Shown one piece after another: positions 1-47,794 of a stretch of DNA of 47,794 bases (the first letter of the stretch is position 1; each line of letters starts with the position of its first letter). Under the pieces are notes generated by a model that was not told where the DNA came from, searched no databases, and was given only the letters and a program-made list of their open reading frames with translations. The position numbers and the translations under genes are program-made. Source of the DNA: a virus; IMG/VR virus record IMGVR_UViG_3300027973_001855, positions 1-47,794 of that record. The stretch is one strand, 5' to 3'.

Positions 1-197
1 TTTCATACAGTCAGTATATCAATGCTGATAGATTAATTTTATCAACTAATCCTCCTACTCATAGTTATGGCGCAGCTGGTGATAAAACAGGTATGATAGC
101 CTTTGATACTTCTTACATATACTATTGTGTAGCGAATTATGTAAATAATTCAACTGATATATGGAAACGTACAGCGTATAGTGCTGGTACTTGGTAA
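1..197 (+). CDS. tail fibre or virion structural protein, C-terminal end (partial)
   Basis: An open frame enters from the left edge (frame starting at base 3) and ends at TAA 195-197. Its roughly 64 visible residues contain the pattern G-D-K-T-G-M-I-A-F-D, then Y-I-Y-Y-C-V-A-N-Y and W-K-R with a final G-T-W. This aromatic, Trp-terminated C-terminal motif is one I know from the ends of tail-fibre-like proteins of marine T4-like phages. The N-terminal bulk lies outside the window, so the full function cannot be judged. Its base usage lacks the CACAG-rich style of the following fibre gene and is closer to that of the subtilase gene downstream. Confidence 0.6.
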   Translation, partial: SYSQYINADRLILSTNPPTHSYGAAGDKTGMIAFDTSYIYYCVANYVNNSTDIWKRTAYSAGTW

Positions 198-199
198 TA

Positions 200-207
200 T
201 ATAAATA
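200..207 (+). promoter_or_regulatory. T4-type late promoter (exact TATAAATA)
   Basis: This is an exact match to the T4 late consensus TATAAATA. It lies 18 bp before the ATG of the repeat-rich fibre gene, whose SD-like AAGGAAG lies between. The expected start of transcription is about 6 nt after the octamer, giving a leader of roughly 13 nt. Confidence 0.8.
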
Positions 208-225
208 TTAAAAAGGAAGTGCATT

Positions 226-2484
226 ATGGCAAATAGAATACCACTCATAGTGGACACCGGAGACGGCAACAAGATCAAAGAATTACCCATAGGTGATAAT
301 TTAGATCTCACAGGCTCAGGCATCAGTGGTGCCAGCAGCATTCAAGCCAATTCCATGGCCACCACCACTGGCAGCATTGGCACACTCACCAGCAATAATA
401 TCACTGTGAACACCACAGCTGATTTGGGCAATGTGTCAGGTCTCACCATAGAAGGTGGCACAGTGGGTCAGGTGTTGACCACAGATGGCACCGGAGTACT
501 CAGCTGGAGCACATTGGGCAACTACGATCAAAGTCTCAACACCACTGACGATGTAGAATTTAATTTTATCAATGCTAGAAGATTGGAAGCACCCATCAAT
601 GTCACTGCTGAGATACGCACCAGCAGCACAGGCAGTGGTGTAAAAACTTGGCAATTCAGCAGCGTGGGCAATTTAACTCTGCCAGCGGGTGGTGACATAC
701 GCAACAGCTCAGGAAATTCCATCATAGGTTACACCAATATTCAGTCAGATGTGATAGCAGACACCAACAACACCAGAGACATAGGATCCAGTGCAGTAAA
801 ATGGGCTGAAGGACATTTCACCAATCTATATGGCACACTCACAGGCAATGTGGTGGGCAATGTCACTGGCAATGTCACAGGCAATTTAACAGGCACAGCA
901 GATGTGGCCAGCACAGTGGCACTGACAGCCACCAACACCACCAATGCCACTCATTTTCCCATTTTTGTGGACTCTGCCACTGGCAATGAATCCATCAGAA
1001 CCGACACAAGTTATACCTACAATCCCAGCACAGGAGTGATCAACAGCACTGGTGTGTCAGTCACAGATGCCACAGTGTCCGGCACTGCCTACAGTTTCAA
1101 TATCAGTTCCACAGGCACTGCCAACTTGACCACAGTGAATGTGGGCAACACACTGTCAGTCACTGCAGGTATAGAAGGAGATCTCACAGGTTCTGTGTAT
1201 TCAGACAATTCCACACAGATGATCAATGGTGTCACTGGCAAAGTGGTAGGACCCATAGAAGTCAACATTGCCAACATCAGCATCACAGGAGGCACGCCCA
1301 ACCAAGTGATCAAAACCAATGGTTCGGGAGTTTTGAGTTTTGTGGATCAATCAGTAGGTGGTGGAGGTGGAGGCGCAGTGGTTTTGGATGATCTCACAGA
1401 TGTCACTATCACTTCAGCAGCCAATGGACAGATTTTAAAATACAATGGAGCAGCCTGGGTCAACAGTGTGGTACCCATCAATACCTTTGGCATCATTGCC
1501 ACCACAGGATCAGCAGTGACCATCACTCCCGCAACCTTGGATGACACATTCACTTTCACAGCAGGCACAGGTATAACCATCGCACCCACAGCATTGAGCA
1601 AGACTTTGACCATTACCAACTCTGCTCCCAATGTGACACAAAATGTATTCACCACCATAGCAGTGGCAGGACAATCATCAGTGGTGGCAGACACCAGCAC
1701 AGACACATTAACCTTGACAGCCAGCACAGGCATCAGTATCACCACCAATGACAGCACAGACACCATCACCATTACCAACTCTGCTCCCAACGTGACACAG
1801 AACGTGTTCACTACCATAGCAGTGGCAGGACAATCATCAGTGGTGGCAGACACCAGCACAGATACATTAACATTGGTGGCTGGCAATAATGTGACCATCA
1901 CAACCAATGACAGCACAGACAGCATCACCATCAATGCCACTCATCCCAACACATTCACCAACATTGCTGTGGCAGGACAGAGTTCACTGCTGGCAGACAA
2001 TGTGAATGACACACTCACATTGGTAGGTGCAGGCGGTATTACTATCACAACCAACGACAGCACAGACACTTTAACTATCACAGGCGGCGGAGGTGGCAGT
2101 GGATTGGAAAGCAGAAGCACAGCCGCAGGCACCACCAGTTCATTGGCCAACAGTGCTTCAGCGGATTTAAACATCACAGGATTCAAAGGATATGCTCTTT
2201 TAAAAATTCAAACATCGGTGGCTGCTTGGATTAGATTGTACACAGACGCTGCCAGTCGTTCCTCAGATTCAAGTAGACTGGAAGGAGTTGATCCTTCTCC
2301 GGATGCAGGAGTGATAGCAGAAGTGATCACCACAGGTAATCAAACCATACTGATGTCGCCTGGAGTGATAGGATTCAACAATGAAGCATCACCCACAACC
2401 ACCATCCCTGTGAGAGTGACCAATAAGAGTGGCAGCACTTCTGCTGTCACAGTGACATTGACCTTGATAAAATTAGAAGCATAA
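226..2484 (+). CDS. repeat-rich tail fibre / virion structural protein
   Basis: This 752-residue protein is dominated by Thr, Ser, Gly, Asn, Val and Ile. It begins M-A-N-R-I-P-L-I-V-D-T, a start I associate with structural proteins of marine T4-like phages. Around residues 206-224 it carries short G-N-V-T-G-N repeats. A poly-glycine hinge (GGGGGG) sits near residue 377 and another near 622. Between them are three tandem units built on the core F-T-x-I-A-V-A-G-Q-S-S. The final 130 residues look like a compact non-repetitive tip. No signal peptide or catalytic motif is visible. Short-period beta-rich repeats with glycine hinges suggest a trimeric fibre. It follows a perfect late promoter and an AAGGAAG ribosome site, so it should be expressed late. 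Which fibre position it occupies cannot be told. Confidence 0.75.
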   Translation: MANRIPLIVDTGDGNKIKELPIGDNLDLTGSGISGASSIQANSMATTTGSIGTLTSNNITVNTTADLGNVSGLTIEGGTVGQVLTTDGTGVLSWSTLGNYDQSLNTTDDVEFNFINARRLEAPINVTAEIRTSSTGSGVKTWQFSSVGNLTLPAGGDIRNSSGNSIIGYTNIQSDVIADTNNTRDIGSSAVKWAEGHFTNLYGTLTGNVVGNVTGNVTGNLTGTADVASTVALTATNTTNATHFPIFVDSATGNESIRTDTSYTYNPSTGVINSTGVSVTDATVSGTAYSFNISSTGTANLTTVNVGNTLSVTAGIEGDLTGSVYSDNSTQMINGVTGKVVGPIEVNIANISITGGTPNQVIKTNGSGVLSFVDQSVGGGGGGAVVLDDLTDVTITSAANGQILKYNGAAWVNSVVPINTFGIIATTGSAVTITPATLDDTFTFTAGTGITIAPTALSKTLTITNSAPNVTQNVFTTIAVAGQSSVVADTSTDTLTLTASTGISITTNDSTDTITITNSAPNVTQNVFTTIAVAGQSSVVADTSTDTLTLVAGNNVTITTNDSTDSITINATHPNTFTNIAVAGQSSLLADNVNDTLTLVGAGGITITTNDSTDTLTITGGGGGSGLESRSTAAGTTSSLANSASADLNITGFKGYALLKIQTSVAAWIRLYTDAASRSSDSSRLEGVDPSPDAGVIAEVITTGNQTILMSPGVIGFNNEASPTTTIPVRVTNKSGSTSAVTVTLTLIKLEA
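841..900 (+). repeat. short G-N-V-T-G-N coding repeats
   Basis: Imperfect direct repeats of 12-15 nt with the core GGCAATGT encode successive G-N-V units in the fibre protein. They probably extend a beta-helical shaft and are a likely site for length variation. Confidence 0.6.
1618..2090 (+). repeat. three tandem ~50-residue coding repeats in fibre gene
   Basis: The core GGCAGGACA recurs at about 1665, 1824 and 1971, giving periods of 159 and 147 nt (53 and 49 codons). The first two copies are nearly identical at the nucleotide level, including the N-S-A-P-N-V-T-Q lead-in. The third has diverged. In-frame spacing shows internal duplication of a fibre module. Confidence 0.85.
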
Positions 2485-2487
2485 TTT

Positions 2488-4299
2488 ATGCCAAAAAAAA
2501 TAATAGATGTAATTTTAAATGATGATGTAAATAAACAACAATTTATTGATCAATTTAATAATGATAAAGTAGAACTATGGAACATTATGGAATCCATAGA
2601 TAATTTAATTGTTGTCAATATCGATGAAGATTATATAACAGAGTTTTCTAATAATTCTCAAATAAAAAATATAGATTTTAGATTATTCAAGCCAGTTTCT
2701 GCTTCACTACCTGATTTTTTTACAACTACTAAAACTATTACTGCTGTTGCTCCTAGCACACTTTTAAGTGGTTCAAATTATATGCCCATGCAGTTTTATC
2801 TTGATACAGACATAATATATTCTTCGCAAAAATTAGGCAGTAATGATCCAGTTTCATCTTTAAATAATGCAACTTATTTTAATAGATGGACTGGAAAAAA
2901 TGTGGATATAGTCAGTCTTGAAGTAGGACCTGTTAACAATACTTTGCAAGGAGTACATGCAACTCATCCAGATTTTTCAAATTTAGAATCTCCTGGAACT
3001 CCCAGAGTAATTGCTAAAAATTGGACAGATTTAGAAGATACTAGCAATAATCAAATATCTTCCAATAGAGTTTTTAGTTCACATGCAATGGGAGTACTCA
3101 GTGCGGCTGCAGGAACTATATGTGGTTTTGCTAAAAAATCAAATCTCTATGTTGCATACTTATCGTTCGCAGATGGAGAAGTTGAATGTATTAATGCTAT
3201 AATTTCTTGGCACAATAGTAAACCTGTAAATCCTATCACAGGTGTTCCTAATCCTACCATCATGATAGCTGAATATCAGTATCTTTTAGATAGATCTTAT
3301 GGAATTAAAATAGATGATATCAACAGTATAACTACTCCCAGTGGAACAGTTAATAGACCAGGAGCAAGTTGGGGAGTGGATTTAACTCCGTTCACATCAA
3401 GAAATATAATACCTTTTAGAATTCAAGATCCTAACACATTAAATTTTGAATGGTGTGCAGTATTTCCTTACCCTTTTCAAAACACTGCACTTAAAGTTGC
3501 CTTAGAAGCTGCTTGGGACGCTGGCATAGTCAATTTTAATGCAGCTGGAAACAATGGAGGAGTGTATGTGAAAGATTCTGATCCAAGATGGAGCGGCACT
3601 TTTTGTTCTTCTAGTGGTACAATTACTAGATATGATATAAGTTATTCTAGCACCACAATTGTTACACGCACAACAACAAATCAAACCACAGCTTATCCTT
3701 TTAGAGCATATGGTCCGCATGGTTTAGATAAAAGTATAGATGTGGCTGCTGGACAAAATTCAGAAACATATCAAATACTTGATCCTTATTCCAATAGAGG
3801 TCCAGGAATAGATATTGTAGGATTGGGAGAAAATACCTGGACTGCATATCCACTGAGTACTTACGCTGATGGTAATAGTTGGGGAATGTTTAGTGGCACT
3901 AGTTGTGCTACTCCCACAGTGGTAGGTAAAGCAGCCTGTATGATGGAAAGATATTACTTTTATAATAATCAATGGCCTACGAATACGCAAATAAAAACTA
4001 TATTACTTTCAGAAGCTAAATCCGTGGTAGAGAATGTTGATAGTACTACATGGAACAACAGACCAGCTGCCTCAACCAACTATAGTATCGCAGCATTTGA
4101 TGGACTCACAAGTTATGTAAATTGGATTCAAAATAATTTTTTCTCTCCCAATGGAGGATTTCGATTAGGAGAACTGGCAGGAACCACTACGAAAAGAGCA
4201 TTTTTTAATGCTCAAAGTTTTCAAAGAAATCAAACACAAGGTAAAAGACCTGTTTCAGGTGCTGCTTACCCAAGAACAAAGATCAGAAGATTTGGTTAA
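2488..4299 (+). CDS. subtilisin-like (S8 family) serine protease, divergent
   Basis: This 603-residue protein has the S8 landmarks in order. The catalytic His block is S-S-H-A-M-G (His199). The oxyanion Asn is in A-A-G-N-N-G (Asn355). The catalytic Ser is in G-T-S-C-A-T-P (Ser472). The position of the catalytic Asp, normally in V-A-V-I-D-x-G, appears as I-V-S-L-E-V-G, so it would be Glu145. The T-H-P-D-F that usually follows is present at 159-163. Residues 1-100 form a non-catalytic N-terminal region without a signal peptide. The gene sits between fibre genes four bases after the previous stop, suggesting a virion-associated protease for host surface or fibre processing. Its base usage differs from its neighbours (few CACAG pentamers), which suggests acquisition. 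It could be catalytically altered or dead. Confidence 0.8.
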   Translation: MPKKIIDVILNDDVNKQQFIDQFNNDKVELWNIMESIDNLIVVNIDEDYITEFSNNSQIKNIDFRLFKPVSASLPDFFTTTKTITAVAPSTLLSGSNYMPMQFYLDTDIIYSSQKLGSNDPVSSLNNATYFNRWTGKNVDIVSLEVGPVNNTLQGVHATHPDFSNLESPGTPRVIAKNWTDLEDTSNNQISSNRVFSSHAMGVLSAAAGTICGFAKKSNLYVAYLSFADGEVECINAIISWHNSKPVNPITGVPNPTIMIAEYQYLLDRSYGIKIDDINSITTPSGTVNRPGASWGVDLTPFTSRNIIPFRIQDPNTLNFEWCAVFPYPFQNTALKVALEAAWDAGIVNFNAAGNNGGVYVKDSDPRWSGTFCSSSGTITRYDISYSSTTIVTRTTTNQTTAYPFRAYGPHGLDKSIDVAAGQNSETYQILDPYSNRGPGIDIVGLGENTWTAYPLSTYADGNSWGMFSGTSCATPTVVGKAACMMERYYFYNNQWPTNTQIKTILLSEAKSVVENVDSTTWNNRPAASTNYSIAAFDGLTSYVNWIQNNFFSPNGGFRLGELAGTTTKRAFFNAQSFQRNQTQGKRPVSGAAYPRTKIRRFG

Positions 4300-4310
4300 A
4301 AACAAAACAA

Positions 4311-4318
4311 GATAAATA
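4311..4318 (+). promoter_or_regulatory. T4-type late promoter (GATAAATA), leaderless configuration
   Basis: The octamer ends 6 bp before the next ATG, so the predicted +1 coincides with the A of the start codon. No Shine-Dalgarno sequence is present. Confidence 0.7.
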
Positions 4319-4323
4319 GTTGT

Positions 4324-5025
4324 ATGACAATATCCACAATAAACATAGGTACCATTGCTAATGACGGCACAGGTGATGATTTACGCGAAGCGTTTATCAA
4401 AGTCAATAATAATTTTGCTGAACTCAACGCAAGAGATCCTGAATCAACCACAGTCAGCAACAGACTCACTGACACCAACTCTATTAAAGGGTTATTTTAT
4501 CAAAAATCAGGTGTGGATCTACAATTCAAAAGTTTAGAAGCAGGCAGTAACATATCATTCACCAGCAACAATGACAAAATCACCATCACTTCATCAGGAG
4601 TGGTGAGCATATTGGTGTTTGGTGACACAGGTCCTCATTTGACCATCAACAGCGTGGGCATGTTGGAAGTGTTTGGCACCGGTGGTGCTGCCACAAGAAC
4701 TCTCAGCAATGGAACCACTTTAGAAATAGAATCTTTGTTGGCCAATGAAAGTAATCCCACACTCAGTGCCACTCTTACAGGTGCTGGCAATGACATAGTG
4801 GGCATTGACAACATTCAAGCTGCCAATGTGGATGCATTGGTGTATGATATTGATGTGAGTGATAGAAATTCATTCATTGGTTTTGACATGGGTGAGATTC
4901 AACTGGATGCTGCCAACAATGAGAACATCACCAACTTATTAGACTTTTATTTCAGCCAAAATCCAGTGGACATGGGCACCATTGCATCTCCCAACGCCAC
5001 TGTGTTTGACTTCGGCGCTATATAA
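4324..5025 (+). CDS. virion structural / fibre-associated protein
   Basis: This 233-residue protein begins with the pattern I-N-I-G-T-I-A-N-D-G-T-G-D, then F-I-K-V-N-N-N-F-A-E-L. This N-terminal block is widespread in structural proteins of marine T4-like phages and often forms the attachment end of a fibre or baseplate-associated protein. The rest is beta-rich with many Asn, Thr and Ser and no enzymatic motif. It lies between the subtilase and the Ig-like-repeat gene and has its own late promoter. The start is chosen because the late octamer places +1 at this ATG. The exact virion location is unknown. Confidence 0.65.
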   Translation: MTISTINIGTIANDGTGDDLREAFIKVNNNFAELNARDPESTTVSNRLTDTNSIKGLFYQKSGVDLQFKSLEAGSNISFTSNNDKITITSSGVVSILVFGDTGPHLTINSVGMLEVFGTGGAATRTLSNGTTLEIESLLANESNPTLSATLTGAGNDIVGIDNIQAANVDALVYDIDVSDRNSFIGFDMGEIQLDAANNENITNLLDFYFSQNPVDMGTIASPNATVFDFGAI

Positions 5026-5032
5026 TTCTCTC

Positions 5033-5040
5033 GATAAATA
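5033..5040 (+). promoter_or_regulatory. T4-type late promoter (GATAAATA), leaderless configuration
   Basis: The octamer ends 7 bp before the next ATG. No ribosome-binding site lies in the gap, matching a leaderless transcript. Confidence 0.7.
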
Positions 5041-5046
5041 CAACAT

Positions 5047-7566
5047 ATGAGCAACTTGTGGACACAGCCAACCGGATATTCATTGGGCACTATTGCTGAA
5101 AGAACTGTAACCACCATCAGTTTGCCAGTGAACACAGTGGATTCCATACTTGTGATAGCAGGCACTTTGCCTGGTGGTTTGAGACTGCAGGGCACTGCTA
5201 TCGTTGGTACCACAGTGGAGGTTGCTAGAACCACACAATCAAGATTTGTGCTGCGAGCTCGATTGGGCAACGATATTCAAGATAGAACCTACAGTATCAC
5301 AGTGGCAGGATCAGATGATCCTGTTTGGATCACTCCATCAGGTCAATTGCCTGTGGGTGTAAACAATGCATTATTTGTGTTGGACAGTGCTTACATAGAT
5401 TATCAATTGGAAGCCACTGATACAGATCTTTCAGCTGGTGATGAATTGGAATATTATATTGCCCGAGGTGATGGAGAATTACCACCAGGCATCACACTCA
5501 CCAAAACAGGCAGATTGACCGGAGTGATAGATCCTGTGTTGGCTTTGGACATAGCAGCCAGCAGTGGTCATTATGATGTCAATACTTTCAGTGCATTTCC
5601 TTATGATTTTGGATTGAGAAGTGCCAGTGGATTTGAAAGTTTTTATTATGACGTGGAATTTTATGATTATGCCATAGGTACCAAATCACCCAAAAAATTA
5701 AATCGTTATTATGAATTCACAGTGAGTGTGAGTGATGGTGACAGCACAGTCAAACGCACTTTTAGAATATTTGTGGTGGGAGATGATTTTTTACGAGCAG
5801 ACAACACCATATTACAAGTGGGTGGCGGAACATTCACTTCAGATGGCACTTATATCAGAACTCCACAGTGGCTCACTCCAAGAGATTTGGGCTACAGAAG
5901 AGCCAACAATTATGTCACACTGTATCTAGAACTGTATGACCCCAACACCATCACAGGTTATGTGGCCTACACACTGAGACCCACCAATGATGACGCCACA
6001 GTGAGCACACTGCCTCCAGGTTGCACACTGGACAGCACATCGGGTGAAGTGGCAGGCCGAGTGCCTTATCAACCAGCAGTGACCAAAGAATATAAATTCA
6101 CTGTGAGAGCCACAAGATTTGGAGCCAACAATGAAAGTCTAGCCATCAAAGATAAAACATTTGTGGTGAAAATATTGGGAGAAGTGGACAGTGTGATCAC
6201 CTGGAACACTGACAATGATTTGGGCAGTATCAATGCTAACTTTGTGAGCACTCTATTCATTGCAGCCACTACCACAGTGCCCAATGCTCAATTGAGATAT
6301 GTGATCACTGCAGGTGCATTGCCCAACGGATTAACATTGGCATTGGATGGAGAAATATTAGGCAAAGTGAGACAGTTTCCTTTGAATGGATTGTTGGGAC
6401 TCACCACATTTGACAACAGAGATTTAACTTTGGACAACAATCAAACCAGCGTGGACAGAACTTTTGTGTTCACTGTGGAAGCCAGAGATCAATTTGGATA
6501 CAGTGCTACCACAAGAACTTTCACATTGAAAGTGATAGCTGCCAGTGATTTATTGTACAGCAATCTTTATGTGAGACCTTTTTTAAAAATTGATCAAAGA
6601 AATTCTTATCTAGCATTGATAGGAGATCCAGAAATTTTTAAACCCAGTTCCATATATAGACCCAATGACGAACTGTTTGGCATCCAAAAACAATTAAAAA
6701 TGTTGGTGTATGCTGGTATTGAAACCAAGACCATCAATTATTACGTGGCTGCCACAGCAAAAAATCATCGCAGAAAAAGATATCAGTTGGGCTCAGTGAA
6801 GACTGCAGAGGCCAAGGAACCTGGCACCAACACAGTGCTGTATGAAGTGGTGTATGTGGAAATTGTGGATCCCCTAGATGATGCGTCACAGCAGATGGCC
6901 AGCAAGATCAAGATCAAAAACAACAACATCATAACCATCAGCCAAACTGAAATTGAAGTGTTGGATGATGTGACCAAATTAAATGTGGGTGGCAATACCT
7001 ATACATTGTATGCCAACAATAATCTGCCCATTGCTGTGGGCACCATAGGCAACAATCTGCAGATCTATGCCCGAACAGGCAGTCTTATTTTAAACACAGT
7101 GACTGGCATATTGAGTGTGACTCTACAGAATGGCACCGTGTTGAATGTGGGCACAGTGGTGAATAATCCCACAGACGCATTTAGATTCAGACCCAATCAC
7201 AGTGTGATCAGAGTGGACAGCAACATATTAAACATTGCCAATCCCAATGACATCGAAAGATATGTGAGCAATACCACCAACATGCGTGCCAATCTTAAAT
7301 TGATAGGTGAAACAGAATTAGAGTTTTTGCCCTTATGGATGCGTACAGCACAGAAAGAACAAACACAGCCATTGGGATATATCACAGCAGTGCCATTGTG
7401 TTATTGCAAACCAGGCACCAGTGCTGCCATTGTGACAGCATTAAAGAACAATGATTTTGATTTTAAACAGATAGATTTCGAAATAGACAGATACATCATA
7501 GACAGCACCACTGAAAACGGCACAGAACAGTATGTTATGTTCCCCAATTATCAATATAACATTTAA
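5047..7566 (+). CDS. large virion structural protein with Ig-like/cadherin-like (He_PIG type) repeats
   Basis: This 839-residue protein shows repeated cores of the form L-P-x-G-L-x-L followed by G-x-I-x-G: L-P-G-G-L-R-L near residue 39, L-P-P-G-I-T-L near 148, L-P-P-G-C-T-L near 322 and L-P-N-G-L-T-L near 424. Each is followed by a strand such as F-T-V-x-A-x-D. These are hallmarks of putative Ig (He_PIG, cadherin-like) domains used in adhesion. The last 300 residues are different, with mixed alpha/beta character and no repeats. The size, the late promoter and the position among fibre genes suggest a long tail-fibre or baseplate-wedge protein. No protease or lyase motif is visible. Confidence 0.65.
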   Translation: MSNLWTQPTGYSLGTIAERTVTTISLPVNTVDSILVIAGTLPGGLRLQGTAIVGTTVEVARTTQSRFVLRARLGNDIQDRTYSITVAGSDDPVWITPSGQLPVGVNNALFVLDSAYIDYQLEATDTDLSAGDELEYYIARGDGELPPGITLTKTGRLTGVIDPVLALDIAASSGHYDVNTFSAFPYDFGLRSASGFESFYYDVEFYDYAIGTKSPKKLNRYYEFTVSVSDGDSTVKRTFRIFVVGDDFLRADNTILQVGGGTFTSDGTYIRTPQWLTPRDLGYRRANNYVTLYLELYDPNTITGYVAYTLRPTNDDATVSTLPPGCTLDSTSGEVAGRVPYQPAVTKEYKFTVRATRFGANNESLAIKDKTFVVKILGEVDSVITWNTDNDLGSINANFVSTLFIAATTTVPNAQLRYVITAGALPNGLTLALDGEILGKVRQFPLNGLLGLTTFDNRDLTLDNNQTSVDRTFVFTVEARDQFGYSATTRTFTLKVIAASDLLYSNLYVRPFLKIDQRNSYLALIGDPEIFKPSSIYRPNDELFGIQKQLKMLVYAGIETKTINYYVAATAKNHRRKRYQLGSVKTAEAKEPGTNTVLYEVVYVEIVDPLDDASQQMASKIKIKNNNIITISQTEIEVLDDVTKLNVGGNTYTLYANNNLPIAVGTIGNNLQIYARTGSLILNTVTGILSVTLQNGTVLNVGTVVNNPTDAFRFRPNHSVIRVDSNILNIANPNDIERYVSNTTNMRANLKLIGETELEFLPLWMRTAQKEQTQPLGYITAVPLCYCKPGTSAAIVTALKNNDFDFKQIDFEIDRYIIDSTTENGTEQYVMFPNYQYNI

Positions 7567-7581
7567 AGCATGAAGCAAACA

Positions 7582-7589
7582 GATAAATA
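7582..7589 (+). promoter_or_regulatory. T4-type late promoter (GATAAATA)
   Basis: This octamer lies 22 bp before the next ATG, and the leader contains TAAGGA. It is a late promoter of the SD-containing class. Confidence 0.72.
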
Positions 7590-7611
7590 AGTACAAACAG
7601 TAAGGAAAAAT

Positions 7612-8175
7612 ATGCCCAGCAACATCAACACAACCAGCATTGATCAGACATACCCTGTGGCAGGACAGGACAACAACAGCCAAGGATTTAGAGATAATTT
7701 TACCACTATCAAAAGTAATTTTGTCACAGCCAAAACAGAAATAGAAACATTACAAACCAATACTGCCAAACTGAATGCTGCCAACAATTTTGGCAACAAC
7801 AGCATCACAGGTGCTAAATTTATCAACAACACCACCACAGTGTACAGTGCAGGCACCATAACCACTCCACAAAATATCAGCATAGAGAATGGAAATTTTC
7901 AAACATTCATCGTGGGAGCAAATTTAACACTGACTTTCACTGATTGGCCCACAGTAACCAATGGCTTGTCCAGCATCATTGTGGAATTAAAAAGTGATAG
8001 CACACTGAGAACTGTGGTATGGAGCACAGAGAACGCAGGATTGATCTACAAAGACTCAGATTTCCCCACACCATTCACAGTGCCTGCCAATCAAAATCCT
8101 CTGTATGTGGAATTTTGGACCTACAATCAGGGCGCCACAGTGTTTGGCAAATACTTGGGTTCATTCAGCAACTAA
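7612..8175 (+). CDS. virion structural protein (fibre-like, conserved N-terminus)
   Basis: This 187-residue protein has an N-terminal block T-S-I-D-Q-T-Y-P-V-A-G-Q-D-N, then Q-G-F-R-D-N-F-T-T-I-K. I know this block from marine T4-like structural proteins, where it precedes a short coiled coil (here about residues 40-60). The remainder looks like a beta-sandwich, ending in the aromatic pattern E-F-W-T-Y-N. It follows a late promoter with a TAAGGA ribosome site. The role is probably in the tail or fibre; precise placement is unknown. Confidence 0.65.
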   Translation: MPSNINTTSIDQTYPVAGQDNNSQGFRDNFTTIKSNFVTAKTEIETLQTNTAKLNAANNFGNNSITGAKFINNTTTVYSAGTITTPQNISIENGNFQTFIVGANLTLTFTDWPTVTNGLSSIIVELKSDSTLRTVVWSTENAGLIYKDSDFPTPFTVPANQNPLYVEFWTYNQGATVFGKYLGSFSN

Positions 8176-8184
8176 TTCACTGTC

Positions 8185-8418
8185 ATGTTTCATCCACTCA
8201 GCGAGGATCTTAATCAGTACAGCATCAGTCAATTGGAATCCAAACTATCGGATTTACGTACCAAATATTTTCAAAGCCGCAATCCACAACTGCGTCAGCA
8301 GATTGGTGTGTTTGTGGAAGTGTACAATCAAGAGCTCAAACAGAGATTGGCAGCAGAAAAATTGAAAATGGCAAAAGATACCGGAAAAGATCTTGACAAT
8401 CTCATCAATATCGATTAA
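8185..8418 (+). CDS. conserved small phage protein, helical/coiled coil
   Basis: This 77-residue protein is almost entirely charged helix, with heptad-like Leu and Ile positions from about residue 12 to 65. It starts 10 nt after the structural gene and probably belongs to the same late transcript. I recognise the type as a conserved hypothetical in marine T4-like phages but know no function. A small structural or chaperone-like role is possible. Confidence 0.6.
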   Translation: MFHPLSEDLNQYSISQLESKLSDLRTKYFQSRNPQLRQQIGVFVEVYNQELKQRLAAEKLKMAKDTGKDLDNLINID

Positions 8419-8439
8419 TATACAGCATAATATTACATT

Positions 8440-8955
8440 ATGCGAACAGACAGTTTAGGTTTACCCATATTCGATCATCATGACGCTGTGGATTTAATTT
8501 ACCAAAATAAATTATCAGTGCTCACAGATCTTCAGTTTGAATCTCATCAAGAAATCGATATTTTTAATCAATCAGCACAGCTCACAGGAGTAGGCACACC
8601 TTTGAGAGTGTACAAGCCCATGCTGGTGGATGTGAAAGAATTTGACAAGTTGCTGCAGAGTGAATGGTTCATGCCAGACAGTATGAAAAAATTTGACATT
8701 GAATCACACATATTAAACATTGCTCCCAAACATGCTCAGGCGAGAGTACAGGAAGAATTGGCAGCATTCAAACAACACAATTATTTGAATCTATTGAAAT
8801 TTTTGCATTATTTGGTACAAAACATGCGTGAGAACCAAATTCTTTGGGGAGTGGGTCGAGGCAGTTCAGTGGCATCCTATGTGCTGTATCTGTTGGGTGT
8901 ACACAGAATTGATTCCATCCAATATGGCTTGGACTGGCGAGAGTTCCTTAGATAA
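8440..8955 (+). CDS. DnaE-like fragment (PolIII alpha palm-region motif), function unknown
   Basis: This 171-residue protein has G-V-G-R-G-S-S-V-A-S-Y at residues 137-147 and then L-L-G-V-H-R-I-D. This matches the G-R-G-S-x-x-x-S block of the bacterial replicative polymerase PolIII alpha (C-family palm). In DnaE the catalytic aspartates follow shortly after the F-L-N-P-E-R stretch. Here the protein stops at R-E-F-L-R, just before those residues would occur. It therefore looks like a non-catalytic piece that keeps the nucleotide or DNA-binding loop. Its stop codon overlaps the late promoter of the next gene. Confidence 0.6.
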   Translation: MRTDSLGLPIFDHHDAVDLIYQNKLSVLTDLQFESHQEIDIFNQSAQLTGVGTPLRVYKPMLVDVKEFDKLLQSEWFMPDSMKKFDIESHILNIAPKHAQARVQEELAAFKQHNYLNLLKFLHYLVQNMRENQILWGVGRGSSVASYVLYLLGVHRIDSIQYGLDWREFLR

Positions 8956-8958
8956 ATA
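8951..8958 (+). promoter_or_regulatory. T4-type late promoter (GATAAATA) overlapping upstream stop codon
   Basis: The octamer overlaps the TAA of the DnaE-like gene and lies 24 bp before the next ATG, which has an ATAGGAGA ribosome site. Confidence 0.72.
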
Positions 8959-8982
8959 CACACATAATAGGAGACAACAAAT

Positions 8983-9282
8983 ATGGCTATCAAACAGAGT
9001 GGTAACAAAGTTTACAAGAGTATGCAGGGCAAACAGATTGATATTGATCTGTTGAGACAACGCAACGAATTAACTCCAGCTGTGGGCAATGCTAGAGTGA
9101 ATGCTCGCGGTGACGAATTAGGCGCTGGTGGAAAAATTGTTCGCAAACGTGAGGAAGTTTTGGCTGATTATTACAGAGATCATCCTAAGACTGTGCCTAC
9201 CACAAGAGCAAAAGCAAAAGCAGACAACACCAATGAAGAGTGGGTGGAAGATGCTGAAGGTAATTTCGTTAAGAAAAAATAA
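8983..9282 (+). CDS. conserved marine T4-like phage protein, probable late/structural
   Basis: This 99-residue protein contains a conserved middle block around residues 30-50 (G-N-A-R-V-N-A-R-G-D-E-L-G, then G-G-K-I-V). The C-terminus is Lys/Glu-rich. I recognise this family as a near-universal small protein of cyanophage-type T4-like genomes, but no biochemical role is known to me. It has a strong late promoter and SD and lies 3 nt upstream of the co-chaperonin gene, so the two are probably co-translated. Confidence 0.65.
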   Translation: MAIKQSGNKVYKSMQGKQIDIDLLRQRNELTPAVGNARVNARGDELGAGGKIVRKREEVLADYYRDHPKTVPTTRAKAKADNTNEEWVEDAEGNFVKKK

Positions 9283-9285
9283 ACT

Positions 9286-9645
9286 ATGAGCTCATACAAG
9301 ATTCTTGAGGGAGAATTGATTCCGATCAAGGATCGTGTGATTGTGAGCGACATGAGTTTCGATTCTATAACCACCAAAGGTGGCATCATATTGAATTCAG
9401 ATGATGGCAAGGTGCATGGTATCAAACCTAGATGGGCCAAAGTGTACGCCAAAGGTCGAGACAACACAGATGAATACACTGTGGGTGATTGGATTTTGGT
9501 GGAGCATGGCAGATGGACCAGAGGTGTCAAAATCAAAACCAACCACACAGAACAGGTGCTACAGATGGTGGAAGCCAAAAGTGTGATGATTTGGGCAAAA
9601 GAAAAACCAGAAGAATCCTACGTGAACAAAGAAAATCAACTCTAA
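9286..9645 (+). CDS. GroES-like co-chaperonin (gp31-type role)
   Basis: This 119-residue protein follows the GroES fold. Its first strand is L-I-P-I-K-D-R-V-I-V. A mobile-loop segment follows, ending in G-G-I-I-L (residues 32-36). Later come W-A-K-V-Y-A-K-G and a V-G-D-W-I-L-V-E-H strand. In T4, gp31 replaces GroES so that host GroEL can fold the major capsid protein; a similar role is inferred here. The length is slightly above bacterial GroES (about 97 residues). It follows the conserved 99-residue gene under a late promoter. Substrates cannot be read from sequence. Confidence 0.8.
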   Translation: MSSYKILEGELIPIKDRVIVSDMSFDSITTKGGIILNSDDGKVHGIKPRWAKVYAKGRDNTDEYTVGDWILVEHGRWTRGVKIKTNHTEQVLQMVEAKSVMIWAKEKPEESYVNKENQL

Positions 9646-9650
9646 AACAC

Positions 9651-9679
9651 TTGACTTTCCACACAATCTGTCATATACT
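9651..9679 (+). promoter_or_regulatory. sigma70-type promoter (TTGACT-17-TATACT), leaderless configuration
   Basis: The -35 TTGACT (9651-9656) and -10 TATACT (9674-9679) are separated by exactly 17 bp. The predicted +1, 7 nt after the hexamer, is the A of the next ATG. No SD is present. This promoter would drive the small membrane protein and gp44. Confidence 0.75.
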
Positions 9680-9685
9680 GATGGT

Positions 9686-9853
9686 ATGAAATTTCCTGAA
9701 ACTAGAAATCCTGGATTAAACACCACTGGTGTGTTGGGTATCACATTGATGATATTGCATATCACAGGATATCTTATGGGATGGTGGTGGATGTTGATAT
9801 ACATACCTTTGATACTGTCAGGCATGGGACAAGAATTTTTAAAAAGGAACTAA
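9686..9853 (+). CDS. small membrane protein
   Basis: This 55-residue frame begins M-K-F-P-E-T-R-N-P-G and contains two hydrophobic stretches: G-V-L-G-I-T-L-M-I-L about residues 15-31, and a W-W-W-M-L-I-Y-I-P-L segment about 33-45. They form one long or two short membrane segments, ending in a basic tail K-R-N. Its stop overlaps the gp44 start (TAATG), indicating translational coupling. It sits directly at a sigma70-type promoter. The function is unknown; small membrane proteins beside replication genes are common in T4-like phages. Confidence 0.65.
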   Translation: MKFPETRNPGLNTTGVLGITLMILHITGYLMGWWWMLIYIPLILSGMGQEFLKRN

Positions 9854-10770
9854 TGAAAGAACTTTGGACAGAAAAATACAGACCTAAAACACTGGATCAA
9901 TATGTGTTTAGAGATGAACATCAGAAAAAACAAATTCAAACTTGGATCAAAGATAAGAGCATTCCTCATTTGTTGTTCAGCGGCAATGCTGGCATAGGAA
10001 AAACCACATTGGCCAAGATACTGCTGAATGAATTACAAGTGAATGATCTGGATGTGTTGGAAATCAACGCCAGCAGAACAAACTCTGTGGATGATGTCAG
10101 AGCTAAAATTGTTAACTTTGTGCAGATGATTCCGTTTGGTGATTTTAAAGTGGTATTATTGGATGAAGCAGACTATCTATCTCCCAACGCACAGGCAGCA
10201 CTGCGTGGTGTGATGGAAGAATATCACACAACATCAAGGTTTATATTAACTTGCAACTATCCCAACAGAGTTATACCAGCATTACACAGCAGATGTCAAG
10301 GATTCCACATTGAACGTGTGGATCAAACAGAATTCACAGCCAGAGTGGCTGAAATATTAATGAAAGAAGGAGTAACTCCAGATTTAGAAACATTGGACAC
10401 TTATGTTAAAGCCACATATCCAGATCTTAGAAAGTGTATCAATGTGGTACAAATGAACGCACAGAATGGCGTGTTATTAAAACCACAAAAAAGCGACACA
10501 GGAGAATCAGATTACAAACTGGGCATGGTAGAATTATTCAAAGCAGGTAAAATCACTGAAGCAAGGAAGTTGGTATGCAGTCAAGTGAGACCCGATGAAG
10601 TGGAAGACATTTACAAATGGATGTATGATAATATCACATTGTTTGGTAATGACACACGCCAAGAAAAAGCTATTATAATCATAAAACAAGGACTAGTGGA
10701 TCATACACTGGTGGGAGATCCTGAAATAAATCTTGCTGCCACCATGATCAAACTTTCCCATATGGAATAA
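9853..10770 (+). CDS. 44: sliding-clamp loader ATPase subunit (gp44)
   Basis: This 305-residue AAA+ protein is close to T4 gp44 (319). It starts with L-W-T-E-K-Y-R-P-K-T-L, the classical clamp-loader opening. Walker A is G-N-A-G-I-G-K-T (44-51). Walker B is V-V-L-L-D-E-A-D (100-107). An S-R-C arginine-finger motif lies at 146-148. The start is placed at the ATG overlapping the previous stop (TAATG), not at upstream in-frame codons, because the protein then begins right at the family's conserved N-terminus. It loads gp45 onto DNA together with gp62; neither gp62 nor a clear gp45 is next to it here, which differs from the T4 gene order. Confidence 0.93.
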   Translation: MKELWTEKYRPKTLDQYVFRDEHQKKQIQTWIKDKSIPHLLFSGNAGIGKTTLAKILLNELQVNDLDVLEINASRTNSVDDVRAKIVNFVQMIPFGDFKVVLLDEADYLSPNAQAALRGVMEEYHTTSRFILTCNYPNRVIPALHSRCQGFHIERVDQTEFTARVAEILMKEGVTPDLETLDTYVKATYPDLRKCINVVQMNAQNGVLLKPQKSDTGESDYKLGMVELFKAGKITEARKLVCSQVRPDEVEDIYKWMYDNITLFGNDTRQEKAIIIIKQGLVDHTLVGDPEINLAATMIKLSHME

Positions 10771-10771
10771 C

Positions 10772-11083
10772 ATGTACAGAGCCAGTCATATATTAATCGG
10801 TTATCAAGGTGCAATGAGATACACAGGTCCTAGAACACAGGAAGAAGCCATGTTTGAAACTGCAAGAATAAGAAATGAAATTGCTCAAGGTGTGATCACA
10901 TTTGAAGATGCTGCTGTGAAATACAGTGATTGTCCCAGCAAACAGAATCAAGGAAATTTAGGCACATTTAAACCCAGCACAATGGATCAAGATTTTATTG
11001 CTTTTATTGACACATTACAAGTGTCTGAAGTCAGTGGAGTTTGTCCCACTGTGTACGGATATCATATTATCCGAAAAAATTAA
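10772..11083 (+). CDS. parvulin-type peptidyl-prolyl cis-trans isomerase
   Basis: This 103-residue single-domain protein has the parvulin core. A-S-H-I-L-I is at the start (His6). F-E-D-A-A-V-K-Y-S-D-C-P (Cys54) leads into G-N-L-G-T-F. The end is Y-G-Y-H-I-I-R-K (His98). These match the catalytic His, Cys and His positions of PpiC/Pin1-like enzymes. There is no signal peptide, so it should act in the cytoplasm, perhaps on phage proteins with slow prolines. It begins 1 nt after the gp44 stop and ends convergently with phoH, their stop codons overlapping in the palindrome TTAA. A phage-encoded parvulin fits the other folding factors in this window. Confidence 0.9.
   Translation: MYRASHILIGYQGAMRYTGPRTQEEAMFETARIRNEIAQGVITFEDAAVKYSDCPSKQNQGNLGTFKPSTMDQDFIAFIDTLQVSEVSGVCPTVYGYHIIRKN
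11056..11073. other. short hairpin at the convergent gene ends
   Basis: The arms CGGATA and TATCCG (6 bp) flank a 6-nt loop just inside the 3' end of the parvulin gene. An A-tract follows on the + strand. Neither strand has a U-run after the stem in the right place, so this is at best a weak terminator for the two converging transcripts. Confidence 0.3.
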
Positions 11084-11799
11084 TCTCCGTAAATATCCAA
11101 CACTTCTTTCACAGCAGGATGACGTTCAATGTCCCCTTTGTGAAAACTCACTATATCAATGCGTTGAGCTTTGTCTGTTTTATTTAATTTTTCTATAAAA
11201 TCCAACAATCCATTATCGTGCTGTCTGTCTGCTTGATTTAAATCACCTGTCACAGCCATTTTAGATCCTTGACTCAAACGTGTGAGCAACATCTTCATTT
11301 GACTGTGTGTGGTATTTTGACACTCATCTGCCACTATGAATGCTCTTACAAAATTCCTGCCTCGCATGAATGCCAAAGGTGCTATTTCAATCACGCCTTC
11401 ATACATCATACTTCTAAGATCTTCTGTGCGAAAGTATTCTTGAAACACATCAAATATAGGGCGTGTCCATGGTGCCATTTTTTCTTCCAGTGTGCCAGGT
11501 AAAAACCCAATGTCTTCATCCACACTCACTGCTGGTCTGGTGATGATGATGCGATCCACCTGTCTTTGTTTGAACATTTTGATGGCCACCTGAACTGCCA
11601 GCAATGTTTTGCCTGTGCCAGCAGGTCCCACACCGAATACAATGTCTTTGCTGGGGTCTAACAGTTTGATTAGGTAGGATTCTTGATTCTTATTGCGGGG
11701 TATTATTTGGACATCTTTTTGTTTTTCTATTTGATATTGATTAATTTTGAGTACATTATTGTGCTTGGATTGCTTTTTGAAAGCATTTTTTGAACCCAT
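11080..11799 (-). CDS. phoH: PhoH-like ATPase
   Basis: This 239-residue protein on the minus strand has Walker A G-P-A-G-T-G-K-T (58-65), the motif I-I-I-T-R-P-A-V (85-92), Walker B I-V-A-D-E-C-Q-N (155-162) and T-G-D-L-N-Q-A-D. Together these define PhoH. The ATG at 11797-11799 is chosen because an AAGGAG ribosome site lies 5 nt upstream; a longer frame would need a TTG. PhoH is widespread in marine phages; its role there (RNA metabolism or helicase-like, phosphate stress) is debated. It is the only minus-strand gene in the window and carries its own late-type octamer. Confidence 0.92.
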   Translation of the reverse strand: MGSKNAFKKQSKHNNVLKINQYQIEKQKDVQIIPRNKNQESYLIKLLDPSKDIVFGVGPAGTGKTLLAVQVAIKMFKQRQVDRIIITRPAVSVDEDIGFLPGTLEEKMAPWTRPIFDVFQEYFRTEDLRSMMYEGVIEIAPLAFMRGRNFVRAFIVADECQNTTHSQMKMLLTRLSQGSKMAVTGDLNQADRQHDNGLLDFIEKLNKTDKAQRIDIVSFHKGDIERHPAVKEVLDIYGD

Positions 11800-11830
11800 C
11801 GACGCTCCTTGGTTAATGGTAATGTACAAG

Positions 11831-11838
11831 TATTTATG
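11831..11838 (-). promoter_or_regulatory. T4-type late promoter (CATAAATA) for phoH
   Basis: Read on the minus strand, this octamer lies about 30 bp before the phoH ATG, with AAGGAG between. It is divergent from the next late promoter on the + strand. Confidence 0.6.
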
Positions 11839-11883
11839 GAGATTAAGTGTCTATAAAACTACCATGTTATACCTATTGCTATG

Positions 11884-11891
11884 GCTAAATA
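11884..11891 (+). promoter_or_regulatory. late promoter variant (GCTAAATA)
   Basis: This is a C variant of the late octamer, 20 bp upstream of the next ATG, with an AGGGA-like ribosome site. The same CTAAATA variant appears before other genes in the window, which supports it. Confidence 0.5.
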
Positions 11892-11911
11892 ATGTATATC
11901 AGGGATATAAT

Positions 11912-12421
11912 ATGCACGATACAGCAGATATTTTAAAAAATATAGAAAGCATCTACAGCAATGATAATGCTTTTGCTATTATTAAAGATTTTGAAAGAGT
12001 ACTGGACGAATTGGATCTATATGTGTATGCCAATTGGCAGGATGGTGAATTGATTGAAGGACCAATCATGACCAAACATTATGTGTCCTGCAAATTTATG
12101 TGGCCTATGCTGCAAATGCCAGACCCCATGGGCGGCAAAAGATTATTGGATTATGACTGCCGAGTAACTTATAAAAAAGATCAATTGGTCACTGCTAGAA
12201 AAATTGTGGAACCTGATGATGTGAGACCAGGCACTAAAAAAGGCAAGTTGGACACTGTGCCTGTGTGGATTGTGGAAATCACCATGCCAATTAATCTTAT
12301 GAAAAATATATTTGATGGCATGCAAAATCAAGTGGACTTTAATCAAGAGCCAACCAAGAACAATACCATTACTGATATTCAAGATACTGCTGCAGTTCAA
12401 CCCATAAATCCAGAAATATAA
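11912..12421 (+). CDS. conserved marine T4-like phage protein, function unknown
   Basis: This 169-residue protein has a helical N-terminus, then Y-V-Y-A-N-W and the motifs M-P-D-P-M-G-G-K-R (about 71-79) and V-R-P-G-T-K-K-G-K-L-D. Its last 30 residues are low in complexity. I recognise the family as conserved in marine T4-like phages but know no function. The start is the ATG after an AGGGA motif; longer in-frame extensions would run back through the divergent promoter region. It precedes another unknown and the lysis cassette on one probable late transcript. Confidence 0.6.
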   Translation: MHDTADILKNIESIYSNDNAFAIIKDFERVLDELDLYVYANWQDGELIEGPIMTKHYVSCKFMWPMLQMPDPMGGKRLLDYDCRVTYKKDQLVTARKIVEPDDVRPGTKKGKLDTVPVWIVEITMPINLMKNIFDGMQNQVDFNQEPTKNNTITDIQDTAAVQPINPEI

Positions 12422-12422
12422 T

Positions 12423-13133
12423 ATGTCACTCAAAACAGGAGATCTTCAATACTGCGTGGATGATATTTTTGAAGTGGATTCATATCAATCCAAAATGGGC
12501 ATGGATGACAAGATTGTGGTGTTGAGTTTCAGAGTCAAACCCACACAAGCAGCAGAAGATTTGGTAAACTTTATTGAAAAAGGTTACGACTTTGTGTTGG
12601 ATGCAGACAAAACCAGTGGTGAACAATCTGATGGTTACTACAGAGTATTTGTGGAGATTGAAAGAAGCAAAAAGATTGGTGCGCAAATTATGGAAGTACT
12701 GGATGGTGTAAAAAAATTATCAGATTTGAAAGAATTTAAATTTAGATACTACAAAAATTTTAGAAGTCAACCAGCAGATCAGGCCACACTGGAAAACATT
12801 GTGCCCAAGGATGGCAATGAGTACAGCATACGCAAAAATGAAACTGCAATGGAAAATTACAAAAACTTTTTTGCCAACAGCTATGTGGATGAAGTGATAA
12901 TGGAAGGCGATCACATTGTGTTCAGTAAAAAATATGCTGAGCCATTAAGATTTAGATTTGTGGATTTTGGTATCACAGTGGACAAACTGCAAGAGCTCAA
13001 AGAAGGTTATAATTTGAACAAATTTCCTGAAATACTCTATCTCAGCAAGTACATGGGAAATTACAACATAAGTATCTATGGCAACAAATACATATTTGAA
13101 AATGATAACAAATGTGTGATACTGGAAAAATAA
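12423..13133 (+). CDS. conserved phage protein, function unknown
   Basis: This 236-residue alpha/beta protein has no membrane segment or recognised catalytic motif. It begins M-S-L-K-T-G-D-L-Q-Y and has an aromatic-rich C-terminal half. It starts 1 nt after the previous gene and is followed 1 nt later by the endolysin gene, so it belongs to the same translationally coupled unit. A structural or virion role is likelier than lysis, but this is inference from position only. Confidence 0.55.
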   Translation: MSLKTGDLQYCVDDIFEVDSYQSKMGMDDKIVVLSFRVKPTQAAEDLVNFIEKGYDFVLDADKTSGEQSDGYYRVFVEIERSKKIGAQIMEVLDGVKKLSDLKEFKFRYYKNFRSQPADQATLENIVPKDGNEYSIRKNETAMENYKNFFANSYVDEVIMEGDHIVFSKKYAEPLRFRFVDFGITVDKLQELKEGYNLNKFPEILYLSKYMGNYNISIYGNKYIFENDNKCVILEK

Positions 13134-13134
13134 C

Positions 13135-13602
13135 ATGAATCTATCAGAAAATTTTACCGTGACAGAATTTACCAAAAGTCAAACAGCAGCTCGTCTGGGT
13201 ATAGACAACATGCCCACACCTGAGCATTTGGAAAATGCCAAAAGATTATTTGAAAATGTGGTACAGAGAGTGCGAGATCACTTTGGTGCCACCACTATTA
13301 ACTCTGGATACAGAGGCGCAGCACTGAACAAAGCAGTGGGCGGTGCATCCACCAGTCAACATTGCAACGGTGAAGCAGCTGATATAGAAGTGCCTGGAGT
13401 GGCCAACTATGATGTGGCACTATGGATTGAACAAAATTGTGAATATGATCAACTGATACTGGAAGCAGCCAAAAAAGATGATCCAGCAGCAGGTTGGGTG
13501 CATGTGAGCTACAAAGAAGGCAAGAATAGAAAACAAAGTCTCACAGCAGTGTTTGTGAATGGCAAACCCATCTACAGCAACGGATTAGGAGTGTACGAAT
13601 AA
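13135..13602 (+). CDS. endolysin, M15-type D,D/L,D-carboxypeptidase
   Basis: This 155-residue protein shows the peptidase M15_3 pattern: N-S-G-Y-R-G-A-A-L-N (56-65), then S-Q-H-C-N-G-E-A-A-D with zinc ligands His76 and Asp83, and W-V-H-V-S-Y with His123. The family cleaves peptide stems of peptidoglycan. There is no signal peptide, so release would need a holin. It is followed directly (TAATG overlap) by i-spanin and o-spanin genes, which fixes its role in lysis. Confidence 0.88.
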   Translation: MNLSENFTVTEFTKSQTAARLGIDNMPTPEHLENAKRLFENVVQRVRDHFGATTINSGYRGAALNKAVGGASTSQHCNGEAADIEVPGVANYDVALWIEQNCEYDQLILEAAKKDDPAAGWVHVSYKEGKNRKQSLTAVFVNGKPIYSNGLGVYE

Positions 13603-14087
13603 TGTTTGGATTGTTTGGATCAGCCAAATTAATCATGATAGGCATCATGGTGATAGGATTGTCTGGAGGAGTTAGTTATGTGTACAAACTCAAAGCGGAC
13701 AATGCCACACTCAAAGGCAATCAGGTCAAGATGGAACAGGCCTTGGAAACACAGACCAAGTTCATCGAAGATCAAAAGAGAGACTTTGAGGCTATTATGA
13801 AAGCCAATCAAGAAGTGAACAAATTGGTGGGCACACTGAAAAAAGACATCGATGATTTGGACAAAAGATTCAACAAAGGTACCAGAGACTTGGGCAAGAC
13901 AGCAATAGAAAGACCTGAAGCCATGGAAAGAATTATCAACAAAGCATCAGACAAAGCACTGAGATGTGTGGAGATCGCAGGTGGTGCCAAACTGACAGAA
14001 GCAGAAAAAACAGCCACTAAAAAATCAGAGATCAATTCCGAGTGTCCAGCCATAGCCAACCCGGCTTACAAGCCATACAACGAATAA
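13602..14087 (+). CDS. i-spanin-like inner-membrane lysis protein (Rz-like)
   Basis: This 161-residue protein has one N-terminal membrane segment (about residues 8-28). A long periplasmic coiled-coil region follows (about 30-95), rich in Lys, Glu, Gln and Asp, and then a C-terminal region with two Cys and a Pro/Tyr-rich end. This is the architecture of type II inner-membrane spanins. It starts within the endolysin stop (TAATG) and is followed by a lipoprotein gene. Together they should bridge and fuse inner and outer membranes. Sequence similarity to lambda Rz is not obvious; the call rests on topology and order. Confidence 0.72.
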   Translation: MFGLFGSAKLIMIGIMVIGLSGGVSYVYKLKADNATLKGNQVKMEQALETQTKFIEDQKRDFEAIMKANQEVNKLVGTLKKDIDDLDKRFNKGTRDLGKTAIERPEAMERIINKASDKALRCVEIAGGAKLTEAEKTATKKSEINSECPAIANPAYKPYNE

Positions 14088-14088
14088 T

Positions 14089-14451
14089 ATGATTAAAATA
14101 ATTTCCGTGATAGCTTTGAGTTTGTTGCTGACCAATTGCAGCATCCTTGGAGAAAAAGTGATCAAAGTGTTGACACAAGAACAGTCTCGTGAAAAATTAA
14201 ATTTCAAGACTCCCACACTGGAAGAGATGGAGAAGTTGAGATGGATAGTGATCACCAGCAACAATGCCACAGAAGTATTTGCCAAAATGAAAGCAGAAGG
14301 ATTGGATCCCGTGCTGTTTGGATTGAGTGATGAAGACTATGAGCTATTGGCTAAAAATTTTGCACAGATTCGCAGCACTCTAAAACAGACACAAGACATA
14401 CTGGAACGCTACAAAGAATACTATGAAGGAACAACTAAAACAAATAATTAA
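14089..14451 (+). CDS. o-spanin-like outer-membrane lipoprotein (Rz1-like)
   Basis: This 120-residue protein begins with a signal peptide (residues 1-16) and a lipobox-like L-T-N-C. Cys17 is the probable lipidation site; the -1 Asn is unusual. The mature part is charged and helical. The position right after an i-spanin-like gene supports o-spanin. It is larger than lambda Rz1 but within the range for separated spanin genes. The last residues overlap the next frame by 29 nt. Confidence 0.68.
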   Translation: MIKIISVIALSLLLTNCSILGEKVIKVLTQEQSREKLNFKTPTLEEMEKLRWIVITSNNATEVFAKMKAEGLDPVLFGLSDEDYELLAKNFAQIRSTLKQTQDILERYKEYYEGTTKTNN

Positions 14452-14797
14452 TTCCACAGTTGCCGTTGCCAAAAATGCATGGCCTTGTGTGAAGAATTTC
14501 AGTACACAAGCATACAGTCAATGCAAAATTTTATTTTGTGCAATTTACAAATATTCTGTAATAATCTTCAAAAATACGTGGTCTGGCATGATGTGGATCT
14601 ACAACATCATAGCAGACATGTTTCGCAAAGTGCCAGCAGAATTGACCTATTGGCATGATGGAGTACAGAATGTGGTGCAGGTGGATGATTTTGTGGAATT
14701 GGCTCCCAATATGATACAGTATGAAGACACAGACACCAAAAAAAGAGTCAAAGTAAAAGCCGAATATCCCATCAAATATATCTTGAAAGAAAAATAA
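14423..14797 (+). CDS. lysis-cassette-linked protein of unknown function, possibly membrane associated
   Basis: This 124-residue protein has an N-terminal half with amphipathic or hydrophobic stretches around residues 35-48 (I-L-F-C-A-I-Y) and 52-66 (W-S-G-M-M-W-I-Y-N-I-I), and a soluble C-terminal half. It overlaps the o-spanin gene, so it is tied to the lysis unit. A holin-like or membrane-modulating role is possible, but no clean transmembrane pair is seen and I would not call it a holin. Confidence 0.5.
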   Translation: MKEQLKQIINSTVAVAKNAWPCVKNFSTQAYSQCKILFCAIYKYSVIIFKNTWSGMMWIYNIIADMFRKVPAELTYWHDGVQNVVQVDDFVELAPNMIQYEDTDTKKRVKVKAEYPIKYILKEK

Positions 14798-14810
14798 ACC
14801 TTTCAATCAC

Positions 14811-14840
14811 TTGACTTTTTATCAAAATACACTATATTAT
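14811..14840 (+). promoter_or_regulatory. sigma70-type promoter (TTGACT...TATATT/TATTAT), leaderless configuration
   Basis: The -35 TTGACT is followed 16-18 bp later by overlapping -10 candidates TATATT and TATTAT. The predicted +1 lies at or within 1 nt of the ATG of the DnaJ-like gene. No SD is present. Confidence 0.7.
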
Positions 14841-14845
14841 AGCAT

Positions 14846-15682
14846 ATGGATCCATACAAAGTTTTAGGTGTTGATCGCAACATCAACGAAAACGATTTGA
14901 AAAAAGCCTACAAGAGCAAGGCCATGAAACATCATCCTGACAGAGGTGGTGATGAAAACAAATTTAAAGAACTAAACGAAGCCTACGACATACTGAAAGA
15001 TCCACAAAAAAAAGCTGCCTATGACAGATACGGCACTGCAGATCCCAATCAAATGAATTCACAAAATTTTAATTTTAATGGTGATATCAATGATGTGTTC
15101 AACACATTCTTTGGTGGTGGTTTCAATAGAGCAAACAGTGCGAGACACAGACCTCGCAACGCCGACATAAACATAGAAGCCACATTGGATTTAGTAGATG
15201 TGCAAAATGGAAAATCCTTAATTGCCAGTTATAGATTACCCAACGGTCGACAGGAGAGTGTGAACATTGACATTCCGCCAGGAGTGGAACACAACAACAT
15301 GATCAAATTTAATGGTTTGGGTTCTGATTCAGTGAGCAATGCTCCCAGAGGAGATTTGATTGTGAGAGTAAAAATTCTAAGACATAAAACATGGGAAAGA
15401 GATGGCCCTCATCTACTCACAAGAATAAAAGTCAATATATTGGATTTGATATTGGGCACAAAGGAAGAAATACACACACTGTCTGGCAAGAACCTTTCAA
15501 TCAGCATACCCAAAGGCACTCAGAACGGCACAGTGTTCAATGTCACAGGAGAAGGATTGCCCAATGTGCATAATCCTAGACAGAAAGGCAACATCTATGT
15601 CACAGTGCAGGCAGATACGCCACGAGTGGATGACGCAGAATTATTACAAAAAATAAAAAATTTAAAAGATGAACTTAATTAA
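14846..15682 (+). CDS. DnaJ/CbpA-like J-domain co-chaperone
   Basis: This 278-residue type B J-protein has its J domain at residues 1-65, with the invariant H-P-D at 30-32 and the helix IV region Y-D-R-Y-G. A Gly/Phe/Asn-rich linker follows (about 70-98), then a two-part C-terminal substrate-binding domain containing P-x-G-V-x-x-x-x-x-I-K-F. The cysteine zinc-finger repeats of DnaJ are absent, so it resembles CbpA. It should stimulate host DnaK. It heads an operon with deformylase and a Clp ATPase, and overlaps the deformylase start by 14 nt. Confidence 0.93.
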   Translation: MDPYKVLGVDRNINENDLKKAYKSKAMKHHPDRGGDENKFKELNEAYDILKDPQKKAAYDRYGTADPNQMNSQNFNFNGDINDVFNTFFGGGFNRANSARHRPRNADINIEATLDLVDVQNGKSLIASYRLPNGRQESVNIDIPPGVEHNNMIKFNGLGSDSVSNAPRGDLIVRVKILRHKTWERDGPHLLTRIKVNILDLILGTKEEIHTLSGKNLSISIPKGTQNGTVFNVTGEGLPNVHNPRQKGNIYVTVQADTPRVDDAELLQKIKNLKDELN

Positions 15683-16163
15683 ATATCCTGATCAGAGACT
15701 GCAACAGACTGTAAAAGATTTTGATTTCAATTCTTTGGATGCTAAAAAAATAGAGCATGAGATGATTCAAACCATGCAAACAGAAATGGGCATTGGTCTG
15801 TCTGCCAATCAGGTTGGATTGGATGCCAAAATATTTGTGATGCAACCACACAGTGTGCTTGGAAAAACCCAACCATTTGCAGTGATAAATCCTGTGATAC
15901 AGGAAGCTTCCACAGATTTGGTTCTGATGGAAGAAGGCTGTTTGAGCTTTCCAAAATTATATCTTAAAATACTCAGACCAAACACCATAGTGGTTAAATA
16001 TATTGACAGTGATCAAAAAGAATGTATAATAAAATTAGATAGAATAAATGCTAGAATTTTTTTACATGAATTTGATCATTTGTACGGTATCAACTTTATC
16101 GACAGAGTCAGCAAGTTAAAATTAGATATGGCCCTTAAGAAACAACAGAGATTGCTAAAATAA
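15669..16163 (+). CDS. def: peptide deformylase
   Basis: This 164-residue protein contains all three PDF motifs: G-I-G-L-S-A-N-Q (41-48), E-G-C-L-S (89-93) and H-E-F-D-H (133-137). The metal ligands are Cys91, His133 and His137, and the catalytic Glu is Glu134. It removes the formyl group from nascent Met. Phage-borne deformylases are known from marine phages. The start overlaps the DnaJ-like gene, and the Clp gene follows 1 nt later, so all three are coupled. Confidence 0.95.
   Translation: MNLIKYPDQRLQQTVKDFDFNSLDAKKIEHEMIQTMQTEMGIGLSANQVGLDAKIFVMQPHSVLGKTQPFAVINPVIQEASTDLVLMEEGCLSFPKLYLKILRPNTIVVKYIDSDQKECIIKLDRINARIFLHEFDHLYGINFIDRVSKLKLDMALKKQQRLLK
16003..16030 (+). promoter_or_regulatory. 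possible internal promoter (TTGACA-16-TATAAT) inside def
   Basis: Both hexamers match the sigma70 consensus exactly, separated by 16 bp, within coding sequence 135 bp before the Clp ATPase gene. It could give extra clp transcription, or it may be a coincidence of codons. Confidence 0.35.
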
Positions 16164-16164
16164 T

Positions 16165-18423
16165 ATGGTAGAACCCAGCGACGAACTACAACGCATATTT
16201 GACAAAGCAGTAGAAAATGCTGCCAAACTCAAACATGAATACATCACAGTGGAACATCTGTTGTTCTCCATGCTGTGCTATGATAAATTTGTGAAAAATT
16301 TGTCTGACTTTGGCGCAGATGCTGAATCAATCAAAAAAAATCTTGAAAAATATCTTAAGGACAATCTAAAAGAGATTGAACTGTTGGAAGTGCCTGCAAA
16401 ATTCAAACCCAAAAAGACTGTGGCTGTGGAGCGAGTACTCAACAGAGCATTCACACAGGTGTTGTTCAGTGGTCGTCAACAGATTGAACTGACTGATGTG
16501 TTTTTGAGCATGATGAGTGAAAAGAAGAGCTGGAGTTATTATTACATTGCCAAAAGCAACATCAGCAAAGACAAATTTGCTGATTTTTTAAACAGTGAAT
16601 TAGAAACTGATTATGAAGCAGAAGAAAACAGTTCTGCCACTCAAAGAGCATTGAATCTATACACCACAAATTTGAATTCGGAAGCAAAAAAAGAAAAAAT
16701 AGATCCCGTGATAGGTCGACATGCTGAGTTGGATCAAATTTCATTGGCTTTGGGTCGTAGAATGAAAAACAATGTGATATTAGTGGGTGATCCAGGAGTG
16801 GGTAAAACTGCCATAGCAGAAGGATTGGCATTGAACATTGTGACCAATAAGGTTCCAGACTTTTTAAAAGAGTATCAGGTGTATAATTTAGACATTGGTG
16901 CCATGTTGGCTGGTAGCAAATACAGAGGAGACTTTGAAGAAAGATTCAAAATGGTGTTGCAAGCACTAAAGAAAAAAGGCAAAACCATTGTGTTCATAGA
17001 CGAAGCACACAATATCAGCGGAGCAGGAGCAGGTGGTGGAGACAAAGGATCCAATGATTTAGCAAATTTATTAAAACCAGTGCTGACCAAAGGCACACTA
17101 AAAGTTGTGGCCAGTACCACTTGGGAAGAATACAGAAAATACTTTGAAAAAGATCGTGCTCTTATGAGAAGATTCCAAAGAATCACTGTGGATGAGCCCA
17201 GTCAATCAGTGGCCATAGACATATTGAAAGGTCTTAAAAAATATTATGAAAATTATCACAAAGCTGAAATCACAGATGCAGCCATTGAAGCAGCAGTAAA
17301 ATTAAGTTGCAAATATCAAACTGATAAGAAATTACCTGACAAGGCCATTGATTTAATAGATCTATCTGGCAGTAGATTCAATATCAGTCCCAAAGAAAAT
17401 CGTAAGATTGATGTGGCTGAAGTAGAATTTGAATTAAGTAAACTGATCACCATGCCTGTGGAAAACATTCAACAGAGAGAGAACAGCAACTTGGTACATC
17501 TTGAAAAAAATTTAAAATCTGAAGTGTACGATCAGGATGAAGCTATTGACAATATTGTGGACAAAGTGTTCATTGCTCAAGCAGGATTGAAAGCAGAAAA
17601 TAAACCCATAGGTTCATTTATATTCATGGGACCAACTGGATGTGGTAAAACAGAGACAGCCAAGCAACTCAGCAAACATTTGGGAGTAAAATTGATAAGA
17701 TTTGACATGAGTGAATATCAAGAAAAACACAGTATCAGCAAACTGATTGGATCCCCTCCAGGTTATGTGGGCTATGAAGAAAATGCTGGATCATTGATTA
17801 CAAAATTACAAGAATCACCCAACTGTGTGTTACTGTTGGATGAAATAGAAAAAGCACATCCTGATATTTCACAAATATTGCTTCAGATTATGGATGAAGG
17901 CACAGTGACTGGCAGCAACGGCAAAGTGGCTGACTGCAGGAACATTATGTTGATATTAACCACCAATCTTGGTGCTGAACAGGCAGAAAAAGGCAGTATA
18001 GGTTTTGCTCAGTACATGGATGAAGCATATTCTGACACAGCATTAAAAAAATTCTTCACGCCTGAATTTAGAAACAGATTGGATGCTGTGGTCACATTCA
18101 AAAAATTAGGCAAACCTACTATGATCAAAATTGTGGGCAAATTCTTGACCGAATTAAAAAAATTCTTAACTGAAAAAAATATTCAAGTAACAGTGTCTGA
18201 TGAAGCCATTGATTATCTTGTGGACAAAGGATTTGATCCTAAAATGGGTGCTAGACCCATGCAGAGAACCATTGACAGAGAAATTAAAAAACCATTGTCA
18301 AGAGAACTGCTGTTTGGTGCTTTAAAAAAGGGTGGAAAACTTGTGATCAATGCCAAAGACAATAAAATAGTATTAGAAGTGTCGAATTCGTCGCAGACCA
18401 TAGAAATCGCCACAAACATCTAA
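16165..18423 (+). CDS. ClpA-like AAA+ unfoldase
   Basis: This 752-residue protein matches ClpA in length (758) and order. A Clp N-domain (1-145) is followed by the first AAA+ module, with Walker A G-D-P-G-V-G-K-T (208-215) and Walker B V-F-I-D-E-A-H. The second module has Walker A G-P-T-G-C-G-K-T (489-496) and [10 protein letters not shown]. There is no ClpB middle coiled coil. A tripeptide I-G-F lies at 612-614, where ClpA carries its ClpP-docking loop (I-G-L), so it may engage host ClpP. It closes the dnaJ-def-clp operon. It could redirect host proteolysis or remodel phage complexes. Confidence 0.9.
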
Positions 18424-18435
18424 CAGCATACAAGG

Positions 18436-18443
18436 ACTAAATA
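18436..18443 (+). promoter_or_regulatory. late promoter variant (ACTAAATA), leaderless configuration
   Basis: The octamer ends 6 bp before the ATG, so +1 would be the start codon A. The nearest purine-rich AAGGA is too far upstream and would lie outside the transcript. Confidence 0.6.
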
Positions 18444-18448
18444 TACGT

Positions 18449-18811
18449 ATGCCAGCATACAGCGAAACAATATTAACAGCACAAAACCATCCCAATGACA
18501 GCACATCCACCACTGTCACAGGAGAGCAATACAAAGGCGACGGATACTATGGTCGCAGTGATGGATTTCACACAGTGCAATTGACTGTGACTGATTTTGT
18601 GGGTACCATAGTGATACAAGCCTCATTGGCCACTGAACCCACTGCCACAGATTGGTTTGATGTCACAGGCACTGCACACACCAGCACCAACAATGCTCAT
18701 GCAAATGCTGATGGTAGTTTTTTTTATAATTTTACCGGTAATTTTGTGTGGATCAGAGCCAAAGTGGTGTACACAGCAGGCGATATAGCATCAATCAAAC
18801 TGAATCACTAA
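18449..18811 (+). CDS. small virion structural protein (conserved in marine T4-like phages)
   Basis: This 120-residue beta-rich protein has the pattern G-D-G-Y-Y-G-R-S-D-G-F-H-T-V-Q (about 30-44) and a V-W-I-R-A-K-V strand near the end, followed by the terminal I-K-L-N-H. I recognise this type as a small structural protein of cyanophage-like genomes. There are no catalytic motifs. It opens the region of small head-linked genes under a late promoter. Confidence 0.6.
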   Translation: MPAYSETILTAQNHPNDSTSTTVTGEQYKGDGYYGRSDGFHTVQLTVTDFVGTIVIQASLATEPTATDWFDVTGTAHTSTNNAHANADGSFFYNFTGNFVWIRAKVVYTAGDIASIKLNH

Positions 18812-18812
18812 T

Positions 18813-19400
18813 ATGCAACATTTTTTCAGCATCATAGGCAAAGACATCAATCCAGAATCATTGTTGAACACAGCAATGAGCGAGAGCGCTATTGGATTGT
18901 TGGAAGACCAAACCACATATGAGATTTTTGAGGATGAAGATGACAATCAAGTATTGCGAGTGGAACTGCACAGATCATTGGATTCGACTGAGGCAGATGA
19001 ATTGGCAGAAAGTTTAAACGAAAAACTGAAAGCCATGGGATTGAATGAATTTGATATTGAAATCAGCACTGACGAAACATTGGATGAAGAAACACTGGAA
19101 GGTGAAGATTTTCATTCAGCCTATGATGTGATGTGGTTCAATGAAGATGAAAATTTAGATGAAGCAGAATACAGAGGACGCAAAGTGCCTTTGGGTAAAC
19201 CCATGCAGGGAGACGTAAAAAAGTTTAAAGTGTATGTGAAAAAACCCAACGGCAATGTGGTCAAAGTGAACTTTGGTGATCCCAACATGAGAATTAGAAA
19301 ATCCAACCCAGCAAGACGTAGAAGTTTTAGAGCAAGACACAACTGTGCTAACCCAGGTCCAAGAACAAAGGCCCGTTATTGGAGTTGTCGCAAATGGTAA
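18813..19400 (+). CDS. conserved phage protein with basic Cys-containing C-terminal domain (DUF6321-like)
   Basis: This 195-residue protein has an acidic N-terminal half (residues 1-115) followed by a strongly basic conserved tail. The tail contains K-K-F-K-V-Y-V-K, then R-R-S-F-R-A-R-H-N-C and A-R-Y-W-S-C-R-K-W at the end. I know this tail from marine phage structural or scaffold-associated proteins. The two Cys could bind metal or form a disulfide. The acid/base split suggests DNA or capsid contact. Function is unknown. Confidence 0.6.
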   Translation: MQHFFSIIGKDINPESLLNTAMSESAIGLLEDQTTYEIFEDEDDNQVLRVELHRSLDSTEADELAESLNEKLKAMGLNEFDIEISTDETLDEETLEGEDFHSAYDVMWFNEDENLDEAEYRGRKVPLGKPMQGDVKKFKVYVKKPNGNVVKVNFGDPNMRIRKSNPARRRSFRARHNCANPGPRTKARYWSCRKW

Positions 19401-19585
19401 AAATTACAGATTACAAAACTCATAAAAAAACTATCTCTAAGGAAGATCAAGAAGTATTCGATTGGATTGGACAGCAATTACAAGATGTTTATGATGGCAA
19501 GAATGTATATCTTTCAGATGAGTCAGTGGAGAAAGATAAACAAGCATGGTTAAAAACACAAATCACAACAGAGGAGATCAAATAA
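19394..19585 (+). CDS. small hypothetical protein
   Basis: This 63-residue charged, helical protein begins M-V-K-I-T-D-Y. The ATG overlaps the end of the previous gene by 7 nt; an upstream TTG in the same frame is less likely. No family is recognised. It lies in a run of closely packed small genes that are probably co-transcribed late. Confidence 0.5.
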   Translation: MVKITDYKTHKKTISKEDQEVFDWIGQQLQDVYDGKNVYLSDESVEKDKQAWLKTQITTEEIK

Positions 19586-19586
19586 C

Positions 19587-19862
19587 ATGTGGGAAATGAT
19601 TGAAAGAATGGTAGGAGATCGTCTGTGGATATACACAGGCATAATGGGTTCAATATTTGGTGCATTGTTTCTGACCTATATCAAAGACACTCGCATTGGC
19701 TTATGGGTGTACAGCAAGTGGGACGGAGCCATTGATTTCTTGCGTGATAGATATGGTTGGACTTGGTTAAATCAAGATCCAGATGCTTGGAAAAAATCAA
19801 ATCCTGGTGCGGCCAAAAAGATAGACGAATTAGAAGCAAGAATTAAAAGATTGGAAAAATAA
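19587..19862 (+). CDS. conserved small membrane protein
   Basis: This 91-residue protein has one membrane segment at about residues 16-32 (Y-T-G-I-M-G-S-I-F-G-A-L-F). A conserved I-G-L-W-V-Y and G-W-T-W-L follow, and a C-terminal coiled coil (about 72-91) ends in I-K-R-L-E-K. The family is common in marine T4-like phages with no known role. It starts 1 nt after the previous gene. Confidence 0.6.
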   Translation: MWEMIERMVGDRLWIYTGIMGSIFGALFLTYIKDTRIGLWVYSKWDGAIDFLRDRYGWTWLNQDPDAWKKSNPGAAKKIDELEARIKRLEK

Positions 19863-19864
19863 TC

Positions 19865-20191
19865 ATGGTCAAGATGAAAGATTTCACAGCAATTACCAGA
19901 GACAACATGGGATATGATGTGGTAGAGGACATATATCAATTCATGTTGAATGACAGTGTTTTTTTTAGGAAACATTTCTTTCCAGTGGCCAAACAAGTCA
20001 CAGACAATCATATGATTGAAAAAGATGTCAACATGTGGAGCAATTGTGTGGAAAATGCCATCCAAGAATATTTTAAAAAATTTAAAATCAAAGCCAAACC
20101 AGAAAAAATAATCAATGCAGATGATCGCGTGAATCTTGTGGGCAAGATTACCAAAGGGTTGGCACAACATCCGGTCAAGAATGCACAATGA
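19865..20191 (+). CDS. conserved phage protein, function unknown
   Basis: This 108-residue helical protein contains N-M-G-Y-D-V-V-E-D (about 14-22), F-M-L-N-D, and F-R-K-H-F-F-P. It is a conserved hypothetical of marine T4-like phages. The stop overlaps the next start (ATGA), so it is coupled to the nucleotidylyltransferase gene. Confidence 0.55.
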   Translation: MVKMKDFTAITRDNMGYDVVEDIYQFMLNDSVFFRKHFFPVAKQVTDNHMIEKDVNMWSNCVENAIQEYFKKFKIKAKPEKIINADDRVNLVGKITKGLAQHPVKNAQ

Positions 20192-20754
20192 GACTCATAG
20201 AAATAAGTCAGCCAGCGCCTAAAATTGCCGCATTTGCTTACGGCAGAATGAATCCACCCACCACAGGTCATAAAAAATTAGTGGATACCATTGCGTCTCA
20301 GCCAGGAGATCATTTTTTATTTTTAACACACACTCAAGATGCCAAAACAAATCCTTTGAGTTTTGAAGACAAAGTGCTGTATGCTCAAAAAATGTTCCCC
20401 ACAGTCACAGTGGGAGATGCAGGAGTTAAAACCATCATTGATGCCATGAAGAAATTACAAGGCATGGGCTACCGAGATATCATATATGTGGCAGGTTCAG
20501 ACAGAGTACAACAATTTGATCAATTGCTGAGCAAATACAATGGCAAAGATTATCAGTTTGACAGTATTAGAACTGTGAATGCTGGCATGAGAGATCCAGA
20601 TGCCGAAGGTGCTGCAGGTGTGAGTGCCAGCAAAGCCCGTGAATATGCTGTGCAAGGTGCTAGACGCAGCTTTTTAAGCACCATTCCCGCAGATGAAAAA
20701 ATTGGCAACGAGATATATCAAAAAATACGTCAAAACCTAAAGCAAACAGCATAA
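20188..20754 (+). CDS. nucleotidylyltransferase (cytidylyltransferase-like fold)
   Basis: This 188-residue protein carries the HxGH-type nucleotide-binding motif as G-R-M-N-P-P-T-T-G-H (19-28). A Rossmann-like core follows with Y-V-A-G-S-D-R, and then V-S-A-S-K-A-R-E (about 154-161), equivalent to the I-S-S-T/S motif of the superfamily. It should transfer a nucleotidyl group to a small phosphorylated substrate; the substrate is unknown (NMN, pantetheine phosphate or CDP-type). The N-terminus M-R-L-I-E-I-S resembles the tag shared by neighbouring proteins. It is embedded among head-linked genes, which is odd for a purely metabolic enzyme. Confidence 0.78.
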   Translation: MRLIEISQPAPKIAAFAYGRMNPPTTGHKKLVDTIASQPGDHFLFLTHTQDAKTNPLSFEDKVLYAQKMFPTVTVGDAGVKTIIDAMKKLQGMGYRDIIYVAGSDRVQQFDQLLSKYNGKDYQFDSIRTVNAGMRDPDAEGAAGVSASKAREYAVQGARRSFLSTIPADEKIGNEIYQKIRQNLKQTA

Positions 20755-20757
20755 ATA
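20750..20757 (+). promoter_or_regulatory. T4-type late promoter (CATAAATA), near-leaderless
   Basis: This octamer overlaps the stop region of the nucleotidylyltransferase gene and ends 5 bp before the next ATG. No SD is present. Confidence 0.65.
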
Positions 20758-20761
20758 TTGT

Positions 20762-20980
20762 ATGAACGAGATTGATAAATTAAAAAAACTGGCAGGCATA
20801 GACACTCTTTCACACACAATGCCATCAGTGGAAAATATCAGTCACACAGCACAGGCATTAAAAGACAAAGAAAAAAAATTAGGCTTGAAACCAGGTGATC
20901 CAGATTGGTTCAAACTGTGGTTCAGTCTGCCACACATGACTGGTTCAGTAGACAGTAAATTTAGAGGAAGAAAGAAATGA
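20762..20980 (+). CDS. small conserved phage protein
   Basis: This 72-residue protein has the conserved block P-G-D-P-D-W-F-K-L-W-F-S (about 44-55), then P-H-M-T-G. I recognise this aromatic block from marine T4-like phages. It starts M-N-E-I-D-K-L-K-K-L-A-G-I and ends in a basic R-G-R-K-K. The gene overlaps the next by ATGA. Function is unknown; the company suggests a head-associated protein. Confidence 0.6.
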   Translation: MNEIDKLKKLAGIDTLSHTMPSVENISHTAQALKDKEKKLGLKPGDPDWFKLWFSLPHMTGSVDSKFRGRKK

Positions 20981-21840
20981 AGCTAAGACACATCATCAAC
21001 GAAATGGGTTCTAGAATGCCATCATCTATGGTAAAAACTAAATCTAAACTGGACATGATGAATCCAGATGAGATTAGAGCGTTCTTTAAAAATAGAGAAG
21101 ATTTTGCAGCACAACACAGAGGCGGAAAGATAGCACCAGGATTTTCAGCCAAAGAATTAGCACAGAGACAGGAGTTCAGCTATGGCAGAGAATTTGCCAA
21201 AGGTCGTCCTTACTCTAAACATTTTGAAAGCACAGAATTAGACGAAGGTTTAAAAGATTGGTTACAAAAAATGGCTGTAGCTGGAATTATTGTGGGCAGT
21301 GTGGCAGGCATAGGTTCCATCAATAATGCCATCAATAATAATGTGCCAGTGATACAAGCCATGAACAAAGCATTAGATGTTGCTAATCAAAAAGGCGACA
21401 AACAATTGATACAGAACATAAAACAAGATATTGATGTGGCTAAAATAAGTTTGGATTCAGGCAAAGATTTGAATACTGTAAAGCAATTACAAGATAGATA
21501 TGCAAAATTTATGCCAGCTGATTATAAACCTTCTACTCCTAAGACAGTGGGCGAAGAAGTGGCTAAAACAGACACACTGACCATAGACATACCTATGTTT
21601 ATTAGATTGATGGAATATGCCAGAGAAGATGCCAAGACTGATATGGATCTACACAATGTTACCACAAATTTATTAAAGATCAAAGACAAAACTATCAGCA
21701 TGGCTGATTATGATCAAGTGGTTCAGTCCACAGATGTTGACACTGCTGACGAAAGTTTCAAAGATAAAATTGCTAAAAAAATTGTTCAACCCATAAAAGA
21801 TTACAACAAAGATAAAGAGCAAGAACCAAAAAAATCTTAA
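20977..21840 (+). CDS. head-region protein with N-terminal tag and membrane-like segment
   Basis: This 287-residue protein starts M-K-L-R-H-I-I-N-E, matching the shared tag and containing an I-x-E site. A hydrophobic Gly-rich segment lies at about 98-115 (A-V-A-G-I-I-V-G-S-V-A-G). Near residue 206 is a conserved motif I-D-I-P-M-F-I-R-L-M-E-Y-A-R-E-D, which I know from marine phage hypotheticals and which recurs next to M-A-D-Y-D. The tail is highly charged. The hydrophobic segment could interact with the host membrane on ejection. Confidence 0.6.
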   Translation: MKLRHIINEMGSRMPSSMVKTKSKLDMMNPDEIRAFFKNREDFAAQHRGGKIAPGFSAKELAQRQEFSYGREFAKGRPYSKHFESTELDEGLKDWLQKMAVAGIIVGSVAGIGSINNAINNNVPVIQAMNKALDVANQKGDKQLIQNIKQDIDVAKISLDSGKDLNTVKQLQDRYAKFMPADYKPSTPKTVGEEVAKTDTLTIDIPMFIRLMEYAREDAKTDMDLHNVTTNLLKIKDKTISMADYDQVVQSTDVDTADESFKDKIAKKIVQPIKDYNKDKEQEPKKS

Positions 21841-21844
21841 TCAT

Positions 21845-22006
21845 ATGATCAAAGAAAAACCATACTGTGTCAACTGCGGTGGGTCAACTCATTGTGGTAA
21901 AACTTTCAAAAGAAAAGAGAGCGAAACTGTCAATAACAAAGTCACACGTGAATGGACCATAGAAGTATGCCGCAATTGTTGTTGTTCAAAATGTGACAAA
22001 GAGTAA
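21845..22006 (+). CDS. small zinc-ribbon-like protein
   Basis: This 53-residue protein is rich in Cys: Cys8-x-x-Cys11 near the start, Cys17, and a C-terminal C-x-x-C-C-C-x-x-C cluster (residues 42-50). Two CxxC pairs suggest a zinc ribbon. It begins 4 nt after the previous stop, and its own stop overlaps an ATG (TAATG) that opens an in-frame extension of the nucleotidase gene. Function is unknown; DNA, RNA or protein binding is likely for such a fold. Confidence 0.6.
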   Translation: MIKEKPYCVNCGGSTHCGKTFKRKESETVNNKVTREWTIEVCRNCCCSKCDKE

Positions 22007-22042
22007 TGAAAATAGCCGAAATCACACATACCAAAATAACAC

Positions 22043-22071
22043 TTGATTTGCACAACGAAAAGTTGTATAAT
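22043..22071 (+). promoter_or_regulatory. sigma70-type promoter (TTGATT-17-TATAAT) upstream of nucleotidase
   Basis: The -10 is exact and the spacer is 17 bp. The predicted +1 lies about 3 nt before the ATG at 22081, so the mRNA would be nearly leaderless. The promoter lies inside an in-frame N-terminal extension. Confidence 0.72.
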
Positions 22072-22080
22072 AATACTTGC

Positions 22081-22725
22081 ATGACAGAACAAAATCAAGT
22101 GAGACCCACTGTGTATTTGGACATGGATGGTGTGATTGCTGACTTTTTTGGTGGAGTGGAGAAATTGTACGGTGTGGATCACTGGAAACAATTGACTTCT
22201 GACAAAACCAAAGATCTCAAACAAGAAGTGATAGACAGAATAGCCGGCACAGATTTCTTTGCTAATCTGCCTAAATTTCCCACAACTGACACACTGATTG
22301 AAATGATTAAAAAATTCACTGGTGGAAAATACAGCATACTAACATCTCCATTGAGAGGTGACACTGAAAACAGTGGATATTACAAAAAGATTTGGATAGG
22401 TAAAAACATAGTCAAGCCTGATGAGATTATTGTTACAGGCAGCAAAGAAGGTTGGGCCACAAAGAATGGTGTGAGCAACATATTGATTGACGATAGACCT
22501 ATCAATATTGAAAAGTGGCGTGCCAAAGGTGGATATGGCATACTGTATCAAGCCAACAAAGATCCATTGAGCAAAGTCACACAAGCATTTGAAAATTATC
22601 ATAAAAAACAATTGGAACCTGTGGAAGATGCAGCAGGCGTGGGCATCATTACCAAACAAAATACCACTCGAGATGTCAAACCAGGTGAGATCCGCAGACA
22701 AGCAAAAAAATTAAAACTGGTTTAA
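22081..22725 (+). CDS. 5'(3')-deoxyribonucleotidase-like HAD phosphatase
   Basis: This 214-residue HAD protein begins V-Y-L-D-M-D-G-V-I-A-D-F (nucleophile Asp14 and general acid Asp16). It continues with I-L-T-S-P (motif II) and I-L-I-D-D-R-P-I-N (motif III acid pair), typical of the mitochondrial-type dNT family that dephosphorylates dNMPs. The last 30 residues, with I-I-T-K-Q-N-T-T, lie beyond the HAD core. Start choice: ATG 22081 sits right after a strong promoter. However, the frame stays open to an ATG at 22006 that overlaps the previous stop and would add 25 residues starting M-K-I-A-E-I-T, the neighbourhood tag. Both forms may be made. Confidence 0.8.
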   Translation: MTEQNQVRPTVYLDMDGVIADFFGGVEKLYGVDHWKQLTSDKTKDLKQEVIDRIAGTDFFANLPKFPTTDTLIEMIKKFTGGKYSILTSPLRGDTENSGYYKKIWIGKNIVKPDEIIVTGSKEGWATKNGVSNILIDDRPINIEKWRAKGGYGILYQANKDPLSKVTQAFENYHKKQLEPVEDAAGVGIITKQNTTRDVKPGEIRRQAKKLKLV

Positions 22726-22729
22726 TACC

Positions 22730-22933
22730 ATGAAGATTCGTGAAGTAACAGAAAATTTTGCAGATGGCAAAGGTCCAGGCAAACCAGGTGACAGCAAGCG
22801 AGCAGGCATACCCAAAGGTGCTACCATCACACAACTGAAGAAGATACGCAGTTCTAAAACAGCATCCGCACGCAAGAAACAACTGGCACACTGGCAGATA
22901 AACATGCGCCAAGGTCGCAAACGCAATAAATAA
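22730..22933 (+). CDS. small basic tagged phage protein
   Basis: This 67-residue, strongly basic protein begins M-K-I-R-E-V-T-E-N, the shared tag. It continues with the conserved P-G-D-S-K-R-A-G-I-P-K-G and R-K-K-Q-L-A-H-W-Q-x-N-M-R blocks that I know from many marine T4-like phages. The high Lys/Arg content suggests DNA binding, fitting a DNA-packaged internal protein. Cleavage after the tag Glu would leave a small basic peptide. Confidence 0.65.
   Translation: MKIREVTENFADGKGPGKPGDSKRAGIPKGATITQLKKIRSSKTASARKKQLAHWQINMRQGRKRNK
22925..22932 (+). promoter_or_regulatory. T4-type late promoter (AATAAATA)
   Basis: The octamer overlaps the end of the small basic gene and ends 9 bp before the next ATG, leaving a leader of about 3 nt with no SD. 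Confidence 0.5.
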
Positions 22934-22940
22934 TAGTGCT

Positions 22941-23120
22941 ATGAAAATCAACGAAATTTTTAATTGTTCACTGTGTGGTAATCCCAGTTATCTAACACTG
23001 TCTGAATCTGAAAAACAAAAAGGTGTGGACGGCAAAGTGTGTTGGAAAGGCTACAAACGCATGGGCACCAAAATGAAAGGTGGCAAACGTGTGGATAATT
23101 GTGTGCCATCAGGCAAATAG
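22941..23120 (+). CDS. small Cys-containing tagged phage protein
   Basis: This 59-residue protein begins M-K-I-N-E-I-F. It has Cys9-x-x-Cys12, then C-W-K-G-Y-K-R-M-G with K-G-G-K-R-V-x-N-C-V-P near the C-terminus. The latter is a motif I recognise as a recurrent C-terminal module in marine phage proteins. Four Cys could bind zinc. The stop is followed immediately by the next ATG. Confidence 0.62.
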   Translation: MKINEIFNCSLCGNPSYLTLSESEKQKGVDGKVCWKGYKRMGTKMKGGKRVDNCVPSGK

Positions 23121-23312
23121 ATGAAAATCAAAGAAATTACCGAATCCCGAGCAGATTATCATTACGGCATTGATCCAGCACAGTTGAGCTACACATTCAA
23201 AGTGGGCGATATATACGGCCCAAAAAATCTCAAAGTGCCACACGCAAGGCTTTACAAAGGTGGCAAAGCAGTGAAAAAGCTGGGCATCACTGTGCCCAAA
23301 GTTCACAAATAA
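23121..23312 (+). CDS. small tagged phage protein
   Basis: This 63-residue protein begins M-K-I-K-E-I-T-E-S-R, a full tag with an I-T-E site. The rest is basic (Y-K-G-G-K-A-V-K-K-L) with no known domain. It directly abuts the preceding gene. Inferred internal head protein; no other evidence. Confidence 0.6.
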   Translation: MKIKEITESRADYHYGIDPAQLSYTFKVGDIYGPKNLKVPHARLYKGGKAVKKLGITVPKVHK

Positions 23313-23324
23313 TCCCAAACACCA

Positions 23325-23332
23325 CATAAATA
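23325..23332 (+). promoter_or_regulatory. T4-type late promoter (CATAAATA)
   Basis: This octamer lies 18 bp before the next ATG. The short leader lacks a clear SD. Confidence 0.62.
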
Positions 23333-23350
23333 CAGCATAGGCGAAACACA

Positions 23351-23551
23351 ATGAAAATAAGAGACATCATAAGAGAAGTGGCTTCTGTGGGATCCACATC
23401 TGCGGGCAATATTGCCAGCATAGCCAATCCACAAGTGACCAATCCTTATGCTTACAAAAGTGCCAAAGCCAAACCCAAAAAACAAAAACCCACTGATAAT
23501 GCACTGGACATGAAAAACGTCAGCATATTCGGCGGCCCATTAAAAAGATAA
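23351..23551 (+). CDS. small tagged phage protein
   Basis: This 66-residue protein begins M-K-I-R-D-I-I-R-E-V-A-S, with an I-R-E site. It then has G-S-T-S-A-G-N-I-A-S-I, a block familiar from marine phage hypotheticals. A basic Pro/Lys-rich linker follows, and the C-terminal block M-K-N-V-S-I-F-G-G-P-L-K-R. Its stop region carries the late promoter of the next gene. Confidence 0.62.
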   Translation: MKIRDIIREVASVGSTSAGNIASIANPQVTNPYAYKSAKAKPKKQKPTDNALDMKNVSIFGGPLKR

Positions 23552-23554
23552 ATA
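23547..23554 (+). promoter_or_regulatory. T4-type late promoter (GATAAATA), leaderless configuration
   Basis: The octamer overlaps the previous stop codon and ends 6 bp before the next ATG. No SD is present. Confidence 0.68.
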
Positions 23555-23559
23555 CTCAT

Positions 23560-23937
23560 ATGAAATACAAACAGATCAAAGAAGGTTTAGGAGATGCAGC
23601 TCACAAAGCAGAGTTGGATCACGAAGTTCAAATGGCTCGTGCTGACTTATACAAGTTGGCCAAATACAGCATCAAACTGCATGAGTTATTAAAGAACGTT
23701 TCAGAAGCAGAAGGTCTGGAAGGTTGGGTTCAAGCCAAGATCACTAAAGCATCTGATTACATCAGTTCTGTGTATCATTACATGGATTATGATGAAAAAT
23801 TTGATCAAGCTGAAATTGACAGCATACCTGTGCAAGACATTGTGAAACCATCCGATGGCAAAATGGAAACCTACGAAGAAATCCTTTTCAAAATCTTAGA
23901 TAAAAAAGTCACAGAGAAGAAAAATAACAAAAAATAA
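23560..23937 (+). CDS. conserved helical tagged phage protein
   Basis: This 125-residue, mostly helical protein starts M-K-Y-K-Q-I-K-E-G, with an I-K-E site. It contains D-H-E-V-Q-M-A-R-A-D-L-Y (about 20-31) and G-L-E-G-W-V-Q-A-K-I-T, blocks I know from nearly all cyanophage-type genomes. The tail is Lys-rich. Likely virion associated; function unknown. Confidence 0.65.
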   Translation: MKYKQIKEGLGDAAHKAELDHEVQMARADLYKLAKYSIKLHELLKNVSEAEGLEGWVQAKITKASDYISSVYHYMDYDEKFDQAEIDSIPVQDIVKPSDGKMETYEEILFKILDKKVTEKKNNKK

Positions 23938-23954
23938 AAAATTGGAGTGCTGGA

Positions 23955-24473
23955 ATGAAAATTAATGAAATAGTTTCAGAAGCACCGTTTGTCAAAGCAT
24001 TAAAAAGTTTCCCTGCTCAAGCAACCAAAGCCATAAAAAATTTCCCCAATCAAATAAAGCAAGGCGCTAAAGACGTTAAACAAACAGTAAAAAACTTTCC
24101 AGGAAGTGTTCAAAATTATTTGTCAAAAGACGACAATATGTCTAAAATAGCCACTGATATTTCCACCATAGGTGGTGGCCCAGGTCTTAAAGACTATGGA
24201 GCTGGTGACAAATCATCAGATGCACAATTTCAGGATCTGTTAAATGTGCTACAGGATAAATCCTTGAGCAAAAAAATTGACAAGCAAAAAATTACCACAG
24301 CAATGACAAACATGTATCAATCAGATAAACAACTTCCCACTGATAGACAGTATTTTATAAATGCAATCAAGCATTTATCCGCAACACATCCAGCGATCAC
24401 GCCTGACAAAATACACAGCGAGTATAAACCAATATTCAAAAGATATCAAATCAATCCTAACGAAATAAAATAA
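23955..24473 (+). CDS. tagged phage protein, possible internal head protein
   Basis: This 172-residue protein begins M-K-I-N-E-I-V-S-E-A-P. The next 60 residues form a basic amphipathic segment with repeated K-N-F-P and K-S-F-P turns (at about residues 18, 29 and 47). The C-terminal 100 residues look globular and helical. A GGAGT ribosome site precedes it. The basic repeats suggest DNA or membrane contact. Confidence 0.6.
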   Translation: MKINEIVSEAPFVKALKSFPAQATKAIKNFPNQIKQGAKDVKQTVKNFPGSVQNYLSKDDNMSKIATDISTIGGGPGLKDYGAGDKSSDAQFQDLLNVLQDKSLSKKIDKQKITTAMTNMYQSDKQLPTDRQYFINAIKHLSATHPAITPDKIHSEYKPIFKRYQINPNEIK

Positions 24474-24493
24474 TTGATTGATAACTATTGTGT

Positions 24494-25144
24494 ATGAATT
24501 TCGTAGTGAACACGCCATACATTCAAGCCTACATCAAAAAAGAATATCTGTATGACTTTCAAAAAGGTCATGGAGAATTTGTGCCTTGCAATTGGGTCAC
24601 ATTAAAGTCTATTCCTCGCAGAGCATTCTATATAGAAGCATATCTACCAGAATATGGTGCACTGTATGACAAATTGCCTTTGAGTGCATTTGTTTGGCGC
24701 ACAGATATCAAACAGGAAGAACAGTTGCCTTTGGATTACTTGCAACTGTGGGATGGTTTCAGCTATCATATCACCATCATTGAAAAACAATATCTACAGT
24801 ACAGCAGAGTGGATGTGATTCTCAAAGATGGCAAAAAGATGTCAGGAGTGTATCTGTTCACAGTGGACAGTGCTCATTCAGATCCCAACACTCCCAATGT
24901 GACTGAATCAGAAGTGCCATCCGAACACAAAGGACACAACATAGGTCAATTGGACAATGGTCAATTTTTTGCTCAGCCCAACAATAGAATGATCTGGCAT
25001 GAATCCAGTGCCAATCCAGGCAAGTTAAAAACACCAGATTTTAAAGTGAGTACCAAATATTGGCACTGTGAACAGAATGCCAAATGGGTGTTTGGTGATT
25101 CTGATGAATATTTTTACAAAGAATCCAAAAAAGAAGACAAATAA
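24494..25144 (+). CDS. conserved marine T4-like phage protein, function unknown
   Basis: This 216-residue protein begins M-N-F-V-V-N-T-P-Y-I-Q and contains Y-L-P-E-Y-G-A-L-Y-D-K-L-P-L (about 53-66), Q-L-W-D-G-F-S-Y-H-I-T and Q-P-N-N-R-M-I-W. I recognise it as a well-conserved hypothetical in marine T4-like phages, but no role is known to me. ATG 24494 is preferred over an upstream TTG. It ends just before the DsbA-like gene's promoter. Confidence 0.62.
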   Translation: MNFVVNTPYIQAYIKKEYLYDFQKGHGEFVPCNWVTLKSIPRRAFYIEAYLPEYGALYDKLPLSAFVWRTDIKQEEQLPLDYLQLWDGFSYHITIIEKQYLQYSRVDVILKDGKKMSGVYLFTVDSAHSDPNTPNVTESEVPSEHKGHNIGQLDNGQFFAQPNNRMIWHESSANPGKLKTPDFKVSTKYWHCEQNAKWVFGDSDEYFYKESKKEDK

Positions 25145-25147
25145 ACC

Positions 25148-25176
25148 TTGACAATTGTGTGATAATCGATTACAAT
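25148..25176 (+). promoter_or_regulatory. sigma70-type promoter (TTGACA-17-TACAAT)
   Basis: An exact -35 and a good -10 at 17 bp spacing lie upstream of the DsbA-like gene. The leader of about 23 nt contains AAAGGAG. Confidence 0.75.
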
Positions 25177-25205
25177 ACAACAATCTAAATCAAAGGAGAA
25201 ATAAA

Positions 25206-25463
25206 ATGGCAAGAACATATGGCCCAGAAGAACAAGCCAAACTGAAAAAAATAGTGGATGAAGGTGTTAATGTGCTTTCAGAAATTGAAGATTTAAGCAC
25301 AGGTTTGAAAGACACTATCAAAGCAGTGGCAGAAGAATTAGAAATTAAACCAGCCATCATCAACAGAGCAATCAAAATTGCTCAAAAAGGTGATTGGAAC
25401 AAAGTTGCTGAAGAGTTTGACAATTTAGAAAACTTGGTGATAGCTGTAGGCAAAGACAAGTAG
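25206..25463 (+). CDS. small helical DNA-binding-type protein, DsbA-like (late transcription) candidate
   Basis: This 85-residue all-helical charged protein starts M-A-R-T-Y-G-P-E-E-Q. Helices pair around L-S-T-G-L-K-D-T-I-K and P-A-I-I-N-R-A-I-K-I-A. Length and helical layout resemble the T4 late-transcription DNA-binding protein DsbA (89 residues), and a family like this is annotated that way in marine T4-like phages as I recall. Sequence identity to T4 is not evident, so the call is tentative. It has a strong SD and its own host-type promoter. Confidence 0.5.
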   Translation: MARTYGPEEQAKLKKIVDEGVNVLSEIEDLSTGLKDTIKAVAEELEIKPAIINRAIKIAQKGDWNKVAEEFDNLENLVIAVGKDK

Positions 25464-25472
25464 TCTATTAAG

Positions 25473-25697
25473 ATGATTAGATGGATCGCAGCAGGGTTTG
25501 GTATCACAGCAGCCACCATTCATGCCACGGCCATCATCTCCCTACAATGGTTGGGTTGGCTGATCTGTCTAGCATCCATATCCTTATGGTATTATATTGC
25601 CATACTGGACAAAGACAGAGCTAGACAAACTCAACAGATATATTTTCTTATCATTGCTGTGATAGCAGTGTACAATTGGTCAAAACACATTTGGTAA
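25473..25697 (+). CDS. small membrane protein
   Basis: This 74-residue protein has two to three hydrophobic segments (about residues 4-20, 24-45 and 55-68), separated by a short charged loop D-K-D-R-A-R-Q. No family is recognised. It lies between the DsbA-like and HAD genes and is probably co-transcribed. Confidence 0.55.
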   Translation: MIRWIAAGFGITAATIHATAIISLQWLGWLICLASISLWYYIAILDKDRARQTQQIYFLIIAVIAVYNWSKHIW

Positions 25698-25701
25698 TCC
25701 T

Positions 25702-25995
25702 ATGAAGTACATCATTGACATTGACAACACAATTTGCTATAATAAAGACAGCGATTATGTCAACAGTACACCTGACATCACACGCATAGCCCGAGTTAAT
25801 CAGTTGTATGATGATGGACACGAGATTCATTATTACACAGCAAGAGGTGGCAACAGTGGCAAAGACTGGAGTGAGTTAACTCGTCAACAGTTGACTGAAT
25901 GGGGGTGCAAATTCCATTCAGTAAATTTGGGCAAACCAGTGTATGATGTTTGGGTGGATGACAGAGCTGTTAAAGCAGAGGATTTTTTTAAATGA
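25702..25995 (+). CDS. small HAD-superfamily phosphatase
   Basis: This 97-residue minimal HAD fold has D-I-D-N-T (Asp6, Asp8, Thr10) as motif I and Y-Y-T-A-R-G-G-N-S-G as the motif II region. D-V-W-V-D-D-R-A provides the motif III/IV acids. No cap domain is present. It overlaps the GMP reductase start (ATGA), suggesting coupled expression and perhaps action on a nucleotide or sugar phosphate. The substrate is unknown. Confidence 0.75.
   Translation: MKYIIDIDNTICYNKDSDYVNSTPDITRIARVNQLYDDGHEIHYYTARGGNSGKDWSELTRQQLTEWGCKFHSVNLGKPVYDVWVDDRAVKAEDFFK
25715..25743 (+). promoter_or_regulatory. possible internal promoter (TTGACA-17-TATAAT) inside HAD gene
   Basis: Both hexamers are perfect and the spacing is the optimal 17 bp, yet they are made of the codons for the catalytic HAD motif. 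It could transcribe the GMP reductase gene, or it may be a coding coincidence. Confidence 0.4.
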
Positions 25996-27050
25996 GAATA
26001 GATTATAACATACATTTGGATTACGCAGACGTACTATTAAAACCCAAAAGATCCACACTGAGTTCAAGACGTGATGTGGACATGACTAGAGATTTCACAT
26101 TTCGTAACAGCAAACAGCAGATCTCATTTGTGCCTGTGGTTGCCAGCAACATGGATGGTGTGGGCACATTCAGTATGGCCAGAGTATTACAAGAATATAA
26201 ACTTTTAACTGTGTTAAGAAAACATTACACCATTGCGGATTGGGACAGAGCAATAGGCACAGGATTAAAATTACAATATGTGAGTGCGTGTACAGGCACA
26301 GGAGCCATGTGGGACAACAATTCACCAGACTATCAAACTTTAAAAAAAGTTATGGAGAAATATCCAGATGTGAGCATGATCACTATAGATGTGGCCAATG
26401 CTTATCATGAACAGTTTGTGGACTTTGTTAAGAGAATAAGATCTGAATTTCCCGACAAGACCATCATAGCAGGCAATGTGGTATCACCAGAGATGGTGGA
26501 AGAATTAATCATCAATGGAGCAGACGTGGTCAAAGTGGGCATAGGTCCAGGATCAGTGTGTACCACTCGTACACAAACAGGAGTGGGAGTGCCACAGTTT
26601 TCTGCCATCATAGAATGTGCTGATGCTGCCAACGGAGTGGGTGGACACATCATTGCTGATGGTGGTTGCACACAGCCAGGAGACATAGCCAAAGCATTGG
26701 CTGCAGGTGCTCACATGGTGATGCTGGGTGGCATGCTGGCAGCACATGATGAATCAGAATTAGAATTGAAAGATGGCAAAAGAGTATTCTACGGCATGAG
26801 TTCCGAATCAGCATTTGAAAAACACGGCGCAAGAAAAGATGGCTACAGAGGCACTGAAGGCAAAACAGTAAAATTAGACAACAAAGGTCCTGTGAAAGAC
26901 ACTGTGGAACAGATATTGGGTGGAGTCAGAAGCACTTGCACTTATATAGGAGCAAGAAGAATCAAAGACATGCCCAAGTGTGCTCACTTCGTGAGAGTGA
27001 ACAATGTGATCAACAGAGTTTTTGACAGATATGAAACAAATAAAAATTGA
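25992..27050 (+). CDS. guaC: GMP reductase
   Basis: This 352-residue IMPDH/GMPR barrel is very like E. coli GuaC (347). It has D-V-L-x-x-P-K-R-S-T at the start. The catalytic loop is G-P-G-S-V-C-T-T-R with Cys190, followed by D-G-G-C-T-x-P-G-D and F-Y-G-M-S-S-E-S-A. There are no CBS domains, which separates it from most IMP dehydrogenases. It converts GMP to IMP with NADPH. In an AT-rich phage this could shift guanine nucleotides towards adenine. It overlaps the HAD gene, and its 3' end overlaps a membrane-protein gene. Confidence 0.92.
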   Translation: MRIDYNIHLDYADVLLKPKRSTLSSRRDVDMTRDFTFRNSKQQISFVPVVASNMDGVGTFSMARVLQEYKLLTVLRKHYTIADWDRAIGTGLKLQYVSACTGTGAMWDNNSPDYQTLKKVMEKYPDVSMITIDVANAYHEQFVDFVKRIRSEFPDKTIIAGNVVSPEMVEELIINGADVVKVGIGPGSVCTTRTQTGVGVPQFSAIIECADAANGVGGHIIADGGCTQPGDIAKALAAGAHMVMLGGMLAAHDESELELKDGKRVFYGMSSESAFEKHGARKDGYRGTEGKTVKLDNKGPVKDTVEQILGGVRSTCTYIGARRIKDMPKCAHFVRVNNVINRVFDRYETNKN

Positions 27051-27270
27051 TCTAATTCTCAAATGGATAGCCACAGCCATATTGATTGTGGGCACATTTG
27101 TTAATGCTGGATTTCCAGAACTATATCCCGTGGGACCAATACTGTTGGCCTTGGGTGGAGTATTTTGGTTGATAGTTTCATTGATTTGGCGAGAACCTGC
27201 ACTGATTGTGACCAACATTGTGTTGACATGTGTGGGCTTTGGTGGTATAATACTATATTACATTAGATAA
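27031..27270 (+). CDS. small conserved membrane protein
   Basis: This 79-residue protein has two or three membrane segments (about residues 9-26, 31-49 and 54-76) and a charged W-R-E-P loop. I recognise the family from cyanophage-type genomes. The ATG lies inside the end of guaC; an upstream in-frame TTG is less likely. Its 3' end contains a consensus promoter for the polymerase gene. Confidence 0.6.
   Translation: MKQIKIDLILKWIATAILIVGTFVNAGFPELYPVGPILLALGGVFWLIVSLIWREPALIVTNIVLTCVGFGGIILYYIR
27223..27251 (+). promoter_or_regulatory. consensus sigma70 promoter (TTGACA-17-TATAAT) for DNA polymerase
   Basis: Both hexamers are exact and the spacer is exactly 17 bp. It lies inside the end of the small membrane-protein gene. 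The predicted +1 near 27258 gives a 77-nt leader that contains two hairpins before the gp43 ATG. Confidence 0.8.
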
Positions 27271-27273
27271 GGC

Positions 27274-27295
27274 ATAATCGGCCATAAGCGATTAT
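27274..27295 (+). promoter_or_regulatory. leader hairpin 1 of gp43 mRNA (8-nt loop)
   Basis: A perfect 7-bp stem (ATAATCG with CGATTAT) closes the loop GCCATAAG. The loop agrees with that of the next hairpin at six of eight positions. It lies in the predicted 5' leader of the polymerase mRNA. Confidence 0.65.
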
Positions 27296-27302
27296 TTGGT
27301 AT

Positions 27303-27322
27303 GTGTCAGCCTTAAATGACAC
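27303..27322 (+). promoter_or_regulatory. leader hairpin 2 of gp43 mRNA (8-nt loop), probable translational operator
   Basis: A 6-bp stem (GTGTCA with TGACAC, extendable by one U-G pair) closes the loop GCCTTAAA. It ends 12 nt before the gp43 ATG, beside the ribosome-binding region. T4 gp43 represses its own mRNA by binding a hairpin with an 8-nt loop at this location; a like role is inferred. Confidence 0.65.
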
Positions 27323-27334
27323 GGATTGGAACAT

Positions 27335-30007
27335 ATGAGTTACATAGACGCATTCTTCGATAGAAATCAAGATTTTATTCGTGTGGTAGAACGCAAAGAA
27401 GGCAAAAGAATCTACAAAGAATATCCCATTAGATACACATTCTTTTATGAAGATGCCAATGGCAAATTCAAAAGCATATATGGCAATTCTCTCAGCAGAA
27501 TTGTCAGCAAGAGCACCAAAGACTTTCATAAAGAATTAGCCATCAATAGAAACAAAAAATTATTTGAATCCGACATCAATCCCATATTTCAATGTCTCAG
27601 TGCCAACTACCTCAATCACGATGCTCCCAAACTGAATGTGGCATTTTTTGATATAGAAGCAGACTTTGATCCTGAAAAAGGATTCGCTGATCCCTCAGAT
27701 CCGTTCATGCCAGTCACAGCTATCACTGTGTATCTGCAATGGATAGACAGCATGGTGACTTTTGCACTGATTCCTAAAACCTTAACACTTCAACAAGCCA
27801 AGGATCAGACCAAAGACACAAAGAATTTATATCTGTATGAGCGTGAAACAGACATGTTGCAGGCATTTTTAGACATAATAGAAGATGTGGATGTGTTGAG
27901 CGGTTGGAACTCAGAAGGTTATGACATGCCTTATCTAGTGAATAGAGTCAGCAAAGTATTGAGTAAAGATGACACTAGACGTTTTTGTTTATGGTCACAG
28001 ATGCCTAAAAAAAGAACATTTGAAAAATATGGCAGAGAACAAGAAACTTATGATTTAATAGGCAGAGTACACATAGACAGTTTGGAACTGTATAGAAAAT
28101 ATACCTATGAAGAACGCCACACATACAGACTGGATGCCATAGGAGAAATTGAATTGGGAGAAACAAAAACTGTGTATGAAGGCACGTTGGATCAACTGTA
28201 CAACAATGACTTTAAAACTTTTATAGAATACAACAGACAAGACGTGCAACTGTTGAACAACTTGGATAAAAAACTTAAATTTTTAGATCTCAGCAATGAA
28301 CTAGCTCATGCCAACACAGTGCTGATGCAGACCACTATGGGTGCTGTGGCAGTGACCGAACAAGCCATCATCAATGAAGCACACAAAAGAGGATTGCAGG
28401 TTCCCAATAGACCACACAGATCCGATGAAGAAAACACCACAGCAGCAGGTGCCTATGTGGCATTTCCCAAAAAAGGACTGCATGATTGGATAGGTTCTAT
28501 GGATTTGAATTCACTGTATCCTTCCGTGATCAGAGCTTTGAACATGGCTCCTGAATGTGTGGTGGGGCAATTGCGTAACACCTACACAGAATCATTTCTA
28601 CAGGATCAAATAAATCTACAAGGCAAATCATTTGCGGCAGCATGGGAGAATAAGTTTGGCAGTTTGGAGTATGAATATGTGATGACTCAAAGACGAGACA
28701 TGCCTATCACAATAGATTGGGAGAATGGTACCACAGAAGAAAAAAGTGGCGCAGAGATTTACAAGATGATATTTGACAGCCACAAGCCCATCATGATCAG
28801 TGCCAATGGCACCATGTTTACCACAGAGTTTGAAGGTGTGATTCCTGGATTATTAAAAACATGGTATCAAGAAAGAACTGAGATGCAGGCCATGAAAAAG
28901 AAAGCACAAAGTGCCAGCAATCAAGCAGAGATAGAATTTTGGGACAAAAGACAATTGGTTAAAAAAATTAATTTGAACTCACTGTATGGTGCCATATTGA
29001 ATCCAGGCTGTAGATTCTTTGACAAACGCATAGGTCAATCAACCACACTCACAGGCAGAACCATCAGCAAACACATGGCATCCAAGATCAACGAAGTGAT
29101 CACAGGCACATACGATCATTTGGGAGATGCTGTGATATACGGTGATACAGACTCTGCTTATTTCAGTGCTTATAAAGTTTTAAAGAAAGACATTGATGCA
29201 GGATTGATTCCATGGACCAAAGAAAGTGTGATCAAACTGTATGATCAAGTGGCTGAAGAAGTCAACAACAGTTTTAAAGCATTCATGGGCGAAGCATTTC
29301 ATTGTCCCAAAACAAGAGCAGAAGTAATTCAAGCAGGACGTGAATCCATCAGTGAAACAGGATTGTTTATCACTAAAAAAAGATATGCTGTGTTGATATA
29401 TGAATTGGAAGGTGATCGTATGGATGTGAATGGTAAACCAGGCAAGGTAAAAGCCATGGGATTGGATCTTAAACGTTCGGACACTCCAGTGTTTGTGCAG
29501 GATTTTTTAAGTGAAATATTACTGATGGTGCTGACCAAATCAGATGAAAAAACAGTGTTGGAAAGAATCAGCACATTTAGAAATGAATTCAAACTGCGTC
29601 CAGGTTGGGAAAAAGGTTCTCCCAAACGTGCTAACAATGTGGCAGATTATCAAAAGAAAGAAAAAGCACAAGGCAAAGCCAACATGCCAGGACACGTGCG
29701 AGCTTCAATCAATTGGAACACATTAAAACGCATGAACAATGATCGTTACAGTTTGGAAATTGTGGATGGCATGAAAGTGATTGTGTGCAAACTTAGAAAC
29801 AATCCTTTGGAGTACACCAGTGTGGCCTATCCCACAGATCAATTGAGAATACCTCAATGGTTCAAAGAATTACCTTTTGATCACTCAGCCATGGAAACCA
29901 CAGTGATCGATAGTAAATTGGGCAACCTGTTGGGAGTGCTGGATTGGGATATTCAAAGCACAGAAACAGGCAACACATTCAACACATTATTTGACTTTGG
30001 AGATTAA
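27335..30007 (+). CDS. 43: family B replicative DNA polymerase (gp43)
   Basis: This 890-residue polymerase shows all the landmarks. Exo I is F-F-D-I-E-A-D-F (about 104-111), Exo II W-N-S-E-G-Y-D (191-197) and Exo III Y-N-R-Q-D-V (299-304). Pol motif A is D-L-N-S-L-Y-P-S-V-I-R (390-400), motif B L-N-S-L-Y-G-A (about 547-553) and motif C Y-G-D-T-D-S (about 600-605). K-K-R-Y-A lies near 680. The length is close to T4 gp43 (898). The C-terminal clamp-binding tail ends in L-F-D-F-G-D, like T4's L-D-F-L-F-G. The ATG after the hairpins is chosen over a TTG three codons upstream. DexA-like exonuclease follows immediately. Confidence 0.96.
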   Translation: MSYIDAFFDRNQDFIRVVERKEGKRIYKEYPIRYTFFYEDANGKFKSIYGNSLSRIVSKSTKDFHKELAINRNKKLFESDINPIFQCLSANYLNHDAPKLNVAFFDIEADFDPEKGFADPSDPFMPVTAITVYLQWIDSMVTFALIPKTLTLQQAKDQTKDTKNLYLYERETDMLQAFLDIIEDVDVLSGWNSEGYDMPYLVNRVSKVLSKDDTRRFCLWSQMPKKRTFEKYGREQETYDLIGRVHIDSLELYRKYTYEERHTYRLDAIGEIELGETKTVYEGTLDQLYNNDFKTFIEYNRQDVQLLNNLDKKLKFLDLSNELAHANTVLMQTTMGAVAVTEQAIINEAHKRGLQVPNRPHRSDEENTTAAGAYVAFPKKGLHDWIGSMDLNSLYPSVIRALNMAPECVVGQLRNTYTESFLQDQINLQGKSFAAAWENKFGSLEYEYVMTQRRDMPITIDWENGTTEEKSGAEIYKMIFDSHKPIMISANGTMFTTEFEGVIPGLLKTWYQERTEMQAMKKKAQSASNQAEIEFWDKRQLVKKINLNSLYGAILNPGCRFFDKRIGQSTTLTGRTISKHMASKINEVITGTYDHLGDAVIYGDTDSAYFSAYKVLKKDIDAGLIPWTKESVIKLYDQVAEEVNNSFKAFMGEAFHCPKTRAEVIQAGRESISETGLFITKKRYAVLIYELEGDRMDVNGKPGKVKAMGLDLKRSDTPVFVQDFLSEILLMVLTKSDEKTVLERISTFRNEFKLRPGWEKGSPKRANNVADYQKKEKAQGKANMPGHVRASINWNTLKRMNNDRYSLEIVDGMKVIVCKLRNNPLEYTSVAYPTDQLRIPQWFKELPFDHSAMETTVIDSKLGNLLGVLDWDIQSTETGNTFNTLFDFGD

Positions 30008-30547
30008 ATGGCAAGATACGGCATGGTAGATTTGGAAACATTAGGCACCAGACCAGACGCTGCCATATTGACTGTGGGTGCTATCAAGTTTGATCCACAT
30101 TCAGACTCAGAACCCTACGAAGGTAGATATTGGAGATTAAATGTGGATGAGCAAACAGCATTGGGTAGAACAGTGGACGAAGGTACCATTGAATGGTGGG
30201 GCCGACAGGCACCTGAGATACGTGATGAGGCATTGGGAGACACAGATCGTGTGATCATAGCAGACTTTGCCAAAGAATTCAACAAATGGTGTGTGGGATT
30301 GGATCAGCTGTGGTGTCAAGGTCCATTGTTTGATTATGCCATCATACAAAATTTATATGACCAAGCTCGCACTCCTGTGCCTTTCAACTATTGGCAAATC
30401 AGAGACAGTCGCACACTGTTTGATCTGATGCCACAGGATCCTAGAAAGAGCATACAGAGCAGTCTACACAACGCATTGGCTGATTGTTACTATCAAGCCA
30501 AATGTGTGCAACAGGTTTTTAAACATTTAGGAGTAAAGAAAAAATGA
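30008..30547 (+). CDS. dexA: 3'-5' exonuclease, DexA-like (DEDD)
   Basis: This 179-residue RNase-H-fold nuclease has M-V-D-L-E-T-L-G-T with catalytic Asp8 and Glu10. It also has an F-D-Y-A-I-I-Q block (motif II) and H-N-A-L-A-D-C (motif III His and Asp). This is the layout of T4 DexA (227 residues) and related 3'-5' exonucleases. It could degrade host DNA or trim recombination ends. Its ATG touches the gp43 stop, and its end overlaps the epimerase start (ATGA). Confidence 0.85.
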   Translation: MARYGMVDLETLGTRPDAAILTVGAIKFDPHSDSEPYEGRYWRLNVDEQTALGRTVDEGTIEWWGRQAPEIRDEALGDTDRVIIADFAKEFNKWCVGLDQLWCQGPLFDYAIIQNLYDQARTPVPFNYWQIRDSRTLFDLMPQDPRKSIQSSLHNALADCYYQAKCVQQVFKHLGVKKK

Positions 30548-31275
30548 AAATACTGTTAACTGGACACATGGGGTTTATAGGCAGTGCTTTGTACAATGAA
30601 CTGATCAAAGAACACACAGTGATAGGCATAGACGTCAAAGATGGCAATGATTTATTAACTTGTGATTTGAATTATACAGTGGATCTTGTGATACATTTGG
30701 CAGGATTGGCACAAGTAAGAGAGAGTTTAAAAAATCCTACCAAGTATTGGGACATAAATGTGATAGCATCTAAAAGATTATTTGATGCATTTCCTCATAC
30801 AAAAATAATATATGCCAGTTCTAGTTCAGCATACGAACCAGAAAAAAATCCTTATGCTTTTAGTAAATTTGCCATGGATAAGATTGCTCCAGCACACAGT
30901 TTAGGTTTAAGATTTACCACTGTATGGTGTGAAGGCGGTAGAGATGGTATGTTTATGACCAAACTATTTGAGAATGACATCAGTTATATCACTGAGCATA
31001 CTAGAGATTTTGTACATGTGTCTGACATAATATCTGCAATCAAATTATTAATGAACACTTCAATAACAGGAGTGATAGATGTGGGTACCGGAATCAGCAA
31101 CAATTTGAAAACTTTGGTAGATTTGGCTGGCATTAAAAATTATAAGTTTGAATCTGGCAATGTATATGAAAGAATGGACAACTGTGCCAATATCAAAGAA
31201 TTAAGAGATTTAGGTTGGGAACCAAAAGTTAATGTGATTGATTACATAAAAAACAAATATCACTTGACTTCTTAG
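30544..31275 (+). CDS. NAD(P)-dependent epimerase/dehydratase (SDR)
   Basis: This 243-residue extended SDR has G-H-M-G-F-I-G (residues 7-13), the S-S-S-S-A-Y triad strand near 92 and Y-A-F-S-K (Tyr104, Lys108). It is shorter than bacterial GalE/RmlB enzymes (about 310-340), with a reduced C-terminal substrate domain. It probably acts on a nucleotide sugar. Its base usage is more AT-rich than gp43. It may serve the glycosyltransferase further downstream. The substrate is not readable. Confidence 0.86.
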   Translation: MKILLTGHMGFIGSALYNELIKEHTVIGIDVKDGNDLLTCDLNYTVDLVIHLAGLAQVRESLKNPTKYWDINVIASKRLFDAFPHTKIIYASSSSAYEPEKNPYAFSKFAMDKIAPAHSLGLRFTTVWCEGGRDGMFMTKLFENDISYITEHTRDFVHVSDIISAIKLLMNTSITGVIDVGTGISNNLKTLVDLAGIKNYKFESGNVYERMDNCANIKELRDLGWEPKVNVIDYIKNKYHLTS

Positions 31276-31292
31276 CCAGGCCTAAATATAAT
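31264..31292 (+). promoter_or_regulatory. sigma70-type promoter (TTGACT-17-TATAAT) with overlapping late-like CCTAAATA
   Basis: The -10 is exact and the spacer is 17 bp. A late-type octamer CCTAAATA (31281-31288) overlaps the -10, so the gene may be read in both phases. The leader of about 18 nt carries ACGGAGAAC. Confidence 0.75.
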
Positions 31293-31316
31293 GAACATAA
31301 CACAACGGAGAACAAA

Positions 31317-32045
31317 ATGAAAGACATCTTACAAGACATGGTAGCACACACTCATCAACTAGGGTTTTTGAGTCTAGTGAAAGTTACCAACGAAGAACAA
31401 ACTAAAATTGAAAGCATGGCTGAAGACAGATCAGTTATTCTTTCAGCAATAACCAACAAAAAAGTATCTGAATTTACAGGTACATTTGGTATGCCTAACT
31501 TGGACAAACTATCATTACACTTGAAATGTCCTGAGTATCAAAAAGACGCCAAATTAAATGTGGTCAAAGCCACACGCAATGGAGTGGAAATTCCCACACA
31601 CATTCACTTTGAAAATGCATCAGGTGATTTCCAAAATGATTACAGATTTATGAACACTGAGATTATCAATGAAAAATTGAAATCAATCAAATTCAAAGGT
31701 ACATCTTGGAACATTGAATTTGAACCAGCTCTTGCTAGTATTCAAAGATTAAAACTGCAAGCGGCAGCACACACAGAAGAAACTGTTTTCACAGTTAAAA
31801 CTGAAAATAAAAATTTAATGTTTTACTTTGGTGATGCAAACTCTCATGCAGGAAGTTTTACTTTTCAAGCCAATGTGGTAGGTGAATTAAAACAAGGTTG
31901 GAGTTGGCCTATTCAACAAGTGATTAGTATATTAAATCTTGATGGCAAAATCAAAATGAAGATTAGTGATCAAGGTGCTATGCAAATTTCTGTGGATAGC
32001 GGTATTGCTGAATACAATTACATATTGCCAGCACAGACCAAATAA
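31317..32045 (+). CDS. conserved phage protein, possible sliding-clamp-like (gp45-type) fold
   Basis: This 242-residue protein is built of many short beta strands and helices, with conserved-looking G-W-S-W-P-I-Q-Q-V (about 200-208) and a C-terminal Y-I-L-P-A. Length and the duplicated alpha/beta pattern recall T4 gp45 (228 residues). I recall homologues in marine phages, but I cannot see a diagnostic motif. It sits between the polymerase block and the transglycosylase and has a strong dual promoter, as expected for an abundant replication protein. Alternative: a structural or DNA-binding protein of unknown type. Confidence 0.4.
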   Translation: MKDILQDMVAHTHQLGFLSLVKVTNEEQTKIESMAEDRSVILSAITNKKVSEFTGTFGMPNLDKLSLHLKCPEYQKDAKLNVVKATRNGVEIPTHIHFENASGDFQNDYRFMNTEIINEKLKSIKFKGTSWNIEFEPALASIQRLKLQAAAHTEETVFTVKTENKNLMFYFGDANSHAGSFTFQANVVGELKQGWSWPIQQVISILNLDGKIKMKISDQGAMQISVDSGIAEYNYILPAQTK

Positions 32046-32063
32046 ATTAAGGCAAGTAAAATT

Positions 32064-33527
32064 ATGCACACTGACTTAACAGCACAGCAAAAAGACTATT
32101 CAGTATTTCTGCCGGCGTTGAGCAGTTTCTATGCAAGAGATTTGGGCAAAGCAAGACATGATAAGGATTATATCCCGACTCACAGAATTCCTGCTGCTTT
32201 TAATCATGGCATAGAAGGCATGAATTATCTTGTGCCCACCAACACATATTTTCATTACAGATGGCATTTGTACAGTGCAGGTCATGCTGACTTGAACATG
32301 GACAAATTTAGTGCCAGAGATGACATCATAAGAAACCGAGATAGAAAAACCAGTTTTGTACTGGGTGATTCAGGAGGGTTTCAGATTGGTAAAGGAGTAT
32401 GGGAAGGCAATTGGAAAGATCCCACGTGTCCCAAATCCAAGAAGAAGCGAGAGCAAGTGCTTGCTTGGATGGATGCCAACATGGACTATGGTATGATATT
32501 AGATATTCCAGCATGGGTTTCACGTTCTCCAGAAGGTGCCAAAGCCAGCAATATCAACTCCTATCAGGAAGCAGTGGATGGCACAAGAATCAATAATGAT
32601 TACTTCATGAAGAATAGAACAGGTGCTTGTAAGTTTTTAAATGTGTTACAAGGCGAAAACTTTCAACAAGCAGATGATTGGTATCAGCAGATGAAAGATT
32701 ATTGTGATCCTAAAAAATATCCCACAACTCACTTTAATGGTTGGGCAATGGGTGGTCAGAACATGTGTGACGTGCATCTTATATTGAAAAGATTAGTGGC
32801 ATTAAGATTTGATGGTTTATTAGAAAAAGGCATTCATGATTGGATGCACTTTTTAGGCACATCCAAACTGGAATGGGCAGTGCTATTGACAGACATCCAA
32901 AGAGCAGTAAGAAAATATCACAATCCAAACTTTACTGTGTCATTTGATTGTGCTTCACCTTTCTTAGCATCAGCCAATGGACAAATTTACACAGAAGTGG
33001 ATGTCAGAGACAAACAAAAATGGTCATATAGAATGGCTGCCAGCATAGATGATAAAAAATATGCCGGTGACACCAGAGCATTTAGAGATGCTGTGTTACA
33101 AGAAAAGATATTTGACAATTTTCAAGACAGTCCTATCAGTAAAAGATTACAGTTGAAAGATGTCACTTGTTATGCTCCAGGAGATAAAAACAAAGTGGGC
33201 GGTGATCCCAAAACATCTTGGGATTCATTCAGTTATACCTTACAAATGGCACACAATGTTTGGACACACATCAATGCTGTGCAAGAAGCCAACAGACAGT
33301 ATGATGCAGGATTAACTCCACGCATGTTGGTGGAAGAAAAGTTTGATAAAGTGGCATTCAAAGACATAGTGGAAGCAATATTTGCCACAGACAACAGAGA
33401 CACAGCAGAAGCAGTGATTGAGGAATACAGCAGATTTTGGATGAGTATCATAGGTACCAGAGGCGCCACAGGCAAAAAAACAGTGAATGCTTCAACACAG
33501 TTTTCTAACTTATTTGAGGAGGTATAA
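32064..33527 (+). CDS. dpdA: DpdA-like DNA 7-deazaguanine transglycosylase (TGT superfamily)
   Basis: This 487-residue protein carries the TGT landmarks in order: G-D-S-G-G-F-Q (101-107, Asp102), V-L-Q-G (194-197), G-W-A-M-G-G (226-231), H-F-L-G-T (262-266) and F-D-C-A-S-P-F followed by N-G-Q-I-Y-T (Asp295 as nucleophile candidate). The CxCxxC zinc site of tRNA TGTs is missing, though an A-H-N-V-W helix is kept. This fits DpdA, which swaps guanine in DNA for preQ0 or related 7-deazaguanines. QueD-like, FolE and QueE genes lie 3-9 kb downstream. A tRNA-directed enzyme is less likely, given the divergence and phage setting. Confidence 0.8.
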   Translation: MHTDLTAQQKDYSVFLPALSSFYARDLGKARHDKDYIPTHRIPAAFNHGIEGMNYLVPTNTYFHYRWHLYSAGHADLNMDKFSARDDIIRNRDRKTSFVLGDSGGFQIGKGVWEGNWKDPTCPKSKKKREQVLAWMDANMDYGMILDIPAWVSRSPEGAKASNINSYQEAVDGTRINNDYFMKNRTGACKFLNVLQGENFQQADDWYQQMKDYCDPKKYPTTHFNGWAMGGQNMCDVHLILKRLVALRFDGLLEKGIHDWMHFLGTSKLEWAVLLTDIQRAVRKYHNPNFTVSFDCASPFLASANGQIYTEVDVRDKQKWSYRMAASIDDKKYAGDTRAFRDAVLQEKIFDNFQDSPISKRLQLKDVTCYAPGDKNKVGGDPKTSWDSFSYTLQMAHNVWTHINAVQEANRQYDAGLTPRMLVEEKFDKVAFKDIVEAIFATDNRDTAEAVIEEYSRFWMSIIGTRGATGKKTVNASTQFSNLFEEV

Positions 33528-33528
33528 T

Positions 33529-33723
33529 ATGAGTAAGAAAAATAAAAGTTTAAAGAAATTAGAACATGAGTTTGATTACTATCATAGAAAAACTGAAGAA
33601 ATGGAACAAGAGCGAGAACATGATAGAAGTTGGGAGAGTAAAGCATTATTAAAGAATTATAAGAAAATTAAACTGGCAATCAAAACACAGATAGAAGAAT
33701 ACAGAAAACAATTAAAAGCATGA
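33529..33723 (+). CDS. small coiled-coil protein (DUF465/YdcH-like)
   Basis: This 64-residue, highly charged helical protein contains L-L-K-N-Y-K-K-I-K-L-A-I-K near the end, similar to the L-K-K-x-K-L-x-L-K-D pattern of DUF465. The GAGGAGGT ribosome site is one of the strongest in the window, so the ATG after it is the start. It overlaps the oxidoreductase gene (ATGA). Confidence 0.55.
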   Translation: MSKKNKSLKKLEHEFDYYHRKTEEMEQEREHDRSWESKALLKNYKKIKLAIKTQIEEYRKQLKA

Positions 33724-34607
33724 AAACATTGGTTATAGGATTGGGTATTGGACAATTGTATGTTAGAGTCTTAACACAGTTGGGTCATACAGTATTCACA
33801 GTGGATCCTGATCAAAACAAACAAGCCACATTCACAAATTTAAAAACAGCTCTATTGGCTCATCCCAAATTGGATGCAGTGTTCATATGCACTCCTAATT
33901 ATACACATGATTCAATAGCTCAAACAGTTGCACCACACAGTAGAGTGGTATTTGTAGAAAAACCAGGAGTGCTTAATTCTAAAAGATGGCAGAGTCTTCA
34001 ACTCACATATCCAAACGCTAAATTTATCATGATGAAAAACAATATGTGGCGCACAGTGGAAGAAGAAATGCGTATTAGAATAGATGATGCTGAAGAAATA
34101 CATATTAATTGGATCAATCGTAATAGAGTGCCTGCACCAGGCAGTTGGTTTACCACTAAAAAATTATCATTTGGTGGAGTCAGCAGAGATCTTATGCCAC
34201 ATTTATTGAGTATGTTTATCTGGTTGAATCCTAATACATATTCTCAATATCAAATAGTTTCTTCCAATCGTAAACAAAATTGGAAATTAAGTGATCTTAC
34301 TGATACAGAATATGGTGCAGTAAATTTAGATGGCACATATGATGTGGATGATTGGGCTGAAATGGTGTTCAATAACGGTAAAAAAACATTCAAACTTACT
34401 GCTGATTGGCGCAGTATGGACAAAGATGACAGAGCACTGCACTGTTATAAAAAAGAAAAATTAATTAAAAGTTTTGAACTAGGATTGTGTCCTGAATCAG
34501 CTTATGCTGCTATGATTCAAGATGTTTTCAATAATATTAACCATAAAGAGTTTTGGAATCACCACAAGGAGTATGATGTGTGGATTCATAATTTAATCAA
34601 TGACTGA
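33720..34607 (+). CDS. Gfo/Idh/MocA-family oxidoreductase
   Basis: This 295-residue protein has an N-terminal Rossmann domain with G-L-G-I-G-Q (7-12), I-C-T-P-N-Y-T-H (56-63) and the family signature F-V-E-K-P-G (78-83). It also has G-G-V-S-R-D-L-M-P-H, equivalent to the active-site D-x-x-x-H segment. The family oxidises or reduces sugars or cyclitols with NAD(P). It overlaps the MDR dehydrogenase gene by 8 nt, so both probably act in one pathway. Confidence 0.8.
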   Translation: MKTLVIGLGIGQLYVRVLTQLGHTVFTVDPDQNKQATFTNLKTALLAHPKLDAVFICTPNYTHDSIAQTVAPHSRVVFVEKPGVLNSKRWQSLQLTYPNAKFIMMKNNMWRTVEEEMRIRIDDAEEIHINWINRNRVPAPGSWFTTKKLSFGGVSRDLMPHLLSMFIWLNPNTYSQYQIVSSNRKQNWKLSDLTDTEYGAVNLDGTYDVDDWAEMVFNNGKKTFKLTADWRSMDKDDRALHCYKKEKLIKSFELGLCPESAYAAMIQDVFNNINHKEFWNHHKEYDVWIHNLIND

Positions 34608-35508
34608 AACTAAACTGTTATACACCAAAGGAGATGGCATGTTTCATGAAGGAACCATTGACATTCCTGCAGTGAAAGATAATCAGATTCAAGTAAAAAA
34701 TATCATGACAGGAGTATGTCGCAGTGATGTGGACATGATGTTGGGCAAATTCAAAACATTACCATTAAACATGCAAGGTCATGAAGGATTGGCTCAGGTC
34801 ACACAAGTGGGTGCTCATGTGCGAGATGTTCAGGTGGGAGATCATGTGGCTACCAGAGGTGAACCTGCTTATGCTGATATTTACAATTGTGATTTTGAAA
34901 CTTATGTTAAAGTTCCCACAGCAGATCCCAAATACATTGTGGAACCTGTGGCATGTGGCATTAATGTGATCAAACAATTTGAAACTGCCATTGCTCACAA
35001 AGCCAACTACAACAGCAGACTGCTGCTGATAGGCAGTGGATTTTTATCCTATGTGGTTTACACCTATCTAAAAATAAAAAATTATCATTTTGATATCACT
35101 GTGTTGGGCAATCACAACAAACAGTTTTGGGGAGATAAACTCACTCACAATGCTGAAGGCGTGTTTGATGTTATTATAGATTTGAACAACAGATCAGAGG
35201 TGTTTGACAAGAACATGTTTAACACTGAAGCATTGTTGATACTGGCTGCTGAAAAAACAGAATCCATTCGCACTAATTTTGCTGATTTATTATGGAATGC
35301 TGTAACAGTAGGCTTTCCAAGTCCTAGAAATAAAAAATTTATAGAGTGTATGCGTGAAGCAGTGGAATTAATCTCTGCAGGCAAACTGGATGTGTCTAAT
35401 TTTTGGACCAAAGGTTACAGCAGAAGCACAGAGTGGAACAATGCATTCGCAGATGCTACAAATAGAAAAAATGGCTATGCCAGAGGGTATATAGATTGGA
35501 GAAAATAA
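34600..35508 (+). CDS. zinc-type alcohol dehydrogenase (MDR family)
   Basis: This 302-residue protein has G-V-C-R-S-D-V (Cys40 as zinc ligand), Q-G-H-E-G (His61, Glu62) and V-G-D-H-V-A. These mark the catalytic GroES-like domain of MDR enzymes. The structural-zinc loop is absent and the nucleotide-binding half is short, so it is smaller than typical (about 340). It is paired with the Gfo/Idh/MocA gene, reminiscent of sugar or aminocyclitol oxidation modules. The exact substrate is unknown. Confidence 0.78.
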   Translation: MTETKLLYTKGDGMFHEGTIDIPAVKDNQIQVKNIMTGVCRSDVDMMLGKFKTLPLNMQGHEGLAQVTQVGAHVRDVQVGDHVATRGEPAYADIYNCDFETYVKVPTADPKYIVEPVACGINVIKQFETAIAHKANYNSRLLLIGSGFLSYVVYTYLKIKNYHFDITVLGNHNKQFWGDKLTHNAEGVFDVIIDLNNRSEVFDKNMFNTEALLILAAEKTESIRTNFADLLWNAVTVGFPSPRNKKFIECMREAVELISAGKLDVSNFWTKGYSRSTEWNNAFADATNRKNGYARGYIDWRK

Positions 35509-36029
35509 TGTTGGACACACAATCGAGAAAAAAAGTAAAATTTTTCATAGGCAAAGAAGTGGAGAACACTGCTATGAAACATCAAATAACTTTATTTGTG
35601 GTGGGTGTACAAAACGTGGTGGACATTGTGAGGTATACTCAAAAAACTGCTGTGGCACACGTGTATTTAGGCACCAGTCAAAGTTTTACTCCAGAGACAG
35701 AAGAAGATTGGAGAGATTGGAATAATATTATCAACAAATTATTAGATTTAGGTCTTTGGGTCACATTGGATTATGATGTGCAATATGCAGAAATGGTATC
35801 AAGAATGAATTGGCATCTAAACCATCATTTTATCAATATGATATCTGTGAAAATACCTAACATCAAAACATTCAATGCCAACACAGTGATCAAGTTGGAT
35901 GACGTCACGTGGGGTGCTACCAATACAGGAGTTTGGACACATGATTTGGACAAGTTAATGACCAAAAAAACCTACACAGATTGGAGTGAATACAAAGGCG
36001 ACTATCCTGTGGACATTGACAAGCATTGA
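35508..36029 (+). CDS. conserved phage protein linked to queD-like gene, function unknown
   Basis: This 173-residue alpha/beta protein contains F-F-I-G-K-E-V (about 11-17), T-L-F-V-V-G-V-Q, H-V-Y-L-G and W-V-T-L-D-Y-D. Repeating strand-helix units suggest a partial TIM-barrel-like fold. It overlaps the dehydrogenase stop (TAATG), and the promoter of the QueD-like gene lies in its 3' end. I recall relatives beside queD-like genes in marine phages, but I do not know the reaction. Confidence 0.55.
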   Translation: MLDTQSRKKVKFFIGKEVENTAMKHQITLFVVGVQNVVDIVRYTQKTAVAHVYLGTSQSFTPETEEDWRDWNNIINKLLDLGLWVTLDYDVQYAEMVSRMNWHLNHHFINMISVKIPNIKTFNANTVIKLDDVTWGATNTGVWTHDLDKLMTKKTYTDWSEYKGDYPVDIDKH

Positions 36030-36044
36030 AAAGGTTGTTATACT
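36016..36044 (+). promoter_or_regulatory. sigma70-type promoter (TTGACA-17-TATACT), with late-like CCTAAATA downstream
   Basis: An exact -35 and a good -10 at 17 bp lie at the end of the preceding gene. A late-like octamer (36050-36057) follows 9 bp before the ATG at 36067. No SD is evident. Confidence 0.72.
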
Positions 36045-36066
36045 ATAAACCTAAATACTGAAACAC

Positions 36067-36468
36067 ATGAGCATTATGAAATCTAAAATTTGGGTTACAT
36101 TTAGAAGAGAAGGCACGCACAAATTTCCTGCTGCTTTGACAGATCCAAAATTCAAAACAGGTGATGAATATGATGTGAGTTTTTTGGGTTATCCTCACAG
36201 ACACATGTTTCACTTCAAAATAGCCATAGAAGTGTTTCATGATGATAGAGAAATTGAATTCATACAGTTTAAAAGATGGTTGGAAAACCTGTATGGCAAA
36301 GGCGTATTAGAGTTGGATTATAAAAGTTGTGAAATGATGGCCACTGATCTGTATCAACAGATTAGTGCAAAATATCCCAAAAGAGAAGTCACGATAGATG
36401 TGAGTGAAGATGGTGAGAACGGGGCAGTGATAACTTGGCCCGCTGATCAATCTGTAACAATTAATTAG
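36067..36468 (+). CDS. queD: QueD-like 6-carboxytetrahydropterin synthase homologue
   Basis: This 133-residue protein has the length and metal-ligand pattern of QueD/PTPS. His18 lies in G-T-H-K-F-P-A-A. His44 and His46 lie in P-H-R-H-M-F-H (the family's H-G-H). I-E-F-I-Q-F-K (63-69) matches the D-F-x-x-L-K strand, and L-E-L-D-Y-K-S the L-D-H-x-x-L region. The usual His of L-D-H is Tyr here, so activity could differ. It would act after FolE and before QueE in making 7-deazaguanine. The alternative start at 36076 is possible. Confidence 0.62.
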   Translation: MSIMKSKIWVTFRREGTHKFPAALTDPKFKTGDEYDVSFLGYPHRHMFHFKIAIEVFHDDREIEFIQFKRWLENLYGKGVLELDYKSCEMMATDLYQQISAKYPKREVTIDVSEDGENGAVITWPADQSVTIN

Positions 36469-36476
36469 GTTAGTGC

Positions 36477-37568
36477 ATGAAGATTTATATTGTGGATCTA
36501 GAAGAAGTAGAAACTAGATACACCAAGCAATGGAAAAAATATCTACCCATACAGTTGAAAAGATACACCAACACTGAAGTTCAAGTGATCAGCGGAGGAG
36601 ATGCTGTGAAAAGTACCACCCCAGGTGCTTTTTTAAACTTTGGATTCACCAACATGTACAAAAGCAGACAATTGGAACAGATTGCTGAAATGTTCTGCAA
36701 TGGAGATATCAAAGATGGTGATTATTTCTTATACACTGATGCTTGGAATCCCACAGTGCTGCAACTCAAGTACATGGCAGAATTATTAAACGTAAAAATT
36801 AAAATAGGTGGCATGTGGCACGCAGGATCATATGACCCACAAGACTTTCTAGGCAGATTGATAGGTGATAAACCTTGGGTGCGTCTGGCTGAACGCAGCA
36901 TGTTTGAATCATTTGATCACAATTACTTTGCCACTGATTTTCATATTGATATGTTCTTACACAATTTGATGGATCTGGGCAGACTGGCTGATAAAGAAAC
37001 AGTAGCAGAAATGTTTCACACAGGCAAAATAGTGAGATCGGGATGGCCTATGGAATATTTGGATGCTGACTTGACTGGTTATAAAAATATTGAAAAAAAG
37101 AATATTATTCTTTTCCCGCATAGATTGGCTCCGGAAAAACAACACAACATATTTCAAGATTTGGCAAAAGAAATGCCACAGTATGAATTTGTCACTTGTT
37201 TGGATCGTTGCCAGTCAAAAAATGACTATCACAATCTTTTAGCAGAAGCCAAATTGATTTTCAGTGCTAATTTACAAGAAACATTAGGAATCAGTTGGTA
37301 TGAAGGTGCAGTATTAGGAGTTATTCCAATGATTCCTGATCGTTTAAGTTACAAAGAAATGGCTCAAGAAGAATTCAAATATCCTTCGGAATGGACAGAA
37401 TCTTTTGAACTGTATAAGAAACACAAAGATTTGTTAAAAGCAAGAATAGATGACTACATGATCAACTACAAAAAGTATGCTCCATTGGTACACAAACAAA
37501 AAATATCATTGGCTGAAAACTTTTTTAGTGGCAAACAACTTTACCAAAGGATTACAAATGGAAAATAA
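36477..37568 (+). CDS. glycosyltransferase (GT-B, family 4-like)
   Basis: This 363-residue protein has a two-domain GT-B look. The C-terminal half carries I-I-L-F-P-H-R-L-A-P-E-K (about 205-216), typical of the donor domain, and then Q-E-T-L-G-I-S-W-Y-E-G-A, the E-x7-E type nucleotide-sugar motif (Glu274 and Glu281 by my count). It should transfer a sugar from an activated donor. The acceptor could be modified DNA, a virion protein or a host glycan; the position next to the 7-deazaguanine genes makes DNA worth testing. Confidence 0.72.
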   Translation: MKIYIVDLEEVETRYTKQWKKYLPIQLKRYTNTEVQVISGGDAVKSTTPGAFLNFGFTNMYKSRQLEQIAEMFCNGDIKDGDYFLYTDAWNPTVLQLKYMAELLNVKIKIGGMWHAGSYDPQDFLGRLIGDKPWVRLAERSMFESFDHNYFATDFHIDMFLHNLMDLGRLADKETVAEMFHTGKIVRSGWPMEYLDADLTGYKNIEKKNIILFPHRLAPEKQHNIFQDLAKEMPQYEFVTCLDRCQSKNDYHNLLAEAKLIFSANLQETLGISWYEGAVLGVIPMIPDRLSYKEMAQEEFKYPSEWTESFELYKKHKDLLKARIDDYMINYKKYAPLVHKQKISLAENFFSGKQLYQRITNGK

Positions 37569-37929
37569 AACTTTAGAACAAAATCAACCAGACAGCACAA
37601 CGTATAAAGTAGATATAAACTATCAAGCAAATATAGGCACAAATAACATTGTGGCCAGCACAGTGAGCGTGCCGTATGGATTTGGTGGATCAGGCAATGG
37701 TGTTACTACCACAGGCATAGATTTTGAAGCAGATGCAATGAAAGGCATAAACTTTGAGGATTACAAACTGCCTATTATGTTTGAGGATATCATGCCTGAA
37801 ATGCACAAAATAAAAGAAATGTGTGAGTTGTATCCGTCATTGGATATTGCTTTTCAAAAATTTAAAAATGTTTACAATATTGTGATAGATGATTATGACA
37901 ATAAAATGCAACTGAAAATGCCTTTTTAA
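37558..37929 (+). CDS. conserved phage protein, function unknown
   Basis: This 123-residue protein has a disordered, Asn/Thr/Gly-rich N-terminal half (including G-F-G-G-S-G-N-G) and a helical C-terminal half with M-F-E-D-I-M-P-E-M. The ATG follows AAAGGA and overlaps the glycosyltransferase end; longer extensions in frame are not needed. No domain is recognised. Confidence 0.5.
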   Translation: MENKTLEQNQPDSTTYKVDINYQANIGTNNIVASTVSVPYGFGGSGNGVTTTGIDFEADAMKGINFEDYKLPIMFEDIMPEMHKIKEMCELYPSLDIAFQKFKNVYNIVIDDYDNKMQLKMPF

Positions 37930-37930
37930 T

Positions 37931-38386
37931 ATGGAAACAGCCAATAAAAATTATTTTACCATGATCCAGATGCGTGCAGCTCTGCTGAATATACATCAGC
38001 AATTGACTGAACAACAATGGCAACCTCAGGTAATATTAGGATTAAACAGAGGAGGATGTATTCCTGCTATCTATTTGTCACACAAATTGGATGTTCCTCA
38101 TCATGTGTTAAATGTAAGTTTACGAGATCATGCTGATACTCCTGATTTACACACATTGGAAAAAGTATATGCTTGGCAAAAAAGAGTATTGATAGTGGAT
38201 GATATCAATGATACAGGTGCCACATTTAATTATATTATGAATAACTTTGGCAAACCAGAAAGATTAAAGTTTGCTGTGATATTGCACAACACAGTGAGCA
38301 CCTACAAAGATATAGATTACAAAGGTTATGAAATCAACAAACTGGAAGATCCACGTTGGATAGTGTTTCCTTGGGAGCAATGGTAG
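37931..38386 (+). CDS. type I phosphoribosyltransferase (Gpt/Hpt-like)
   Basis: This 151-residue protein has the PRPP motif V-L-I-V-D-D-I-N-D-T-G-A-T-F (86-99) and the N-terminal loop L-G-L-N-R-G-G (37-42). The length and hood fit purine phosphoribosyltransferases such as xanthine-guanine PRTase. It could salvage a purine base, which fits a phage that handles guanine and 7-deazaguanine. The base specificity is not readable. Confidence 0.8.
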   Translation: METANKNYFTMIQMRAALLNIHQQLTEQQWQPQVILGLNRGGCIPAIYLSHKLDVPHHVLNVSLRDHADTPDLHTLEKVYAWQKRVLIVDDINDTGATFNYIMNNFGKPERLKFAVILHNTVSTYKDIDYKGYEINKLEDPRWIVFPWEQW

Positions 38387-38387
38387 T

Positions 38388-38765
38388 ATGGAAAAAATTG
38401 ACACTTTGAATCAAGCTCAAAAAGAAGGCAGAGCTCCTTGGACCAAAGTGATATATGATTTGAAAGATTGTGTGTGGTATGAGGATGGATATCCTGTGAC
38501 TGAAGGACATGCATTGTTGGTACCCAAACAAGCCAGTCAAAATATGATTGTGAAATGTTTTGAATTAGCATTGAAAATTGGCAATGAAAATATTGCCAAA
38601 GGGTTGATTGACGGCTACAACATAGGACTCAACATGGGCGAGGCAGCAGGTCAAACTGTTCCTTATCCGCATGTTCATTTGATTCCAAGACGCAAGGGTG
38701 ACATGGAAGATCCTAGGGGTGGTGTGCGTCATGTGATCCCTCACAAAGGAAATTATAAAAAATGA
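38388..38765 (+). CDS. HIT-family nucleotide hydrolase/transferase
   Basis: This 125-residue protein has E-G-H-A-L-L-V-P-K and N-x-G-x-x-A-G-Q-T-V before the HIT motif. The motif reads P-Y-P-H-V-H-L-I-P-R (His95, His97), so the first His of HxHxH is Tyr93 while the catalytic middle His is kept. The family hydrolyses nucleotide phosphoramidates or dinucleoside polyphosphates. It sits 1 nt after the PRTase gene, supporting a nucleotide salvage or clean-up role. Confidence 0.82.
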   Translation: MEKIDTLNQAQKEGRAPWTKVIYDLKDCVWYEDGYPVTEGHALLVPKQASQNMIVKCFELALKIGNENIAKGLIDGYNIGLNMGEAAGQTVPYPHVHLIPRRKGDMEDPRGGVRHVIPHKGNYKK

Positions 38766-39589
38766 GCAGAGCACTTTTCATAGGAGACAGTCACACTTGT
38801 GGATATGTCACTGTGCCTAACAAAACAGGTCCAGGCAGTTATACCTATTGGAATGATAACAACTATGCTGAAATTTACAACACAGTGAACCATAAACCCG
38901 TGAGTATCTATGCACATGCTGGAACTGTCAATAGAATGTACACTGATTGGATGAAGCACATGTTTAACACATTTCCAGACACTGATGAAGTTTTTCTTTG
39001 TTTGGCTCCATTGAATAGATTTGTGTTGGCTTTTGATGAGAAACTCACAGATGAAGCACTGCCTTTGGATTATTTTGTGCATGAATGTGTGGAAAGCACA
39101 CCCACAGTAAAAAAGTATATGGATTTATTGGTCAAAGAAGGCAGAGTGCAATTGTACAACAAGCCCACAGCAGAAGATTATGAAAAGTTTCCAGGTTTAA
39201 AAATTTCTGAAACAGATGGATTGCAACAACCAGACGTAAGAAAAAACACATTTATGGAGATAAAATTATTTTTTGAATTGAACACACATTTAGAAAGACG
39301 TGATTTTTTATTGAATGTGTTTGCTTGGGATAGAATTTGTGCTGAAAACAATGCTAAACTTTATGTGTTTAATTTTATGAATAGATTGAAATGGCCCAAG
39401 AGTTTGGAATATTACGGTGCATTAAAAAATACCACAGTAGCAGAAAAAACTGTTGAGCAATATATGTTGGACAATGGTATTGATCCTCAAAAATATTTAC
39501 TGCATGACAAAGAACACTACAATAAAGAATATCACAAAAAGATTGTGGAAAAATACATACCATGGCTAAAAAATCAAAAAAAATCCTAA
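38762..39589 (+). CDS. SGNH/GDSL-like hydrolase
   Basis: This 275-residue protein opens F-I-G-D-S-H-T-C-G-Y (catalytic Ser10 candidate) and ends with D-K-E-H-Y-N (Asp249, His252), the D-x-x-H pattern of SGNH enzymes. There is no signal peptide. The family includes esterases and acetyl-transferases acting on carbohydrates. It overlaps the HIT gene (ATGA) and a second SGNH-like gene by 28 nt, so the two may be paralogous or act on one glycan. Confidence 0.68.
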   Translation: MSRALFIGDSHTCGYVTVPNKTGPGSYTYWNDNNYAEIYNTVNHKPVSIYAHAGTVNRMYTDWMKHMFNTFPDTDEVFLCLAPLNRFVLAFDEKLTDEALPLDYFVHECVESTPTVKKYMDLLVKEGRVQLYNKPTAEDYEKFPGLKISETDGLQQPDVRKNTFMEIKLFFELNTHLERRDFLLNVFAWDRICAENNAKLYVFNFMNRLKWPKSLEYYGALKNTTVAEKTVEQYMLDNGIDPQKYLLHDKEHYNKEYHKKIVEKYIPWLKNQKKS

Positions 39590-40179
39590 TCATTGGTGAT
39601 AGTTTTGCTTGTGTTTGGCCCAATGGCCTTACTGGATGGCCCGCTCAATTGGCTCAACAACATGATGTGACCAATTTGGCTCAGGCAGGTGTGGGCGAAT
39701 ATAAAATATTAAGACAACTGCTAAACTTTACCAAAGAAAATCCTTGGTGGCAGCATGACTATGATTGTGTGATTGTGTGTCATACCAGTCCCAGCAGAGT
39801 ACACACTCCCGTTCATCCCATACACAAAGAAGGACTGCACAAAGATTGTGATCTCATATGGAATGACATTGAATCTCGCAACAGTTGGTTCAATAAAAGT
39901 TTAGACACTGCTAAAAATTGGTTCAAGTATCACTATGATGATCAATACCAAAAAGACATCTACAGATTGATACGCAGAGATATCAACAGAAAACTGGAGC
40001 AAATCACCAGTTTACACATAGATAATTTTGGTATCAGTAACCATTTTGTTGAGGAACAGAATCTGTTGGACTTCAGTATGATCTGGCCTAACTACAGAGG
40101 AGAAATTAATCATTACAATGATGAAGGAAACCAAATTGTTTTGGCACAAATCATTGACAAACTGGAACAAATCTGTTAA
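39562..40179 (+). CDS. second SGNH/GDSL-like hydrolase
   Basis: This 205-residue protein starts I-L-I-I-G-D-S-F-A-C (Ser14), has N-L-A-Q-A-G-V-G-E-Y (the G block), C-H-T-S-P-S-R and a C-terminal N-H-Y-N-D-E-G-N. The catalytic acid-His pair is less clear than in the first copy. The folE promoter is embedded in its 3' end. Confidence 0.65.
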   Translation: MAKKSKKILIIGDSFACVWPNGLTGWPAQLAQQHDVTNLAQAGVGEYKILRQLLNFTKENPWWQHDYDCVIVCHTSPSRVHTPVHPIHKEGLHKDCDLIWNDIESRNSWFNKSLDTAKNWFKYHYDDQYQKDIYRLIRRDINRKLEQITSLHIDNFGISNHFVEEQNLLDFSMIWPNYRGEINHYNDEGNQIVLAQIIDKLEQIC

Positions 40180-40182
40180 AAT
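40154..40182 (+). promoter_or_regulatory. sigma70-type promoter (TTGACA-17-TAAAAT) for folE
   Basis: An exact -35 and a near-consensus -10 with a 17-bp spacer lie in the end of the SGNH gene. The leader of about 14 nt carries AAGGAG. Confidence 0.75.
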
Positions 40183-40202
40183 AGTACAATATAAGGAGTA
40201 TA

Positions 40203-40889
40203 ATGAAAGTATCAGAAAAGATTAAACAAAGACTGATTGAGGCTGGTGTGAATTATCATGCTGATGATAATATTTCAGCCTATGTTGAAAAAGATGAACT
40301 GGTTCTATTGGAAAAAGAATTAACAGAATCATTCAAATCTGTTTTAAACAGTCTTGTGATTGATACTGAAAATGATCCTAATAGTAAAAACACAGCACAC
40401 AGACTGGCCAAGATGTATTTGAAAGAATTAATGAGTGGAAGATATGAATCCAGACCCGATGCCACAGCATTTCCCAATGTGGGAGAAAATGCCTACACAG
40501 GCATGTTGGTGGTGCGTAGTGAATTGAAATCAGTGTGCAGTCATCATCATCAACCAGTGAGCGGAGTGGCATACATTGGAATCATACCCAATGGCAAAGT
40601 GATAGGATTGAGCAAATACACAAGAATAGCACAATGGTGTGCTAGAAGAGGCACACTGCAAGAAGCACTGTGCAATGACATTGCCAATGAGATTGAAATG
40701 GCCACTGGAGCCAAAGATCTAGGAGTGTACATACAAGCCACACATGGCTGTTGTGAAAACAGAGGCATAATGGCACACAGTTCATTGACTCAGACCACTG
40801 TGTTAAAAGGTGCTTTCAAAGATGATGCTGGCACTAAAAAAGAATTTATGGATAATATTAACCTGCAACAACAATTTGCACCAAGATAG
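40203..40889 (+). CDS. folE: GTP cyclohydrolase I
   Basis: This 228-residue enzyme shows the FolE core: S-V-C-S-H-H-H-Q-P (Cys112 and His115 as zinc ligands), G-L-S-K-Y-T-R and the H-G-C-C-E-N-R-G segment (Cys183 as third ligand). It makes dihydroneopterin triphosphate from GTP, the first step of both folate and 7-deazaguanine synthesis. With QueD-like and QueE genes nearby, the deazaguanine branch is the likely purpose. It has its own strong promoter and SD. Confidence 0.93.
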   Translation: MKVSEKIKQRLIEAGVNYHADDNISAYVEKDELVLLEKELTESFKSVLNSLVIDTENDPNSKNTAHRLAKMYLKELMSGRYESRPDATAFPNVGENAYTGMLVVRSELKSVCSHHHQPVSGVAYIGIIPNGKVIGLSKYTRIAQWCARRGTLQEALCNDIANEIEMATGAKDLGVYIQATHGCCENRGIMAHSSLTQTTVLKGAFKDDAGTKKEFMDNINLQQQFAPR

Positions 40890-40898
40890 GAGACACAG

Positions 40899-41102
40899 AT
40901 GACCAATAAAGAAGGACCATTTTACGCAGCATTCGGAGGTGATACCACAGGTATTATCAAACAAGAATTAATCACTTACAAAGTTAAAGATGGTGTGCTG
41001 TACAAAGAAACAGTGAAGAGAGATTATCACAGCCAAGGAGATTACATTGATTCATGTGAGTCAATTCCTTTGAAAGAAAACAAACATGAACATACAGCCT
41101 AA
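40899..41102 (+). CDS. small conserved phage protein between folE and queE
   Basis: This 67-residue protein begins with a conserved-looking G-P-F-Y-A-A-F-G-G-D-T-T-G-I-I-K, then alternating strands. I recall it as a small hypothetical of marine T4-like phages. An AGGAGACACAG site precedes its ATG. It overlaps the small membrane protein gene. Confidence 0.6.
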   Translation: MTNKEGPFYAAFGGDTTGIIKQELITYKVKDGVLYKETVKRDYHSQGDYIDSCESIPLKENKHEHTA

Positions 41103-41253
41103 AGACACCAGTAAAGGTCATTTCTATGTGTCACTAATCAAGAGTGCATTTAGAATCATTGCAGGCATTAGTTTAATATTTGGTAACTTTATTACTGCTG
41201 GATTTTTATTCATACTGGCAGAATTATTAGGAGTGGTAGAGGAATTAGTATAA
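41086..41253 (+). CDS. small membrane protein
   Basis: This 55-residue frame begins M-N-I-Q-P-K-D-T-S-K-G-H-F-Y and has one or two membrane stretches (I-I-A-G-I-S-L-I-F-G at 24-33, G-F-L-F-I-L-A-E-L-L at 39-48), ending G-V-V-E-E-L-V. I recognise the type from marine T4-like phages. Its stop overlaps the queE start (TAATG), so it is coupled to queE. Confidence 0.62.
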   Translation: MNIQPKDTSKGHFYVSLIKSAFRIIAGISLIFGNFITAGFLFILAELLGVVEELV

Positions 41254-42113
41254 TGAGCAAAATTAAAATAGCAGAATTATTTTACAGCATACAAGGAGAA
41301 GGCAGGTACATGGGTGTGCCTTCAGTGTTCTTGAGAACATTTGGCTGCAACTTTACTTGTGCTGGCTTTGGTTTGCCTCGAGGCATGCGTAGTGATGAGA
41401 ATGACAAAGTATTTGAACAGCACAAACAATTTCCTTTTAAAAGCTATGAAGAATTGCCATTGGTGAACACAGGCTGTGATTCGTATGCATCTTGGGATCC
41501 TCGATTCAAAGATTTATCTCCCATGCTGACATCAGATGCTATTGTGGAAAGAACAATGGAAATATTGCCACACAAACAATGGGTGGATGAACATTTTATA
41601 TTCACAGGCGGTGAACCATTGCTGGGTTGGCAACGTGCTTATCCAGATGTATTGGAACATGCAAAGATGCAGGCTTTAAAAGAGATCACTTTTGAAACCA
41701 ATGGCACACAAAAACTACACAAAGATTTTAAAGATTATTTGACTCAATGGAATCAGAAGAATGGTAGAACTAAAGAATCCATATCATTCTCTGTGAGTGC
41801 AAAATTAAGTGTGAGCGGAGAAAAACGTGAAGAAGCCATACTGCCTGAAGTGGTGGCAGAATATGGAGATGTGGGACATGTGTATTTGAAATTTGTGGTG
41901 GCCACCAAGGAAGATGCTGATGAGGCATTCCAAGCAGTGGCTGATTATCGTAAAGCAGGATTCTCGGGATCAGTTTATTTGATGCCTGTGGGTGGAGTAG
42001 AAAGTGTCTATCATATGAACAATAGAACAGTGGCAGAACTGGCAATGAAGATGGGATATAGATACAGTGATAGATTACAGGTGCCATTGTTTAAAAACGC
42101 ATGGGGTACATAA
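41253..42113 (+). CDS. queE: 7-carboxy-7-deazaguanine synthase, radical SAM
   Basis: This 286-residue protein has the QueE opening Y-S-I-Q-G-E-G-R-Y-M-G, then F-G-C-N-F-T-C (Cys32, Cys36). The third cluster Cys expected two residues later is Phe39; N-T-G-C-D (Cys75) after an inserted loop is the likely replacement. F-T-G-G-E-P-L-L (117-124) and F-E-T-N-G-T are classical. It converts carboxytetrahydropterin to CDG. The inserted loop resembles that of cyanophage QueE proteins as I recall them. Confidence 0.9.
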   Translation: MSKIKIAELFYSIQGEGRYMGVPSVFLRTFGCNFTCAGFGLPRGMRSDENDKVFEQHKQFPFKSYEELPLVNTGCDSYASWDPRFKDLSPMLTSDAIVERTMEILPHKQWVDEHFIFTGGEPLLGWQRAYPDVLEHAKMQALKEITFETNGTQKLHKDFKDYLTQWNQKNGRTKESISFSVSAKLSVSGEKREEAILPEVVAEYGDVGHVYLKFVVATKEDADEAFQAVADYRKAGFSGSVYLMPVGGVESVYHMNNRTVAELAMKMGYRYSDRLQVPLFKNAWGT

Positions 42114-42502
42114 TGGAGCAAAAAGATATGGGAATATTTGATAAAGTTAAAAAAATATTTAAAAAAGAAGACACAACAGAAAACAAAAGCGAATCACATC
42201 AAGCATTGTTGCGTGAAAAAGAAGCAGCAACCAAAGAAGGCAAGCCTTGGGTGGCAGTGTTGGAGACTCACGTGAACAAAGAAAACATCAGAAATGGATT
42301 TTTTGAACTGGATTGGAACAATGCTTTCATAGAAGATTTATTAGATGCAGGTTACAAAGGTGAAACCAATGAAGAGATAGTGGAAGGTTGGTTTAGAGAA
42401 GTCACTAGAAACGTGCTGAAGGATCAAGGACAGGACGCCACACGTGATGCTGGATACATCAATGTGAACAAATTAGGAAAAGATAGATCGGAAATCAGTT
42501 AA
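42113..42502 (+). CDS. conserved phage protein, function unknown
   Basis: This 129-residue protein has a Lys-rich N-terminus (G-I-F-D-K-V-K-K-I-F-K-K). A conserved block follows at G-K-P-W-V-A-V-L-E-T-H-V-N, then N-G-F-F-E-L-D-W-N. I know this block from marine T4-like genomes. It is coupled to queE (TAATG) and to the RNase H gene (TAATG). An alternative start five codons later is possible. Confidence 0.58.
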   Translation: MEQKDMGIFDKVKKIFKKEDTTENKSESHQALLREKEAATKEGKPWVAVLETHVNKENIRNGFFELDWNNAFIEDLLDAGYKGETNEEIVEGWFREVTRNVLKDQGQDATRDAGYINVNKLGKDRSEIS

Positions 42503-43503
42503 TGACCTACTTGCTTGTGGATTTAGCCAATGTATTTTTTAGATCACGTCACGTAACTGACGGAAGTCTTAATGATAAGATTGGTATGGCTCTACATATT
42601 ACTCTTAACGGTGTAAGAAAAGTATGGAAAGATTTCAAAGGAGACCATGTGGTATTCTGTTTGGAAGGACGCAGTTGGCGCAAAGATTATTATCTTCCAT
42701 ACAAACGCAATAGATCTGATGCTCGTGCAGCACTCACAGCCAAAGAAAAAGAAGAAGAAACAATATTTTGGGAAACTTTTGATAATTTTAAAGAATTTAT
42801 ACAAACTAAGACCAATTGCACAGTGTTGCAAAATCCAAGATTAGAAGCAGATGATTTAATCTCTGCTTGGATACAAGCTCATCCCAAAGACCAGCACGTG
42901 ATCATCAGCACAGACAGTGATTTTGCACAATTGATTGCTCCCAATGTGAAACAATACAATGGTATTTCAGAAGTGACCATCACTGATAAAGGTTATTTTG
43001 ATCAAAAAGGTAATCCTGTAAAAGATAAAAAAACAGGTGAAAACAAAACAGCACCTGAACCAGAATGGCAATTGTTTGAAAAATGTGTGCGTGGAGACAG
43101 CACAGACAATATATTTTCTGCTTTTCCAGGAGTAAGAACCAAAGGAACCAAGACCAAAGTAGGATTGCGTGAAGCATATGAAGATAGAAAAAATAAAGGG
43201 TTTAACTGGAACAACATGATGTTGCAACGTTGGATGGATCATGAAGGAGTAGAGCACAGAGTATTGGATGATTACAATAGAAATGTTATATTGTGCGATT
43301 TACGAGCACAACCAGATGAAATAAAACAAATTATGGCTCAAACTGTGGCAGAAGCAGCCAACCCCAAAGCAGTGGAACAAGTGGGAATCAAATTGATTAG
43401 ATTTTGTGCCAAATGGGACATGCAAAGAATTGTGGATCAAGCACAGAGTTATGCTGAGCCATTGAATGCCAAATATAAAATAACAGAAGAGGTCACAGCA
43501 TGA
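42502..43503 (+). CDS. rnh: T4-type RNase H / 5'-3' flap exonuclease
   Basis: This 333-residue FEN-family nuclease has L-L-V-D-L-A-N-V-F-F-R (Asp7), W-R-K-D-Y-Y-L-P-Y-K (59-68), E-A-D-D-L-I (115-120), S-T-D-S-D-F (136-141) and R-G-D-S-T-D-N-I (197-204). These acidic clusters bind the two metals. In T4, Rnh removes RNA primers from Okazaki fragments. The length is slightly above T4's 305. The next gene overlaps (ATGA). Confidence 0.9.
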   Translation: MTYLLVDLANVFFRSRHVTDGSLNDKIGMALHITLNGVRKVWKDFKGDHVVFCLEGRSWRKDYYLPYKRNRSDARAALTAKEKEEETIFWETFDNFKEFIQTKTNCTVLQNPRLEADDLISAWIQAHPKDQHVIISTDSDFAQLIAPNVKQYNGISEVTITDKGYFDQKGNPVKDKKTGENKTAPEPEWQLFEKCVRGDSTDNIFSAFPGVRTKGTKTKVGLREAYEDRKNKGFNWNNMMLQRWMDHEGVEHRVLDDYNRNVILCDLRAQPDEIKQIMAQTVAEAANPKAVEQVGIKLIRFCAKWDMQRIVDQAQSYAEPLNAKYKITEEVTA

Positions 43504-44015
43504 CAGTGATTGCCAAACCCATATTGGATGGTAAGTTTTGGATATTGGAATCTGAAGGTATCAAACTGGGCACACTGTGCCGTCAGGAAGATCACAGATA
43601 CATGTTCAGTTGTGCCTCAGGCAGTCGCATGTTTGACAATGAGCAACAATTGAGACAGGAATTCAAAGGAGATTGGCTGTGGGGAAATACCACTGTGACT
43701 GTGTCACAAGATCCTGCTGTGGATACAAACTCTGTGTATGGATATCCCACTAAATTTGAACCTTGTAATCCTGTGTTTGATGTGCAAAAAAAATTACCAT
43801 TGTTTACCAAAAGTAAAAAATCCAAATCATTGTATTGTGCTGGATATTATGTTATTAAATTTGAAAAAGGATGGGTCAAAAGTTTCTGTCCCAAACTGCT
43901 CACCATAGACAGGTATCCCAACAAAGGACCATTCAGAACATTGCTGGAGATGAAACAGGAACTCAGCAGTGCCAACAAACAGGAAGGAAATATCAATGAG
44001 CAACACACCAATTAA
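43500..44015 (+). CDS. conserved phage protein downstream of rnh, function unknown
   Basis: This 171-residue, mostly beta protein contains P-L-F-T-K-S-K-K-S-K-S-L-Y-C-A-G-Y-Y (about 100-117) and F-C-P-K-L, blocks I know from marine T4-like hypotheticals. There are several Cys but no clear metal site. It overlaps rnh at its start and the next gene at its end. Confidence 0.58.
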   Translation: MTVIAKPILDGKFWILESEGIKLGTLCRQEDHRYMFSCASGSRMFDNEQQLRQEFKGDWLWGNTTVTVSQDPAVDTNSVYGYPTKFEPCNPVFDVQKKLPLFTKSKKSKSLYCAGYYVIKFEKGWVKSFCPKLLTIDRYPNKGPFRTLLEMKQELSSANKQEGNINEQHTN

Positions 44016-44226
44016 CACAGCACCCATACAACAATTGATACAACAGATCAAAGTGGCTGATCAAAGCAATCAAAAAGAAGTGCGAATCGATATCATCACT
44101 GCCAAAAATGTGGCCTACGCATTGGGCATTGTGATGAGCAGACTGGCTGGAAATTACGAAGATTTACTCAGCAAGAAAGACAAGGATGAAGTGATTCAGG
44201 TACAAATGGATGGGGGCAAACTGTGA
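43996..44226 (+). CDS. small conserved helical phage protein
   Basis: This 76-residue protein has I-Q-Q-L-I-Q-Q-I-K (10-18) and the ending E-V-I-Q-V-Q-M-D-G-G. I recall a similar small protein in cyanophage-like genomes. The ATG after AGGAAGGAAA is chosen; it overlaps the previous gene by 20 nt. Confidence 0.6.
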   Translation: MSNTPINTAPIQQLIQQIKVADQSNQKEVRIDIITAKNVAYALGIVMSRLAGNYEDLLSKKDKDEVIQVQMDGGKL

Positions 44227-44435
44227 GCATCACTGACAAAGAAATAGAACAAATAGCCAGTACCAATCTGCCCAACAACCATTTCAATCCCTACATGACT
44301 GCTCCTGAATACTTCCAACAAGAGGGTGAAAACATGTGGATTAGATTCAAATTAAAGGCGTTTTACCCACTGCTTTGTGTGAGCCTGCTGTCTACACTTG
44401 CCCTGCTGTGTGTGCTGATATATACCCTATTTTAG
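44223..44435 (+). CDS. small membrane protein, GTG start
   Basis: This 70-residue protein starts at a GTG overlapping the previous stop (GTGA) and ends in a single strong membrane segment (about residues 48-70, rich in Leu, Cys and Val). The N-terminus is soluble and acidic. No family is recognised. Confidence 0.5.
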   Translation: MSITDKEIEQIASTNLPNNHFNPYMTAPEYFQQEGENMWIRFKLKAFYPLLCVSLLSTLALLCVLIYTLF

Positions 44436-44489
44436 CACTGATCCATTAGGGTTCCTTTCATTCAACCAAAAAATAAACTTACCAAAAGG

Positions 44490-44497
44490 CATAAATA
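44490..44497 (+). promoter_or_regulatory. T4-type late promoter (CATAAATA)
   Basis: The octamer lies 30 bp upstream of ATG 44528, with AAGGA between. A nearer ATG at 44501 would fall before or at the expected +1, so it is not favoured. Confidence 0.62.
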
Positions 44498-44527
44498 TAC
44501 ATGCTTAATCATTTTTACAAGGAACAC

Positions 44528-44818
44528 ATGAGCAGACCCAAACCCATTATCCTTTTGGAGAATGTTAATAAAAAGGACTACAAATCTGAACAGGTTTTGG
44601 ATGCAGAAGCCATATGGGCCGTATTTTACAAAAATAAACCTTTCAATTTAAAGTCATCCAACATGACCACCAACTATCCAGGACCCAAATACAAGAAAGT
44701 TTCTTTCAGCAATCCAGGCCATGCTTTTAACCTTGCTAAAAAACTCAACACACTGTTCAACGTTCAAGACTTTGCAGTGGTGAAATTAACTCAGGGCGAA
44801 ACCGTCACTGAAAAATAA
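44528..44818 (+). CDS. small phage protein, function unknown
   Basis: This 96-residue basic protein begins M-S-R-P-K-P-I-I-L-L, with mixed alpha/beta character. The ATG 5 nt after AAGGA is preferred over the one nine codons upstream, which sits at the promoter. The stop overlaps the next start (TAATG). Confidence 0.5.
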   Translation: MSRPKPIILLENVNKKDYKSEQVLDAEAIWAVFYKNKPFNLKSSNMTTNYPGPKYKKVSFSNPGHAFNLAKKLNTLFNVQDFAVVKLTQGETVTEK

Positions 44819-45204
44819 TGGACTGGAAAACTACCTATACTAAAATATTCCTTCAACAGGCAAACATTTCCGTGAACGATAATACCATGAAAGAATATCT
44901 ACCCATATGGTGGAAAAATAGTCGTATCAAAACAGAAGGTGGATTAAGACTCACTGAAGAAGGTCTTAAATTTGTTCAAGAAAAATTAGAATTACAGACT
45001 TATGATGTGCCATTCCCATTGGACTTCACCATAACCACACAGATATTGATATTTTTAGACAAGTTCATTGATTGTCCATATTACTTGGCTGCTGATGGTC
45101 TTATTGTGACCAATGAAAAGAAGGCCATGGAACTTCACTTATTTTCAGGCGACATACGCAAATATGGTTTGACAAAAGCCATGAGTAGACCCTTCGAACA
45201 GTAA
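44818..45204 (+). CDS. conserved phage protein, function unknown
   Basis: This 128-residue protein has L-R-L-T-E-E-G-L-K-F (about 43-52), which looks like a winged-helix recognition segment, and a later I-F-L-D-K-F-I-D-C-P-Y-Y. DNA binding is possible but unproven. It is coupled to the preceding gene. Confidence 0.5.
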   Translation: MDWKTTYTKIFLQQANISVNDNTMKEYLPIWWKNSRIKTEGGLRLTEEGLKFVQEKLELQTYDVPFPLDFTITTQILIFLDKFIDCPYYLAADGLIVTNEKKAMELHLFSGDIRKYGLTKAMSRPFEQ

Positions 45205-45269
45205 AGATATCCACAATTATCAAGGATTTTAAGCCATTGAAATCAACGACTTTTTTGATGCAAAACCAA

Positions 45270-45298
45270 TTGACTTTTTTTTTCACAGATGCTATTAT
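45270..45298 (+). promoter_or_regulatory. sigma70-type promoter (TTGACT-17-TATTAT)
   Basis: The spacer is 17 bp and T-rich after the -35. The leader of about 38 nt carries AAAGGAG before the MoxR ATG. The rest of this 138-bp gap shows nothing else clear. Confidence 0.72.
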
Positions 45299-45342
45299 GT
45301 ATATAACACTAAGGCACTGAAACAAACTAAAAGGAGTACAAC

Positions 45343-46446
45343 ATGGCCAAAAACGACAAAGACAGTTTAGCAGTTAGACAGGTCAGTCCTAACAATGCTA
45401 AAAGTAGCATAACACACGCAATCAACAAAAAACGTCCATTATTTTTATGGGGAGCACCTGGTATTGGTAAATCAGATGTGGTACATCAAATTGCTGCCAG
45501 CATTGATGCTCATGTAATCGACATAAGATTAAGTCTATGGGAACCCACAGATATCAAAGGTATTCCATACTACAACATGAAAGAAAACAACATGATTTGG
45601 GCCGCCCCAAGTGAACTGCCCAATGAAGAATTTGCTAAAAAACACAAAAAAATTATATTGTTTTTGGATGAAATGAATTCAGCCGCACCATCAGTTCAAG
45701 CGGCAGCATATCAATTGATCCTAAACAGAAGAGTGGGCACATACAGGCTGCCTGACAATGTGGTTATTATTGCCGCTGGTAATAGAGAAGCGGACAGAGG
45801 TATCACATACAGAATGCCTGCGCCATTAGCCAATAGATTTATCCATATAGAAATGAAAGTGGATTTTGATGATTGGTTTCAGTGGGCTGTACAGAACAAC
45901 ATGCACAAAGATGTGGTGGGGTTCTTAACATTCAGCAAGAAAGATTTATACGATTTTGAACCTAAGAGTTCAGGCAGATCGTTCGCAACTCCAAGATCTT
46001 GGGCATTTGTCAGTGAATTATTGTCTGACGAAGTGGATGAGAATACCACAGCCGATCTAGTTAGTGGAGCAGTAGGCGAAGGATTAGCAGTAAAATTCAT
46101 GGCTCACAGAAAAGTGGCTAAGGACCTACCAAATCCGTCTGACATTTTGTCAGGGAAGGTAGAAAAAATGAAGACTAAAGAAATCAGTGCCATGTATTCC
46201 TTAACAGTCTCCCTTTGCTACGAACTGAAAGACGCATGTGATAAGAAAGACAAGAAGTTTAATGATAAAGTCAATAAATTTCTTAGATTTTCTATGGATA
46301 ATTTCGATACTGAAATTGTTGTGATGGGCATTAAACTTGCTCTTACGCAATATCAATTACCGATTGATCCAGACAGTATCAAATGTTTCGATGAGTTTCA
46401 TGAAAAGTACGGCAAGTATGTTATTGCCGCACAAAAGGTTGCTTAA
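45343..46446 (+). CDS. MoxR-type AAA+ ATPase
   Basis: This 367-residue protein has Walker A G-A-P-G-I-G-K-S (37-44), Walker B I-I-L-F-L-D-E-M-N (104-112), sensor 1 I-I-A-A-G-N-R and an arginine finger region L-A-N-R-F. This is the MoxR/AAA_5 type that works with a VWA-domain partner. The partner gene follows 54 nt later. Such pairs act as chaperones or metal-insertion machines, but their role in phages is unknown. Confidence 0.88.
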   Translation: MAKNDKDSLAVRQVSPNNAKSSITHAINKKRPLFLWGAPGIGKSDVVHQIAASIDAHVIDIRLSLWEPTDIKGIPYYNMKENNMIWAAPSELPNEEFAKKHKKIILFLDEMNSAAPSVQAAAYQLILNRRVGTYRLPDNVVIIAAGNREADRGITYRMPAPLANRFIHIEMKVDFDDWFQWAVQNNMHKDVVGFLTFSKKDLYDFEPKSSGRSFATPRSWAFVSELLSDEVDENTTADLVSGAVGEGLAVKFMAHRKVAKDLPNPSDILSGKVEKMKTKEISAMYSLTVSLCYELKDACDKKDKKFNDKVNKFLRFSMDNFDTEIVVMGIKLALTQYQLPIDPDSIKCFDEFHEKYGKYVIAAQKVA

Positions 46447-46457
46447 CTGTGACCATT

Positions 46458-46483
46458 CACAGGGCATTTTCGAGTGCCCTGTG
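46458..46483 (+). promoter_or_regulatory. 9-bp hairpin between MoxR and VWA genes
   Basis: Perfect arms CACAGGGCA and TGCCCTGTG close the loop TTTTCGAG. No U-run follows, so it is not a standard terminator. It may stabilise mRNA or tune expression of the second gene. The next ATG lies 17 nt downstream. Confidence 0.6.
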
Positions 46484-46500
46484 TACAAATAAAGATTCTT

Positions 46501-47739
46501 ATGACTACTAAAAAACAAGAAAAATTAAACAAATTACAAGAAGAAGTATTGGATAAAATTATTGTGGCAAGAGTAGGATTGTTGTTGAGACATCCTTTCT
46601 TTGGCAACATGGCCACTAGATTGGGCATTCAAGAATGTGATGAATGGTGTCCCACAGCAGCCACTGATGGAAGAAATCTTTATTATAATACAAAATTCTT
46701 TAGCAAACTTTCTGCTAGAGAAATCGAATTTGTGATAGCACATGAAATACTTCATTGTGTGTTTGATCACATTGGCAGAAATGAACAGAGAGATAGACAG
46801 ATATACAATGTGGCTTGTGATTACATTGTGAACAACACATTGGTGCGAGACAACATTGGTGAAAAACCCAAAGACATTCCCATATTTCAAGACTTCAAAT
46901 ATGAAGGTTGGAGTTCTGAAAGAGTGTATGATGAAATTTATAAAAAATATGATGAAAAACAATTGCAAAAATTAGGTCAATTGTTGGATGAACATTTGGA
47001 TTGGGACAAGGACGAAAACGGCGGCGGTAAAGATAAAAAAGACGGCAAAGAAGGTGACCAACAAAAAAGACCAGCATACAGCAAAGAAGAATTGAGAAAA
47101 ATTAGAGATGAGATCAAAGATTCCATACTGCAATCAGCACAAGCCACAGGCGCTGGTAATCTTCCCAAAGAAGTGGAAAGAATCATAAAAAATATGACCA
47201 ATCCTAAAATGAATTGGAGAGAAATATTACAGACTCAGATACAGAGTACCATCAAAAGTGATTACAGTTTTATGAGACCCAGTCGCAAAGGTTGGCACAC
47301 AGGCGTGGTATTGCCAGGTTCACAGTTTGAACAGACCATTGATTTGGCTGTGGCCATTGATGCCAGTGGATCCATTGATGAAAAAAAATTGAGTATATTC
47401 TTAGGCGAAATCAAATCCATCATGGATCAATACAAAGATTATAGAATTAAAGTGTGGACTTTTGACACAGAAGTGTACAATGAACAAGACTATGGTCCCA
47501 CAGATGGTGACATCAGCCAGTATGAAATCACCGGTGGTGGTGGCACAGATTTCATGTGCAACTGGGAGTACATGAAAAAGAATGACATTCAACCAAAAAA
47601 ATTCATCATGTTCACAGACGGATATACATTTGACAGCTGGGGAGATCCTCACTACTGTGACACAGTGTTTGTGATACACAATAATCACAACGAAAGAATT
47701 GAATCACCGTTTGGTATCACTACCAAATACGAAGACTAA
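46501..47739 (+). CDS. VWA-domain / metallopeptidase-like protein, partner of MoxR ATPase (DUF2201-like)
   Basis: This 412-residue protein has an N-terminal metallopeptidase-like domain with H-E-I-L-H (81-85). A charged, Gly/Lys-rich linker follows (about 175-200), and then a C-terminal VWA-like domain with the MIDAS-type D-A-S-G-S (287-291). This matches the two-domain form paired with MoxR ATPases. The ATG after the hairpin is preferred over a GTG located inside the stem. The stop overlaps the next ATG (TAATG). Confidence 0.85.
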   Translation: MTTKKQEKLNKLQEEVLDKIIVARVGLLLRHPFFGNMATRLGIQECDEWCPTAATDGRNLYYNTKFFSKLSAREIEFVIAHEILHCVFDHIGRNEQRDRQIYNVACDYIVNNTLVRDNIGEKPKDIPIFQDFKYEGWSSERVYDEIYKKYDEKQLQKLGQLLDEHLDWDKDENGGGKDKKDGKEGDQQKRPAYSKEELRKIRDEIKDSILQSAQATGAGNLPKEVERIIKNMTNPKMNWREILQTQIQSTIKSDYSFMRPSRKGWHTGVVLPGSQFEQTIDLAVAIDASGSIDEKKLSIFLGEIKSIMDQYKDYRIKVWTFDTEVYNEQDYGPTDGDISQYEITGGGGTDFMCNWEYMKKNDIQPKKFIMFTDGYTFDSWGDPHYCDTVFVIHNNHNERIESPFGITTKYED

Positions 47740-47794
47740 TGTTGCAGAAAACTGGAGAACCCAATCCTTTAAACTTTTTTGGTATTAGAAAAGT
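47739..47794 (+). CDS. start of a further gene (partial)
   Basis: The ATG overlaps the VWA stop (TAATG) and an open frame of 18 complete codons, beginning M-L-Q-K-T-G-E-P-N-P-L, runs off the right edge. The coupling pattern seen elsewhere makes a gene likely. Nothing can be said of its function. Confidence 0.45.
   Translation, partial: MLQKTGEPNPLNFFGIRK

Follow-up and report, generated by a model that had tools for sequence, protein, structure and literature searches.

A probable capsid-targeting propeptide shared by nine clustered proteins of a predicted RaK2-like jumbo phage

Results

A common N-terminal tag on otherwise unrelated proteins

Nine proteins encoded in one block of a 47,794-nucleotide stretch of viral DNA (IMG/VR record IMGVR_UViG_3300027973_001855, called the window below) begin with a short common tag, which is very probably, on the sequence evidence presented here, a capsid-targeting propeptide with gp21-type processing whose packaged cargo leaves with the DNA. 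The tagged frames, all on the + strand, start at 20188, 20977, 22006, 22730, 22941, 23121, 23351, 23560 and 23955, and two untagged ORFs (20762 and 21845) are interleaved with them. In a hand-picked set of 72 window genes, an M-K/R-Φ-x-x-Φ start (Φ, hydrophobic) is found in 9 of the 11 cluster genes (20188-24473) and in 1 of the 61 others (Fisher p 6e-9), which bears out the original prediction that nearby frames start alike. That prediction also proposed searching for the tag elsewhere: the window has only the one gene just counted outside the cluster, and in G012 (374 kb), which carries gp23 and an IMPDH-like gene, the tags are scattered rather than collected in one block. The mean pairwise identity of residues 2-9 is 36% among the nine tagged proteins and 7% among other genes, with a maximum of 14% in 5000 random nine-gene sets. 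Over residues 10-25 the corresponding values are 6% and 5.5%; the likeness ends at residue 9, and the proteins are, as had been claimed, unrelated past the tag.

The targeting hydrophobics at residues 3 and 6 are present in all nine tags. The six tags ending in hydrophobic-x-E that had been predicted were recovered, divided into four I-x-E (INE, ITE, IRE, IKE) and two V-x-E (VTE, VSE) ends instead of five and one. The window copies of 22941, 22006 and 20188 have no such end, and these three of nine, together with the two ends that are V-x-E and not L/I-x-E, count against the propeptide reading. In T4, residues 4 and 7 of the tag target the protein, its processing depends on residues 8 and 10, and cleavage by gp21 follows L/I-x-E (PMC9026906); the exact T4 spacing, shifted by one residue, is found in 20977, 23351 and 23955. 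The T4 controls read, by sequence, MKTYQEFIAE↓A (ipII and ipIII), MKTFKEF...STITE↓A (ipI) and MAKINELLRE↓S (gp24), where the arrow marks the cleavage position, a predicted one in the window and its relatives.

That MK(I) starts arose by chance from translation-initiation or composition bias has a negligible probability. MK and MR starts are common (18/72 window genes), but eight further window genes have them without the pattern, and hence an A-rich or MK start bias does not explain the tag; moreover, none of the 296 internal methionines of the window, and none of the 39 internal MK/MR, begins the pattern M-[KR]-hydrophobic-x-x-hydrophobic, which is also missing from the early-gene starts of the window. 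It is extremely unlikely that duplication or recombination spread one start region whose peptide is functionless, an idea that would suit the side-by-side arrangement of the genes and their turnover among relatives. The 30 nucleotides upstream of the tagged genes are no more alike (29%) than elsewhere (32%) and identical tag residues are encoded by differing codons, which shows that the tag is a protein-level feature and not a copied DNA segment. Furthermore, orthologues whose tag has diverged or grown longer retain hydrophobic-x-E, as in MKITEIISINLKE↓VATAGATSAG. The tagged cluster is kept in close relatives, in which the tag candidates that belong to multi-member families are all on the coding strand.

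Composition of the cluster

The first tagged gene (20188-20754) encodes a cytidylyl/NMN-adenylyltransferase-like enzyme in which MRLIEISQ precedes a nucleotidyltransferase domain with TxGH and SxSKAR motifs, seen by eye. The protein matches phrog_3041 over its full length (E 2e-48, residues 8-186) and PF01467 weakly, under the cut-off; it is 42-48% identical to its best cyanophage matches, and its homologues in relatives start MLITEILE↓APSKTAVFAFGR (also given as MLITEILE↓A) or MRIVEVVE↓A. A second enzyme, a 5'(3')-deoxyribonucleotidase (HAD/NT5C; 22006-22725; PF06941 E 7e-6, phrog_2643 E 9e-25), starts MKIAEITH..., with the domain from about residue 30, and its homologues start MRILDLESN... 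or MRLSEISR.... The tagged set thus includes enzymes, as anticipated. Pfam and PHROG searches over the cluster proteins gave names to these two only; in 22941 they recognised a small domain, and for 23351 they returned one weak match.

The remaining tagged genes encode a 287-aa protein (20977-21840; MKLRHIINE↓M, with a hydrophobic stretch AVAGIIVGSVAGIGSI; MKLRDIISE or MKLRHIISE in relatives), a 67-aa protein (22730-22933; MKIREVTE↓NFADGKGPGKPG), whose homologue on the 186-kb relative G013 starts MRASEFITE↓NFADGKKPGRKG, and a 59-aa protein (22941-23120; MKINEIFN...), which matches phrog_4359 and other PHROGs through a C-terminal CWKGYKRxGxKxxxGKRVxNCV domain and has homologues that do carry the Glu (MKVNEILE↓GTRCWKGY in relatives, MKANEILTE↓A on G013). 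They are followed by proteins of 63 aa (23121-23312; MKIKEITE↓SRADYHYG, in relatives MKIREIVE↓SRADYHYG and MRYKDFKMVE↓ARVDYHYG), 66 aa (23351-23551; MKIRDIIRE↓VASVGSTSAGNIAS), 125 aa (23560-23937; MKYKQIKE↓GLGDAAHKAEL) and 172 aa (23955-24473; MKINEIVSE↓APFVKALK, with homologues MKINELVTPSLG that are without Glu). The two untagged ORFs, also on the + strand, are a small one at 20762-20980 (start MNEIDKLKKLAGI, conserved in G001 as MNIDDLKRLAGI) and a cysteine-rich 53-aa one within the cluster at 21845-22006 (MIKEKPY...).

A tagged mimic of the capsid-protein junction

Residues 4-23 of 23351 resemble the processing junction of the major capsid protein (gp23) of the lineage. An HMM of this junction, built from 57 distinct RaK2-like sequences and searched against 1486 ORFs, matches the 23351 family only (E 1.7e-5 for 23351 and as low as 1.9e-8 in relatives; the next match, an unrelated one, has E about 3). 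In the alignment, gp23 L-x-E↓SATAGATSAGN stands opposite I-S-E↓VASAGATSAGN of the tag. Across relatives, a hydrophobic-x-E site is present in 23/23 members of the family. Small proteins that mimic the capsid junction are present in RaK2-like phages, and cyanophage virions contain such a mimic too, of a different but lineage-matched sequence; none was found in the parts of T4 searched. The mimic of phage CBB, CBB_293 (52 aa, few tryptic peptides), is absent from the virion list, on which the flanking CBB_292 and CBB_294 appear, and we used this absence as evidence neither way.

Late-type promoters and a predicted promoter within the nucleotidase tag

ATAAATA late-type promoter cores lie on the + strand at 20751-20757 (12 nt before ORF 20762), 22926-22932 (before 22941), 23326-23332 (before 23351) and 23548-23554 (before 23560). 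Late-type promoters accompany 9 of the 19 genes of the tail-fibre block and tagged cluster, compared with 1 of the remaining 52 (p 1e-5).

A sigma70-type promoter (TTGATT-N17-TATAAT) is predicted in the tag region of the nucleotidase gene (22043-22071, + strand), followed by an internal ATG (22081-22083; whole segment 22043-22083) that would start an untagged nucleotidase. Such a promoter, mostly TTGACA-N17-TATAAT with the ATG 6 nt downstream, is present in each distinct nucleotidase homologue listed, and the LYN codons TTG TAT AAT are unchanged in 17/17. Across the region overall, the frequency of sigma70-like promoters does not exceed that in shuffles, and we therefore limit ourselves to the one conserved in the nucleotidase gene. 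We tentatively propose, as a joint suggestion built on two separate observations, that the deoxyribonucleotidase may be expressed late in a tagged form that is packaged and injected, as well as early, untagged and leaderless, from the tag-internal promoter, and that the small tagged mimic of the mature capsid-protein N-arm may act at the capsid lattice.

Tagged homologues in virions

Homologues of the 20188 protein are tagged in cyanophages and Melnitz, and mass spectrometry has placed them in the virions of S-SM1, S-CBWM1, S-SZBM1, S-SCSM1 and S-CREM2 (PMC3037559, PMC9602691, PMC10665884). In the Methylophilales phage Melnitz, a cluster at 12203-21701 has tags on a transferase, a HAD enzyme and further proteins. 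In S-CREM2, the tag, in a pattern fixed after the N-termini of this phage had been read, is enriched among the detected non-structural virion proteins (5/15 vs 4/131, p 6e-4). These tagged examples detected by mass spectrometry are from Kyanoviridae, not from the window's own lineage. In the RaK2 group, the transferase copies of CBB, RaK2 and Vibrio 2.275.O are untagged and start directly at the domain; the CBB copy, CBB_73, is missing from the list of virion proteins of that phage.

These observations bear on another reading, in which the tag serves for docking or localisation to a compartment or partner other than the prohead (a membrane, the replication site or a host chaperone). A short amphipathic start could indeed bind many partners, and three window tags have no cleavage site. 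We nevertheless consider this reading very unlikely, given the match of the tag end and the residues behind it to the processing junction of gp23, the invariant Glu site of the 23351 family, the enrichment among S-CREM2 virion proteins and the late-type promoters.

Head genes and lineage of the virus

The original prediction had called for a search for a gp21-type protease. The window has no head genes, and a search of the closest contigs for gp21 and gp23 (PF03420, PF07068) gave no match, those contigs being without any head gene; on the syntenic G013, however, a protease of this type was found. G013 carries homologues of 19865, 20188, 22730, 22941 and 23351 at 9217-14452, and its head genes, traced via the RaK2-like gp23, are gp21 at 90036-90671 and gp23 at 91791-92960. 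A gp21-family prohead protease is present in 6/6 cultured relatives searched. The family-B DNA polymerase of the window is 41-49% identical to those of Phosso, Atu_ph07, Vibrio 2.275.O and RaK2; judged by this polymerase, from which the closest cultured relatives were determined, the genome is predicted to be that of a RaK2-like jumbo phage, not close to T4. A 12-kb segment had no megablast match among cultured phages, and a separate tblastn search also ended without a match.

Discussion

The proposal that the cluster encodes packaged, processed proteins is supported by the T4 spacing, the capsid-site-like tag end, the syntenic gp21 and gp23 genes, the late-type promoters and the homologues in virions. 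We infer binding, cleavage and injection in the window virus, as well as a role of the enzymes on arrival, along the following lines. The tagged proteins would be made late in infection, bind the prohead core through the tag hydrophobics at positions 3 and 6, and become enclosed during formation of the gp23 shell. Where a tag has a Glu (positions 8-10), gp21, the protease that would also trim gp23 at L-x-E, would cut after it, and the cargo, including the NMN/cytidylyltransferase-like enzyme and the deoxyribonucleotidase, would remain in the head and exit together with the DNA when the next cell is infected. The 23351 protein would additionally duplicate the N-arm of the mature capsid protein.

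The copying of the capsid-protein junction by 23351 and its relatives also fits with processed, scaffold-associated head-assembly factors, which would be targeted to the prohead and not be injected effectors. Many tagged proteins are of 40-70 aa and have no enzymatic domain, and T4 IPIII also influences head shape (PMC9026906). We regard this explanation as unlikely, as two tagged proteins are metabolic enzymes with no obvious role in assembly and the homologues of one of them persist in mature virions.

Among the proteins that mass spectrometry has repeatedly detected in purified marine phage virions are an NMNAT-like enzyme, several kinases, a SAM hydrolase and small uncharacterised proteins. 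A tag with a protease site would supply the missing explanation of their entry and would make injected proteins of uncultured phages predictable from their sequences. In T4, all three known cargo proteins are anti-restriction factors (PMC12373910), which makes the tagged proteins candidate factors for defence or host takeover in the first minute of infection. To the known theme of capsid-targeted proteins this genome adds a set that includes enzymes, a mimic of the capsid junction and, within the tag of the nucleotidase, a predicted early promoter; a literature search covering mostly open-access journal articles yielded no description of the tag for either marine phages or RaK2-like ones.

The T4 framing of the original prediction calls for revision: the nearest cultured relatives are RaK2-like jumbo phages and the tag is nearer to gp24. 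Like the window proteins, T4 IPI, IPII, IPIII and Alt, the last a precedent for a packaged enzyme, carry a short N-terminal propeptide on otherwise unrelated sequences, with hydrophobics at i, i+3 and i+4 and Glu at i+6 (Φ-x-x-Φ-Φ-x-E). The window tag is one residue shorter (hydrophobics at 3, 6 and 7, Glu at 8-10) and has I in place of Y/F. Also unlike in T4, nine tagged genes, including a nucleotidyltransferase and a nucleotidase, form one block, three tags have no cleavage site, and the presence of the set in virions is a prediction. In sequence, the window tag is nearer to the cleaved N-terminus of T4 gp24 than to the internal proteins: the propeptide of this known gp21 substrate is nearly the same as MKINEIVSE and MKIRDIIRE, although gp24 is a shell protein of which the window proteins are, as far as searched, no homologues. 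The cyanophage T4-GC190 cytidylyltransferase/NMNAT-like protein belongs to the same family as 20188-20754, is tagged and is found in purified virions; in most cyanophage copies the linker is longer and the tag follows F-x-x-F[LI]-x-E, and the window tag has no Glu site though relatives have one. The RaK2-like jumbo phages (RaK2, CBB, Vibrio 2.275.O) differ from the window in their untagged transferase copies and in having few other tags of this kind, but share the junction mimics with it and carry gp21 and gp23 of the kind found on the syntenic G013.

A shared N-terminal tag in adjacent genes

The window is a 47.8-kb fragment from an uncultured virus whose family-B DNA polymerase is closest to those of the RaK2/CBB/Atu_ph07/Phosso jumbo phages (41–49% identity). 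Between a ClpA-like and an IMPDH-like gene, nine + strand ORFs (starting at 20188, 20977, 22006, 22730, 22941, 23121, 23351, 23560 and 23955), interspersed with two untagged ones, begin M-[KR]-Φ-x-x-Φ (Φ, hydrophobic). The pattern occurs in 9 of the 11 cluster genes versus 1 of the 61 other window genes, and at none of the window's 296 internal methionines or 39 internal MK/MR sites, which bears out the original prediction of eight or nine nearby frames sharing a tag. Equally borne out is its claim that the proteins are unrelated past the tag: likeness is limited to residues 2–9 (mean identity 36% versus 7% in other genes), and pairwise comparison found none at residues 10–25. DNA upstream of the tagged genes has no shared similarity, and the same tag residues are written with different codons in different genes. 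Relatives from two scans retain the block yet swap genes inside it, and the swapped-in genes are also tagged. The untagged ORF 20762–20980 begins MNEIDKLKKLAGI, kept in relatives as MNIDDLKRLAGI, perhaps another N-terminal motif. A related contig, G001, carries a second tagged group (115588–119951, L101; MKIRDITE↓T, MKITEIVTE↓S, MKAKEFIKE↓F, MRLVEFKE; arrows mark the presumed cut after Glu by the prohead protease gp21).

Comparison with the T4 capsid-targeting signal

In the T4 record, MKTYQEFIAE↓A opens both ipII and ipIII, and MKTFKEF...STITE↓A opens ipI; gp24, a shell protein, begins MAKINELLRE↓S. Mutational work on the T4 signal assigned residues 4 and 7 to targeting and 8 and 10 to processing; gp21 cleaves after L/I-x-E, and Asp at position 10 blocks processing while leaving targeting intact (PMC9026906). 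The predicted T4-like tag with a gp21 site stands in part. The tags MKIRDIIRE, MKINEIVSE and MKLRHIINE have the T4 spacing Φ-x-x-Φ-Φ-x-E, although in a shorter tag and shifted one residue earlier; among the remaining tags, Glu is at position 8 in three and absent from three. By analogy, the latter could still target, because Asp-10 in T4 stops processing but not targeting. Near-T4 tags (MKTFKEYLAE↓S, MKDLNTILTE↓S, MKAFQSYIFE) also occur on small, probably interrelated proteins of contig G013 (135978–136565, L277–L286), Vibrio 2.275.O (233091–233681) and the contig G012 (329231–329812).

ATAAATA is the T4 late promoter core. The − strand has one copy and the + strand ten, each of the ten ≤32 nt from a start codon: five precede genes of a tail-fibre-type block, four fall in the tagged cluster and one lies elsewhere. 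The motif precedes 9 of the 19 genes of block and cluster versus 1 of the 52 others (p 1e-5).

Tagged homologues in virions

Gene 20188 encodes a cytidylyl/NMN-adenylyltransferase family protein (phrog_3041). Purified virions of S-SM1 (PMC3037559) and of S-CBWM1, S-SZBM1 and S-SCSM1 (PMC9602691, PMC10665884) contained homologues, and one was also detected in S-CREM2 virions. Tagged homologues include those of S-CREM2 (MKNFSSFLTE↓A), S-SCSM1 (MKSFLQFLKE↓A), AG-345-L05 (MKSFLNFISE↓S), ACG-2014f (MAMRSFLTFLTE↓A) and Melnitz (MKKFSEIIE↓A). In contrast, the RaK2, CBB and Vibrio 2.275.O copies start at the domain itself, and the CBB copy, CBB_73, is absent from the list of 55 virion proteins of that phage. 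In two S-CREM2 regions, 15 non-structural or hypothetical proteins were detected in virions, and five of them show the T4-spaced pattern (a SAM hydrolase, a kinase, a transferase and two of unknown function); the 131 that went undetected include four with it (p 6e-4, a value weakened because several N-termini had been seen before the pattern was fixed). S-CREM2 gp12 (L298, 7704–10313), a Cas9-annotated virion protein, contains the tag-like sequence LRFASFMAE↓A internally, some 18 residues from its start. The Methylophilales phage Melnitz (L110/L111) has its own tagged block (12203–21701 and 65855–66523) with, besides the transferase, MQGFKTFLSE↓A, MKKFSELTSELIE↓R, MKSIVEVTSINEEELPE↓L (HAD), MKNFKNHIAE↓E and MKTFAELQE↓G (kinase-like).

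Mimicry of the capsid protein junction

Head genes were not found on the contigs nearest to the window, and a RaK2-like major capsid protein (gp23) was therefore used as bait, retrieving 80 loci. Their gp23 has a conserved junction, L-x-E↓[ST]ATAGATSAGN[IV]AT, which alignment and position both put at the site homologous to T4 FLTE↓A. When an HMM built from 57 distinct junctions was run on 1486 ORFs of the window's clade, the 23351 family of tagged proteins alone matched (E 1.9e-8 to 1.8e-5, against E 3 for the next match), at I-S-E↓VASAGATSAGNIAT, where the Glu, kept in 23/23 members, aligns with the presumed gp23 cleavage Glu. Such small junction mimics lie at 23351–23551 in the window, 23343–24236 (L299), 43122–43307 (L300), CBB 213937–214095, RaK2 120706–120861 and Vibrio 2.275.O 16459–16635, and G013 has one of the same type. 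Cyanophage proteins S-CREM2 gp160 (E 5e-8) and S-SCSM1 gp97 (E 1e-7), both listed as detected in virions, copy their lineage's differing junction, GFTGAAAPxGPxAGYDP. At least two phage groups have small proteins that copy the processed N-arm of the major capsid protein; the sequences differ between groups, each matching its own lineage.

The gp21 implied by the original prediction was missing from the nearest contigs but present in 6/6 cultured relatives searched and in the 186-kb G013 (90036–90671; gp23, 91791–92960), which carries syntenic homologues of the cluster at 9217–14452 (e.g. MKIREIFE↓TATAGATSSANIAT, MRASEFITE↓NFADGKK). Judged from sequence, the tags very probably direct capsid targeting and, where they bear Glu, gp21 processing; injection of at least some cargo is somewhat less certain, and a role of the tagged proteins in head assembly only is unlikely. 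Speculatively, injected enzymes might, for example, act on NAD or nucleotide pools on arrival or counter a nucleotide-depleting defence.

A putative promoter inside the nucleotidase tag

Relatives of nucleotidase 22006 share an internal ATG right before the HAD domain. Within the tag, in frame, lies a putative sigma70-type promoter (22043–22083) conserved in all homologues listed: TTGACA or TTGATT, 17 nt, TATAAT, then ATG 6–9 nt downstream. Codons TTG TAT AAT are invariant in 17/17 distinct sequences, some near-identical and so not 17 independent tests, whereas HAD-domain codons vary synonymously; many other G001 genes have equally close TATAAT-ATG spacing. Promoter and internal ATG together suggest early untagged and late tagged products; if used, the promoter would yield a leaderless nucleotidase early in infection.

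Relation to known systems

Our literature search, incomplete in coverage, found no prior report of these features. The principle of capsid-targeted proteins is already known from T4: at least 10 were identified via the signal in T4-related phages, and all three T4 packaged proteins inhibit GmrSD restriction (PMC12373910). What seems new is a large, enzyme-containing tagged block in an uncultured marine jumbo lineage, the shortened tag, the promoter within a tag, and small virion proteins that mimic their own lineage's capsid junction.
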